NCBI GenBank assembly: GCA_021018995.1
Contig: CM037597.1
Span: forward strand, 37,884,936 to 37,948,935
Length of the DNA stretch: 64,000 nt
DNA from: Chloranthus sessilifolius
Lineage: Eukaryota > Streptophyta > Magnoliopsida > Chloranthales > Chloranthaceae
Direction of reading: 5' to 3'
The notes below the pieces were generated by a model. That model did no database searches, was not told where the DNA came from, and saw only the letters and a program-made list of their open reading frames with translations. Within the stretch, counting starts at the first letter, position 1, and every line of letters starts with the position of its first letter. Shown one piece after another: positions 1-64,000 of this stretch. Position numbers and translations under genes: made by a program.

Positions 1-354
1 GTCCGTCTGCCCATAGAAGCTAGGAGGTCTGAGTTTCCTAAAATCCATAAGAGACGAGGGCAACAACGCTGGAGGAGGTGGTGGTGGTGGCTGATGACTA
101 TTGGCATTATTGACATTATTCGCCGCCAATAGTGACGTCTGCTCAGCCAGTATCGCAGTCTGCTGTATCTGCTGGGCCATCGCAGTGGCCATAGTCTCCA
201 TAGCCAATGCGATCCGATCAGTCGTTTCACCCCTCCGATCTCCTTCTCGAGAATTCTCTTGGTTTCTACTACTAGACCCTGCTTAAAACCCTTCTTCACC
301 TCTTTGGTTTCTATTCTGGGTACCTCTCGGTCGACCCCTCATTCCAGAAGACAT
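1..354 (-). pseudogene. gag: gag N-terminal part of element F (partial)
   Basis: The minus-strand reading from an ATG at 354 matches the beginning of gag in element A (27908 leftwards): a short basic Gly/Arg-rich start, a Gln/Ala-rich stretch and a Pro-rich run leading to the FRRLR-like segment near the window edge. Gag is the capsid/nucleocapsid precursor of LTR retrotransposons. Only the first part of the gene lies in the window, and it is a broken fossil. Confidence 0.7.
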
Positions 355-445
355 CGCGCTCTGCACATGAAACCAAGGTTTCGTTAGCAGAAGATCCCTT
401 CACTCCAACAAAAGTCTAAGACTTGTCAGAAAATCTAAAAAAAGG

Positions 446-458
446 TGCTTTGATACCA
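446..458 (-). other. Primer binding site of element F (initiator-Met tRNA)
   Basis: On the minus strand this reads TGGTATCAAAGCA, the usual complement of the 3' end of plant initiator-Met tRNA, lying two bases inside the LTR. The same site occurs in elements A and B. Confidence 0.85.
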
Positions 459-460
459 AC

Positions 461-2921
461 TGTGATAGCCCGGATTTTGGCACCCCGAAACATGTGCCAT
501 CGGCACAGCCCTTGAGGCCGTGCCCCATAATGTACGTGCGGAACACTTGGTACATCCCATTCATCATATTAAAGCATAAGAAACTAATGAAAAATATATC
601 TCCATTTCTACTATATGTTAATCCAAAAATACTTATCCAAAAGATAGTTATGATTTCATGACTCCGCATGAACAAAAGAACCAACCCGAACCATCAGTGT
701 CGTAGCTACGGTCACTCTCAATGGTTTGACAAAAGAATATTACAGATGCATTTACTCTTACAAAACAAGGCTGGACATACCAAGCTGTAATTCTCTCTCT
801 CCTTACAAAATACTATCAAAATACGCAGCAAGTCTTCTAGAAGAATCTCTCCGGAGGAGGCTCATACTCCTCCCTTGGAAAGTACTCTGAATCTCTGGGA
901 TCACCCTCACAAGTAGCAACTCCTAAGCTATCATCAATTCCTAAATCGTCACCTGTAACATATAGTCAAAGGGTGAGCTACATCCTAGCTCAATAGGGCA
1001 ATATCACAGCAAGTATATCCATCTTACAAACATATATTTCATGACAAGAATAAAACATGCACTCACAGATATGGCATTTCTTGAAAAATAACTTTAAGAT
1101 GTGATAAAATAATTTGACTACATTTATTACTCTACTGATGTATTTCTTTCAATGACTACTAGTTCCCTTAGTTACTATCAGGCTGAGATGATGACTTAAA
1201 TCTTAACTTAAAGAACCTCCGAGCAATATAGCATCTAGCCCCGATGGAATACCCTCCATCGTCATCTAATCAGACTATTTTTCATGAAATTGTCCCATCC
1301 CTTTTCTCTTAGGCGACGGGCACACTATTACTATACATCCCCGGGATGTCTGCTAGTGTACGGATTAGCCGCCGTACCGGTCACGGATATCCTGCCGAGT
1401 TAGTCATGGTTATCCCGCCGCGTCGATTGGGTATTCTCTGAACCTTAAATCCAATTGTGCAATAAATATAGTTGTTCACCGTGAATTTGTGCTAAAAGAT
1501 AATAACCCTCAGCCTATGCAATCATATTTACTATTTGTCTCTTAATGTGGATCTTTACGTCCACCATACATCCCTGGGATGTCAAGTTGTCTTATGCATC
1601 TCTGCGATGCCTATGTGCTCTTACATCCCTGGGATGATTTAACTCTTACTTAACAGTTTACTCTTATATTTGTGTAAACACACACCATTTCCATTAAACA
1701 CTACTCGTTGCATTAACTACAACTCAAAACAATCTTTAAAGAAACATGCATCATAAACTATCACTACATATGTTCTCATAATACAATGTACTAGTTTAGA
1801 TATTCCCCTACCTCAAAGCATCTCGAATCCTTGGATTCTCTAATCCGATCAAACTATTAGTAACCCAATGGTCCGATTCAACCTACGTACAGTCAATACA
1901 CAAAGAACATCACTATTGTGTTTAAACATTGGTTCATAAGGCCTAATGTTCAACCACACACAATTTACAAATCAAAATAGGTTTAAAACTTAATTTCATT
2001 CAAATCGATCGAATGATTTAAAATCGTTCGGACGATTCTCAAAATCGTTCGAACGGTTTCTAAATCGTTCGAACGAAATTCAATATCGTTCGAATGATTT
2101 TTATTTCGTTCGAACGAATTCTCCATATACCTTTTTCTCATCTGAGCAAAACCGTTCGATTGATTTTTATTTCGATCGAACGGTTTCCAAAATCGAAGGA
2201 ACGAATTATATTTCGTTCGAATTATTTAATTAGAAACCTTTTTCTTTTTCAATTCATCTCTTCAGGCCAAATTCGTTCAAACGGTTTGGAAAATCGTTTG
2301 ATCGAATTTGCCTATTCTCAACTTTGGATCGAGTTCATCACTTCTTGAACTCATCCAACCCCTTCTAAATCTTCACCAATCTCATATATTTATATCTATG
2401 TATATATATAACCATAAAGCTAATTAATCAAACTAATCTAAAGAATTTCTTAAGAAAATTCAGCTCACCTTTTATCAATTATTCCTTTGATCCCTAGCCT
2501 CAGTTTATTAGGGCTTCTCAAACCCCAAACCAAAAGTCTCTCCTCGATCCCAAGCTCGATTCGCTAGATTTCACGAGCCAAAGTTACTCGTTTGCATTCA
2601 TTACTCTTCTTCATTTATTTCTCAACAATTCTCCCCTCATTTACTATCTCCTTCTCTCTTAACTCTTCTTTACACTCAAAAGGAAATAACTCCTCCTTTA
2701 CTCCTTATAACCCATACCTCTACAACTTGGTTTAAAGCATATACAACTAACTCAGTGTATATACTCACACATCCTACTAATCACTCTTGTTCTACTTAAC
2801 TCTATCATCTCTCCATGTTCAACTAAGTCAACTGAGTCAATGTTGACCCGGTCAAACACCTGAACAGTTGGTCCGCTTCCCGAGGTGATCTATTTAAGTA
2901 CGAAATTTCTGGGATGTTACA
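461..2921 (-). repeat. 5' LTR of element F
   Basis: 2.46 kb LTR bounded by TG...CA (TGTGATAGCC at the left, GATGTTACA at the right). It shares short blocks with the LTRs of A, G and B: the GTACGGATTRGCCG...GGTCACGGATATCC segment near 1350-1440 and the terminal TGTAACRTCCC. Several 'catccctgggatg' inverted repeats lie at 1330-1640. AT-rich TATA-like tracts occur near 2385-2412. The palindrome cluster is at 1990-2335. The LTR end next to the primer site is at 461, fixing minus orientation. Confidence 0.85.
1990..2335. repeat. Palindrome array in LTR of F (CGTTCGAACG type)
   Basis: About ten degenerate copies of the 10-bp palindrome CGTTCGAACG or relatives (CGATCGAATG, CGTTCGGACG), separated by unrelated A/T-rich spacers of about 9-11 bp, so that neighbouring copies in the first run are 19-21 bp apart. 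Short open frames here are translations of the repeat and not genes. Confidence 0.85.
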
Positions 2922-4539
2922 ATATTTGTATCCTAAGCATGCATATACCAAGCATCATAGACATTATATGACCATTCTCCACAAGGCATTTACCACTCAT
3001 GATTAGATCAAGAAGGCCTTTCCTAAGGTTGTAATGGGGCTCGGGTAAAGGTTAAGGAAGAAAGGGGAAATTGGATTCAAATATCTCTAAGAAATTGGAA
3101 AAAGAAACACAATTGATTTTTTATTTTATTTTTCACACTTTCTTTTTCGAACCTTTCAGAAGCTTTTTCCTTTTTATCACTTTTCTCCTTTTCTTTTTCT
3201 TTTTAACACCACTTTTACATATTTTTCTACCTCTTGCACAAAGATATATTTTCTTCTTTACTCTCGTTTTTATTTTTCTGCCATATACTCCTTGCAAATA
3301 CTATCGTCATAACTTTCTATTTCCTTTCTTGCTCTCCTCCCTAATTTCTCAGAGATAAAAGGGTAAGGCTTTTCAAACTGGTGTGGGGTATGGTTAATAT
3401 GGCTTAACAAGGAATATTTAGGATAAAGTTTTTTAATCAAGGTTCAAAGGAGGTGCAACAAGACAAATCAGTGTATGGTGGGACATTTTAGGCACAAACG
3501 AGCCAAAGATAGCCTTTGATCATCTCCCCTCATGATGGTAATGATGCCTATTTGCCTTGAGTTTTTACACAATGATTTCTAGCACAATAATATAACACAT
3601 GCAAAATCAACAAATCGAAATAAAATATATGAGATTTCAATAATTAAGAATGAAGTTCAAAGATACTCTGAAAATTTTCAGCACTCATAAAAAACGAGGA
3701 CAAAGTTTCAAAGCTCGCTAGTTTTTTAGTCTTTCTTTGGAATCTTAGGATTTCAAGTTCTACACTTAATTCAGAATTTGGAATTAAAGCAAAGTGATGG
3801 TACAAACTTTCTGGTCATAGATCATGAACATCATTATTCAACTTTTAAAATTTATGAGCATTTGTAAAACAATCATGGTGCAATGGCAAATTCTTTACAA
3901 TTTTCCGATCATTAACAATTCAAGGATATGAGAGTAAAATTTGAAATTCATAAGTCTAATGGTCATCAGTCAATCGATTGACTCAATTTCCTCAATCGAT
4001 TGACTACTGCCAACTTCCAATAGGCCTGATGGTTATCTGTCGATCGATTAAGACAATTGTCTTAATCGATTGACTGATACACTTTTAATAGTCCGAGAAC
4101 AACCTTTTTTTTTTTTTTTTTTTTAAAAATAAAAATTAAATCTACACATATGAATCGAAAGGAATACCCCCCCAAACCTGAATCGTCCAATGTTCTCATT
4201 GGTTGAATTTTTGGAAAGTGAATGACACCCCCAAACCTGTTAAATGCAATCGAGAATGAGAACCAAATGATGGATCAAGTGAAAGGGTGAACATCAAAAT
4301 ATAAAAATAAAGACATTTAACTAAATTAAACTTTTATTGAAATTGCAATTGACTACATTTATTGAAAGAAAATAAAGAACTAATGAAAATAACCTAATCT
4401 AAAAACACTAAAAAGAAATAAATTGAAAAGAATTAAAAATCTAAATCCTAACGAGTCCTATCCCAAAATATTAAAGCACACTGGGTTGCCTCCCAGGAAG
4501 CGCTGAGTTTATGTGTCGACAGCTCGACCACTTCATTGT
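2922..4539 (-). other. 3' noncoding region of element D
   Basis: No gene seen. Reading the minus strand from integrase outward it holds: the 'lesser' polypurine tract at 4166-4180 preceded by a GAGAACATTGG block; an A/T run near 4105-4122; two CAATCGATTG palindrome pairs (3970-4073); the block GATCAAAGGCTATCTTTGG near 3500-3520, which recurs in element E near 32770-32795; and a T-rich stretch 3110-3345 whose open frame (3071-3358) is low complexity. The true 3' polypurine tract and 3' LTR are beyond element F. Confidence 0.7.
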
Positions 4540-5478
4540 TCACTTTTTTGGGTCTCTGAGGTACATCGTTTCAATCCTGAACTGGGTCATTGGCTCAAAC
4601 ATTGGTTTAAGTCGTTGCCCATTTACTTTGAAAATTCGATTGTCCTTCAGACTTCTAACTTCAATCGCACCGTGCACGGTAGTGGATACAACCTGAAATG
4701 GTCCTTCCCACCTTGATTTCAACTTTCCTGGATGGAGCTTAACTTTAGAGTTGAACAACCAAACCTTTTGTCCGATGTGAAACTCCTTCCGAGAAATTGA
4801 TTGATCGTGTAATTTTTTATACCGTTCCTTATACATCTTCGAATTTTCATACACATCATAGCGTAGCTCTTCTAGTTCGTTCAGCTGTAGCCTTCGATTG
4901 GACCCTGCCTCTTGCATATCGAAATTAAATCTTTTTATAGCCCAACATGTCTTATGCTCCAAGTCAACTGGGAGATAGCATACTTTCCCATATATAATTC
5001 TGAATGGCGACATTCCAATCGGTGTATTGAATGCAGTACGATATGCCCAAAGAGCATCAGATTACTGGTTCGACCAATCTCTCCTGTCCGGTCGTACCGT
5101 CTTTTCTAAAATTCGTTTGATCTCTTGATTGGACACTTCTACTTGACCACTAGTCTGCGAGTGGTACGGTGTTGCCACCTTGTGGGTGACGCCGTATTTT
5201 CTCATTAAAGTGGTAAAGTAACTATTGCAAAAGTGCGAACCGCCATCACTAAGGATTGCTCTTGGAATCCCAAATCTGTTGAACATATTTTCTTTCAAGA
5301 ATTTGACTACCACTTTATGGTCATTTGATCGGGTTGCCACAGCTTCTATCCATTTTGAAACGTAGTCAATGGCCACCAGAATGTATAAATAACTGAATGA
5401 TGGGGGAAAAGGACCCATGAAGTCGATCCCCCATAGATAAAAAATTTCAACAATCAAAATCGGGTTCAGTGGCATCAT
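4540..5478 (-). pseudogene. pol: Integrase region of element D
   Basis: Minus-strand blocks 5062-5478 and 4540-5013 carry the integrase catalytic core of a plant Ty3/gypsy element ([42 protein letters not shown]) followed by the C-terminal part ([24 protein letters not shown]). Integrase joins the cDNA copy to host DNA. No chromodomain follows, which fits Athila/Tat rather than chromovirus. Broken fossil. Confidence 0.85.
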
Positions 5479-5711
5479 ATTTCATCTTGAAATATTTCCA
5501 AGCTATTGACATCGTTGGCACTCTTTGTAAAATTTTAAGTGTCCTGAAAGATGGAGGGCCAGTAAAATTCGCTTTGAAAATTTTTTTGTGCGGTCTTTTA
5601 TCCTCTGAAATGGCCTTCACAGGCCCCAGCATGACAAAAATTTATGATGCTCAGTTGCTCTTCTTTAGGTACACATTTTTGGATGACTTGATCTGAACAG
5701 ACTTTGAACAA

Positions 5712-7259
5712 CTATGGTTCATCCCAAAAGTAGTATTTTATGTGGGAGAAGAAGAGACTCTTATCATTTTTATCCCATTGCGTAGGGATTCTGCCAGTGA
5801 CCAAATAATTCACGATACTAACAAACCAAGAAACTTTTATAGCTGTAGCATCGATTGCCATTAACTGCTCATCCGGAGAGGTGTCATGGATGGTCTCAAA
5901 TATAGATGATTCTTCATGTAAAATTCGTGACAAATGATCAACTATAATATTTTCGAACCCCTTTTTATCTTTGATCTCAAAGTTGAACTCTTGGAGAAGC
6001 AAGATCCATCGGATCAATCTTGGTTTTGTGTCCTTTTTTGCTAACAGATATTTTAATGCAGAGTGGTCTGAAAAGACCACTATTTTCGATCCGAGCAAAT
6101 AGGAACGGAATTTATCCAATGCATACACCATAGCTAGCAATTCCTTCTCGGTGGTGGTGTAATTTAGTTGTGCATCAATCAGTGTTTTACTGGCGTAGTA
6201 AATCACATGAGGTAATTTGTTTATCCTTTACCCTAAGACTGCTCTAATAGCATAGTCCAATGTATCGCACATGAGTTCAAAAGGAAGCGAATAATCTGGT
6301 GGTTGGATTATCGGTGCATTTGATAACAACTCGCACCGTTTTAGGAAGGTTTTCATGCATTCCTCATCAAATTCAAATAGAACATTTTGTCCAAGCAAGT
6401 TGCACAATGGCTTGGCAACCTTGCTAAAATCCTTGATAAATCTTTTATAAAATCTCGCATGCCCCAGAAATGATTGAATTTGTCGAACACTCTTTGGTGG
6501 TGGCAAATTAGCAATTAAGTCGACTTTTGCCTTGTTGACTTCAATTCCTTTCTTGGAAACGATATGTCCTAACACAATTCCTTGTTGAATCATAAAATGA
6601 CTCTTTTCTCAGTTTAAGACAAGACTAGATTCTACGCAACGTTGTAATACCTATGTCAAATAATTAAGACACATTTCGAAGGTCCTCCCAAAAACTGAGA
6701 AGTCATCCATGAATACTTCGATAAATTTGTCAACCATATCCGAGAATATTGCTAACATACAACGCTGAAAAGTGACCGGCGCATTGCAAAGTCCGAAAGG
6801 CATCCTTCGATAAGAAAAGGTACCATAAGGGCAAGTAAATGCTATCTTATCTTGATCTGATGGAAATACAGGCACTTGATTGTATCCCGAGTATCCATCA
6901 GGAAAATAATAATATTTTTGTCCTGCCAACTTTTCTAGAATCTGATCAATAAATGGTAAGGGAAAATGGTCCTTTCTCGCGGCGGTGTTCAATTTTTGAT
7001 AATTGGTACATATACGCCATCCAGTGGTCTCACGTGTAGGCACCAATTCTTCTTCAGTAGTCTCTTTTACTGTAATTCCTAACTTTTTGGGAACTATTTG
7101 AACTGGGCTTATCCATTCACTATCAGAGATCGCATAGATGATTTCAGCATCGAGTAACTTGATAATCTCTTTTAAAATAACTTCTTTCATGTTAGGATTA
7201 AGTCGCCTTTGTGGTTCCCTCGATGGTGTAATATCATCTTCCAGATGTATTTTGTGCAT
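5712..7259 (-). pseudogene. pol: Reverse transcriptase and RNase H region of element D
   Basis: Minus-strand RT block (6651-7259) shows TGWRICTNYQKLN, FPLPFIDQ, RMPFGLCNAP and the FMDD catalytic box; the block 6228-6593 continues the RT thumb/connection (QSFLGHARFYKRF) into the start of RNase H (FELMCD), and 5712-6206 carries the remaining RNase H ([24 protein letters not shown]). These copy the RNA genome into DNA. Sequence is of Athila/Tat type and closest in this window to element C. Broken fossil. Confidence 0.88.
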
Positions 7260-7291
7260 ACATATTAATGGAACAATTCCTTTAAGATCAG

Positions 7292-7942
7292 CTAAGGTCC
7301 ATCCGATAGCTTCTTTGTGGTCCTTAAGTACTTCAACAATTCATGCTCTTGTGTTTCCAATAATGTTGATGAAATTATTATCGGAAATGTTTCTTGAGGT
7401 CCCAAGAAAGCATATTTGAGTGACTCAAGCAGCTGCTTCAATGCAACAGTTGGTAGTTGCTTGATTGATGGTGTCAACTCAACCTTTGCCTCAATGGGTA
7501 ATGGTTCCACCTTAGTCTCAGTCACGCATGACTTATCATCTTGACTTGATGAATTCAACCTCTTCTCTTCTGGTTGTTTCTTTTCAGTTTCTTTCTACTG
7601 ATAGATGGCCAATAAGGCAGTTTCAAATTCTTCTTTGGTCAGCATTGACGACAAAGCTTCGTCCACTACTTCGTCCACTACTTCGTCCACCTGATCGATG
7701 TAGAAACGGTCAACCTCATCCTCATTTGGAAAGTGGTTCATCGCATGAAATATATTGAGTCTGACTTTCATGTTTCCAAAAGAAACATCCATGACTCCAG
7801 TGCGACAGTTAATACAAGCATTAGCGGTTGCGAGAAACGGACGTCCAAGAATGATTGAGACTTGATTTGTTGATTTAACAGGTGCTTCCATATCCAAAAC
7901 AGTAAAGTCCACTGGAAAGACAAATTTATCTATTCCAAACAA
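7292..7942 (-). pseudogene. pol: Protease tail and RT-proximal linker of element D
   Basis: Minus-strand block 7595-7942 contains VDFTVLDME and ILGRPFLATANA, the C-terminal signature of the aspartic protease in Athila/Tat elements, followed by an acidic linker with a short 'VDEVVDE' repeat (TCGTCCACTACT repeated at DNA level, 7660-7700). The block 7292-7558 is the linker before RT with the typical LKYAFLG and FPIIISS segments. Broken fossil. Confidence 0.75.
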
Positions 7943-8057
7943 AACATCTTCAATGATATCCCTGGGTCGTCTTTCTGACCTATCAGCCAGTTAGAGTGTA
8001 ACTGTCGTGGGTTTCAATTTGCCTAGTCTTAATTTCTCATACACTGAGATTATCAAG

Positions 8058-8435
8058 TTACTTAGCTATCTTGTCGGTGACATTATGAACTCTAAACATT
8101 TTACACACCCCAGTAAACTCATTTAAATGAATATGTGAATTTTCATTGGATAGACCATGGAAAATCGGTAATATTTGAATCATTGCGGATTTGAATTCAT
8201 AATGGTTTCTTGGAATGGGGGCATGCATGATACTATCCTGATCTTCGTAAATACCAGGATCATTGTAATACTCCATTGTTCTTGGCCCCTCATCATGATT
8301 ATTATTTCCATTATTAATATTTTGATTGTTTCCATTCCTCTCTTGCCTTTGATCTGCCATGGTTTTGGTATGATGATACTGAATCCTTCGGGTTCTACGA
8401 TTCTCTCTGCAAGACCTTTCAATTTCATGATTCAA
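8058..8435 (-). pseudogene. gag: gag fragment of element D
   Basis: Minus-strand frame with an Asn-rich N-terminal stretch, then NHYEFKSAMIQILP and HLNEFTGVCKMFRV, typical of the capsid start of Athila/Tat gag (compare C at 51,330 onward). Only part of gag is represented. Fossil. Confidence 0.75.
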
Positions 8436-9603
8436 CGGTCATAGATGTGGGTGATGAGATCGAGTAAAGCTCATGCACCAACACCCAAAACAAAGATTAA
8501 TGAATTCATAATAAACTCACAGATTTCAGATTCAATCGATTGAAGCAATGGTCTCAATCGATTGAAATAAAACACAACAATATTCCAACAGAGACTTATC
8601 AGTCAATCGATTGATGCATTAAAATCAACCGATCGAGGCTCCAAAGTCTAGCTAGTCAGCACAAAAATTTCTGCTGAGATGGCAAGCAATCAGAGGCCTA
8701 GTCAATCGATTGATAGAGAAATATCAATCGATTGAAAGAATTTTAACAATTTCACAGCAATAATATTTTGGTCTCAATCGATTGATAGAGAATTTTCAAT
8801 CGATTGATTTCTATGATGAACAGTAGTCAGTATCAAAAGCAAAGAAAATTAAATTTTGATTTTAAAAAAAAAAAATTAATTAAATTAAAATTAAAATTTT
8901 TTTGATTTTTTTTTGAATTTCAAAAATCAAAATTAAATATAAAAATTAAGATCTAAAATTTAAATTTTAAAAATAATAATTTAAATTTCAAAATTCAAAG
9001 TTTTAAAATCTAAAAATAATCCCACAAAATCTTATAAAATCTTACCTAAAAGAGGAAAAGAAGAAGAAGAATAAAAGACTCCTATAAATCCTAAACGAGA
9101 GATCCTAAAAATCCTCTACTCCGTAAAGGAACTCTACAAAATCTTATCAAAGAGAAGAAAATGAGGAAAAAAAAGATTTTGCAAATCAAAAATCAAAATG
9201 CCAAATTTAAATTTCAAAAATCAAAATTCACACAAGAAAATCAAAATTCAATTTAAAATTAAATTTCAAAATTCAAAATGCCAAATTCAAATTTCAAAAA
9301 TCAAAATTCAACTTTCAAGCTCCAAATTTCAAATTTCAACAATCTCAAAATTCTTATCATTCAAATTTTAAAAATCCAAAATTTCAATATTCAAAATTCA
9401 AAATTAAAAATTCAGATTTTTACTTGTTGGAATTTTAAAAATAAAAACTCAAAATAGTCGATCGATTGACGCAATCGACTCAATCGATTGACTAATCAGC
9501 ACACCAGAAACACAGAACACAGTCGATCGATTGAGGGAGAGGTCTCAATCGATTGACTGTCACACAAACACACAAATCTTCTTACGAATTATCAAAATTT
9601 CGC
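8436..9603 (-). other. Leader of element D with palindrome pairs
   Basis: No gene. Between gag and the primer site lie a long, A-rich, low-complexity tract (8830-9450; many variants of 'aaattcaaaat') and six palindrome pairs: 8532/8554, 8603/8625, 8702/8724, 8774/8796, 9458/9480 and 9523/9545 (start of each 12-mer). Consensus unit is TCAATCGATTGA, ten spacer bases, TCAATCGATTGA. The leader is unusually long for the family. Confidence 0.8.
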
Positions 9604-9625
9604 CGTTTCCTCGACAGCGGCACCA
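9604..9625 (-). other. Primer binding site of element D
   Basis: Minus strand reads TGGTGCCGCTGTCGAGGAAA, resembling the Athila/Tat primer site TGGCGCC.TTGCCGGGGA used by C (50808-50825). It lies about 20 bp inside the LTR. Confidence 0.7.
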
Positions 9626-9646
9626 AAAACTTAGTCAGTTTTAAAA

Positions 9647-10967
9647 TGTACCCTTGCAAGTGTACAAGATCGGTTGTAGTACGGTAAAATCAAGGGTGTC
9701 GAACCCACAGGAAAATATAAAATTTATTAATCCTTAAAGAGATTTAAAACACCCAAGGAAGTACTAAGGGAGAAAGTTCGATTTTCCAAATAATTACCAC
9801 ACTATTCTAGATGCAAGAAAACTAAACTAATCTGAGCAAGAATAATTTCTAATAAATAAAGGGATAATTTTAGGAATGATTAAGAGATTTGCTACCCCAG
9901 ATTTGTAACCTTTCTATCATTAAACCCACAATTCCATAACACATCAATCACACCATCATTTATCTAGAAAAATGAATCGTAAGAAAATGTGATCATCGAT
10001 CCGGCATACCCTATCTAAAAATGATGACTTAGCCTATCATTGCGGTATAAATTATGTAAAAAGTATAGCGTATCTCAAGATTCTTAAATCACGACCATGA
10101 ACATATAATCACTCTGTAGCCTAGATCGGCCTGCAGGTACAGATCTAGCGATTACGATCATTGATAACCTCGATCAACGGTCATAATAAAGCATTCAAAA
10201 GATATCCAATTAAACACAATTTTTAGCAGAATGATTCTATAATGAAATTAAGAAATTGTGGAGTTAATCATAAAAATTTTATTTATCTGGGGATCGCATC
10301 CTCCTTGAACAAATGATTTAGCCACTCATCCTTGGTGTACGATCTTGTTGTAAACTCAAAGCCATTCTCTTAAATATGTACTTTCTATTTATCACTAAAG
10401 ATCTCTTTACAATACTTTTCCTAAATACAATCTATGATCCCACAAACTATAAAAGAAAAAAATATAAAAGCCTAAGTACAATCTACCCAGAGAAAATCCT
10501 AAAAGAAAAAGAGAGAATAATTCTAAATGCCAAGGCTGAGAGAGGGCCTCCCCTAAAATAAAGCCGTAGCTTTCTTTATATAGGGGCGAGCAAAACATTT
10601 TCCTAATAACGTCAATCGATTGAGAATTCTTTCTCAATCGATTGACCTCAAATTTAAAATAAAGAGGGCAAAACTATCTCTCTTATCAATCGATTGACAT
10701 ATATTTCTCAATCGATTGACACATAGGGGTAGAGCTTTCATTCTCCTGGTGGATGTTGAGCTACTTCACGAATTTCGATGCTTCTTTTAATCTTTTAGTT
10801 CATTGCTCCTGCATAATCTTTAATTATCCTCTTTTATGCTCTTTAACGATCCAACGGTCAGAAACACCTGTAAACATTGAAACTATATAACCACCATGAG
10901 ATGCTTTCATCGGCTAGCTAAATGTAGGAATTAAGGTGTGAATATAGTCACATTTTGGCACCGATCA
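9647..10967 (-). repeat. 5' LTR of element D
   Basis: 1.32 kb LTR. The minus strand begins TGATCGGTGCC and ends ...TTGCAAGGGTACA. The primer-proximal end carries the common plant LTR block 'tgcaagtgtacaagatcgg...gtcgaacccacaggaa', also seen in E at 17,775 onward. A TATA box (CTATATAAAG on the minus strand) lies at 10574-10583. Two palindrome pairs (10612/10634 and 10686/10708) lie 30-140 bp upstream of it, in the promoter part. The left boundary could be off by some bases. Confidence 0.75.
10574..10583 (-). promoter_or_regulatory. TATA box in LTR of D
   Basis: CTATATAAAG on the minus strand, about 385 bp into the LTR, followed by GC-richer sequence expected at an RNA start about 30 bp downstream (near 10545). 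Two CAATCGATTG pairs sit directly upstream. Confidence 0.55.
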
Positions 10968-12595
10968 GAAAACTCCAACCATCGTCGTTCAATGAATAAT
11001 TTATACAGTGCCTAAGCCCCTTTGAACGAGGTGACTTGGGCTGAACAAAGTATTATCGTAGAATGATAATCAAAGAATAGATATCCCACCGTATCGAAGT
11101 ACAATTGTATGGATATCCCATCGTACAGGTCACGGACATACCGCCACGTCGGTAGGGTATTCATGCACGTGAACCTCAAATCAAAGTGCTAACTTTAACT
11201 TATAATTTATCAGTGTGAATTATGGTAAATTATAATAAGTTTGAAGTTTCAAGCTTACACACACACTTATTCATATCTTTCTGATGTCACACACACACAT
11301 TGCTAATTTCACACACACACAAATCTGATGTCACACACACACAATTTCTTTTAAGTGCACATACATAGACACTTTTCATATTTAAAACTATGAATGAAGT
11401 TAATACTAAATAACTGTCAAGATTCACAAATCACACGCATCCTTATCATATCACAAAATTCATGCTAGTTGTAATTAAATACACATGCTAATGAATTTTC
11501 CCTACCTCGAGCGAAGCCAAAATGAAGACTTCTTATTCCAAGCTAGCCCCTCTCACACATACACATGCTCATACTTAGAACACATCCAATCATGATTCAT
11601 GCACCAAAAATGACATAAAATGGAAAGGTATAAGGTTTCCCCCAAGTTCCCTTAACAAAACAAATCAAATTCCTGAATCTGTCCCAATCGATCAATTCCA
11701 AAACCAATCGATTGAAATACATTTCGATCAGTCAATTTTATCAAAAAATCAACTAATTTTGGTGCCACAATTCGATCGATCGGTTCTCGAATCGATTTCT
11801 AAATCGATCGATCGAATTTCATTTCGATCGATCGGTTCCTTTAGAAAACCTCAAACACACACTGTTTTCACAAATCGATCGATCAGTGTTCAAACTAATC
11901 GGTCGGTTTCACAAATTGATCGATCGAGTTTTATTTTGATCGATCGGTTTTTCCAAAAACCTTCATATTTTTTCTCTGACAGAATTGATCGATCGGATAC
12001 TTATTTCGATCCATCGATTTTGTCAGATTTATCACATATTGGGTCAAACTCATTTTTCTTATATTTTAACTTCTTTTCTTCTAATTTTTTACCCACATCC
12101 TAACCAAAGGCTAACACAACTATAAATCACAATTTAGCATAATTTTCTCACCTTTAATTGATCAATTCCTCAATCCACGTGCTCATGGTCCAACTAGGTT
12201 TTCATACTTGGAATTTGGGGATTCTCTTCGATCCTAAATCCACAACTTCACACATAGTCTCAGATCTTGCACACCACACACACAAATTTAAAGCTCACCT
12301 TCTCTCTCTCTTCTCAATAACTTCCTCAACAACCCAAAACCAAAGGAAATGAATTCTTCCTTAAAGGTTAGCTTTTATACTTAAAAGCTAAGTTTTAGGT
12401 GTTAAGCTGCTACACCGTACCTCGGTGTACGTTACTCTATCTAAGGATTCATATACTTTCTAACATCATTCTTTCTCACTCAAAACCTATTCTAACTTGA
12501 ACTTACTTTAATATTTTTTTATTATCAAGTGTGTGACCAGTCGGGCATGCACATCGAGAGGAACTGTTCAAAGGTCAATTTTTTGGGACTTTACA
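10968..12595 (-). repeat. Element G: chromovirus-like LTR, interrupted by D
   Basis: The right end (minus strand start TGTAAAGTCCC) and the block 'caggtcacggacataccgccacgtcggtagggtattc' near 11,130 match the LTRs of A, B and F, so this is part of an LTR of the same broad group in minus orientation. Its left part lies beyond element D, off the window. It holds a CA-repeat patch (about 11,260-11,355, four runs separated by short AT spacers), a palindrome array (11,765-12,030), and a TATA-like TATAAAAG on the minus strand near 12,370. No coding sequence. Confidence 0.7.
11765..12030. repeat. Palindrome array in LTR of G (CGATCGATCGG type)
   Basis: About ten degenerate copies of CGATCGATCG or CGATCGGTCG, in groups with about 9-12 bp A/T-rich spacers. 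The open frame 11759-12103, rich in FDRS/SIDR repeats, is the translation of this array and is not a gene. Confidence 0.8.
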
Positions 12596-12770
12596 ATGGG
12601 GGACTTGTGCTAAAAAATAGCACAATTCAACAGTTGATATAATTCAATGGAGTTAAAGGGTATTATCTGTTTCGACAATTGACTGTGCTAAATCATATGA
12701 AAGAGATAGTATTTCTTACAAACTTTTTTATCATGATCTTTAGACCAAGCCCCTCAAATCAGACAATCAA
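12596..12770. other. Unassigned sequence between G and the fold-back repeat
   Basis: Begins at the right edge of the G LTR (ATGGG would be one half of its target duplication). No ORF or recognised repeat seen, except a small inverted pair 'tgtgctaaaaaatagcaca' at 12607-12625. Confidence 0.5.
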
Positions 12771-14084
12771 GCATGCTCCCAATCCCACCATACCCAAATG
12801 AATCTTTGAAAAGCCCATCAACCACACATTACAAGCAGAATAGGAAAAAGAAGAAAATGAATCTAAAAGGCCATAAAATAAGCTTCATATTCTTCCTTTA
12901 AGAAACTCCACATTTTCAACTTCGCAAGTCATCTGCACCAGAAAGAGAACTTCCTATCTGAACCCTCTAATCGGACAATCAAGCACACATTGCTACACTG
13001 TGTTGTGCTTCTGACGGTGGGCACACATTGAACCATACAAAAATAAAGCAAAAAGACAATCAAGCACACATTGAGCCCTAAAAAAAAGGGAGTGTCAGTT
13101 TAACAAAAAATAAAATAAACTGTACTGTGTTTTTGACGGTGGGCACCCACTATCAAAGATCCATTAAAAAAAAATCGGCTATGACGGTGGGAACCCACTG
13201 TTAGAGCAACACAAGTGATAGCAGACATTCACCGCCAGATGTAAATTTTTTTCCTGACGGTGGGTGCCCACTGTTAGGTTTAAATTGTTGACAGCAGGCA
13301 GCTACCGTGAGGCCATCAGAGGTTGAACTCTAGTGAGGATTTTCACTGGAATTCAAACTCTGATGGCCTGGCGGTGGGGGTCTGCTGCCAAAGTTAGCAT
13401 TCCTGATAGTGGGCACCCACCGCCAGAAATTTTTTTAAAACTGACGGTGGGTTCCCACTATCATCCATGCTACAATGATAGTGGGTGCCCACCGTCACAT
13501 GACTATTTTTTTTTAAAATTTTGTCTAACAGTGGGTGCCCACCGTCAGGACTATGAATGTGACAGTAGGCACCCACCATCATGCCATCAGAGTTTGAATT
13601 CCAGTGAAAATCCTCACTAGAGTTCAACCTCTGATAGCCTCACAGTGGGTGCCTGTTGGCACCAATATACGCCTGACAGTGGGCACCCACCGTCAGGAAA
13701 AAAGTTTACATGTGGCGGGGGGTGCCTGCTGTCACTTGTGTTGCTTTGACAGGGGGTTCCCACCTTCAGAGCCATATTTTATTTTTGATGGATCTCTGAC
13801 AGTGGGTGCCCACTGTCAGGTTTGATACTCCAACAGTGGGTGCCCATCGTCAGAAAGTTCTCTTTCTGTGTGCTTGATTGTCTAATTTGATGGTTTAGAT
13901 AGGAAGTTCTCTTTCTGGTGCAGATGACTTGTAAAGCTGAAAATGTCAAGTTCTTAAAAGAAGCACATGAAGCTGATTTTATGGCCTTTTTAGATTCATT
14001 TTCCTTTTTTCTCATTCTGTTTGTAATGTGTGGTTGATGGGCTTTTCAAAGATTCATTTGGGTATGGTGGGATTGGGAACGTGC
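12771..14084. repeat. 1.3 kb fold-back (inverted repeat) element made of nested palindromes
   Basis: The two halves are imperfect reverse complements along almost their whole length, with centre near 13,430-13,475. Outer arms 12771-12988 and about 13,870-14084 match over about 215 bp; the inner arms 13,309-13,369 and 13,580-13,640 match almost perfectly over about 60 bp. Between them lie about 18 copies of a 22-bp palindrome with core GACGGTGGGTGCCCACCGTC, many slightly diverged. The left half is longer by about 100 bp, containing a second copy of 'gacaatcaagcacacattg'. No transposase, clear terminal motif or target duplication was found; it could be a Foldback/MULE- or CACTA-related nonautonomous DNA transposon. 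The open frames inside (13333-13825) are repeat translations. Confidence 0.85.
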
Positions 14085-14405
14085 TCAGACAAAGATGTTT
14101 CAATTATACAGTTACAAAGTAACTTTAAAAGTACTCAGATATTTGTAAGTTGTACTACAAGTCAACTCGACAACAATATATTTATTTACACAAAAAAATT
14201 TGATATCTTCAAGCAATAATACACAACAAATTGAGAAAGATAAAAAAGCCCATCCAATTATAAGCCTTACTAACAAGTAAACTGACATTAATGTTTATAT
14301 TTACAACAAAAATTGATATCTTCAAGCAATACACAACTTTCTCATCAAGAAATATACATATACAAAAAAAATTGTACATGCCATATCACTCTAACTTTCA
14401 CTTCA
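14085..14405 (-). other. 3' flank / likely 3' UTR of the PMD pseudogene
   Basis: AT-rich sequence directly downstream (minus strand) of the PMD stop codon at 14406-14408. It contains a direct duplication of about 30 bp, 'aaaatttgatatcttcaagcaata' type, near 14,188-14,220 and 14,308-14,337. No gene seen. Confidence 0.5.
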
Positions 14406-17134
14406 CTAAAACTTTCTCCTTTTTAGTGGAGGATTTCGGTGTAGTGTTGAAGTCATTTTAGCGAAGGGGGAGGCATTGACTCTCGGACTTAAGTTACCAG
14501 CCCGTGAGGAGGGCAAGTCGAATCGGAGCTCATCGCGTACTCTCTTCATGACCTCCATCACATATCCAAGGTCTTGATTTGCGTTGGCAGCTATCTAATT
14601 CTCTAATAGCATCAATGCCTTATCTTTATGATGTCGTTGTATTCAAAATGACCGTGAGATATTATATAAATGTACATATATGGTAGCAGTTATAAATGAG
14701 AGTCATCATAATAACACAAATACGTACCCATTCCTCCGAGACATTATCGACATCATCTCTACTTTGGACATCATGTCTACTTTGGGATGACCTCAAGCTC
14801 CGGTTGTGGTTGGGTTCCATGAGGTACAAATGTGAGGACTTCTTATACCACTCCATATAACCCTTCACAGTAGCCCCACTATAAGTTAGAGCACCACGAT
14901 CCTCTACGGATAATTGGTGATTACAATGACGTTCAAAGTTTTTCGGAGGAGCTCTGTAATATATAGTATATGTCTTCGCAGTTCTCCCTTTAATGCTCCC
15001 TTCTGCAGGTGCTATTGGTGTCGGGGGGATTGATTGCACGTGTCTTAATTGTCTCAACACTCGCTCTGGGTAATACGGCTCAATGATGTCGAAACAGAAT
15101 AGACATCCAGTGTAAAACATCATAGGAGTAAACGAATATTTCGATCTATTCTTATAATATGAATCCCAAATAACCTATACGAGAGAGAGTTATTACAATT
15201 ATATATGTTCACATAAAATAACTAATTATGATAATACCTGATCCATTTGTAAGTCATCCAATGCTTCCCGGAAAAGAACTAACTTTGATTCGGGATGCGC
15301 GGGTTGACTTGAAGGTTGCTTCCATCTAAAGGCTAAGGGCAGTTTATCAAGACTTTTGGATAAGAGCTGGATGCTCAAGAGCTAGGTGCTTGTAGCTCCA
15401 CGCCTAGATATATAAAACATATAGTTTAACAACAACACACATAAACTATTTATTAAATATTAGAAATACAATTTAGTGAGACATTGCTATGCGAATATAG
15501 TATACCTCAACCAGCATAAGCAGCCCAGAAATTTGTGCGACCTTCTCTCCTGATGCGTTGCCTAGCTACCTATAAAGATAAGCGAGTGCAGCTGCTCCCC
15601 ACACATAGTCCCCAATGGTCTTTAGATCGACCAACACCTTTACGTACGGAACCGACACCATACTGTCTGATTTATTAGCAAGGATTGTGCAGCCTAGCAG
15701 ATAAAGAATGTATCTTCTTGCAACACAATCAATCTGATCATCAGATGCATCATAAGGTATCTGGCTCAAATGAGCATGTAACCATTCCAAGTGAAAAGCT
15801 TTCCCTTTGCATCCTTTGTGATTTAATTCTTCCATCACGTCGTCGGCATTAATACTAAATGCTTCAACACCTGTTGCCACCAATTCAGCAGTACTGTAAG
15901 GGTTTACAATAACTGCCTTGCCGACTATAAATAAGCCAATGAAATGCTTCATGTCGTCGAGAGTGATAGTCACCTCACCGGTAACGAAGTGAAATATATT
16001 TGTCTCAGGGTGCCATCTCTCAACCAAGGTAGATACTAAGTCATGATTGATGGTCCTAAATGCAACCCTAGCCAGCAATCAAAACCCTGCTATCTTGATC
16101 CTACTTTTAATTTTGTGAGACATTTGAATGATGGACCAGACATTGAGTTTGGCTGAATGTTGGATGCAACAAAGCATTCCTCGATCCTACATCAACCAAC
16201 AACAAAATTAGTAAATAATTTGTAAGTATGTACACATTTTAAATGAAAATGATATAATGCATTACATGAATTAAATGTAGTTGCTTACTTTGTTAACTCA
16301 TAGATCGTGGGCAATATAATTTCTATACCATCGTAGAAGTGAAATGTCCGTAGGGCCTTCGGAAAATGATGCCACATTAGCCTCGAGTCTAGTTTGGGCT
16401 GGCTCAACATTGACCTCTTTCATTTTTCTCTTCTTTTTCAGAGCGTCAACTGCTTCTTCTTTGCCTTCCACTCTCTCCTCCACCCTCTCAGCTCCCTCAC
16501 CTTCACCCACTTCCACTTCCACTTCCACTCTCTTCTCCACCTTCTCAGCTCCCTTACCTTCACCCACTTCCACTTACACCCTTTGAGCTCCCTCACCTTC
16601 ACCCACTTCCACCCTTTGAGCTCCCTCACCTTCACCTACTTCCACCCTCTGAGCCCCCTCACTTCACCGACTCTCTCCTCAACCCTCTGTGCTCCCTCAC
16701 CTTCATCCACTCTCTCCTCCACCCTTTGAGCTCCCTCACCTTCACCCACTTCCACTCTCTCCTCCCTCTCATCTCCCTCACCTTCACGCACTTCCACTCT
16801 CTCACCTTCACCCTCTATTGCCACATCATCCACACTATCCTCTCCAATAACCTCTTCCACCCTCTCTTCTACCACACTCCCCTCCTCCACTCTCTTCTTA
16901 CAGTCTCTCTTCTAATATCCTCCCTTCTTGCATCTCTAGATCTAATAAAGACCGGACTTCACTCGTAGATTCAGATATTATTGTCACTGCAGATGCAACT
17001 TAAACAGCTATCCCTAAAATCCTTGAATTATCAATAAAAATTTCAGAAGACATCTCTTCGGATGCTCCTTCGATTCGAGCTTTTGTAAGCCTTCTTCTAT
17101 AAGAAGCCACAGCCCATTTACAGAAATTATCCAT
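14406..17134 (-). pseudogene. Decayed plant mobile domain (PMD, MAIN-like) gene
   Basis: Minus-strand multi-exon gene. The PMD (PF10536 family; nuclear proteins such as MAIN/MAIL1 with roles in silencing and genome stability, and related transposon-borne copies) is recognisable from LVSTLVERWHPETN, TITLDDMKHFIGL, the FHLEWLHAHL region, YILYLLGCTILANKS, and YPERVLRQLRHVQSIPP. Start chosen: ATG at 17134 (MDNFCKWAVASYRRR), followed by an acidic Glu/Val/Gly repeat region. Exons inferred from GT/AG borders and homology: 17134-16289, 16186-15506, 15403-15238, 15174-14728, and a last exon to stop 14406-14408 with no clear acceptor. Breaks: in-frame stops at 17000-17002, 16298-16300, 16079-16081, 15566-15568 and 14595-14597; frame changes near 16,900 and 16,600 and within exon 3. 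All five stops can arise from C-to-T or G-to-A change. Clearly nonfunctional. Whether it was a host gene or transposon cargo is open. Confidence 0.8.
16440..16900 (-). repeat. Acidic low-complexity tandem repeat in the PMD pseudogene
   Basis: On the plus strand, pyrimidine-rich repeats of 'ctccctcaccttcacccacttccac' type with nested units of about 24-30 bp. Read on the minus strand they encode VEVGEGEGAERVEERV-like repeats between the N-terminal segment and the PMD. Frame changes between repeat units suggest replication slippage. The long plus-strand open frames here are antisense shadows. Confidence 0.75.
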
Positions 17135-17769
17135 TTCACACACCTCCTATCAATCTAATCACATCATCAACGGTTGGTTTGGAACCACAATAAAAAATGA
17201 GTACATTCAAATCCACCCACCAAATTTGAGTTCAACCAAATCATTATCTTTTACTATGGGTGAACTCAAAGATTTGTTTGGTGGATTTAAAGGTACTCAA
17301 AATATAAAAATAACTAAATATGTTGAACAATAAAAAAACCCTATATGGGTGTACAATACAATAAACTAAATATGTTGAATAATAAACTATAAAATTAAAA
17401 ATACCTCAAACAGTTGACTGTCGTTGCCCCACAAACCCTAACAAGAACTCATAGGGTTTCTTCGCAGGTGTGAGCATACAAAGTTCATCCGTTCCTCACA
17501 TTCTTACAGCCATGGAAAACCTTCCTAATGTTGCACAATGTGGAGAGACAATTGGGGAAGACAATGTAGGTTTATGAAATTCAAATATGGCGCAAGTGGG
17601 AAGAGGAAGAGGGAAGAAGACGATGTGGGTGTAAGCTAAAGATTTTGGTGGGTGGATTCGAACGTGAGAAAATGGAGTTGAATATGTGGGTGGGAGGAAA
17701 TAATCGTTTTGCCTCAGTTGTGTGACTCGTTTGCTTATTATGTATTATAATTATATTAAATTCAAGTCT
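17135..17769 (-). other. Upstream region of the PMD pseudogene with possible 5' UTR exon and intron
   Basis: On the minus strand, sequence near 17,410-17,600 with 'aaaccctaatgag'-like plant leader features ends at a GT splice-donor candidate (CTGTTTGAG|GTATTT near 17,405), and an AG acceptor candidate (GTGATTAG) lies near 17,158, 24 bp upstream of the start codon. The MITE lies inside this inferred intron. No protein-coding sequence is supported here. Confidence 0.4.
17199..17298. mobile_element. 100 bp hairpin MITE in the leader intron of the PMD pseudogene
   Basis: Arms of about 40 bp, GAGTACATTCAAATCCACCC... at the left and its imperfect complement ...GTGGATTTAAAGGTACTC at the right, with a loop of about 20 bp. 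Flanks are AT-rich; no clear target duplication. The family is not recognised. Confidence 0.7.
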
Positions 17770-18099
17770 TAACCTATTGCAAGCGCACAATGAAAATTGT
17801 AGAGCTAGTATAGGATCGACCCCATGAGGAAGTTTATTATCTAATTAATTCCTAGTTTATATCTTTTATCTAAATTTCTATTTTAAAAACTTTTATTTAT
17901 CTTTAAGATCTAATCTACTAGAGAAATATGAATAAAAGAATGATCATTAAACTAAAGTGCATAAAAATAAATCCTAATCCTCCTTTAGATTAAGGTCGTC
18001 AATCTTAATCTTTAGGTTTTGGATATTTAAGAAAATAAACAGTACTGTTATACCATATTTCTAGTCTCCTAGCATTGGTCGTTAATCAAGTCTAAGATC

Positions 18100-18104
18100 C
18101 TATC
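18100..18104. repeat. Target site duplication of element A, left copy
   Basis: CTATC immediately before the A LTR; the identical CTATC follows the other LTR at 30470-30474. Five bases is the usual Ty3/gypsy duplication length. Confidence 0.85.
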
Positions 18105-20568
18105 TGTGACAGCCTGGATTTCAGTGCCCCGAAACCTGCGCCGTCAGTGGGCTGGCGCTAAGGCCGAGCCTCGAACAGATCCTATCGCATCACAACATGC
18201 ACAGCGAAATCTAAGCAGAACCATTTCAAACTCGTAGCATAAACAAAATAATGAACATTAACATTCAACCCCAAAACCCAAAAGATGGTTCTAATTCCAT
18301 AAGGAAGCCCGTGGAAAAAGAACCGGTGAGAACCACCGGTAAGGACCTTTCCTTACCGAAACATGGTTCAACAAAATGAATCGTTTATACCATTTAGAAG
18401 TCATCCCTCTCTCCATATCCCAAACAAAGCAAAATTTAATACATGACTCAGGGCTGGGCCTACCCAGGTCTAGCACAAAGGAAACAATCCTCAGGATGGG
18501 GCTCCTCAAGGTCCTCGTCGGGGAAGTAGTCCGGATCTTCCTTCTCTGGAATCTCCGCCTTAATACCTTCACTTGAACCTGTGACATTTGTAATGGGATG
18601 AGCTTCATCCAAACTCAGTAGGAAAAATCTTATAGCATGCTTATCATAACATCAAACACATATCTTATGGCATGATGAAAATGAAGTAATTCTAAACACA
18701 TGCGTAGAGGTGATTCTTCTAGCTTTAACACCCATATGCAATGTTGATGGTTTCATGAACATGCTCACATCTCCATTCCGACATAAGAAAGAAGAAACTT
18801 AAAGATGATTTACTTAAGATACTAGAATGAGGAACTATAGCCTCAAGCCCCCGATGGAATACCCACCATCGTCACTCACATGAGTCATTTGCACATAAAT
18901 CCAAGGTCCCATAGAGTTGGACACTTGGCCGAACACATATTTACAGTTATACGGTAGAATCACACAAAGCACATATCACAGGGGGTGTACGGATTGGCCG
19001 TCGTACCGGTCACGGATATCCTGCCGCGTCAGTCACGGTTATTCCGTCGCGTCGGTCGGGTATTCACATAACCTTAAATTGGAAGTGCATACATATAGCT
19101 TATCGCCGTGTAAGGTGATAATTATAATTTATGTCAAAACCGGGATGAAATATGAAGATCTCACATACACATGTCACAAAGGACCTCAAAGATTTCATAA
19201 GCTTCACATATTTTCAAATCAAACGTATCACATGCCTTATTCGCTTGAAGTCATATGCGGAAATCACATGGTCAAAGCAAAAAATGCATAATATCATAAC
19301 ACACGTATTAACGAAATTAATGCACATGATATCAAGCCTTCTCCCATTGACGATTCAATGCGTGCTCAAGCCTTCACAAAGGTCGGGTTCTTCTTACTCA
19401 CAAGGCTTACCTAAACATGAACATTTTCATTCATTAGAATGAGGCAAAACACACTGCTAAAGGTCCCCGTGAAAACTCAAGGTCAAAACTCAACAAATGA
19501 AGAAATCTGGGAAATTCGATCGATCGAGTCCCTATTTCGATCGATCGAAACTCAATTTCGATCGATCGAATCCATTTCGATCGGTCGAACTCTACAGAAA
19601 ACACACCAGTCACATACCCACTCGATCGGACGAATTCCCAATTCGATCGAACGAAAATAACTCGATCGATCGAATTTAAATTCGATCGGTCGAGTTCCGC
19701 AGAAAGCCTTTAACTTCAATTATAGTTCGATAGGACGAATCCCAATTCGTTCGATCGAAATTACATAATTCGATCGGTCGAATTCTCACAACAAAATTTC
19801 TAACGTTCTGTTTCTATACAAATCGATCGATCGAACTACAGGTGTCGATCGATCGAAAACTTTTCGTTCGATCGAAATCACTTTCGATCGAATGAATTTC
19901 TCAGGACATCGTTTTTTCCCATTTTTACTGTCATTTTGATCGATCGAATTTAAATTCGATCGATCGAAATGAGCAGATTTCGCTCATTTTTGGGTTTTTT
20001 CATCCCCCGATTTCTTCTCACTTTGAATCGATCTCACTTTCTTGTGATTTTCATATGAACACACACCAATTTAACTTTCCATAACACAAACTAAAACACG
20101 CATTCATATTCCATACCTTGCTCCAACGAATCCTCTTCCGTGATTCAAAATCAGAACTAGGGTTCTTCTAATGACAGCTGTTAGCCCTCATTCCCATTGG
20201 ATCAATCGCTTCTCTTCACACTATCAGTTCGTTCCCACATAGACAAGCATTCAATGCCCTAAAGTTTTTTTTTTTTTTCTCTCTCTCTCTCTCTCTCTTC
20301 TTTACTCCCAGTACATCATTTAATACACAATTAAATGCCCTAGGCTCTCTTTTATACACTAGCTCTTATACTTGTGTGTAAAACAGCTACACCGCAGGGA
20401 CGTGTGTGAGAGCCTCAAGCTCCCACATTCAGTCTACATAAGATCGATCCGGTCCATTGGATTTGATCTATAGACATTACATCAATGTAAAAGAGGTCCT
20501 CGGTGTATGATCCGTCGATACGCGCACCGAGTCTTACGGATCAAGGCCCAAAAGGTTGGGACGCTACA
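18105..20568 (-). repeat. 3' LTR of element A
   Basis: 2.46 kb, TGTGACAGCC at the left and ACGCTACA at the right. It contains the 'gtacggattggccgtcgtaccggtcacgg' block (about 18,990-19,060), a palindrome array (19,517-19,975), a T-run followed by (CT)n at 20,265-20,298, and a TATA-like GTATAAAAG (minus strand) near 20,350, about 210 bp into the LTR. Confidence 0.9.
19517..19975. repeat. Palindrome array in the 3' LTR of A (TTCGATCGATCGAA type)
   Basis: Seventeen recognisable copies of CGATCGATCG or close relatives (CGATCGGTCG, CGATCGGACG, CGTTCGATCG). Spacers within runs are 9-13 bp, giving 19-23 bp between copies; runs are separated by about 35-45 bp gaps. A copy of the array is in the 5' LTR at about 29,427-29,880. 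FDRS-rich frames here are not genes. Confidence 0.9.
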
Positions 20569-20582
20569 TCCTCCCCTCCTTA
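20569..20582 (-). other. Polypurine tract of element A
   Basis: On the minus strand TAAGGAGGGGAGGA ends exactly at the LTR border, as expected for the plus-strand primer. It matches AGGTGGGGAGGA at the same place in B (48111-48122). Confidence 0.85.
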
Positions 20583-20871
20583 GGAATTTTCGTCCTCGAA
20601 AATTGTCCCAACGTGCAGCAAGGTGCCATAGGTGACCCTGTAAGGCACCAGGCATGGCTAAACAATCCATATCGTTATAGGACTTTGGCCCACACACACA
20701 CATAGTCTGTACACAATAAAATTTTTAACTATGCTAATTCGGCCACAATCATCATCAAAAGTTAATAAAATTTTGCATAAAAGATACTGTGGCAGCCATG
20801 CCACTATAGTTCAAATAATCAAAAGATGACAAAAGTGGCAACCATGCCACAGCAGTTAAAACTTTATACAT

Positions 20872-22410
20872 TTAAGTCCCAAAATAATTTGTAAACGAAG
20901 AAAGGTCCCTCAGCTCATAAAATCTGTGGAGGATCCCCCGCATCAGCTCCGCACCCTGGTATCTTTGGTTCGTCTGCCTCCTCCGATACAATATCAGCTT
21001 GCTCCCCTTCAACGTCGGCGTGGTCGTCATCAGCGTCGGCCTGGTCCTCACTAGGCTGTACGTCCTCCGCATCCAAGCCGGACGGAGCCACGCCATACAC
21101 CTGTGCTCACCTAGTTGTGATCCTTTGCATATAATCGGTGGGATACACGGCCTACAACACATCGCCGATGAGCAGCTCGAAGAAATCCAGACGCTGATTG
21201 ACCTGACGGTTGCTCTCCTGGATGAGAGCTGCCAAGTCTTCAGTAAAGGAGCGCTTCTTTGGGCCGGTGACGCGTACCTCAGCGAGGAATGTCGAAGGCA
21301 CATCTTGGGCGATGGAATGATCTCAGGCTGCTCGGGAACAGGAGCCTCAGGCATAGGATGGTTAGGAGGTGGTACGTCAGGAATAGGAGCATCCTGAATA
21401 GGTGCAACCTGAGGTTGTGGTGGAACAGGTGGCACTTGAGGGGCTGGTGGTAAGTGCGGCTTCAGGATATTATAGGTCTTCCTCCAATGCTTAAACGTGT
21501 AGAGGACCACGTTGTCAGACGACTTAGGTTCCTTTGGGGAGACCTTGTGCACGGTGGTGGTGGAAAACTCATAAAAAAGGGCAGAAATAAAACTGGCATA
21601 GGGAATGTATTCCTCGGGCTTTTCTGCTCCCGGTAGGAGCTTCTTCCTACCATGTTTAATTCCCTCAAAGATCACGGCTGCGGCGTCAAACCATTTGCCC
21701 TCAAAGGCGGCAAACAGGGCATTCATCAAAACACCTAATCGTTGGGTCTTATGGCGGATCGGATATAAATTACATTTAAAAATGGTGTCAAGGATCCACA
21801 TGTAGTTTGGTAGGTGAGCTCGGTTAATGGCTCGCCATTTTGCAACATGCCCTTGCGTCATCCGTTGGGCTATAAAGGTATGGGTTAGATTAGGGGGGTT
21901 GGGTGGTAATAATTCAATCCCTTCGCCGAAGGAGTCAAAACACTCTAAGGCCGCACAGGCCATCGCATGGGTAAAAGTATAGGTCTTGCCATCGACCTTG
22001 GTACATATTGTGGTATCGGGGTTTGGTCCATCAAACATATTTTGGTAAAATAAGCCCACAAGGCGCGGATAGGAGTAAGGATGAATGGGCTTCAAAAGGT
22101 TATCAAGCCCTACCTTACCCAAATAGTCGAGTGCCCAAGCATCAATGCCGGGCACATCGGGTGGTTCAAAAAGGGCTGGGTCGATGGTATATTCGTATGC
22201 GAAGCCCTTGTCCGCCCACCACTGGTTGGGTAGATTACGTTGAGGTGCTTGCGGAGCATCGGGTTGCTTGGCAGGCAATGTGGGTGGCGGAACAGGTGGT
22301 CGAATGGGTGGTTGAGGTGGGGGAACGGATGGTTGCGAAGGACCCGTAGCGGATTTGGGTCGCTTCGACGTTGGGGTCTTGGACGTGGCGGCTTTCCTTT
22401 TAGGTGCCAT
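20872..22410 (-). CDS. Extra sense ORF (aORF) of element A, putative plant transposon protein type
   Basis: Open frame of 512 residues between the chromodomain and the 3' LTR, same strand as pol. N-terminus is basic and NLS-like (MAPKRKAATSKTPTSKRPK), followed by a Pro-rich stretch (residues about 25-60), then a globular region of about 270 residues starting NQWWADKGFAYEY. That region (DNLLKPIHPYSYPRLVGLFY, VDGKTYTFTHAM, LPNYMWILDTIFKCNLYPI, HGRKKLL) resembles in layout the Pfam 'putative plant transposon protein' domain (PF20167); this assignment is from memory. Element B carries the same ORF (46403-47817); the two agree over about the first 330 residues. It has no signal peptide or membrane segment, so is not envelope-like. 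Function unknown. As part of a fossil element it may or may not be whole. Confidence 0.7.
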   Translation of the reverse strand: MAPKRKAATSKTPTSKRPKSATGPSQPSVPPPQPPIRPPVPPPTLPAKQPDAPQAPQRNLPNQWWADKGFAYEYTIDPALFEPPDVPGIDAWALDYLGKVGLDNLLKPIHPYSYPRLVGLFYQNMFDGPNPDTTICTKVDGKTYTFTHAMACAALECFDSFGEGIELLPPNPPNLTHTFIAQRMTQGHVAKWRAINRAHLPNYMWILDTIFKCNLYPIRHKTQRLGVLMNALFAAFEGKWFDAAAVIFEGIKHGRKKLLPGAEKPEEYIPYASFISALFYEFSTTTVHKVSPKEPKSSDNVVLYTFKHWRKTYNILKPHLPPAPQVPPVPPQPQVAPIQDAPIPDVPPPNHPMPEAPVPEQPEIIPSPKMCLRHSSLRYASPAQRSAPLLKTWQLSSRRATVRSISVWISSSCSSAMCCRPCIPPIICKGSQLGEHRCMAWLRPAWMRRTYSLVRTRPTLMTTTPTLKGSKLILYRRRQTNQRYQGAELMRGILHRFYELRDLSSFTNYFGT

Positions 22411-22679
22411 GCTGAGAAAGTTAGGGTTTTGGAAACAAGAACTAGAGTTTAGGGAATTTCAAAATTTTAGGTGAAAATGAGAGATTGATAATCCAAAAAT
22501 CCAAATGCTTACCGTTTGAAGACACTTTGGTTTGATTCTCGAGCGAAATAGGCGCAAATGGATGTTCTTGGGATTCTCGAAAGGAAAAAACTCTCGAAAA
22601 CCCAAACGGAACACTCAAAGTTTCAGAAAATTCGAATGGACAAAAGAAAAATTTTCACAGTTTATGCATATAAAGAAGA

Positions 22680-23100
22680 AATTCGATTGATCGAATTTGT
22701 TTCGATCGGTCGAAAATTAACTTTAACAGGAACTGAATCGATTTCGATCGATCGAATTCATTTCGATCGGTCGAAATTCATTCATTAATTACTAGTTTTC
22801 ACGATTTCGATCGAACAAATCTAAATTCGATTGACCGAATTCCATAATTCGATCGAACGAAATTGTTTTCGATCGGTCGAATTTCTCAGGCTAAAAGAAG
22901 GTTTGATCGAACGAAATGAATTTTCGTCCGGTTGAATTCAGAATTCGATCGATCGAAATAATTTCGATCGAATGAATTCACCTAGCCTTAGGAAAAATTT
23001 GTTGTCTCTGACAGTATAATTCGATCGGTTGAATGCACACTTCGATCGATCGATTTCATATTCGATCGATCGAAATTGAATTTCGATCGGTCAAATTTCC
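22680..23100. repeat. Internal palindrome array of A, upstream of the extra ORF
   Basis: About sixteen copies of CGATCGATCG-type palindromes between the end of the chromodomain frame (23242) and the extra ORF start (22410, minus strand). Spacing is again mostly about 19-22 bp. Directly after it on the minus strand is a TATA-like 'tttatatgcataaactgtg' (about 22,658-22,676), also present after the equivalent array in B. Confidence 0.85.
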
Positions 23101-23241
23101 GAAAAACACTTGATCTTTGCATTTTCACATGCTCATTAACATTTTGACATAATCAACCTCAAAATCATGTTTTATATTCATGCTTCGGCACGTTTACATA
23201 ATTCGAGGTACAATTTGCTTCCTACAATCGCCTCTGATATC

Positions 23242-23562
23242 TCAATCAGTAAACAATAAGGGATACTGAGCACGAATCTCGGTCTCATGTTCCCACGTCG
23301 CTTCCTCTCTAGAGTGGTTCTTCCATTGGACCAATACCAAAGGAATTCATCTTGTGTGCAATACTTGCTCAGTTCGGTCTAAAATGTGCATTAGTTCTTC
23401 GACGATCATCAAATCTTGGTAGACTTCAACTGGTGGTGCATCGAGGATATGAGCCTGATCGTGCACGTATTTCCGCAACATAGAGACATGGAATGCGTCG
23501 TGCACTCGATCAAGTTGCGGGGGTAATGCTACCCTATATGCAACTTCACCAACTCTCCCCAA
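23242..23562 (-). pseudogene. pol: Integrase C-terminus and chromodomain of element A
   Basis: Minus-strand frame with GEVAYRVALPPQLDRVHDAFHVSMLRKY (integrase GPY/F-type end, quoted in pieces: LPPQLDRVHDAFH, VSMLRKYV) followed by the chromodomain with VLVQWKNH and EATWEHE, ending at a stop at 23242-23244. Chromodomains of this group are thought to bind modified histones and steer insertion into heterochromatin. Fossil. Confidence 0.85.
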
Positions 23563-23574
23563 TACCTCAAACGG

Positions 23575-24453
23575 TCAAATGTAGTGAGGAGCTAACTTTT
23601 TGCGCTTTCCAAAGTGCATCACACCCTTCATTAGGGATATCTTGATAAACACATGATCTCCCACATGGAAATCCATGCTTGTACGCTTAATGTCTGCGTA
23701 GCTCTTCTGACGACTATGTGTTATTCTGATTCTTTCTCTGATAATACGCACAGTTTCGGCATTCTTCCTGATAGCTTCCGGTCCCAACACAAACTTATCA
23801 CCGGTTTCCTCCCAGTTGATCGGAGATCTACATCTCCGTTCATATAAGGCTTCATATGGGGCCATTCCAATGCTCTGCTAAAAGCTATTATTATACGCGA
23901 ACTCTATCAACGGAAGATGCTGATCCCATGATCCCTGAAAATCTATCATACATGCTCGCAACATGTCCTCAATGATTTGATTAACTCTCTCTATCTGACC
24001 ATCAGTCTGAGGATGGAATACAGAACTAAAGTTCAATCTCGTGCCCATGCCTTCTTGACATCTTTGCCAAAATATTGACGTATACAATGGATCACGATCG
24101 GACACAATGCTCGTAGGAATATCGTGCAGTCGGACAATTTCTTTCATGTATAATTCCGCCAACTTGCTTGCAGTGTATGCTGTGTTATAGGGTAAAAAGT
24201 GTGTCGACTTGGTCAGTCGATCCACTATCACCCATATAGCATTGTGGCGTCTCAATGTCCTCGGCAATCCCACAATGAAATCCATAGAAATGGACTCCCA
24301 CTTCCATTCCGGTATCGGTGGAGGCTGCAAGAGGCCTGCTGGGTGTCGATGATCCACTTTTATCTGTTGACACACCAAGCATTTTGATACATATTCGGCG
24401 ATGTCTTTCTTCAGTCCTCTCCACCAATAGCATTTCCGTAAGTCCTGGTACAT
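23575..24453 (-). pseudogene. pol: Integrase region of element A
   Basis: The zinc-binding HHCC part (CYWWRGLKKDI, CLVCQQIK) is followed by the catalytic core (MDFIVGLPRT, VDRLTKSTHFLP, SDRDPLYTSIFW, HPQTDGQIERVNQ) and the block APYEALYERRCRSP. Typical of plant chromovirus integrases. Fossil. Confidence 0.88.
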
Positions 24454-24609
24454 CTTAGTACCACTCGGATGAATGGCATATTTGGACTTATGAGCCTCGT
24501 CCAGAATGGTTTGTCTCAGCTCGGCATCAACCGGTATACATAATCGTCCACGAAAGAGTAGTGACCCATCTTCCTTGATAGTGAAGTCCCCATTTTCAGT
24601 TTCCTTTTG

Positions 24610-26013
24610 TCAGAGTTTCACAAGTTCTTCATCTTTCATCTGAAGTTCATAAATGCGGTCAAAGACAGCTGGTCTGATTGTAAGGTTTGCCAACAATACT
24701 CCAGTCTCCTTGGCTGTAATGGCCTTATCATACAGCAAAAGGTCTTCTAATAACTTCCACCTGTGAAGTCCTGTGATGAGACTAGCTATTTGGAATGTGT
24801 GTTTCCGGCTCAGTGTGTCAGCCACGACGTTGGCTTTACCTGGGTGATATTGAATTGCGCAGTCATAGTCTTTGAGGAACTCAATCCACCGTCGTTGCCT
24901 CATATTCAACTCTTTTTGCGTAAACAAATACTTGAGGCTTTTGTGGTCCGTAAAGATCTCAAAGGTTTCACCATACAGGTAATGTCTCCAAATTTTGAGC
25001 ACAAACACCACCGCAGCTAACTCTAAATCGTGAGTCGGATAATTCTTTTCGTGCTCTTTCAACTGTCTTGAGCCGTAGGCGACAACTTTACTGTGCTGAT
25101 TCAATACACACCCTAGACCACCATATGACGCATCACTGTAAACAGCAAAACCTCCACTACCTGATGGAATGGTCAACACTGGAGCAGAAGTAAGCCGTTT
25201 CTTGAGTTCTTGGAAGCTTTCTTCACATTCTTTGGTCCATTCAAATTTTATATTCTTTCTTGTAAGTCAGGTAAGTGGTCCCGAAATCTTGGAGAAACCT
25301 TCCACAAAGCGTTGGTAGTATCCTGCTAGACCGAGAAAACTGCGAATCTCCGTCATGGTCTTGGGTTGCTCCCAATCTAGCACTGCCTCAATCTTTGCTG
25401 AGTCAACGGTCACGCCTGCTTCAGATACTACGTGACTAAGAAAACTCACTTGTTTCAACCAAAACTCGCACTTACTGAGTTTAGCATGCAGCTGATGCTC
25501 TCGAAGGGTCTGCAAAGCAATGCGTAAGTGATGTTCGTGTTCCTCCCTGGTCTTGGAATAAATGAGAATGTGGTCCACAAACACCACCATACACGTATCA
25601 AGGTATCATTTAAAGACCCGATTCATGAGGTCCATGAATGAAGCTGGAGCATTCGTCAAGCCGAAAGGCATCACTAAGAATTCGTAATGCCCATACCTAG
25701 TTTTGAATGCGGTCTTCTGCACATCTTCGGCCTTCACCCTTAATTGATGGTACCCGGATCTCAAATTGATCTTTGAAAAGTATTTTGCTCCTTACAACTG
25801 GTCGAATAGATCGTTGATCCTAGGCAACGGATACTTGTTCTTGATCGTGAGCTTGTTTAGTTGACGATAGTCGATGCAAAGTCTCATCGACCCGTCTTTC
25901 TTCTTAACAAATAGGACCGGTGCTCCCCAAGGAGACACACTCGGTCTTATAAAACCCTTATCTAATAGTTCTTGTAGTTGCTCCTTCAACTCTTTCAATT
26001 CGGCAGGAGCCAT
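24610..26013 (-). pseudogene. pol: Reverse transcriptase and RNase H of element A
   Basis: RT blocks with [30 protein letters not shown], FVDxxLIYSK, [11 protein letters not shown], then RNase H with [40 protein letters not shown] and the terminal [14 protein letters not shown]. Order and motifs are of chromovirus type. Broken fossil. Confidence 0.9.
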
Positions 26014-26769
26014 TCAATATGGAGCTTTGGATACAGGTTCGGTACCTGGAGCTAAATCGATAGCAAAGTCGATCTCCCGATCAGGTGGTAATCCTGGTAA
26101 TTCGTCGAGAAATACGTCCTCAAACTCACAGGCAATTGGAATATCATTGATAACATTCTTCATCTCCTTTTTCTCCTGTAAGAATGCTAGATATCCATCA
26201 CATCCGTTTCTCATCATCCGTTCAGCTCGTACTACGGAGATGATCGGTGCTACCTTTCCTTTCTCACCGACGAATCGAAACGACTTCTGTCTCGGAGGAC
26301 AGAAAGTAACTACCTTCCGTAGGCAATCCACGCTTGCATAATATGCAGATAGCCAGTTCATGCCAACAAGTACATCAAGCCCTCTCATATTCAACAAAAT
26401 GAGGTCTGTGACTATCTTCTGATCTTTCACTTGCACAATGACTGATCGACAACACGTGTCTGCGGTCACAACACTCCCCGTAGGAACTGTCACATCCAGT
26501 GTGAACTCTAACTCATCGAGAAAAATCTTTAACTTTTTTGCGAATTCTGGGGTTATATACAAGTGGGTAGACCCCGGGTCTATCAGAACTCGTGCTACAC
26601 AACGATCACCGTTGTTTTCACGATAGAGTTGGAGCGTACCTTGGATCACGTCGTTGCTCGTGTGGGCGTCTTCAGCGGTTATAGCGAATGCACGTCCCTT
26701 CACAATTGTTTTCGTGGACTGTGCAGGCTTCGATGCTGTAGTGGCCGAAACGGAGCCCTCTTTCCTCAT
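26014..26769 (-). pseudogene. pol: Protease region of element A
   Basis: Minus-strand block with LIDPGSTHLYITPEFA (aspartic protease active-site region, in the D-P/S/T-G-S style of Del/Tekay elements), VLVGMNWLSAYYA and the linker [18 protein letters not shown] leading to RT. Fossil. Confidence 0.85.
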
Positions 26770-27908
26770 TTATGGGCACTCCCAAATCATGTGGCCAATC
26801 TTCCCGCATTTAAAACACCCGCCCGTATCTCTTCTACAGTCAGACGTCTTGTGAGGTTTACTGCAATGAGCGCACTTTAATTGTGGACTGGTAGATGCAA
26901 CTCGAGAAGGTCCTTGAGTGACTGATACCCCAGACGTCTGAGTCTGAGTAGGGCCCTCTCTTCTGAATGGTCTCGTCGGGATAGATGTATTTGACCTTTG
27001 AGTGTTGGAGTAGGCTGGTCTTGGCATTGGAGCAGGTGCAGACAACCTCGGCTTTTTGTTCCCCGAGTAGTCATATTCACTTGCCCCTTTGGAACTTGGT
27101 TTACTTTTCCAGTCTCTCCTCTTGTTTATGTCCCTTTCCGCGACAATCGCCTTTCCCATGACTTCGGCATATGTTTCTAGCTCAAAGATGGATACTCTTT
27201 CTTGGATATTCGGTCTCAGGCCTTCTTCAAATCTTCTGGCCTTCATTTCTTCCGTAGCAACTAACTCTGGAGCAAAACGTGATAGTCGGACGAACTCATT
27301 ACCGTACTCTCGCATGGTCATATTGCCTTGCACCAGATTTGCAAAGTCCTTCTTTAACTGATTACGGACTTGCTTAGGAAAATACTCCTTGTTAAACGCC
27401 GTTACGAATTCAGTCCATGTCCATTGTGTGTATGGACCTTCAACTTCTCTTTTCCGCAATACAGACTTCCACCATGCGTCAGGATCACCCTCCAACTGAA
27501 AGGATGCCCATCCTACTTTCTCATGCTCTGGGCTCTGCATCTCTCTAGCAACTTCTCTGTTTGTTTTAGCCATTTCTCCACTTCAAGCGGATCCGTCTGT
27601 CCATGGAATACAGAAGGCCTCAATCTCCTGAAATCTACAAATGAGGATGGCAAGAGGGCAGGAGGAGGTGGTGGTGGTGGCTGATGCTGCTGGTTGTTGT
27701 TGGCAGCAAGCAACGCCGTCTGCTGGGCCATTGCATTAACAATCGTCTCCATGGCCCTGGTCAACTTGTCAGAAGGTTCATCTCTATGGCTTCGCTCGGC
27801 CTCGGGAGGCGGTCTTAATCCTCCACCGGATCCTGAAGGAATATCTTCAGTACGCCTCTCACTTCTTTGACGACTACCTCTCGGTCGACCCCTTCCACGA
27901 TGCTCCAT
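26770..27908 (-). pseudogene. gag: gag of element A
   Basis: From ATG 27906-27908: short basic start (HRGRGRPRGSRQRSE), Gln/Pro-rich stretch with a proline run, FRRLRPSVFHG, then the Retrotrans_gag domain (WASFQLEGDPDAWW, FNKEYFPKQVRNQ, EYGNEFVRLSRFAPE) and one CCHC zinc knuckle (CFKCGKIGHMIWECP). Matches B (40815 onward) and F (1-354). Broken fossil. Confidence 0.88.
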
Positions 27909-28011
27909 TAGGATCTGTCACAATGAAACAAAAGTCTCATTAACAGAAGGTCCCTTGTATTTGACAAAATCTCAATCTCGAAAGGTTAAGACCCGTCGAA
28001 TTCCTCTAAAA

Positions 28012-28027
28012 CCATGCTTTGATACCA
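28012..28027 (-). other. Primer binding site of element A (initiator-Met tRNA)
   Basis: TGGTATCAAAGCATGG on the minus strand, two bases inside the 5' LTR (28030). Confidence 0.88.
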
Positions 28028-28029
28028 AC

Positions 28030-30469
28030 TGTGACAGCCCAGATTTCGGCGCCCCGAAACCCGCGCCGTTAGTGGGCTGGTGCTAAGGCCGAGCCCCAAA
28101 CAGATCATATCGCGTCACAACATGCACAGTGGAATCTAAGCAGAACCATTTCAAACTCATAGTGTAAACAAAATAATGAACATTAACATTCAACCCCAAA
28201 ACCCAAAAGACGGTTCTAATTCCATAAGGAAGCCTGTGGAAAAAGAACCGGTGAGAATCACCGGTAAGGACCTTTCCTTACCGAAACATGATTCAACAAA
28301 ATGAATCGTTTATACCATTTAAAAGTCATCCCTCTCTCCATATCCAAAACAAAGCAAAATTTAATATATGACTTAGGGCCGGGCCTACCCAGGTCTAGCA
28401 CAAAGGAAACAATCCTCAGGATGGGGCTCCTCAAGGTCCTCGTCGGGGAAGTAGTCCGGATCTTCCTTCTTTGGAATCTTCGCCTCAATACCTTCACCTG
28501 AACCTGTGACATTTGTAATGGGATGAGCTTCATCCAACCTCAGTAGGAAAAATCTCATAGCATGCTTATCATAACGTCAAACACATATCTTATGGCATGA
28601 TGAAAACGAAGTAATTCTAAACACATGCGTAGAGGTGATTCTCCTAGCTTTAACACCCATATGCAATGTTGATGGTTTCATGAACATGCTCACATCTCCA
28701 TTCCGACATAAGAAAGAAGAAACTTAAAGATGCTTTACTTAAGATACTAGAATGAGGAACTATAGCCTCAAGCCCCCGATGGAATACCCACCATCGTCAC
28801 TCACATGAGTCATTTGCACATAAATCCAAGGTCCCATAGAGTTGGACACTTGGCCGAACACATATTTACAGTTATACGGTAGAATCACACAAAGCACATA
28901 TCACAGGGGGTGTACGGATTGGCCGTCGTACCGGTCACGGATATCCCTGCGCGTCGATCACGGTTATTCACGTCTAACCTTAAATCGGAAGTGCATACAT
29001 ATAGCTTATCGCCGTGTAAGGTGATAATTATAATTTATGTCAAAACCGGGATGAAATATGAAGATCTCACATACACATGTCACAAAGGACCTCAAAGATT
29101 TTATAAGCTTCACATATTTTCAAATCAAACGTATCACATGCCTTATTCGTTCGAAGTCATATGCGGAAATCACATGGTCAAAGCGAAAAATACATCATAT
29201 CATAACACACGTATTAACGAAATCAATGCACATGATATCAAGCCTTCCCTACCTCACAGATTCGACCCTTGCGTGCTCAAGCCTTCACAAAGGTCGGGTT
29301 CTTCTTACTCACAAGGCTTACCTAAACATGAACATTTTCATTCATTAGAATGAGGCAAAACACACTGCTTAAGGTCCCCGTGAAAACTCAAGGTCAAAAC
29401 TCAACAAACGAAGAAATATGGGAAATTCGATCGATCTTGTCCCTGTTTCGATCGATCGAAACTCAATTTCGATCGATTGAATCCATTTCGATCGGTGGAA
29501 CTCTACAGAAAACACACCAGTCACATACCCACTCGATCGGACGAATTCCCAATTCGATCGAACGAAAATAACTCGATCGATCGAATTTAAATTCGATCGG
29601 TCGAGTTCCGTAGAAAGCCTTTAACTTCAATTATAGTTCGATAGGATGAATCCCAATTCGTTCGATCGAAATTACATAATTCGATCGATCGAAATTAATT
29701 CAATCGGTCGAATTCTCACAACAAAATTTCTAACATTCTATTTCTATACAAATCGATCGATCGAACTACAGGTGTCGATCGATCGAAAACTTTTCGTTTG
29801 ATCGAAATCACTTTCGATCGAACTAATTTCTTAGGACATCATTTTTTCCCATTTTTACTGTCATTTCGATCGATCGAAATGAGCAGATTTCGCTCATTTT
29901 TGGGTTTTTTCACCCTCCGATTTCTTCTCACTTTGAATCGATCTCACTTTCTTGTGATTCTCATATCAACACACACCAATTTAACTTTCCATAACACAAA
30001 CTAAAACACGCATTCATATTCCATACCTTGCTCGAACGAATCCTCTTCCGTGATTCAAAATCGGAACTAGGGTTCTTCTAATGATAGCTGTTCGTTCTCA
30101 TTCCCATTAGATCAATCGCTTCTCTCCGCACTATCAGTTCGTTCCCACGTTGTTCACAAGCATTCAATGCCCTAAAGTTTTTTTCTCTCTCCCTCTCTCC
30201 TTTACTCCCACTACAACATTTAATACACAATTAAATGCCCTAGGCTCTCTTTTATACACTAGCTCCTATACTTGGGTGTAAAAAAGCTACACCGCAGGGA
30301 CGTGTGTGAGAGCCTCAAGCTCCCACATTCAGTCTACATAAGATCGATCCGGCCCCTCTGGATTTGATCTATAGACATTACATCAATGTAAAAGAGGTCC
30401 TCGATGCATGATTCGTCGATACGCGCACTGAGTCTTACGGATCAAGGCCCAAAAGGTTGGGACGTTACA
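28030..30469 (-). repeat. 5' LTR of element A
   Basis: 2.44 kb; closely matches the 3' LTR (18105-20568), including the palindrome array (about 29,427-29,880). Differences are mainly C/T and G/A, densest in the first 150 bp at the left end. Ends GACGTTACA, followed by the target duplication CTATC. Confidence 0.9.
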
Positions 30470-30474
30470 CTATC
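30470..30474. repeat. Target site duplication of element A, right copy
   Basis: CTATC, identical to 18100-18104. Confidence 0.85.
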
Positions 30475-31542
30475 AATACAGATTTAATCTAATCAACAAT
30501 CAACCAAAAATTTGGGCGTCAATCAAACTCTTGAAAACTGAAGATGGAAACGTAAAAACCATACACTAATCTGCAAATTCTAACCTGAGTCATCAATTCA
30601 AATTAAAACTTAGAGATATTTACAAAGCAAATAAAATCTAAACTAGAAAACAAAGTAAAATATATCCTTCACCCCTCAGCTATAGTCGTCAATTACTCCT
30701 GAGAAATTACAGATATCTATACTAATCTTCAGTACTCAATTACAGTAGTCAATTGCTCTTGACAAACCTATGATATCTAATCTATTCTAACTAGTATATA
30801 CTACTTTGATCGAAAGAAAATCCAACCTTAGGCGTCAATTGATATTGAAATTCTTCGATGCTTATTCCTATGCCGAGCCCTCTTATTTATAGATCATAAA
30901 GGGTTGGTTTATAAAGATTTAGTTCTAATAAAAGAAACTACTAAAAATAAAAGATTCCTAATATAACTCTAATTCCTAATTTTTTCTTTCCTTGCTTTCT
31001 TTAGTTAATGCGCTTCTGGATTGTCCTTTATTGAGCAGCAGCAGAATCCTTCGGATTAGATCTTTATCAATCTTCCCATATTCGTGGTTCACTAGACTTC
31101 TAATTGCAGGAGTCTTCTAATTCTGAATATGGCGGTGTTAAACTCTCACGTGATTAGCAGTAGCGGCTATAGTAGAAAGCTTCTATTTTGAAAAAATCAT
31201 AAATAACAATTTCTTTCTTATTCTTTCTGAAAAATCGTAATTCATGATTTTCTATTGTCAGTAGGCTTTCAGCTAACAATTTCTTATTTTAGATCGTTCG
31301 CTTTCTTCTTTTGTTGCTTTATGAAGAATTACAATTTTTCAATCTTCCTATTGTTGGCGAATCGTCTTTAACACTTAGTCATCTTTTTACTGCTTTTTGA
31401 GTTCATTTTGACAAAAATTAACACTTAGGCTTAATTTATTGCTTATCTTTAATATTTGTACATCAGTAACTTGTTAGTAGTAAACTAAGTCCTAACATCA
31501 CTAAGTTAAGGGTGATAAAATAGTAAATTATGTGACTGATCA

Positions 31543-31557
31543 CTCCCCCAAACTTAA
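31543..31557 (-). other. 3' polypurine tract of element E
   Basis: Minus strand CTTAAGTTTGGGGGAG abuts the LTR start TGATCAGT. The preceding 'gctagagactagtaaaa' (31,566-31,582) corresponds to 'cagggactagcaaag' before the tract in C. Confidence 0.75.
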
Positions 31558-33690
31558 GTTTTACTAGTCTCTAGCAAACAAGGAAATATAGAATATTTAA
31601 AACTTTTAAATTTAAATGCCACTTTTATAGGGAGCACGATTGCATTTAGCAGATGCAACAAGCCTTTAAACCCTTAGGTGATCCCTAGTGGAGGAGTTGT
31701 AGCCTCTTGAAGGTTTTCAATGAAGTTACCTCTAAACTTCAAATATTTTTGGATTTTTCAAAACTAAAAATTTAAAATATAAACTAATTTTTATATACTA
31801 CTAATTATTCAGTTAGTCATTATATGTTCATTATTTCAAAATATTTCAAATCTTTTATCCTTAGCTTCCGATCATCGCAATTATCCTTGATCGGAACTCA
31901 ATAATTTTAATTGTTGTATAGCGTGGAGTGTGCATATCAGTGAAAAGTTTATTCATCATAAAATTTTCTAAACTACAGTTTTTAGAAAATATTTTCATCC
32001 AAACTCTCACTTATTGGCATACTCTAAAAAATAATCAAAAATTTAGGTTTTCATAATATGATATGTTCGTGATAAATTCAAAGGACAATCAGCTAAAAAG
32101 ATAAATCTCATGGAAAGAATAATCAATTCTTTTCATATAAATTTTTATTTATTCATAGTATCTATTACATATATCTCTACTAGACTCATATTTTTGCAAA
32201 TCATAAATCACAATGGTCTTTCCTTCGGCTTGTAATGGGGTATTGAGTTTTCAGAAGGTTTCAAAAAAAAAAAAGATAAAGAGGATTCAAAATTATTTCC
32301 AAGAGTTTAGCTCTTTTTTCTCTTCTTCTTCTATTTTTTAGCTTCAGTAAGTATCCTTATTTTGGATAACTTCTTTCAATTTCTTTTTCTTTTTGTAAAT
32401 CCTATTTTTCTCTTCTTTTTTAGTTTGGAAGCTTTTTGCTTATCTTTTCACAAAATCGTCTTTTACAATTTTTCATTCTTTTTCTTTTCTTTTCCCATAT
32501 TTTGATATATTTGTATTTCTTTTTCAGTTGTACCCTTTTCAACAGATCTCTTATCTATTAACTCATACTCCTTTCTCTCCATTTTCTTCCCTTCTTTTAT
32601 ATTCTAAACTCTCAAAAATTGTAAGGGTTAATGATAGAAAGTTTTGGGCGGTACATATGGTTAAGGGTTTATAAAATTCTAGTACAAAGAAATTTAGTTT
32701 TTAGGCTTCTAATATGGGTTCAAATTGTAAAATATTATGGGATTTTAGCTTTTTGGCTGTGGTAAAACAAAAGATAGCCTTCGATCATTTTCATGATTTA
32801 CTAAAATGGATGTCTTATTACTTTGAAATATTTAATAAACAATTTTAAACAAATAAATTATCATAATCATATAATATATTGATTCTGAGTTCAGCATTAT
32901 GAGATTTTATTTTGACATCAATAGTAGAGCAGTTCAAAGAAAATTAAGCATGAATAAAAACAATCTCTCCTCTCAGAATAAAGAGGAATAAGCTCTATAG
33001 CTCATTGGTTATATGATTTTGAAACTATAATCTAAAATATTTTACAGTTCAGATCAATCATATAGTTTCAAATATTTTTCTGATACAGTGTTTTAGAGAT
33101 GCTTCACTTTGAATTATAACTATCTTTATTTTGATTTTTGAACTACTACTATGATGGTTTGCTAAGAAATTCAAATTTTTATATTTTTTCATAATTTGTA
33201 TATAATGATTAACTTATCTAAAAATTTAAAAAAAAAAATTAAAAATTAAAAATTTCTATGAAAAAGAAAACTACAAAGAAAACTAAAAAGAAAACTAAAC
33301 TAATCTATGCATAGGTGGTGTATCCCCCCCAAACTTAAATAGGACAATGTCCTCATTGTGCTATACAGGGGACATACAGGAAAAGTTACCTATTACTTTA
33401 CTGCTATGTTAGTAACCGAGTGTATAGTCTGCAAAAAAATAAAAAATTTCTCCCCCCCAAACATGGGGGAAAAATACTTTCGATTTGAATAGGGAAAGTT
33501 AGTATAATAAAAAAAATTGTTAGTAATGTTAGTAACACACACTGTTGGAGTAGAATTTTCTTTTTATTTTTATATATATCAGAATATTTACAATGAACAT
33601 AAGAGAAAAAAACTAAAATTTAATATAAGAACTAATTACATAAAAGAGTATAAACCTAGGAAAATCTAGACACACACTAAACTAAGACAC
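31558..33690 (-). other. 3' noncoding region of element E
   Basis: No gene. It contains the conserved block shared with C (31,618-31,738), T/A-rich sequence, the GATCGAAGGCTATCTTTTG block near 32,775-32,795 shared with D, A-rich patches (33,220-33,290), the second polypurine tract 33,323-33,336 preceded (in element order) by CAATGAGGACATTG (33,345-33,358), and another purine tract at 33,452-33,466. Integrase, which follows at this point in D, is absent. Confidence 0.6.
31618..31738 (-). other. Conserved 3' noncoding block (E copy)
   Basis: The minus strand of this stretch aligns by eye with 59,771-59,894 and 63,140-63,266 of element C, sharing TCCTCCACTAGGGATCACCTA, GGGTTTAAA, GGCTTG.TGCAT and AAAGTGGCATTTA in the same order, although the elements differ greatly in LTR sequence. 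Function unknown. Confidence 0.75.
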
Positions 33691-33909
33691 TGGCAGCAAC
33701 GTTGTTGGTGCGTGCTATTTCTGGGTTCCTCTCGGTTCTCGTTGAATCAGTGGCTTCCAATTCTATTCTAGTGGACTCTAGCGATGCGGCATTTGGAATG
33801 TTAAAAATAAAGGGGTTTCTAGGAAGATTCCTAGTTTGTTGCGATCGCCAGCTGCAGATATTTATCGACGCTGCAACACGTCAGCAACAGTCTTTTCCTT
33901 AATTTAGAT

Positions 33910-34610
33910 AGTTTAATTTCCTTTTATTTCTCTTTATAGTTATAATTTTGGTCAGTTTAGACTTCCCTAGTTCTATGGTAAGTTTATTTATGAATTTGTC
34001 AGAGTGAGCAGATCTATTTTACTACTATAATTCTATCAGGGGTTTGATTAATTTAGCTTCCTAGTCTTATTAGAATTCTAATTAATTTAGTGTCCTAGTG
34101 CTACTAGGAGTCTGATTAATTGTGGTCTCCTAATCCCCTTAGAAGTCTGACTATGATCAGGTTCCCTAATTAGACTAGGAGTGCACAGGTAATAGTTCTG
34201 GCGAAATTCTAATTAGTTCGGGTATACCAATTGTATTAGGATTCTAATTAAATAAGGTATAACAATTCTATTGAAATTCTACTTAAAGCAATTATAACAG
34301 TCCTGTTAGAATTCTAATTGAAGGGGAAAACTAATTTTACGGAAGCTCTAATTTAAGCAAAAGAATTAATGCTACTGAAATCTAATTAAAATGAATAAAC
34401 TGATCTTTATCAAAATCTAATTAAAATAGATAAGCTAATTTTATAAAAATTCTAATTAAAACAATGAATTAGCTATGCTAAAAGTCTAATTAAAGCAATA
34501 AAATTAATCATACTAAATTCTGGTTGAAGCAAGGAATTGATCAATTAAATTCTTATTTAAAGAGATGAATCAGTCATACTAAGTTTTAAGGCACTTAATT
34601 AAATAAATAT
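33910..34610. repeat. Degenerate tandem repeat, period about 30-38 bp
   Basis: Around twenty diverged units, each containing 'attctaattaa' and a variable half such as 'caattctattaga' or 'gctatgctaaaag'. Spacing between successive TCTAATTAA cores is about 30-38 bp. AT-rich, no coding potential. Confidence 0.65.
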
Positions 34611-35459
34611 CTGAAATAAAATAAACCTACTAATTAATTATACTAAAAGGATAAAATAAAAAGCAATTAATTAATTCTAAAATTCTTATAAAAAAAAGGT
34701 TTTGGGTCCGCTATGCTAAAGAGGATTGGCCTTATTCCCGAGTACCCTCCGTAAGCTCCCTTGGGCAAATCGGGTGCTAAAATTGAAGGTAAATTAGATT
34801 TTGGACCGTGAAATAATATTTTTAGGCTTTTCAGAGTTGATTTCAGAGTAATAATTATGAATTAAATTGTAAACTAGGATTATAAAAACTAGAATTAATA
34901 TTTAGGAATTTTGGATTTATTAAACTAAGAAATTAAAATTAAAAACTAAACTTTTAGGACTGAATTCGGGTCTAAAATCAGAAAATCAGGCCGTATGATT
35001 AAGGACTGGTTCTGAATCGAAGGATTAGAACCAGAAATTAATGATAGGACTGTAAATCGAGATTTTAGAACAAGAATCAGAGCCTAGGGTCGGTGTATCG
35101 GACCGTCCAATTAAGGACTGGTTCTAGAAATAGAGAACTAGAACCAGATATAGAGAATTACGGTCCGAAAAGGGTGCTACGGTCTAAGACTGAAGATAAA
35201 TTCCTAAACCTAGAGATTATAAGCTATGGTAGGAAACTAAAAATTAAATTATTGCCTAAGCGCCGGGGCTGTGGAGAGAAATCTTAAAGATTAGAAGCTT
35301 GAATCTTGAAACCATGATTGGGGTGCTCTATGGGTTTGTCCTCGGAGTTCTCTGGTTTCAGAATCCCAAAAAAAATTCGTTCTCTCTAGAAAATTTGCTA
35401 GCCCTCCTGGGCGAATTAGGAAAAAAAATCTTTTATAGGTTTTTCTTCAATTATGTGCC

Positions 35460-35870
35460 CTGTTTCAGGCATTTAATTGAATTACGCGCCAGTTTTCCTG
35501 CGCTTAATTGCTTTGAGTCGGTCGTCGATTCAGTGAGCGACCGACTGACTTGCTCAGCGAGTTTCCTAGTCTTAATAAAGTTAGAACTAATTACGCATTT
35601 GGTAGGACGTGTGTAATCTAATTAAGTGATTCTTTAGAAGCACTCAATCAAGGAAACTTAGGGGTCAAGGATTGTGAGGCTAGGTCGGGCGTAGGCCAAT
35701 TGCGCGCTGGTGATATGGCGTGCAATCCGATCACGCATCTGATTTCAGGTGCGTGATCGAATCTCGAGATGGTCTGAGAAAGGAAGTTTGGTCTGAGAGG
35801 GGGACTGATTGTGTGTTTTTGGTTTGGCATGCAATCGAATTACGTGCGGAGTTTCAGGTGCTTAATTCGG
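35460..35870. repeat. Inverted motif pairs in the LTR of H
   Basis: At least five short stem-type pairs: AATTACGCGCC / GCGCTTAATT (35,480-35,509), GTCGGTCG / CGACCGAC (35,517-35,545), CAATTGCGCGC / GCGTGCAATCC (35,698-35,730), CGATCACGCA / TGCGTGATCG (35,730-35,761, ten-base arms with a 12-base loop) and AATTACGTGC / GTGCTTAATT (35,837-35,866). Arms are about 20 bp apart centre to centre. Confidence 0.65.
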
Positions 35871-36115
35871 GGTTGTCTAGGTCTGGTCTCTAGACTGAAA
35901 TGCAAGACTATTGTTTCAGTCTGCATTTTGACTATATACTATTGTTTAAATATATAGTCTCCCCACGTTGGGATCTAAGCCACAGAGCTATTGTTTCAGC
36001 TTGTGTTCAGTCATGTACTATTATTTCAGTGCATGGTTCTCATATCGGGGTTATGATGTCAAAGGTTGATCGAATAAAAAGTATATTCCAAGAAGGCAAA
36101 ATGGGGGTGTCTACA

Positions 36116-36127
36116 GATGCCCTTCTT
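36116..36127 (-). other. Polypurine tract of element H
   Basis: AAGAAGGGCATC on the minus strand directly next to the LTR start. Element C begins eight bases further on, so nothing more of H is seen. Confidence 0.5.
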
Positions 36128-36429
36128 CAGCACGCTATTAAGCAGTGAAAAATATCATTTTTAACCTCCTAACCTGAACTTTGGTGGACCATTGAGCTGA
36201 CTAATAAGGTGTTTTAAGTGTGTTTTGTTGATAAGAAATAAATTACAACTTAATACAAATATTCAATTAAAAGAGCCAAAGAAGCACTGTGCTACCTAAT
36301 TGGAAAGGCCTGAGACCAAGTCCAGCTGCAAGGAAGAAAGATTAAACCTACTAAGGGATAGCTGAGTGTTAAACAAAGGAAGAACAACATACCCAAGATG
36401 TGTGCCAGCAGTGGAAGCATTAAAAATAT

Positions 36430-37080
36430 GCAGTCGAGAGGTTCCATGAAGCTGTCGAGAACTCCCCAACACCCGTCGAGAAGTTCTGAGAGCAAGGAAT
36501 GAAGCAGTTGAGAGGTTGAACATGTGTATAAGAAGCTGTTGAGAGGTACTGAGTTGAAAAGATGAAGATCTCGAGAGATTCCAGCACCTACAGAGAGGTT
36601 GGAAGTACAGTCGTGGATCCTGTCGAGAGGATACCTAAAAATGAAGGGGAAGTCGAGAGGATCTAGTCACTTATCGTGAGGTTCAACTGAACCTATCGAG
36701 CAGTACAAGATAACCTATCGATAACTTACCTGAAGTAACGTTCATTCTCGCAAGGATTGAGCCAACCTGTCGAGCACTTCACTGAAGATTTTATAACCCG
36801 TCGACAGGTTGAGCATAACCTGTCGAGAGGATGAACGTGAAACTGGGCAGAACGAAGAAATAAGCCTTCAATCCTATTGACAAGTTCAAAATCAACCTCT
36901 CGAGCTGTTCTCCCAAGCTGTTGACAGGATCTTCATTAATCTGTTGAGATATGTCCAAACCTATCGAGAGCTACTTCAATCCTGTCAAGAAGTCTGTGAA
37001 GCTGTCGAAAGCCAATGCCACTTGTCGACGTGAACATAAAGCAAATCAAGAACCTGTTGAGAGGATCCCCTGAACCTCTC
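36430..37080. repeat. Array of CCTGTCGAGAGGTT motifs in LTR 1 of C
   Basis: About thirty degenerate copies of a motif related to the palindrome AACCTGTCGACAGGTT. Starts of the GTCGAG core at 36433, 36454, 36475, 36507, 36538, 36570, 36590, 36610, 36622 and 36652 give steps of 21, 21, 32, 31, 32, 20, 20, 12 and 30, near multiples of 10.5. Homologous arrays are at 60,247-60,860 and from 63,628. Confidence 0.85.
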
Positions 37081-37350
37081 GACACTGGTTTTGGTAACTT
37101 CCTAGTGCGTTTCTTCAGCAACTGCCACTTATAGAATTCTGTGCATGAGTTTCAAAGCACGTCAGCGATCCCTGGGGTTATTTGTAGCACATAGTTGGGC
37201 ACGCATGGAAACCCTAACTACTTCACATGTATTTGCCAGTTGAGAGCCAATGGGAGAGAGCTGCTAGAGGAGAAATCAGCCACATCAGCATAACAGAATT
37301 ATTCCCTTGCACTCTGATTGGCTGAAATGGATTTAAGGACAGAGGAGGAG

Positions 37351-37361
37351 AGTATAAAAGC
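37351..37361 (+). promoter_or_regulatory. TATA box in LTR 1 of C
   Basis: AGTATAAAAGC, about 270 bp downstream of the motif array; the same sequence is in LTR 2 near 61,162. The RNA start would be about 30 bp further on. Confidence 0.55.
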
Positions 37362-37748
37362 TTGAAGAAAATACATAACAACCATCCAGAGTTTGAGAGA
37401 ATAAGAGCTTAGTGTGAGATATATTTTTTCCTCCTTCTTCCTCCTTCCCCCATTCTATCTTTAGCCAATCATGGGTGGCTAAACTCTTTTCAGTAGTTAG
37501 GGTGAGGTCTTGAGCTGTAAATTGAGAGATTCAGAGGCTTGCAAGAGATTGTATATTGCACAGATTGCAGATCAGGGCATAATAGTATTATAAGTTTGTA
37601 ATATAATTATGGATTTTAAAGGTGATTCTGATTTATATTTCACTTTTCATATTTGATTTTCCTGGATTGGATACTCCTGCGGATGCCATTCACGAATGGG
37701 GAGCTGGTAGCCAGGCATTTGCAGCATCTACAATAATTTTCCTATTCT

Positions 37749-38060
37749 AATCAAGATCAATAGATTGGAGTAATCCCAGGGATGAACTGTATCTAGTAGA
37801 AGGGCAAATCATAAACTTAGGACTGTATCTAGTAGAAGGGCAGAGCCTAACCTCAGGATTGCCTTGATTCGTTGGTGGAGATTGGATTCTTATACCTCAC
37901 CTATGTCGGGAGAACCTGGGTAGATCAATAGGTTGGAGTAATCTCGGGGATGAACTGTATCCAGTAGAAAAGCAGATCATAAACTTAGGACTATATCCAG
38001 TAGAAGGGCAGATCCTAACCTCAGGATTGCTTTGATCCATTGATGGATTCCGGGGAACCT
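37749..38060 (+). repeat. Tandem duplication of about 175 bp in LTR 1 of C
   Basis: Two adjacent copies beginning 'gatcaataga/ggttggagtaatc' at about 37,757 and 37,922, each containing two shorter repeats 'aggactgtatc.agtagaagggcag'. The same duplication is in LTR 2 (61,579-61,870), so it predates insertion. Confidence 0.8.
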
Positions 38061-38275
38061 GGGAAGCTTGGTGCCAGAAAAGATGATTGCTGCAAATCAG
38101 TTCTCTGCATTGCCTTTGATTCTTTTGATTTTCAGTGAGAGACCAATATTCCTAGCTACTGTTCTCACCCTTTTGAATTTTCATCACTTCTATATCTCTC
38201 CTTATCTCTATGTTTGATTATATCTGGATCAATAGCATTTATCTTTTATAGTCTGTAGTTAAAGTGACAAAATCA

Positions 38276-38280
38276 TAAAA
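38276..38280. repeat. Target site duplication of element B, left copy
   Basis: TAAAA, matching TGAAA at 50550-50554 with one mismatch. The uninterrupted site is seen in LTR 2 of C at about 62,099 (accaTGAAAcctc), which confirms the insertion point. Confidence 0.8.
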
Positions 38281-40691
38281 TATAATGTCCCAAACATTTA
38301 AAAACCTTGATCTGCATGCCTCGGTACATGTGCCCTGACGGTCCGCACGTCGGGGATGGTATTGATAGTCAATGTAATGTCTATAGATCAAATCCAACGG
38401 ATGGGATTTGACATATGTTGGCTAGGTTGAGGGTTAGTGCACTCTCGTATACTCAACGTTAGTACAACTGTTTTACGCCTAAGCCTAGGACTCAAGTATA
38501 ACAGGAATTAAATGTCGCATTTAGGCTTTGCATTCAACACCTTAGTAATTGCTGACCATAGGGAGTTAAGAGGAAAGAGGGAGATATTCGAGATTTAAAT
38601 GCTGATTGCATGTGAGAACAGTCCGTTCTCGAAGCTTGTGGTTATGTAATTAGAGTGACGAACGAGCCGCTGTTCTTCTGGTGAACCCGAGTCAGATTTA
38701 GAGGCTAGGATTAGAGATTCAGAGGAAATTGAGGGATGAAAATTTGGTCAAGATCTTAAAATTATGTCGTTAACTGTTTTTATGTAAATTTAGATCACGG
38801 GAGTGTAAGAAATCGAGTTTAACTTGATGTAGAGGGGGAAAACCCTTAAACGGGTGAAATCTATTCATTTCGACCGATCAAAATTGAGTTCGATCTATCG
38901 AAATGGACTTAAAATGTGAAAACTTAGAAGTATGAGGAAATTCATTCGATCAAAGTCAAATTCGATCGAACGAAATGGGTTCGATCAATCAAATCTCACA
39001 CTCGATCGATCAAAACATATATAAACAGGAACGTGGAAAAACCCTCTGTGAGAACTCGATCGATCAAAATATATTTGATAGATCGAATTAAAGTTTTTGC
39101 CCGATTGAAGTAGGATTCGTTCGATCGAACTGTGTGATAGCTAAATTGCCTTTGAAAGATTCGACTGATCGAAATATTTTCAATCGATCGAATTATAAGT
39201 TTTCGATCGACTGAAAGGGGATTCGTTCGATCAAACTATGTTTATTTTTTGGCTTCTGTGAGAGATTGACCGATAGAATTTAGTTCAATTCATCGAAACG
39301 TGATTTCGATCGATCGAAATTGGGATTCGATCGATCGAAATTCTTAGATTCAGAATTTTGGTAAGTTTTGACAGTGAGATTTTGAGGGGAGTTATCCTAG
39401 CATGTTTTGCACTGTTCTAATGAGTGAACATTGGATTTTATATTTTAGGTGACTTAGTATTGTATGATAAGGGAGGGCTAACCCAAACGACGGTGTGAGG
39501 TAGTGCGGGTTAAGATCTCGAGGTAAGGAGCACTTGACACCATGTGCATTGTTACGTTAACATGTGTGTGTTATAACGTGATGTTTCTTTGAATTGATTA
39601 TATGTGTGGTTACGAATTCAATTTAGAAGAACATGTGCATCCGTACGTTTTCGATTCATGCATGAGTTGTGGAATCTTTCGAGATTCAATCTAACATGCT
39701 GTGCAAGTATATTCACAATTCTTTCCGACCTTTGATCTAATTTATAATTATCACTTTACACGGCGATGAGCCATATGTACGCACTTCGATTTAAGATTTT
39801 ATGTGAATACTCGACCAGTACGGCAACTAATCCGTACACCTTTGTGCTATGTGTTTTGTGACTCCTATCGCATGACGGTAAATATATTCGGCCAGGCATC
39901 CAACTTTATGGGACCTTGGATATATGTGAAAATGATTCATATGAGCGACGATGGTGGGTATTCCATCGGGGGCTTGAGGCTACAGCTCCTCATTCTATTA
40001 CTTTAAGCATACCACTTTAAGTTTTTCTTTTCTTGTGTTGGAAGAAGATGTGGACCTATCTCTTTTGAAATTTTGAACAAGCTTTGTACCTATGTTTCAT
40101 GCCATGACCATACACTGTGCATATGTCCCGATTATTCTGTTTCATTATGCCATAAGATCTATGTTGCCATTACAATAAGCATGCTATGAGTTTTTCCTTA
40201 CTGAGCTTGGATGAAGCTCATTCCTCGACTATATGTCACAGGTTCAGGTGAAGACGTTGATACCAGGATTTTTGAGAGGGAGGTTTCTAAGCTAGCTTCG
40301 GGGGTGGACTTAGAGGAGATTAACCCTGAGAGCTACTTTCTTGGTACTAGGCCAGAGTAGGTCTGGCCCTAGGATTTAGGATGTGTTGGTTGAACTTTGG
40401 TTGTAAAGGATGTAAATTTTGTAAATGATTATACTTCTTTTGGTGAACCATGTTTCGGTAAGGTACGACCCTTACCGGTGGTTCTTGTCGGTTCTTTTTC
40501 CATAAGGAATCATATGGAATTATAACCGTCATTTTGAGCTTTTGAAGAATAGTACTAGTTCTCTTTTTGCTTTGATGATTCATTGGACATGGTTCTGCTT
40601 TATTTTCTCACAGTAACGCACGTTATGTGCTTGCCTGGGCTCGGCCTTGGCGCCATCCACGAGCGAGCTGCCAAAACTTCTGCCCGTCACA
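38281..40691 (+). repeat. 5' LTR of element B
   Basis: 2.41 kb, homologous to 48123-50549. It has a palindrome array (38,870-39,345) with TTCGATCGATCGAA-type motifs, a TATA-like CATATATAAACAG inside the array (about 39,010-39,025), another AGTATAA-like site near 38,495, and the family block 'ccgtacacc...gacggtaaatatattcgg' (39,835-39,890). Confidence 0.88.
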
Positions 40692-40693
40692 GT

Positions 40694-40709
40694 TGGTATT
40701 AGAGCATGG
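40694..40709 (+). other. Primer binding site of element B (initiator-Met tRNA)
   Basis: TGGTATTAGAGCATGG two bases after the LTR, complementary to initiator-Met tRNA. Confidence 0.85.
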
Positions 40710-40814
40710 TCTTAGAGGCGTCTGACAAGTCTGAAACTATTTCGAGATTGATATTTTGTTGGATACTAGGGACTGTCTGTTAATGAGACTTTTGTTTCAT
40801 TGTAACAGATTCCA

Positions 40815-42110
40815 ATGGAATAGTGAGGAAGAGGTAGACCTAGGGGAAGTCGCCAAAGAGGTGAAAGGTGTATGGAGGATATTCCTTCAGGTTTCGGAGG
40901 AGAGCAAAGACCACCTCCTGAGGCGGAGAGAGGTCACAGAGATGAGTCTTCTGATAGGATGGCTAGGGCTATGGAGGCTATAGCCGCTGCTATGGTTCAG
41001 CAGACCCATCAGACTACACTTCTTACTAAGAAGACGACGTTGTTAGCCGTAAACAACGTTAGCCATCAGTAGCAACTGCCACTACCACCACCTCCTGCTT
41101 TGTTGCCATCCTCATTTGTGGATTTCAGGAGATTGAGATCTCCTGTGTTCCATGGGTAGACTGATCTACTTGAAGCGGAGAAGTGGTTGAAACAGATGGA
41201 GAAATTATTGGAGAGACTGTAAAGCTTTGAGCATGAGAAAGTTGGTTGGGCTTCTTTCCAACTAGAGGGCGACGCTGACGCTTGGTGGAAGTTGGTGTTG
41301 AGGAAAAGGGAAGTTGAGGGTCCGTACAACCCATGGACATGGGCAGACTTTGTAATGGCATTTAACAAGGAGTACTTTCCTAAGCAAGTTCGGAATCAGT
41401 TGAAAGAATTTATGAATCTTGTATAGGGGAGCATGACTGTATGAGAGTACGACAATGAGTTTGTGAGGTTGTCAAGATTTGCACCAGAATTGGTAGCTAC
41501 TGAAGAAATGAAGGCCAGCAGATTCCAAGAAGGCCTGAGACCGAATATACAGGAGAGAGTGTCCATATTTGAATTGGAAGCATATGACGATGTGATGGGA
41601 AAGGCCATCGTTGCAGAAAGAGACATCAACAAAAGATTGAGTGGAAGAACAAGCCGAGTCCGGGGGGGGGGTGAGTGACTATGACTCGGGGAATAAAAAG
41701 CCAAGGTTGTCAGCACCTGCTCCAGTTTCAAAACCAGCCTATGCAAATTATCCGAGGTCAAATACTTTCACTTCTACGAGACGTTCCACAGAGAGGGCCC
41801 TACTCAGACTCAGACGTCTGGGGCATCTGTCACACGAGGACCTTCTAGAGCGGCATCTACGAGTCCACAACTAAAATGTGCCTGTTGCGCAGACCGCATA
41901 AAACTTTGGACTATAGACAGGACATGGGCGGATGTTTTAAATTTGGGAAAGTAGGCCATATGATACGAGACTGCCCCGAGATGAGAAAAGAGGGCACCGT
42001 CTCAACTACTACCGCATCGAGACCTACACAATCCATGAGACCTTTTGTTCAAGGTCCGTGCCTTTGTCATGACAGTACAAGACACCTGGATAAGCAATGA
42101 TGTAATCCAA
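40815..42110 (+). pseudogene. gag: gag region of element B
   Basis: Homologous to gag of A: segments FRRLRSP-like, WASFQLEGDADAWW, FNKEYFPKQVRNQ, RLSRFAPELVATEE, LRPNIQERVSIFELEAY and a zinc-knuckle region (CFKFGKVGHMIRDCP). Strongly decayed fossil. Confidence 0.8.
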
Positions 42111-45100
42111 GGTATAACCTTCTTGTTATGTTTGAACTTATTTATTTGTCTTCTAGATGAAGAAAGTGCATTGATAGGAAAACTTCTAGGTGCATTTTTG
42201 TGTGGTCATGACATGCATATCTGAATGTAGTGTCTATCTATTAAATGATATATAGGTACGCTACAGCTTTATCGAGAAAATGATGGTGATAGTTGTGTTG
42301 TACGAGTTCGGATAGACCCAGGGTCTACCCACTCGTATATAACTCTAGAATTCATGGGGAAATTAAAGATTGTCCTGAGGAGTTGGATTTTATTTTGGAT
42401 GTTTCCGTTCCTACAGGAAGTACAGTGACTGCAAACACGTGTTGTTGATCAGTCATCGTGTAAGTGGAGGATCAAGAGACTATCGCAGATCTTATCTTGT
42501 TGAACATGAAAGGCTATGTGCATATCATGCCAGCATAGATTGTCTACATAAAGTAGTCACTTTCTGTCCACCCAGACAGAAATCTTTCCGGTTCATTGGC
42601 GAGAAAGGGAAGGTAGTGCCGATCATCTGCGCAGTACGAGTTGAGCGGATGATGAAGAATGGATGCGAGGGATATCTAGCATTCCTGCAAGGGAAAAATG
42701 AAGCAAAGAACATTTGAGGATGTATTTCTCGATGAGTTTGAGGATGTATTTCTCGATGAGTTACCAGGCTTGCCACCTGATCGGGAGATCGAATTTGCTA
42801 TTGACTTAGCTCCAGGCACTGAACCAGTTTCCAAAGCTCCATACCAAATGGCTCCAGCTAATTTGAAAGAGTTGAAGGAGCAATTACAGGAACTGTTAGA
42901 TAAGGGATTTATAAGGTCAAGTGTGTCCCCTTAGGGAGCACCGATCTTGTTCGTTAAGAAGAAAGATGGGTCGCTAAGACTTTGCATTGACTATCGTCAG
43001 TTGAACAAGCTCACGATCAAGAACAAGTACCCTTTGCCCAGGATCAACGATCTATTCGACCAATTGCAAGGGGCAAAGTTCTTTACAAAGATCAACTTGA
43101 GATCCGAGCATCATCAACTAAAGGTGAAGGCCAAAGATGTGCAGAAGACAACATTCAGGACTAGATATGAGCATTACGAATTCTTAGTGATGCCTTTCGG
43201 CTTGACGAATGCACCAGCCTCATTTATGGACCTCATGAAACGGGTCTTTAAACAACACCTTGATACATGCATAGTGGTGTTTGTGGACGACATTCTGATT
43301 TATTCAAAGACCAGAGAAGAACACGAATATCATTTGCGCATTGTCTTACAGACCCTACGTGAACACCAGCTGTATGCCAAACTCAATAAATGTGAATTCT
43401 GGCTAGAACAAGTGAGTTTTCTCGGTCACGTAGTATCAGAAGCAGGCGTGACTGTTGATCCGACAAAGATTGAGGCAGTGTTAGATTGGGAACAACCCAA
43501 GACCGTGACGGAGATTCGTAGTTTCCTCGGTCTAGCTAGATATTACTGACACTTTGCTGAAGGTTTCTCCAAGATTTCAGGACCACTCACCCGACTTACA
43601 AGGAAGAACACAAAATTTGAGTAGACCAAGGAATGTTAAGAGAGCTTCTAAGAACTCGAGAAACTGCTTACCTCTGCTCTAGTTATGGCTATTCCGTCAG
43701 GCAATGGGGGATTTGCTGTTTATAGTGATGCGTCATATGGTGGTTTGGGCTGTGTACTGAATGAAAGCAGTAAGGTCATAGCCTATGGGTCATGACAGTT
43801 GAAAGAGCACGAGAAGAACTACTCGACGCACGATCTAGAGTTAGCCGCAGTAGTATTTACACTCAAAATTTGGAGGCATTACCTGTATGGTGAGACCTTT
43901 GAGATCTTCACGGACCACAAAAGCCTCAAGTAATTGTTTACATAGAAAGAATTGAATATGAGGCAACGGTGGTGTATTAAGTTTCTCAAGGACTACGACT
44001 GCACTAAACAATATCACCCAGGTAAAGCTAACATCGTGGCTGACGCGTTGAGTAGGAACAATACAGCTCAGTTGGCTAGTCTCATTGCGGGACTTTGACA
44101 ATGGAAATTATTGGAAGACATTTCGTTGTATGATAAGAACATTGAAGTCAAGGATTCCGGGGTACTGTTGGCAAATCTCACGATCAGACCAACTATTTTT
44201 GATGGCATTTATGAACTCCAGATGAAAGACCCAGAGCTGGTGAGGATACATCAAAAGGTGACTGCAGATGAAAGGGGGGATTTTCTGTCAAAGAAGATGG
44301 ATCATTACTATTCTGTGGCCGCTTATGCATACCGGTGGATGCCGAGCTGAGGAAAACCATATTGGACGAAGCTCATAAGTCCAAGTATGCCATTCATTCG
44401 GGAGGTACTAAGATGTACCAGGATTTGCGGAAGTGTTATTGGTGGAGAGGATTGAAGAAAGATATCGCGGAGTGTGTGTCAAAGTTTTTGGTGTGTCAAT
44501 AAGTAAAGGTGGATCATAGACACCCAGCAGGTCTATTACAACCTCTACCAATACCAGAGTGGAAGTGGGAGTCCATTTCTATGGACTTCATTGTGGGATT
44601 AGCAAGGACGATGAGACACCACAATGCAATATGGGTGATAGTGGATCGATTGATGAAGCCGGCCCACTTCTTACCCTACCATATGACATACACTGCAAGC
44701 AAGTTGGGGGAGTTATATATGAACGAAATTGTGTGACTCCATGGTATTCCTACGAGCATTGTGTCCGATCGTGATCCATTGTACACATCAGTATTCTGGC
44801 AAAGATTCCAAGAAGGTATGGGCACGAGATTGGACTTTAGTTCCACATTTCATCCACAGACTGATGGTCAAATAGAGAGAGTCAATCAGATTATTGAAGA
44901 TATGTTGTGAGCATGCATGATTGATTTTTAGGGATCATGAGATCAGCACCTTCCGATAATAGAATTCGCGTATAACAATAGCTTTCAGCAGAGCATTGGG
45001 ATGGCTCCATATGAGGTTCTATATGGACGAAAATGCAGGTCTCCGATCAATTAGGAGGAAACGGGTGACAAAATTGTGTTAGGATCAGAAGTCATCATGA

Positions 45101-45621
45101 AAAATACTGAGACCGTCCGTATTATACGAGAAAGAATTAGGATGGCGCAGAGTCGCCAGAAGAGCTAGGCAGATATTAACCGCTCAAGCATGGACTTTCA
45201 AGTGGGAGATCACGTGTTTGTAAAGACATCCCCAATGAAGGGTGTGATGCGCTTTGGAAAGTGCAGAAAGTTGAGTCCTTGCTTTATTGGACCATTCGAG
45301 GTATTGGGGAGATTGGGTGCAGTTGCATATAGGGTCGCATTACCCCTGCAACTGGATAGAGTGCACGACATATTTCACATTTTTATGTTGAAGAAATACG
45401 TGCGAGACCCAACTCATATCCTCAATGCACCACCTGTGGAAGTCTATAAGGATCTGACGGTCATTGAAGAGCTAATGCAAATTTTAGACCGAACCGAGCA
45501 AGTGTTGCACACAAAATGGATTCCTTTGGTGTTAGTCTAATGGAAAAATCACTTTAGAGAGGAAGCAACGTGGGACTGTGAAGCCGAGATTCGTGCCCAA
45601 CATCCTTCATTGTTTGAGTAA
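42111..45621 (+). pseudogene. pol: pol region of element B (protease, RT, RNase H, integrase, chromodomain)
   Basis: Protease remnant near 42,290-42,540; linker [12 protein letters not shown] at 42,750; RT 42,840-43,560 with [36 protein letters not shown] and [11 protein letters not shown]; RNase H 43,680-44,100; integrase 44,400-45,180 with VGVHFYGLHC-frame shadows on the other frame and IPEWKWESISMDFIVGL in the true one; integrase end and chromodomain 45,190-45,621 (LPLQLDRVHDIFH, a WKNHF/EEATW region near 45,540-45,580). Chromovirus order, as in A. Broken in many places. Confidence 0.85.
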
Positions 45622-45774
45622 TCATGAGAAGGAGAAATTTTTTGTAATGGTCCTTTGTGATTAAATTATATGTAAATACTTTGAATGATCAATGACAGGG
45701 ATGAATTGGATGTTGAAGCATGAGAACGAGAAAGAACATTAAAAAACACAAAAAATTCTGTTGTTCTGCTGATT

Positions 45775-46150
45775 TGATCGATCGAAGTTCATTTTCGTTC
45801 GATCGAATACGATTTCAATCGATCGAGGTGTAAATCGACCGATCGAAATACTTTGGCAGAAAGTTAAATTTTTTCCTGTATTTTAAAGTTTATTGAATTC
45901 ATTTGATCGAATTTCTTCTCGACCAGACGAAAAGAATTTCGTTCGATCAGAAATTTCTGTAGGCTTGACAAGCTCAATTGATCGAAAAATATTCGCTCGA
46001 TCGAATTTTGATGTTTCGACTGATCGAATTAAAATTCGTTCGATCGAAATGTGGGGCCTAGTTTCCCTAACGCTAATTTCGATCGATCGAAATCGAAGCG
46101 AATTCTGTATAAATCGGATTTCGACCGATCGAAATAAATTTGATTGATCA
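45775..46150. repeat. Internal palindrome array of B, upstream of the extra ORF
   Basis: About fifteen copies of CGATCGATCG-type palindromes (variants CGTTCGATCG, CGACCGATCG, TGATCGATCG), followed at 46,155-46,176 by 'gcatatatatatataaactgtg', a TATA-like sequence. The extra ORF starts at 46403. Element A has the same arrangement. Confidence 0.85.
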
Positions 46151-46402
46151 AATTTTGCATATATATATATAAACTGTGTTTTGAAGTTCATTTTTTTTCA
46201 AAATTTTGGGGTTTTCGTTCGGGTTTTCGAGGGTTTTTGCATTGGAGGATCAACAGAACGATCCATTGCACTAGATCCTTTAAGGAATCAAATCTAAATC
46301 GCCTCAAATCGGTAAACCTTTAAACTTCAATTCTTGATTTCTTGCCTTGGGTTGAAAATTTTCTTATTTGATTAAAACCCTAGTTTTGGTTTTTAGGGAC
46401 TA

Positions 46403-47817
46403 TGGCACCTAAGAAGAAAGCTACCACTTCTAAAACCCCTACATCGAAGCAACCCAAGATCACTCTGGGTCCTTCGTAACCACTAAAACCACCGCCACAG
46501 CCACCTATTCCACCACCGCAACCACCTGCCGAGCAATTCGTTGCTCCACAAACTCCGCAGCGTGACCAACCAAGCGAATGGTGGGCCGACAAGGGTTTTA
46601 CCCATGAGTACACCATCGATCCAGCCTTATTCGAAACACCCAATGTGCCCGGCGTTGACGCTTGGGCACTTGACTATTTAAGCAAGGCGGGATTGGATAA
46701 TCTTCTAAAACCCATTCATCAGTACTATTACCCGCGCCTCATGCGCTTATTTTATCAAAAGATGTTTGTTGGCCCTGACCCTAATACCATTTACATCAAA
46801 GTCGATGGGAAGACGTATGTTTTTACCCACGCAATGGGTTGTAGAGCGTTGGAATGCTTTGACGGGTATGGCGAGGGGATTGACTTGTTACCCCCAAATC
46901 CCCCAAATTTGACCCATACTTTTGTCGCCGAGCGGATGACTGGGGGACGAGTTGCACCGAGTCGAGCCATTAGGCGAGCCCATTTGCCGAGCTATATGTG
47001 GATGCTCGACACAATCTTCAAGTGCAATCTCTACCCGATCTGCCACAAGACTGAGAGATTAGGGGTGTTGATGGAAGCCCTATTCACGGCTTTTCAGGGT
47101 AAATGGTTTGATGCCGCCATAGTGGTTTTTGAGGGAATCAAGCATGGGAGGAAGAAGCTATTGGTAGGGGCGGAAAAGCCCAAGGAGTATATACCGTATG
47201 CCAGTTTGGTCTTAGCTATGTTTGATGAGTACGCCGCGACCTCCGTGCAGAAGATCTCCTCTAGGGAGCCTAAGTCCTCCGACAATGTGGTGTTCTACAC
47301 CTTTAAGCATTGGAGGAAGACTTATAACGGGCTGAAACCACATCTACAGCCAGCCCCTCAAGCGCCTCCTGTCCCTCCTCAACCACAAGATGCACCTGCT
47401 CAGGACGCACCACTACCTGACCAACCTGCTCCTGAGGCTCCTGTCCCCAATCAGCCTCACCAACCTGCCGACATACCGATGCCGTCAATCCATCAGGCAG
47501 CTCTGATAAGCAATGGGACGTTGGCTGCTCTCATCCAAGAGAGCAATTGCCAGCTTAATCAGTGCCTTGATTACTACGAGCTGCTCATGGAGGACGTGTT
47601 GCACGCCATGTACCCTACCGACTATGCTCAGAGGATGGTGGCCATGCGTGCACGGGTATTCGGCACTTCTACGGTAGACGCTACTGCTGAGGATCCATGG
47701 CCTGATGAGGCGGCCAGTGGGGATCACGCCGACGAGGAGACGGAGGGTGTGGCGGATCCTACTAGTCCGACGGATCCTGCTGGACCGGCTGGAGGAGCTA
47801 CTGTTGAGGGATCATGA
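46403..47817 (+). CDS. Extra sense ORF (aORF) of element B, putative plant transposon protein type
   Basis: Begins MAPKKKATTSKTPTSKQPK (basic, NLS-like), Pro-rich linker, then the globular region matching A's ORF: WWADKGFTHEYTIDPALFE, DAWALDYLSKAGLDNLLKPI, VDGKTYVFTHAMG, MWMLDTIFKCNLYPI, HGRKKLL, SSDNVVFYTFKHWRKTY. A second Pro-rich stretch and an acidic Asp/Glu-rich C-terminal tail follow (residues about 430-470 counted from 46403). The longest open stretch is 46645-47817. Layout resembles the 'putative plant transposon protein' domain (PF20167) by memory; no membrane segment or known catalytic motif. It looks nearly whole, in contrast to gag-pol of the same element. It lies just before the polypurine tract, like env-type genes of other plant elements, but is not envelope-like. 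Confidence 0.72.
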
Positions 47818-48110
47818 GCTTGAGAGTGTTTCTTTTTGAAAATTTCAATTTTTGGGCAATGTGTATAAATTTTTTTAACTATTGTGGCATGGTTGCCACT
47901 TTTGTTTTTACTTGTTAGAACTATGGTGGCATGGCTGCCACGATAATCTTTTTACAAAATCATGCTTACCTTTCATTGATGATGTGCCTGAATTTAATTG
48001 TGTGGAGATTGTGCATCTGTGTGTGTGTGATGCGATTTTACAGCGACATGGATTGTGTAGCCATGTGTCATGCCGCGCACTAGGACAATTTTTGAGGACG
48101 AAAATTCATA
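47818..48110 (+). other. 3' untranslated region of element B
   Basis: Between the extra ORF and polypurine tract. It contains an inverted pair 'ggtggcatggctgccac' / 'gtggcatggttgccact' (47,883-47,940), also present in A (20,790-20,850). No gene. Confidence 0.6.
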
Positions 48111-48122
48111 AGGTGGGGAGGA
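48111..48122 (+). other. Polypurine tract of element B
   Basis: AGGTGGGGAGGA directly before the 3' LTR. Confidence 0.85.
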
Positions 48123-50549
48123 TGTAACGTCTCAAACATTTAAAAACCTTGATCTGCATGCCTCGGTAAGTGTGCCTGATGGTCTGCACATCGGGGATAG
48201 TATCGATAGTTGATGTTATGTCTATAGATCAAATCCAACGGATGGGATTTGACATATGTAGGCTAGGTTGAGGGTTAATGCACTCTCGTACACCTAAGTT
48301 AGTGCAGTTGTTTTACGCCTAAGCCTAGGACTCAAGTATAAGAGGAATTAAATGCCTCATTTAGGTTTTGCATTCAACACCTTAGTAATTGCTGATCATA
48401 GGGAGTTAAGTGGAAAGAGGGAGAGATTCGAGATTTAAACGCTAATTGCATGCGAGAACAATCCATTCTCGATGCTTGTGGTTACGTAATTAGAGTGAAG
48501 AACGAGCCGCTGTTCTTCTGGTGAACCCGAGTCAGATCTAGAGGCTAGGATTAGAGATTCGGAGGAAATCGAGGTATGAAAATTTGGTCGAGATCTTAAA
48601 ATTATGTCATTAACTATTTTTACGTAAATTTAGATCACGGGAGCGTAAGAAATCGAGTTTAACTTGATGTAGAGGGGGAAAACCCATAAATAGGTGAAAT
48701 ATGTTCATTTTAATCAATCAAAATTGAGTTCGATCTATCGAAATGGACTTAAAATGTGAAAACTTCGAAGTATGAGGAAATTCATTCGATCGAAGTCAAA
48801 TTCGATCGAACGAAATGGGTTCGATCGATCGAATCTCACACTTGATCGATCGAAATGTATATAAACAGGAACGTGGAAAAACCCTCTGTGAGAACTCGAT
48901 CGATCGAAATATATTCGATTGATCGAATTAGAGTTTTCGACCGATCGAAGTAGGATTCGTTCGATCGAACTGTGTGATAGCTAAATTGCCTTTGGAAGAT
49001 TCGACCGATCAAAATATTTTTGATCGATCGAATTATAAGTTTTTGATCGACAGAAAGGGGATTCGTTCGATCGAACTATGTTTGATTTTTTGACTTATGT
49101 GAGAGCTCGACCGATCGAATTTAGTTCGATCAATCAAAACTTGATTTTGATCGATCAAAATTGGGATTCGATCGATCGAAATTCCTAGATTCGAAATTTT
49201 AGTAAGTTTTGACTGCGAGATTTTGAGGGGAGTTATCCTAGCTTGTTTTGCACTGTTCTAGTGAGTGAACATTGGATTTTATATTTTAGGTGACTTAGTA
49301 TTGTATGATAAGGGAGGGCTAACCCAAACGGCAGTGTGAGCTAGTGCGGGTTAAGATATCGAGGTAAGGAATACTTGACACCATATGCATTGTTATGTTA
49401 ACATGTGTGTGTTATGACATGATGTTTCTTTGAATTGATTATATGTGTGGTTACGAATTCAATTTGGAAGAACATGTGCATCCGTACGTTTTCAATTCAT
49501 GCATGAGTTGTGGAATCTTTCGAGATTCAATCTAATGTATTGTGCAAGTATCTTCACACTTTTTTCTGACCTTTGATCTAATTTATAATTATCACTTTAC
49601 ATGGCGATGAGCTATATGTATGCACTTCGATTTAAGGTTTTATGTGAATAACCGACCTGTACGGCGGCTAATCTGTACACCTTTGTGCTATGTGTTTTGT
49701 GACTCCTACCGCATGACGGTAAATATGTTCGGCCAAGCGTCCAACTTTATGGGACCTTGGATATATGTGAAAATGGTTCATTTGAGCGACGATGGTGGGT
49801 ATTCCATTGGGGGCTTGAGGCTATAGCTCCTCATTCTATTACTTTAAGCATACCACTTTAAGTTTTTCTTTTCTTGTGTTGGAAGAAGATGTGGACCTAT
49901 CTCTTTTGAAATTTCGAACAAGCTTTGTACCTATGTTTCATGCCATGACCATATACTGTGCATATGTCGTGATTATTCTGTTTCATTATGCCATAAGATC
50001 TATGTTGCCGTTACAATAAACATGCTATGAGTTTTTCCTTACTGACCTTGGATGAAGCTCATTCCTCGACTATATGTCACAGGTTCAGGTGAAGACGTTG
50101 ATACCAGGATTTTTGAGAGGGAGGTTTCTAAGCTAGCTTCGGGGGTGGACTTAGAGGAGATTAACCCTGAGAGCTACTTTCTTGGTACTAGGCCAGAGTA
50201 GGTCTGGCCCTAGGATTTAGGATGTGTTGGTTTAACTTTGGTTGTAAAGGATGTAAATTTTGTAAATGATTGTACTTCTTTTGGTGAACGATGTTTCGGT
50301 AAGGTACGGCCCTTACTTGTGGTTCTTGTCGGTTCTTTTTCCATAAGGAATCATATGAAATTAGAACTGTCATTTTGAGCTTTTGAAGAATAGTACTAAT
50401 TCTCTTTTTGCTTTGATGATTCATTGGACATGGTTATGCTTTGTTTTTCGCTGTGCAACTATATGCTACGTGCTTCGTTCGGGGGCTCGGCCTTGGCGCC
50501 AACCCACTGATGGCGCGGGCTTCGAGGTATAGAAACCCGGGCTGTCACA
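48123..50549 (+). repeat. 3' LTR of element B
   Basis: TGTAACGTCTC at the left, GGGCTGTCACA at the right; 2.43 kb, closely matching the 5' LTR including the palindrome array (48,710-49,185). Confidence 0.88.
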
Positions 50550-50554
50550 TGAAA
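50550..50554. repeat. Target site duplication of element B, right copy
   Basis: TGAAA; see 38276-38280. Confidence 0.8.
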
Positions 50555-50798
50555 CCTCTCCTATTTTCAGCTTTAGTTTAGTTTAAATTAGGATAGTGTC
50601 AGATCTATCATAGATCTGGAGATTTACCATCCTTTAGAACACATTTCCTTGTGGACATACCCTTACTTACCTATCCAAACTTGCTGCAATAGCCCTGATT
50701 CTTACAGGACTACCTGCTTGCTTGGATTCAACATTGCTGTAATTTGTGTAGTTAATCTGCTATTTTAATTATATAATAATTGTGAGGCAGGCAGGACA
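50555..50798 (+). repeat. LTR 1 of element C, right part
   Basis: Continues LTR 1 after element B; homologous to about 62,107-62,351 in LTR 2. Ends GGCAGGACA nine bases before the primer site. Confidence 0.8.
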
Positions 50799-50807
50799 AA
50801 GAGTTTT

Positions 50808-50825
50808 TGGCGCTGCTGCCGGGGA
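50808..50825 (+). other. Primer binding site of element C (Athila type)
   Basis: TGGCGCTGCTGCCGGGGA, close to the Athila primer site TGGCGCC.TTGCCGGGGA. Confidence 0.85.
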
Positions 50826-51147
50826 TCTGTATTTTTTAAAAAGTGGTAGATATAAGTTTTTTCATTTATAGATTTAGATTTTTTATTGACTGTTAAGTCT
50901 TTGATTAATTGCTGCTTTAGTTTTTATTGTAGTTTCACTCTGTTTTGGATTTGGATCTGTTGAGCTAAGAGGAGCTCTGTATCACTTGGAAAAACAAGCA
51001 TTGCTTAAGTTTGCATCTCTTAACTCTGTTTACATTCCTAGATCTGTAATTTAGGAGATATGTAGTTTTGTAGTTGTCTGTCTTGTGATTATTTTACTGA
51101 TCTTTGTACTATGATTTTCGGTGTTGTATTTGATTTATGTGGTGTGT

Positions 51148-52960
51148 ATGCTTGGGAGGAGATCTCTTAATCTAGAGATTGCTCCTGTGAATCTTGAAGT
51201 CAAAAGACTTCTCAGACCTAAGCATCCTGTACACACTTCTGTGGCTGAAATCCTGCAATGAGTGAAAAACCTAGAACACTAAAGGAATTCAATGCACTCG
51301 GGGTGTACAATTCCCCCTTATGCATTCAATTCCCTGTTGTTCAAGGAAACTATGAGATCAAGCCTTCTATCATATAAATGTTACCCTTATACCATGTCCT
51401 GAGTAAAGAAGACCCATATAAGCATATTGATGAATTTTTGAGACTATGTACTACCTTCAATATTATAGGTTTGGGGGAGGAAGCAACCAGGTTGAGACTC
51501 TTTCCTTTTTCACTAAAGGATAGAGTCAGAATATGATTGTCAATGCTCCCACCCAATAGTATTCAGTCCTGGAATGATCTTCAATATCAATTTTTGGCCA
51601 AGTTTTTTTCCATGTCTAAAACAAGTCAGTTGAGGAAGAGCATTATCTCATTTGCTCAAGCCCCAACTGAAGACTTTCACCAAGCCTAGGAGAGATTTAA
51701 AGAACTCATAAAGCAATGTCCCCATCATCAAATTTCTGAATGACAACTTATCCAAAGTTTCTATCAGGGAATTAATCCTAAAGACAGGGATATGGTTGAT
51801 GCTTCTTGTGGTGGTACATACCTCCAAAAGACAGTAGATGAGGCTTGAGAGTTATTTTATATTATTAGTGAAAACTCCATGCAAAGGGAGACCTAGGCAA
51901 GAGGTGTTGAGACCCCTAGATTGGTGAGAGAAAATACTAGCAGAGGGAAAATATATGAGGTGAGTAGACATAATAATTTGGAGAGGAAAGTGGACAGCCT
52001 GACCCAAAATTTTGATAAGCTCATGGAAGCAATGCAGTCTCCAATGGTTGCCAAAGTGGAGGAGGCATGTATCATATGCTAGTCCCCCACTCACTCCCTT
52101 GAGGAATGTCCCTCAGCTGCCCAATTTCTAGATTTTGTGATGGAACATGTGAATGCTGCCCAGTCCTATGGACAATAGCCTACTGCTAGTTATCATTGGA
52201 GGAACCACCCCAACTTGAGGTGAAGGCAAGATAATTTTCAAAACCAACAACAGCAGCCACTATAGTTCATGCCCAGCCATACCAACAAAATTATTTTCCA
52301 AGGCCCCAATACCAACAACCGATGGCCCAGCCAATGATTCAACCTGTGCATCAAAGTGCACCAGCCCCAGCACCCTCTAGGTCCCTCACATTTGAAGAGC
52401 AAGTTCTGGCTTCATTGCAGAATTTAGGATCTTTATCTCAAACTGTTAACTCCCACGGTCAAAGCATCAAGAAGATAGAAGACCACCTTGGTCAGCTATC
52501 TAATTCTTTGGCTAGGAGAGAAGAGGGGAGACTGTCCAGTCAACCCATGAATAATCCAAAGGGGCATTACATGGTTGGTGAGACTTCTTCTCATGAAAAA
52601 GCAAAATCTGTCACCACCTTGAGGAGTGGGAGGCTGGGGGATAACCAAGTTGGTAATGAGCCTGATGAGACAAGTGTAAAAAATGAACAAACAACCCATG
52701 AAAATTTGTAGCAGGAGCAGGAAATAAAAAATAAGGGGGGTGATGTGCCCCTACAGAAAATTGAAAACAAAAATAAAGAAAATTCTGATGAACTTGCTAA
52801 GGCTGCAAATGGGAGGACAGTTCTCCATTTGCCATTTCCTAATGCATTGAAAGCGGCTTCGCCTTTTAACAAGGAGAATGCTAAGGTTGAGGAGATGATG
52901 GAAACTTTCAAATGAATAAAGATCAACTTGCCTTTACTTGATGCCATTAAGCAAGTTCCA
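51148..52960 (+). pseudogene. gag: gag region of element C
   Basis: From MLGRRSLNLEIAPVNLEVKR near 51,148 through the capsid start (NYEIKPSII, DPYKHIDEFLRLC, RLRLFPFSLKD, LPPNSIQSWNDL, FLAKFF) to a Gln/Pro-rich and then charged region (52,320-52,900) with 'QTVNSHGQSIKKIEDHLGQL' type coiled-coil sequence. Typical Athila gag. Leader 50,826-51,147 is noncoding. Broken fossil. Confidence 0.8.
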
Positions 52961-52999
52961 GCCTACGCAAATTTTTTGAAAGAATTGTGAACCCACAAA

Positions 53000-54640
53000 A
53001 GACAGTCTAGGATACACTTATCCAAGAAGGTCTTTTGTGCTGAGAAAGTGAACCAAGTGCTGTCTATTGTAAATCCAACCAAGCTTCAAGACCCTAAAAT
53101 TCCCACAATCCCCTGGATCATTGGGGATTATACTATTGAGAAGGCCTCATTAGATCTGGGAGCTATGGTAAAACTACTTCCATATTCTGTTTATGAGAAG
53201 TTAGGCTTGTGAGAGAATTGAAGCCCACACATGTGGTGCTATAACTAGCAGATAGATCTGAAAGGAGGCCTGTGAGAATGATAGAGGATGTGTTAGTTGG
53301 AGTTGACAAATTTTTCTATCTAGCAGATTTTCTAGTTCTTGACATAGAGCCAAGCAAGTGCACCACTTCTATTCCTGTGATTTTGGGCAGACCTTTCATG
53401 GCCACTGCCAATGCTTGTATTTAGTGTAGATAAGGAGTAATGGAGGTGTCTTTTAACAATATGAAGGTGAAATTGAATGTTTACAATGCAGCCAATCAGC
53501 CTCACTTGGATGGTGAGGATTGTTTTTCAATTGATGTTTTTGATAAGCTTGTGGAAGAGACCTTTTCCAAGCTGCTGCATGGTGATAATTTTTGTGATAA
53601 TTTTGATGATGTTTTTGAGAATGAGTGGAGTGAGACTGTGGAAGAGAAGGTCGCCCACACCCATGGTTCATGAGGTGAAAGCCTTAATTTCTGATGAGGG
53701 GCCAGCAATAAGGTATCTTCCCTAGAAATCTGCTGAGATGCCTCTCCCACCACCATCAAAGGAACCTTTGTTGTCTTCACTTGTATGCCCACCAGAGGTA
53801 GAGTTGAAACAGTTGCCTAAGACCTTGAAGTATGCTTTTTTGAGAGCAAATCAGAAATTTCCAGTTATTATTTCTTCCTCTCTCACTGATGAGCAAGAGG
53901 AAGAATTATTGTGTTTTAAAGAAGCATAAGAGAGCAATTGGCTGGACCATTGCTGACCTTGAGGGCATCAGCCCTATTGTGTGGATGCATAAAATTTACC
54001 TGGAAGAGGGTTCCAAACCATCTAGAGAAATGCAGAGAAAATTGAATCCCCACATGCAAGAAGTGGTGATGAAAGAAGTGGTCAAATTGTTAGATACTGG
54101 AGTCATCTATCCAATTTTAGATTCTGAATGGGTGGCACCTACTCAGGTGGTACCCAAGAAATATGAAATTACTGTGAAAAAAAATAATTCTAGTGAGCTT
54201 GTTCCAATCAGGGAAACCATAGGTTGGAGGGTGTGTATAGACTATCGGAAGCTCAATCTGAAAACCAGGAAAGACCACTTCCCTTTGCCCTTCATTGACC
54301 AAATCTTGGATAAGTTAGCAGGAAAGAATTTTGATTATTTTCTCGATGGTTATTCAGGGAATAACCAAATCCCTGTTTACCCACAAGATCAAGAAAAAAC
54401 TACTTTTACATGCCCATTTGGCACCTTTGCTTATAGAAGGATGCCATTTGGATTGTGTAATGCACCTGCAACTTTCCAAAGGTGTATGTATGCTATATTT
54501 TCGGACATGATTGAGCAGTTTCTAGAGATTTTCATAGATGATTTCTCTATTGTGGGAATAGTTTTAGCCAATGTCTACATCATCTCGGCCTTATATTGTA
54601 GAGATGTGAGGAAACCAACTTGGTGTTGAGTTGGGAAAAG
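53000..54640 (+). pseudogene. pol: Protease and reverse transcriptase of element C
   Basis: Protease near 53,100-53,450 (DLGAMVKLLPYSVYEKLG, PVILGRPFMATANA); acidic linker 53,440-53,870; RT 53,930-54,640 with MQRKLNPHMQEVV, WRVCIDYRKLN, FPLPFIDQILDKL, RMPFGLCNAPATF and FIDDFS. Athila/Tat type. Broken fossil. Confidence 0.87.
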
Positions 54641-56672
54641 AGCCATTTCATGGTCACTCAAGGCATTGTCCTTGGTCATGTGGTTTCCCACTGAGGCATC
54701 GAGGTAGACAAGGCTAAAATAGATCTAATTGCACATCTACCCCCACTAAAAACTGTGAAACAAGTTAGATCATTCTTGGGGCATGCTGGCTTCTACAGGA
54801 GATTCATCAAAGATATCAGCAAGATCTTGAAACCTCTCTGCCACCTGTTGTGCCAAGAGGTTCCCTTTGATTTCAATGATGAATGCCTTAAGGCCTTTGA
54901 GCTATTGAAAAAGTGCCTAACCTCTGCACCTATCCTCCAGGCACCTAATTTTTCCATACCCTTTGAGCTGATGTGTGATGCATCAGACTTTGCAATTGGT
55001 GCAGTCTTAGGACAAAGGAAGGATAAGGCCCTTTGTGTGATTGCATATGTCAGTAAAATCATGATTGATGCTCAGTTAAATTACACTACAACTGAGAAGG
55101 AACTGTTAGAAATTGTCTTTGCTCTAGGTAAGTTCAGGTCTTATGTGCTTGGATCCAAGATAGTGGTCTTCACAGACCACTCAGCCCTAAAATACCTTTA
55201 ATAAAAAAAGGATGCAAAATCCAGACTGATCAGATGGATCCTCCTATTACAGGAGTTTGATCTTGAGATCAAGGGCAAGAAAGGGGTTGAAAATATGGTG
55301 GCAGACCATTTGTCTAGGATCCTAGCAGAGAAATTTGATAGGCTGCTCGTTAATGATTCGTTTCCGGATGAACATCTGTTTATTATCAGCACCTCTACAG
55401 CTTGGTTTGCAAATATTGTGAACTACTTGGCAGTAGGTAAAATCCCCCCACATTGGAACAAAATGGATACGGATCTGTTCTTTTCACAGATAAGACATTA
55501 TATGTGGGAGGATCCATACCTATTCAAATATTGTGCAGACCAGGTGGTGAGGAGATGTGTCCCTGATGAGGAATTCCATAATATACTATGTGTCATGAAC
55601 ATGCTTGTGGAGGCCACTTCAGCGGGAACGAGACTGCTGCCAAGGTGATCAAATGTGGATTTTATTGCCCCACTCTCTTCAAGGATGCCTGGCTTCATTA
55701 TAAAACTTGTGAAAGATGCTAAAAGATGGGAAGTACCTTTAAAAGAAACTCCATGCCTTTACAGTCCATACTTGTGATTGAGCTTTTTGACATATGAGAA
55801 ATTGATTTCATGGGCCCTTTCCCTCCTTCCTATGAATACAATTATATTCTTGTGGCTGTGGACTATGTGTCCAAATGGGTTGAGGCCATAGCTACAAGAA
55901 CTAATGTTCACAAGGTTGTCCTCAACTTCTTGAAGGACAATATTTTCTCCAGGTTTGACACCCCCAGAGCCATCATCAGTGATGGGGGGAGCCACTTTTG
56001 TAATAGACAGTTTGAAAATCTACTTAGAGAGAACTCTGTGACACACAGAGTTGCCACCCCATATCACCAACAAACTAGTGGGTAGGTGGAGATTTCTAAT
56101 AGAGAAATCAAATACATTTTGGAGAAAACAGTGAGGGTGGATAGGAAGGACTGGTTTTTGAAATTACCTGATGCTCTGTGGGCTTATAGAACTGCCTATA
56201 AGACCCCCATAGGGATGTCCCCCTTCAGGCTGGTATATGGCAAGGCATGCCATTTACCAGTAGTGCTTGAGCACAAGGCATATTGGGCTGTTAAAGCATT
56301 GAATACTAACTTAACTTCTGCTGGCATACATAGGAAACTCTAGTTGTCAGAGCTGGAAGAACTAAGATTGGAGGCATATTCAAATGCTAGGAGAAGACCA
56401 AGGCTTTCTATGACAAGCATTTGCTGAGGAAGGAGTTCACAGTTGGCAACAAGGTATGACTATTCAACTCTAAGTTGAAATTTTTTCTAGGAAAATTGAG
56501 ATCTAGATGGGAGGGGCCTTACATAGTTGAGTATGTATCCCCATCTGGAGCTGTTGAAATCAAGGACCCAACAGATGGAAGGACCATGAAAGTAAATGGC
56601 CAAAGGCTCAAACTTGCTATTGAAAATGTGGTGGTTCCTGTGATGATCACCCACTATCATGAACCTCCATAG
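54641..56672 (+). pseudogene. pol: RNase H and integrase of element C
   Basis: RT connection (FLGHAGFYRRF), RNase H 54,955-55,330 ([45 protein letters not shown]) and integrase about 55,500-56,672 ([72 protein letters not shown]). No chromodomain follows. Broken fossil. Confidence 0.87.
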
Positions 56673-57330
56673 CATAGCTTAGTTTCAACAATGTACACTA
56701 TGTATACTAGTTACTAATTTTGGTTATTTTTGCTACTATTTCTGTCTTTGATTCATTTCTGTTTGGCATTGTACATGATTTTTTTTGCCATGTTTGGTTA
56801 GTGCCTCATGTCGGATAATTTGTCAAAAGTGTAAAAAAAACTGAGTTGGATTGTCAAGGCTGTTGAGAAAGGAACTGGGGACTGAGTGCAAGTCTATTTA
56901 AATTGAAAAATAGCCTGTCGACAGGTTCTATGAACATCTCGACAAGTTCTGAGAGTTCCCAATTTACTTTTCGACAGGATTTGGAGGCTGTTGAGTAGTG
57001 TGAAATAATTCTCGACAGGTGTTGAAGGTGTAAAATTGGTTGTCGATAGGATCCATACAGATTTCGACAGGTTCTGCAGGCTTTGGTTGATTTCTCGACC
57101 GGTTCAGAGTACCTATCGAGAGGTTCTATGAACCTCCCGAAGTGATTTTCTGGAAGAAGGAACCTATCGAGAGGATTGACCGATGAACCCAAAAGTACCT
57201 GTCGAGAGGTTCTGTGAACCTCTCAAAATGTATTCGTTTAAAATCCTCAACCCGTCGATAGGATTGCATGGACCTCTCGAGAGGTTCAACAATTTTTAAC
57301 TCCTCAATATGTTGTCTCAACCTGTCGATG
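56673..57330 (+). repeat. 3' region of C with motif array (CCTGTCGACAGGTT type)
   Basis: Noncoding stretch after integrase. From about 56,917 to 57,330 it holds around seventeen copies of the same motif family as the LTR array. Steps between successive TCGAC/TCGAG cores read about 21, 32, 20, 21, 31, 21, 31 and 21 bp over 56,918-57,115. It lies about 300 bp before the small ORF at 57644. Confidence 0.82.
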
Positions 57331-57643
57331 CCTTGTCCCCATTCCTGTCAAAGCTCGTTTTTCCTCCTTGCCCCCAATCATTTGTCTAAACCTTAATAGC
57401 TCATATCTCCTTGCCTTAACTCTGATTGCTAAAAATAGACCAACCTGCACTTCGAGGTATCATTCCCAATATTAAATCGCACGACATTCTATACTCATCG
57501 AAACCAACATATCATTTTAGCAGTTAAACTTGGAAGGATGAGAAATTTATTATGACGATTCATATTCCACCACCCATACATTTTAAATATCAGGCCCTTT
57601 CCCCTCCATTGCATTTGTTCATCAATTCACCCCTCCAAAAACT

Positions 57644-57892
57644 ATGGCGGATGACAAACCCATTGATTTTCCAATCAAATTTGACCCAGTTTGGGAAGAC
57701 CCGCCACCACCAAAAGAGCCTGACGCATTACAATTCTTGTGGGACGAGTATGAGGAAGTGCAAAAAAATTTGGCCAAGGAGGAAAAGAAAAAGAATAAGA
57801 GAAAGAAAAAGAAACAGAAGATAGACCCACCTGCATCTTCTCCCCCATCCTCCTCACTCCATCCACCACCTGCTCAGCAGCCTTCTCCTTAA
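57644..57892 (+). CDS. Small basic ORF in the 3' region of element C
   Basis: 82 residues: MADDKPIDFPIKFDPVWEDPP, a short helical segment (LQFLWDEYEEVQKNLAKEE), a strongly basic lysine tract (KKKNKRKKKKQK) and a Ser/Pro-rich end. Not similar to anything I recognise and not similar to the extra ORF of A and B. The lysine tract would act as a nuclear signal or nucleic-acid binder if made. Its position, after a motif array and between integrase and LTR, is the same as that of the extra ORF in A and B. It might be a chance frame; no second copy is in the window. Confidence 0.4.
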   Translation: MADDKPIDFPIKFDPVWEDPPPPKEPDALQFLWDEYEEVQKNLAKEEKKKNKRKKKKQKIDPPASSPPSSSLHPPPAQQPSP

Positions 57893-59770
57893 ATCCCTGT
57901 TCTCCCCTTGGCTTGTAGTTCCTCTTCCAGAAGTAGCAGGTTGAGGATATCCCATAGCTAGGAGGACAAACCATTTTATTTTTGGCAGGATATTTTGTTA
58001 CTGTGTGTCTCGATTTCCCTTAGGTTTATACTCTTCCCTATATTTAGTTAGGATTTTTCCTTTTGTCAACCCTTGTATGTCATTGGTCTATTGTACAACT
58101 TTATGTGATTAAATGCAATCTTTCTTTGTGATGTTTTATATCGTTTACTTTATGTCTTTATAGCTGTTTGGTTGAGTGTTGGTGTGTTGCAATTGTTCAC
58201 ATTTTTGTTTAATGTTTTCTTTACTTTGTATTCTTCTATTTTGCTCATGCTGCACATTTCCCTATCTTCCAAGCAGTGAGGACACTGCTCCTCATAGGTT
58301 TGGGGGTGTGGCAGCTTTCCAATGGATAGTTAATGGTAGTGCAGCAAGGTCTTAACAGAAATTGAGGAAATGAAATGATTTCCCACATTTTTTTTTTTGA
58401 AAAAAGAGGAAATTAAAACTTTTTAAAACTGAAACATGTTGTAGTTCTAACATTCCAATGAAGCAAATATTAGGAAATTTTCAAAAATCAATACTTAGTG
58501 AGCTTGAAATGAGAGGAAATTGTAAGGATATACCCCAAAAGTCTAATGAAAGACCATATCCAGTGAGATTTGGGCTTGAAATTTTTTTCTTGAAGAGTGT
58601 TTGACAATTTCTTCCGCTCTAAGGACTGATTGGATCTACCTCTGCTCACTAGAAGTTAGGCAAATTCAAGTTGAAACAGCTTGACAACATTCATGACATT
58701 TAGGATATGAATTATGGCCATCCTTTGGACAATTTGAGCTTAAAATTTCTCACCTTTGAACTTCCCTTGATACACACCATTTGAGCCTTAAAAATCCAAG
58801 CTTTCTTTGATAAAAACCAGAGTACTTGTACCCAAACCTCAGTGACCTGATTCAGCCTGACCCTCACTCTGAGATTTCAGAAGGTAAAGGAGAAGAAGTT
58901 AAAGAAGGTGGAGCTGGTTCAACATTTGGAGGAAAAGAGAAGAAAACACATGAACAGGCAGTTGTGTATCAGAAGTACAGTTGTGGCATTCCAGCCCATA
59001 AAAAGAAAAATGTAGAAAAATACAAAAAGCCTACAAAAAAAAAGAAAAAAAAATAAAATAAAAATAGGAAAGCAAAACAAAAGAGTGAGAATGAGAAGTC
59101 ATTTCATTGAAAAATTGAAGAGAAGATTAGAAACTGGCCACTTCAAATATGAAAATTCAAGAAGTAGATGGACTTATGCTGAATTGAAGAAGGTGTGCAT
59201 GTCACCTCCTTACTTTACTAATTTCTCAATTTTGAATCCTATTCCACCATTTTATTCTTTGAAAACTTCACCCATAAGCCACACTACAACCCAATAAGAA
59301 GTCCTTACTGATCTAAAATTGATTGAGCTGTCATATGGAGATGAGAATTTGTTTAATCTATGGTGAAAAAGAGTTAGAAAATTTCAAGAAATGGAGCAAT
59401 GCCTATCCTCATGCTTGTAGTCCTATTCGAGGGCTGTAACTGCTCTTGAGCTGTATGAATTGATGCACCCTTCTATTTTTAGTAAGAGAGACAGCCCTGG
59501 TGAGTTTTAGGTCAGAAATTAGGATTGATGGGGGCATTATTAGAACAAGATTCTCAATTTGAGGGTAAGATTTGCATTAGTTTTCATAAAAAAATACCTT
59601 GCATGAGCTGATTGATTATGAAGGAATTACAACAAGATTTTAGTTTTAAATTGTCATGTTTTTATCGAGAATCCTCTTAAAACTGAATGGGCAAGGTGTG
59701 GAATGAAATTTTATATTGCTTGAATTTTGTTTTAACATGCTACAGTAATAGTAGCTGAATCATTAGAGAA
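57893..59770 (+). other. 3' noncoding region of element C
   Basis: No convincing gene. Contains 'gcagtgaggacactgctcc' and an internal polypurine tract ATAGGTTTGGGGGTG (58,275-58,308), T- and A-rich patches (58,388-58,397; 59,030-59,065). The frame 58826-59056 is charged and Lys-rich, running into the A-rich tract, and is not supported as a gene. Confidence 0.65.
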
Positions 59771-59894
59771 GTTTGTGGGTAACTTCACTGCAAACCCTCA
59801 GGAGACTTCACTCCTCCACTAGGGATCACCTAGGGGTTTAAAAGGCTTGATGCATATGCTAAGTGCATCTGTGCTCCCTACAAAAGTGGCATTT
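59771..59894 (+). other. Conserved 3' noncoding block (C copy 1)
   Basis: GTTTGTGGGTAACTTCACTG... to ...AAAAGTGGCATTTTAG; matched on the minus strand of E at 31,618-31,738 and by 63,140-63,266. Lies about 50 bp upstream of the polypurine tract. Confidence 0.75.
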
Positions 59895-59935
59895 TAGTTT
59901 TCTTTATCTTTCCTTTGCTCAGGGACTAGCAAAGC

Positions 59936-59950
59936 TTAGGTTTGGGGGTG
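59936..59950 (+). other. 3' polypurine tract of element C (before LTR 2)
   Basis: TTAGGTTTGGGGGTG directly before LTR 2; preceded by 'cagggactagcaaagc'. Confidence 0.8.
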
Positions 59951-62351
59951 TGTTAATCAGTAAAAAATGCTATTTTTCACCTCCTAACCTGACCTTTGGT
60001 GGACCCTTGAGCTGACTAATAAGGTGTTTTAAGTGTGTTTTGTAGATAATTAATAAATTGCAGCTTAATATAGATATTCAATTAAAAGAGCCCAAGAAGT
60101 ACTATGCTACCCAATTGGAAAGGCCTGAGACCAAGTCTAGCTGCAAGGAAGAAAGATTGAACCTACTAAGGGGTAGCTGAGTGTTAAACAAAGGAAGAAC
60201 AACATACCTGAGATGTGCGCCAGCGGTGGAAGCACTGAAAATATGCAGTCGAGAGGTTCCATGAAGCTGTCGAGAGCTCCCCAGCACCTGTCAAGAAGTT
60301 TTGAGAGCAAGGAATGAAGCAGTCGAGAGGTTAAACATGTGTATAAGAAGCTGTCGAGAGGTACTAAGTTGAAAAGATGAAGATCTCGAGAGGTTCCAAC
60401 ACCTACCGAGAGGTTGGAAGTACAGCCGTGGATCCTGTCGAGAGGATACCTGGAAATGCAGGGGAAGTCGAGAGGTTCCAGTCACTTATCGCGAGGTTCA
60501 ACTGAACCTGTCGAGCAGTACAAGATAACCTGTCGATAACTTACCTGAAGCAACATTCATTCTCGCGAGGATTGAGCCAACCTATCGAGCGCTTCACTGA
60601 AGATTTTATAACCCGTCGATAGGTTGAGCATAACCTGTTGAGAGGATGAACGTGGAACTGGGCAGAATGAAGAAAGCCTTCAATCCTATCGACAAGTTCA
60701 AAATCAATCTCTCGAGATGTTCTCCCAAGCTGTTGACAGGATCTTCATTAATCTGTCGAGATGTATCCAAACTATCGAGAGCTACTTCAATCCCGTCGAG
60801 AAGTCTGTGAGGCTGTCGAAAGCCAATGCAACCTGTCGACATGAACATAAAGCAGATCCAAAACCTGTCAAGAGGATCCCCTGAACCTCTTGACACTCAT
60901 TTTGGTAGCTTCTCAGCACATTTTTTCAGCAACTGCCACTTTCAGAATTCTGTGCACGAGTTCCAAAGCATATCAGCGACCCCTGAGGTTATTTTTGGCA
61001 CATAGTTGGACACACATGGAAATCCTAACTACTTCACGTGTATTTGCCAGTTGAGAGCTAATGGGAGAGAGCTTCTAGAAGAGAAATTAGCCACATCAGC
61101 ATAACAAAGTTATTCTCTTACACTATAATTGGCTGAAACAGATCTGAGGACAGAGGAGGAGAGTATAAAAGCTTAAAGAAAATACAGAACAACCATCTAG
61201 AGTTTGAGAGAACCGGAGCTTAGTGTGAGATCCATTTTTTCCTCCAAATTTTCCCTCCTTCTTCCTCCTTCTCGTATTCTCTCTTTAGCCAATCATGAGT
61301 GGCTAAACTCTTTTCAGTAGTTAGGGTGAGGTCTTGAGCTGTAAATTGAGAGATTCAGAGGCTTGTAAGAGATTATATATTGCACAGATTGCAGATCTGG
61401 GCATAATAGTATGATAAGTTTATAATATAATTGTGAATTTTAAAGGTGATTCTGATCTATATTTTACTTTTTTGTATTTAATTTCCCTGGATTGGATACT
61501 CCTGTGGATGCCAGCCAAAAATGGGGAGCTGATAGCCTGGCATCTGTAATATATGCAATAGTTTTCCTATTCCAATCAAGATCAATAGATTGGAGTAATC
61601 CCAGGGATGAACTGTATCTAGTAGAAGGGCATATCATAAACTTAGGACTGTATCCAGTAGAAGGGCAGAGCCTAACCTCTGGATTGCCTTGATCCGTTGG
61701 TGGAGATTGGATTCTTATACCTTACCTCTGTTGGGAGAACCTGGGTAGATCTATAGGTTAGAGTAATCTCGGGGATGAATTGTATCCAGTAGAAGGGCAG
61801 ATCATAAACTTAGGACTGTATCCAATAGAAGGGCAGATCCTAACCTCAAGATTGCTTTGATCCATTGATGGATTCGAGGGAACCTGGGAAGCTTGAAGCC
61901 AGTAAAGAGGATTGCTGTAAATCAGTTCTCTGCATTGCCTTTGATTCCTTTGATTTTTAGTGAGAGACCAATATCCCTAGCTGTTGTTCTCACCCTTTTG
62001 AATTTTCATCTCTTCTATATCTCCCCATATCTCTGTGTTTGATTAGATCTGGATCAATAGTATTTATCTTTTGTAGTATGTAGTTAAAGTAATAAAACCA
62101 TGAAACCTCTCCTCTTTCCTGCTTTAGTTTAGTTTAAATTAGAATAGAGTGCTAGATCTACCATAGATTTGGAGATTTACCATCATTTAGAAAACATTTC
62201 CCTGTGGACATACCCTTACTTACCTATCAAAACTTACTGCAACAGCCTTGATTCTTGCAGGACTACCTGCTTGCCTGGATTTAACATTGCTGTAATTTAT
62301 ACAGTTAATCTATTGTTTTTATCATATAATAATTGTGAGGCAGGCAGGACA
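59951..62351 (+). repeat. LTR 2 of element C
   Basis: 2.40 kb uninterrupted copy starting TGTTAATCAG. Carries the motif array (60,247-60,860), TATA AGTATAAAAGC near 61,162, and the 175-bp tandem duplication (61,579-61,870). It is followed by a primer site, so it serves as right LTR of the long unit and left LTR of the short one. Confidence 0.85.
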
Positions 62352-62360
62352 ACAAGTTTT

Positions 62361-62378
62361 TGGCACCGCTGCCGGGGA
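62361..62378 (+). other. Second primer binding site in element C
   Basis: TGGCACCGCTGCCGGGGA, same distance (nine bases) after LTR 2 as the first site after LTR 1. Confidence 0.8.
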
Positions 62379-63333
62379 TCTGTGTTTTCTTAAAAGTGGA
62401 AGATCTAAGTTTTCTCATTTTTAGATTTAGAATTTTCATTGACTGTTAAGTGTTTGATTAATTGTTGCTTTAGTTTTTGTTGTAGTTTCACTCTGTTTTA
62501 GATCTGGATTTATGGAGCTAAGAGGAACTCTGTATCACTTGAAAAAACAAGCATTGCTTAAGTTTGCATCTCTTAACTCTATTTACATTTCTAGATCTAC
62601 AATTGAGTAGATCTGCAGTTTTGTAGTTGTCTGTCTTGTGATTATTTTGCTGATCTTTGTACTGTGATTTTCGGTGTTGTACTTGATTTCTGTGGTGTGT
62701 ATGCTTGGAAAGAGATCTCTTAATCTAGAGATTGCTCCTATGAATCTTGAAGTCGAAAGACTTCTCATACCTAAGCATCCTGTACACATTTCTGTGTCCG
62801 ATAATCCTGCAATGGGTGAACCTAGAACACTAGAGGAATTCAATGCACCAGGGGTATACAGTTTCCCCTTCTGCATTTAATTCCTTGCTGTTCAAGGAAA
62901 CTATGAGATCAAGTCTTCTATCATACAACTGTTACCCTCATACCATGGCCTGAGCAAAGAACACCCATATAAGCATATTGATAAATTTTTGGGACTATGT
63001 AGTACCTTCAATATTATAGGTTTGGGGGAGGAAGTAATCAGGTTGAGACTCTTTCCTTTTTCACTAAAGGATAGAGCCAGAACTTGGTTGTCAATGCTCC
63101 CACCCAACAGTATTCAGTCCTGGAATGATCTTCAATGTTAGTTTGTGGGTAACTTCACTATAAACCCTCAGGAGACTTCACTCCTCCACTAGGGATCACC
63201 TAGGGGTTTAAAAGGCTTGATGCATTTGCTAAATGCACTCGTGTTCCCTACGAAAGTGGCATTTACTTTTATAGGTTAGTTATTTTTATTTTCTCCTTTA
63301 CTCAGGGACTAGCAAAGCTTAGGTTTGGGGGTG
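62379..63333 (+). mobile_element. Short internal region between LTR 2 and LTR 3 of element C
   Basis: About 1 kb in place of 9 kb. It consists of leader and gag N-terminal sequence homologous to 50,826-51,590, joined to the 3' conserved block and polypurine tract homologous to 59,770-59,950 (tract at 63,319-63,333). It keeps the primer site and polypurine tract but no pol, the structure of a nonautonomous derivative. Confidence 0.82.
63140..63266 (+). other. Conserved 3' noncoding block (C copy 2)
   Basis: Near-identical to 59,771-59,894. Retained in the short derivative. Confidence 0.75.
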
Positions 63334-64000
63334 TGTTAAGCAGTAAAAAATATCATTTTTCACCTACTAGCCTGACCTTTGGTGGACCCTTGAGCTGACT
63401 AATAAGGTATTTTAAGTGTGTTTTATAGATAAGCAATAAATTGTAGCTTAATACAGATATTCAATTAAAAGAGCCCAAGAAGCACAGTGCTACCCAATTG
63501 GAAAGGCCTGAGACCAAGTCCAGCTGCAAGGAAGAAAGATTAAACCTACTAAGGGATAGCTGAGTGTTAAACAAAGGAAGAATAACATACCGAAGATGTG
63601 TGCCAGCGGTGGAAGCACTGAAAATATGCAGTCGAGAGGTTCCATGAAGCTGTCGAGAGCGCCCCAGCACCTGTCAAGAAGTTCTGAGAGCAAGGAATGA
63701 AGTAGTCGAGAGGTTGAACATGTGTATAAGAAGTTGTCGAAAGGTACTGAGTTGAAAAGATGAAGATCTCGAGAGGTTTTAGCACCTATCGAGAGGTTGG
63801 AAGTACAGTCGTGGATCCTGTCGAGACGATACCTGGAAATGCAAGGGAAGTCGAGAGGATCTAGTCACTTATCGTGAGGTTCAACTGAACCTATCGAGCA
63901 GTATAAGAAACCTGTCGATAACTTACCTGAAGCAATGCTCATTCTTGCGAGGATTGAGCCAACCTGTTGAGCACTTCACTGAAGATTTTATAACCCGTCG
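63334..64000 (+). repeat. LTR 3 of element C (partial)
   Basis: Starts TGTTAAGCAG after a polypurine tract and matches LTRs 1 and 2 to the window edge, including the beginning of the motif array (from 63,628). Confidence 0.85.

What the first reader, a model, noticed from the sequence alone, without database searches (positions are those of the whole stretch)
3970..10719. Ten palindrome pairs in element D, all exactly 22 bp apart
TCAATCGATTGA-like palindromes in D come in pairs. Starts of the 12-mers: 3970/3992, 4040/4062, 8532/8554, 8603/8625, 8702/8724, 8774/8796, 9458/9480, 9523/9545, 10612/10634, 10686/10708. Every pair is 22 bp apart, with a ten-base spacer of differing sequence, in the LTR promoter part, the leader and the 3' region. 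Constant spacing of about two helical turns with free spacer sequence suggests two dimeric proteins bound side by side on one DNA face, or a selected RNA/DNA stem. This pattern does not follow from simple duplication, because the spacers and pair surroundings differ.
Basis: seen in the sequence. Interest (0 to 1): 0.88.

Follow-up and report, generated by a model that had tools for sequence, protein, structure and literature searches.

The report
Paired palindromes in plant retrotransposon control regions
A family of plant jumping genes carries pairs of a 12-letter palindrome held 22 letters apart in its control regions, most likely docking sites for a protein, and the same design with other palindromes recurs in other jumping genes of this genome.

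Summary
Confirmed: all ten pairs exist, each exactly 22 bp apart. The genome (2.17 Gb) holds 64,441 exact TCAATCGATTGA (reversed control 79) and 22,664 pairs with spacers of 0-30 bp (control 0), 18,872 of them with exactly 10. D is a Ty3/gypsy element on the minus strand; its pairs lie in U3 just upstream of a TATA-like box, in the leader and after pol. Among nine related U3 sequences the arms stay 90-92% identical while spacers and near flanks fall to about 50%; within-pair steps stay 22 (25 of 26) while between-pair gaps vary. Two leader pairs recur at the same positions in relatives.

Spacers are partly homologous, so pairs were partly copied, then kept. Other palindromes show the same design at about 20.5 bp; two classes almost never mix (24 matches).

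Best reading: dimer sites bound in pairs on one DNA face, driving LTR transcription. A hairpin stays a serious rival: arms changed on both sides tend to stay complementary. Precedent: palindromic LTR boxes of Sireviruses, including Tnd-1 ACAATCGATTGT, with the same core. New variant of a known kind.

The parts
10686..10719 (.). pair 10 (U3, farther from TATA); both arms exact
   Evidence: kept intact in D's 3' LTR
10612..10645 (.). pair 9 (U3, ending 29 bp upstream of the TATA-like box); both arms exact
   Evidence: in D's 3' LTR both central CpGs are lost
10574..10582 (-). TATA-like box TATATAAAG of D
   Evidence: read; function inferred
9640..10961 (-). 5' LTR of D (ends approximate)
   Evidence: 92.3% match to a second copy at -13862 to -12540 in window coordinates
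9608..9625 (-). primer-binding-site-like stretch just behind the LTR
   Evidence: read; the tRNA-Asp type is recalled, D's copy is degenerate
9523..9556 (.). pair 8 (leader, 84/106 nt behind the LTR); one arm TCGATCGATTGA
9458..9491 (.). pair 7 (leader, 149/171 nt behind the LTR); one arm TCGATCGATTGA
8774..8807 (.). pair 6 (leader); both arms exact
8702..8735 (.). pair 5 (leader); both arms exact
8603..8636 (.). pair 4 (leader); one arm TCAACCGATCGA
8532..8565 (.). pair 3 (leader, next to gag); both arms exact
8058..8435 (-). ORF at the gag position; no Pfam family
6651..7259 (-). reverse transcriptase ORF piece of D
   Evidence: RVT_1, 1.2e-16
5712..6206 (-). RNase H ORF piece of D
   Evidence: RT_RNaseH, 1.5e-25
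5062..5478 (-). integrase ORF piece of D
   Evidence: rve, 3.3e-17
4040..4073 (.). pair 2 (after pol); arms TCGATCGATTAA and TTAATCGATTGA, spacer itself a palindrome
3970..4003 (.). pair 1 (after pol); both arms exact

Best explanation
The 34-bp unit (12-bp palindrome, 10-bp free spacer, 12-bp palindrome) is a cis-regulatory module of an LTR retrotransposon lineage. Each palindrome is a site for one dimeric DNA-binding protein. The exact 22-bp step puts two dimers about two helical turns apart on one face, where they contact each other. Two such units just upstream of TATA raise transcription from U3; copies in the leader and after pol add to the effect. Units multiply by duplication, after which arms and step are kept while spacers drift. 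Shown: geometry, its constancy, positions, arm conservation. Inferred: that a protein binds, which one, and that it activates. D's two LTRs are 7.7% apart and D is interrupted by another element, so this copy is a relic.
For: One spacing holds 18,872 of 22,664 pairs. Arms 0.92 and 0.90 identical against 0.50 and 0.49 in spacers and 0.47 in 60 nt of flanks over nine U3 sequences; 25 of 26 within-pair steps are 22 while between-pair steps run from 28 to 73. Pairs sit just upstream of the TATA-like box in D and near relatives and at the same leader positions. Sister motifs stand at 19-23 bp, mean near 20.5, in chains of up to 6 with odd numbers too. CG palindromes cluster at 20-22 bp in 120 kb while palindromes without CG do not. 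Palindromic LTR boxes are thought to be cis-regulatory in Sireviruses.
Against: No binding or expression data. Eight of ten D pairs are not in the promoter. Double changes tend to be complementary between arms, as a stem would have it. Six of the eight relatives came from stretches chosen because they hold exact pairs. The sites in L015 are partly decayed and half of one pair's columns are gaps. The step of sister motifs (20-21) differs from 22.
Confidence: 0.55

Rival explanations
1. The unit acts as a hairpin in RNA (or cruciform DNA): the two arms pair into a stem of 12 bp or more with a 10-nt loop, used for packaging, dimerisation, stability or translation of the element's RNA.
For: Five regions holding the ten pairs fold with z -4.1 to -9.0, 0 of 200 shuffles as good in each. 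Of 84 distinct units 14 have both arms changed; their complementarity is 10.57 of 12 against 9.62 (0 of 5000 shuffles), direct likeness is not raised. Hybrid arms occur 56 times in inverted and 2 times in direct order. First spacer bases tend to be complementary (p 0.003 in 53 pairs; p 0.02 in 39 spacers). Pairs lie just behind the primer site, where packaging signals of retroviruses lie (recalled).
Against: Self-complementary arms fold well whatever their role. No covariation by arm column among 53 pairs. 44 of the 50 listed inverted hybrids belong to one spacer group. A stem needs neither palindromic arms nor an exact loop length. Sister motifs form odd-numbered chains. U3 pairs sit before TATA. 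A symmetric protein tetramer or templated correction of near-palindromes would also give complementary arms.
Confidence: 0.25
2. The sites dock an anti-silencing protein, element- or host-encoded, that clears methylation from its own lineage only, as VANC does for VANDAL elements.
For: Motif arrays through non-coding parts, duplicated in tandem, differing between lineages and almost unmixed (24 matches), resemble VANC targets (passages). Loss of the central CpG in D's 3' LTR fits methylation of silenced copies.
Against: No such gene was sought or found in D. Unmixed classes also follow from separate descent. No methylation data.
Confidence: 0.12
3. Nothing is selected: one ancestral pair was copied by duplication and element spread, and the constant step is plain inheritance.
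For: D's spacers are more alike than chance; a 70-bp tandem duplication; U3 and leader pairs are orthologous across copies.
Against: Over nine U3 sequences arms exceed spacers and flanks by 40 points. In homologous-looking units arms differ at 5% and the rest at 37% (71 of 71; arms were the search key). In D with two loci picked without regard to the motif (3 sequence pairs) arms are 0.80 and 0.99 against 0.47 and 0.32 in spacers. Between-pair gaps change length, within-pair steps hardly do.
Confidence: 0.08

Closest known systems
Palindromic repeated motifs (RM boxes) of Sirevirus LTRs, Ty1/copia (Bousios 2010, PMC2829016; passages, section 9)
   Same: Short palindromes in many copies in the LTR upstream of TATA and in other non-coding parts; one of them, Tnd-1 ACAATCGATTGT (8 copies, 100% identity), has the same 10-bp core CAATCGATTG.
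   Different: D is Ty3/gypsy by domain order; no CGG-CCG core (Tnd-1 lacks it too); copies in strict pairs at 22 bp and in the leader. The section read gives no spacing between boxes.
Palindrome clusters of maize Sirevirus LTRs to which small RNAs map (Bousios 2016, not held; known here from passages of PMC10760457)
   Same: Clusters of palindromes in the cis-regulatory part of an LTR, with predicted secondary structure.
   Different: Copia; other motif (CACCGGACNNNGTCCGGTG); no fixed 22-bp pairing in the passages seen; no small-RNA data here.
VANC target motifs of VANDAL transposons (PMC5735166, passages)
   Same: Family-specific short motifs accumulated by tandem duplication in non-coding parts.
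   Different: Motif YAGTATTAY; 'palindrom' and 'spacing' do not occur in that text; VANDALs are DNA transposons (recalled); no such protein sought in D.
Athila-type Ty3/gypsy elements (recalled)
   Same: RT-RNase H-IN order; relative L007 has TTTTTGGCGCCGTTGCCGGGGA behind its LTR, the primer-site form I recall for this lineage.
   Different: Lineage not tested by a tree; D's own primer-site-like stretch is degenerate.

Membership tests
Ty3/gypsy LTR retrotransposon | RT and RNase H before integrase | tested here: met
   minus-strand order RT, RNase H, IN
Ty3/gypsy LTR retrotransposon | two LTRs in the same orientation | tested here: met
   9640-10961 and -13862 to -12540, 92.3% identical
Sirevirus (Ty1/copia) | Ty1/copia domain order (integrase before RT; recalled) | tested here: not met
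Sirevirus repeated motif | palindromic motif in at least 8 copies, LTR copies upstream of TATA | tested here: met
   20 arms in D, four in U3 before the TATA-like box; definition
Sirevirus repeated motif | CGG-CCG core | tested here: not met
   core is AATCGATT; Tnd-1 also lacks it
Athila lineage | placement in a pol tree | not tested
   no tree was built
Athila lineage | tRNA-Asp-type primer site (recalled) | tested here: inconclusive
   clear in relative L007, degenerate in D
VANC-type anti-silencing target | element encodes a protein that binds the motif | not tested
   no gene of that kind was sought
Functional RNA hairpin | folds better than shuffled sequence | tested here: met
   z -4.1 to -9.0; expected from palindromic arms in any case
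Functional RNA hairpin | compensatory changes between arms | tested here: inconclusive
   for; against; direct control for did not complete

The most novel reading that the evidence does not exclude
The plant's LTR retrotransposons carry a lineage-specific address code: each lineage keeps its own palindrome (TCAATCGATTGA at 22 bp; TTGATCGATCAA, TCGATTAATCGA, TCGATCGATCGA and TCGTTCGAACGA at about 20.5 bp), repeated at two helical turns through its non-coding DNA and read by a cognate, co-evolving protein that activates or un-silences only that lineage. Four of the five motifs are related by symmetric CpG-decay steps, as if sites were shedding methylatable CpGs while keeping their symmetry.
Probability: 0.2. 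Interest if true: 0.85.

Novelty: new variant of a known kind. Interest (0 to 1): 0.62.

Why it matters
Why some LTR retrotransposons fill plant genomes is often put down to their cis-regulatory code, which is seldom visible from sequence alone. Here one module is counted in tens of thousands of copies with fixed geometry, stays readable in LTRs that are otherwise about 61-75% identical, and recurs with different palindromes in other families. That gives a clean bait for finding the host or element protein that reads it, and ready contrasts (spacing, motif class, decayed CpG) for tests of activation, methylation and small-RNA models. The same core in a tobacco Copia element (Tnd-1; host recalled) suggests that unrelated retrotransposons may exploit one conserved plant factor.

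Tried and rejected
Chance: rejected. A tandem 22-bp repeat as the source of each pair: only weak direct-register signals (two of ten positions with p 0.026 and 0.035). Hairpin as the sole cause: not adopted, for the reasons under the rivals; the first test found no arm covariation, a later one on doubly changed units did, and both are reported. W-box and HD-Zip readings of the motif were considered from memory and dropped for lack of a test. Species: the protein search with ORF 20872-22410 scored nothing and the RT search listed only hits in various flowering plants and unnamed contigs among the names shown, so the plant is not named. A scan dividing inverted repeats by palindromic and other arms was confounded by shifted windows and redone (201 inverted repeats with a palindrome at the arm, 108 without, 15 in one Markov sequence per locus); the 108 vary in loop length in the rows shown. 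In one search the counts at 18 and 26 bp contain register-shifted matches such as 3966/3992. Rows dropped: L003 (overlaps L004) in the scripts on stretches, also L001, L002 and L004; D's 3' LTR, the second L010 copy and L006 in the nine-sequence means. Literature was searched; no listing showed a description of 22-bp palindrome pairs, but most subscription journals are not held and most listed papers were seen as listings only.
Full report
WHAT IS THERE. All ten pairs are at the coordinates given, each with 22 bp between starts; 15 of 20 arms are exact TCAATCGATTGA. Element D lies on the minus strand with RT, RNase H and integrase in Ty3/gypsy order and an ORF at the gag position that matches no Pfam family. 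Its 5' LTR is about window 9640-10961. A second LTR, 92.3% identical and in the same orientation, lies outside the window at -13862 to -12540 in window coordinates, beyond another element inserted into D whose right LTR ends near 2921 (the insertion is inferred). So 10612 and 10686 are in U3, upstream of a TATA-like box (29 bp gap); 8532-9556 lie in the leader; 3970-4073 lie downstream of pol. None lies in the ORFs named under parts.

CHANCE AND SPREAD. The window's own genome (2,168,743,587 bases, 32 contigs) has 64,441 exact 12-mers against 79 for the reversed string, 22,664 pairs with a spacer of 0-30 against 0 for the control, and 18,872 at exactly 10. In the first 50 listed pairs the spacer is 10 in 35, 9 in 3, 11 in 3, and 13-30 in 9. 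In the window and stretches held by then, chains of sites with at most one mismatch are nearly always pairs (79 of 83 chains with two or more sites; 30 sites stand alone) and 81 of 89 steps are 22. Ten of those stretches (L005-L014) were chosen because listed pairs lie in them; L015-L024 were taken at one fixed coordinate on ten contigs.

CONSERVATION IN RELATIVES. D's LTR matches, at about 61-76% identity, L014, L010 (two copies), L008, L009, L007, L006, L023, L015 and, in part, L011. Over nine distinct U3 sequences (D and eight relatives) mean pairwise identity is 0.92 and 0.90 in the arms of the two pairs, 0.50 and 0.49 in their spacers, 0.47 in 60 nt of flanks and 0.70 in the rest of U3 upstream. 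Six of the eight relatives come from stretches chosen for exact pairs; L015 and L023 do not. With D, L015 and L023 alone (3 sequence pairs) pair 1 gives 0.80 against 0.47 and pair 2 gives 0.99 against 0.32, but in L015 18 of 37 columns of pair 2 are gaps and L023 has lost part of pair 1. Of the steps near 20 bp listed for twelve U3 copies, 25 are 22 and one (L008) is 21; the other steps run from 28 to 73. L014 lacks one site of pair 1. L008 and L009 have further sites beyond the aligned pairs, and in L006 and L007 there are four pairs. Behind the LTR, sites stand at 84/106 and 149/171 nt in D, 85/107 and 149/171 in L007, 86/108 and 151/173 in L010, and 80 and 147/169 in L009; the other five of nine copies examined (L014, L008, L006, L023, L015) show, by eye, no primer-site-like start and have no site in 1300 nt. 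After insertion copies decay: D's 3' LTR has lost both central CpGs of one pair and kept the other pair.

DUPLICATION. 3950-4005 and 4020-4075 are 79% identical, and the left flanks of 9458 and 9523 are 60% alike. D's ten spacers are more alike than letter-shuffled spacers (4.18 against 3.38, 0 of 2000). Among 92 units, 71 comparisons look homologous outside the arms; in 71 of 71 the arms diverge less (5%) than the rest (37%), with the caveat that arms were the search key. So units were copied, then arms and step were kept.

THE WIDER PATTERN. Other palindromes show the same design: TTGATCGATCAA, 33,275 pairs with a 0-30 spacer, 8-9 in 42 of the 50 listed; TCGATTAATCGA, 129,894 pairs, listed spacers mostly 7-9 by eye; TCGATCGATCGA and TCGTTCGAACGA in the window and stretches. 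Steps of these four run from 19 to 23 with means near 20.5 (my arithmetic) in chains of up to 6, odd numbers included. In 120 kb (L015-L026: ten stretches at a fixed coordinate plus 20 kb beside the window) there are 116 CG palindromes of 10 bp or more against a mean of 23.6 in Markov sequence, with 22 neighbour distances at 20-22 bp; 111 mixed palindromes without CG show no peak. Of neighbours 18-24 bp apart 38 of 50 share the same core, against 578 of 3502 for those over 2 kb apart. TCAATCGATTGA followed within 30 bp by TTGATCGATCAA gives 24 matches on the two strands. TCAATCGATTGA, TTGATCGATCAA and TCGATTAATCGA differ from TCGATCGATCGA by symmetric CpG-type transitions; TCGTTCGAACGA does not (read from the sequences).

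PROTEIN SITES OR STEM. For protein sites: arms remain palindromes, the step is fixed, the position is upstream of TATA, and sister motifs form odd ladders near two turns. For a stem: folding z-scores of -4.1 to -9.0; complementarity of doubly changed arms (14 of 84 units; 10.57 against 9.62, 0 of 5000 shuffles; one of the 14 belongs to the TCGATCGATCGA class); spacer base 1 (p 0.003 in 53 pairs; p 0.02 in 39 distinct spacers); and 56 inverted hybrid pairs against 2 direct ones, of which 44 of the 50 listed belong to one spacer group and the rest to four others. The opposite inverted order was not searched. Against a stem: no covariation by arm column and none in the outer flanks among 53 pairs, and the three TCGATCGATT arms of D leave an A-C mismatch in the RNA sense (read). 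A dyad-symmetric protein complex, or templated correction of near-palindromes, would also give complementary arms. One compensated transition pair was counted (33), but its direct control did not complete. I hold protein sites at 0.55 and a stem at 0.25.

WHAT IS KNOWN. Bousios and colleagues (PMC2829016; passages, section 9) describe palindromic repeated motifs in Sirevirus LTRs upstream of TATA; their Table 3 gives ACAATCGATTGT, 8 copies, for Tnd-1. Passages of PMC10760457 report that small RNAs map to palindrome clusters of maize Sireviruses and that palindromic arrays are often cis-regulatory. VANC targets (PMC5735166, passages) are motif repeats read by a TE-encoded protein. D is not a Sirevirus (domain order not met), but its control regions look built on the same principle. 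What I did not find in the papers seen: a Ty3/gypsy host, exact 22-bp pairing, leader copies at fixed positions, and parallel motif classes with their own steps.

Noticed in passing
window 11684-12013, 19516-19956, 22679-23062, 29448-29866, 38890-39327, 45774-46121, 48730-49168: Clusters of TCGATCGATCGA-like palindromes about 19-23 bp apart in other elements, four of them inside long LTR-like repeats.
   Followed up: partly
window 2001-2290: TCGTTCGAACGA palindromes in the right LTR (about 461-2921) of an element that appears to be inserted into D.
   Followed up: partly
L016 579-6825; L021 326-370; L024 665-8638: Further palindrome classes: CGATACGTATCG at 14 or 26 bp and ATCGATATCGAT-like at 22 bp and multiples.
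   Followed up: no
window 13134-13818: A long inverted repeat (80% over 700 bp) with repeated GGGTGCCCAC-like palindromic stretches.
   Followed up: no
window 20872-22410 and 46645-47817: Related ORFs; the first is weakly like PF20167 'Putative plant transposon protein', below its cut-off, and scored no relative in the protein search.
   Followed up: partly
window 9186-9414: AT-rich repeat with a 14-bp rhythm (AAATTTCAAAAATC type) in D's leader between the two groups of pairs.
   Followed up: no
L026, match of window 10612-10645: Both central CpGs of one pair in D's 3' LTR read TpG while the neighbouring pair is intact, as expected from methylation decay.
   Followed up: yes
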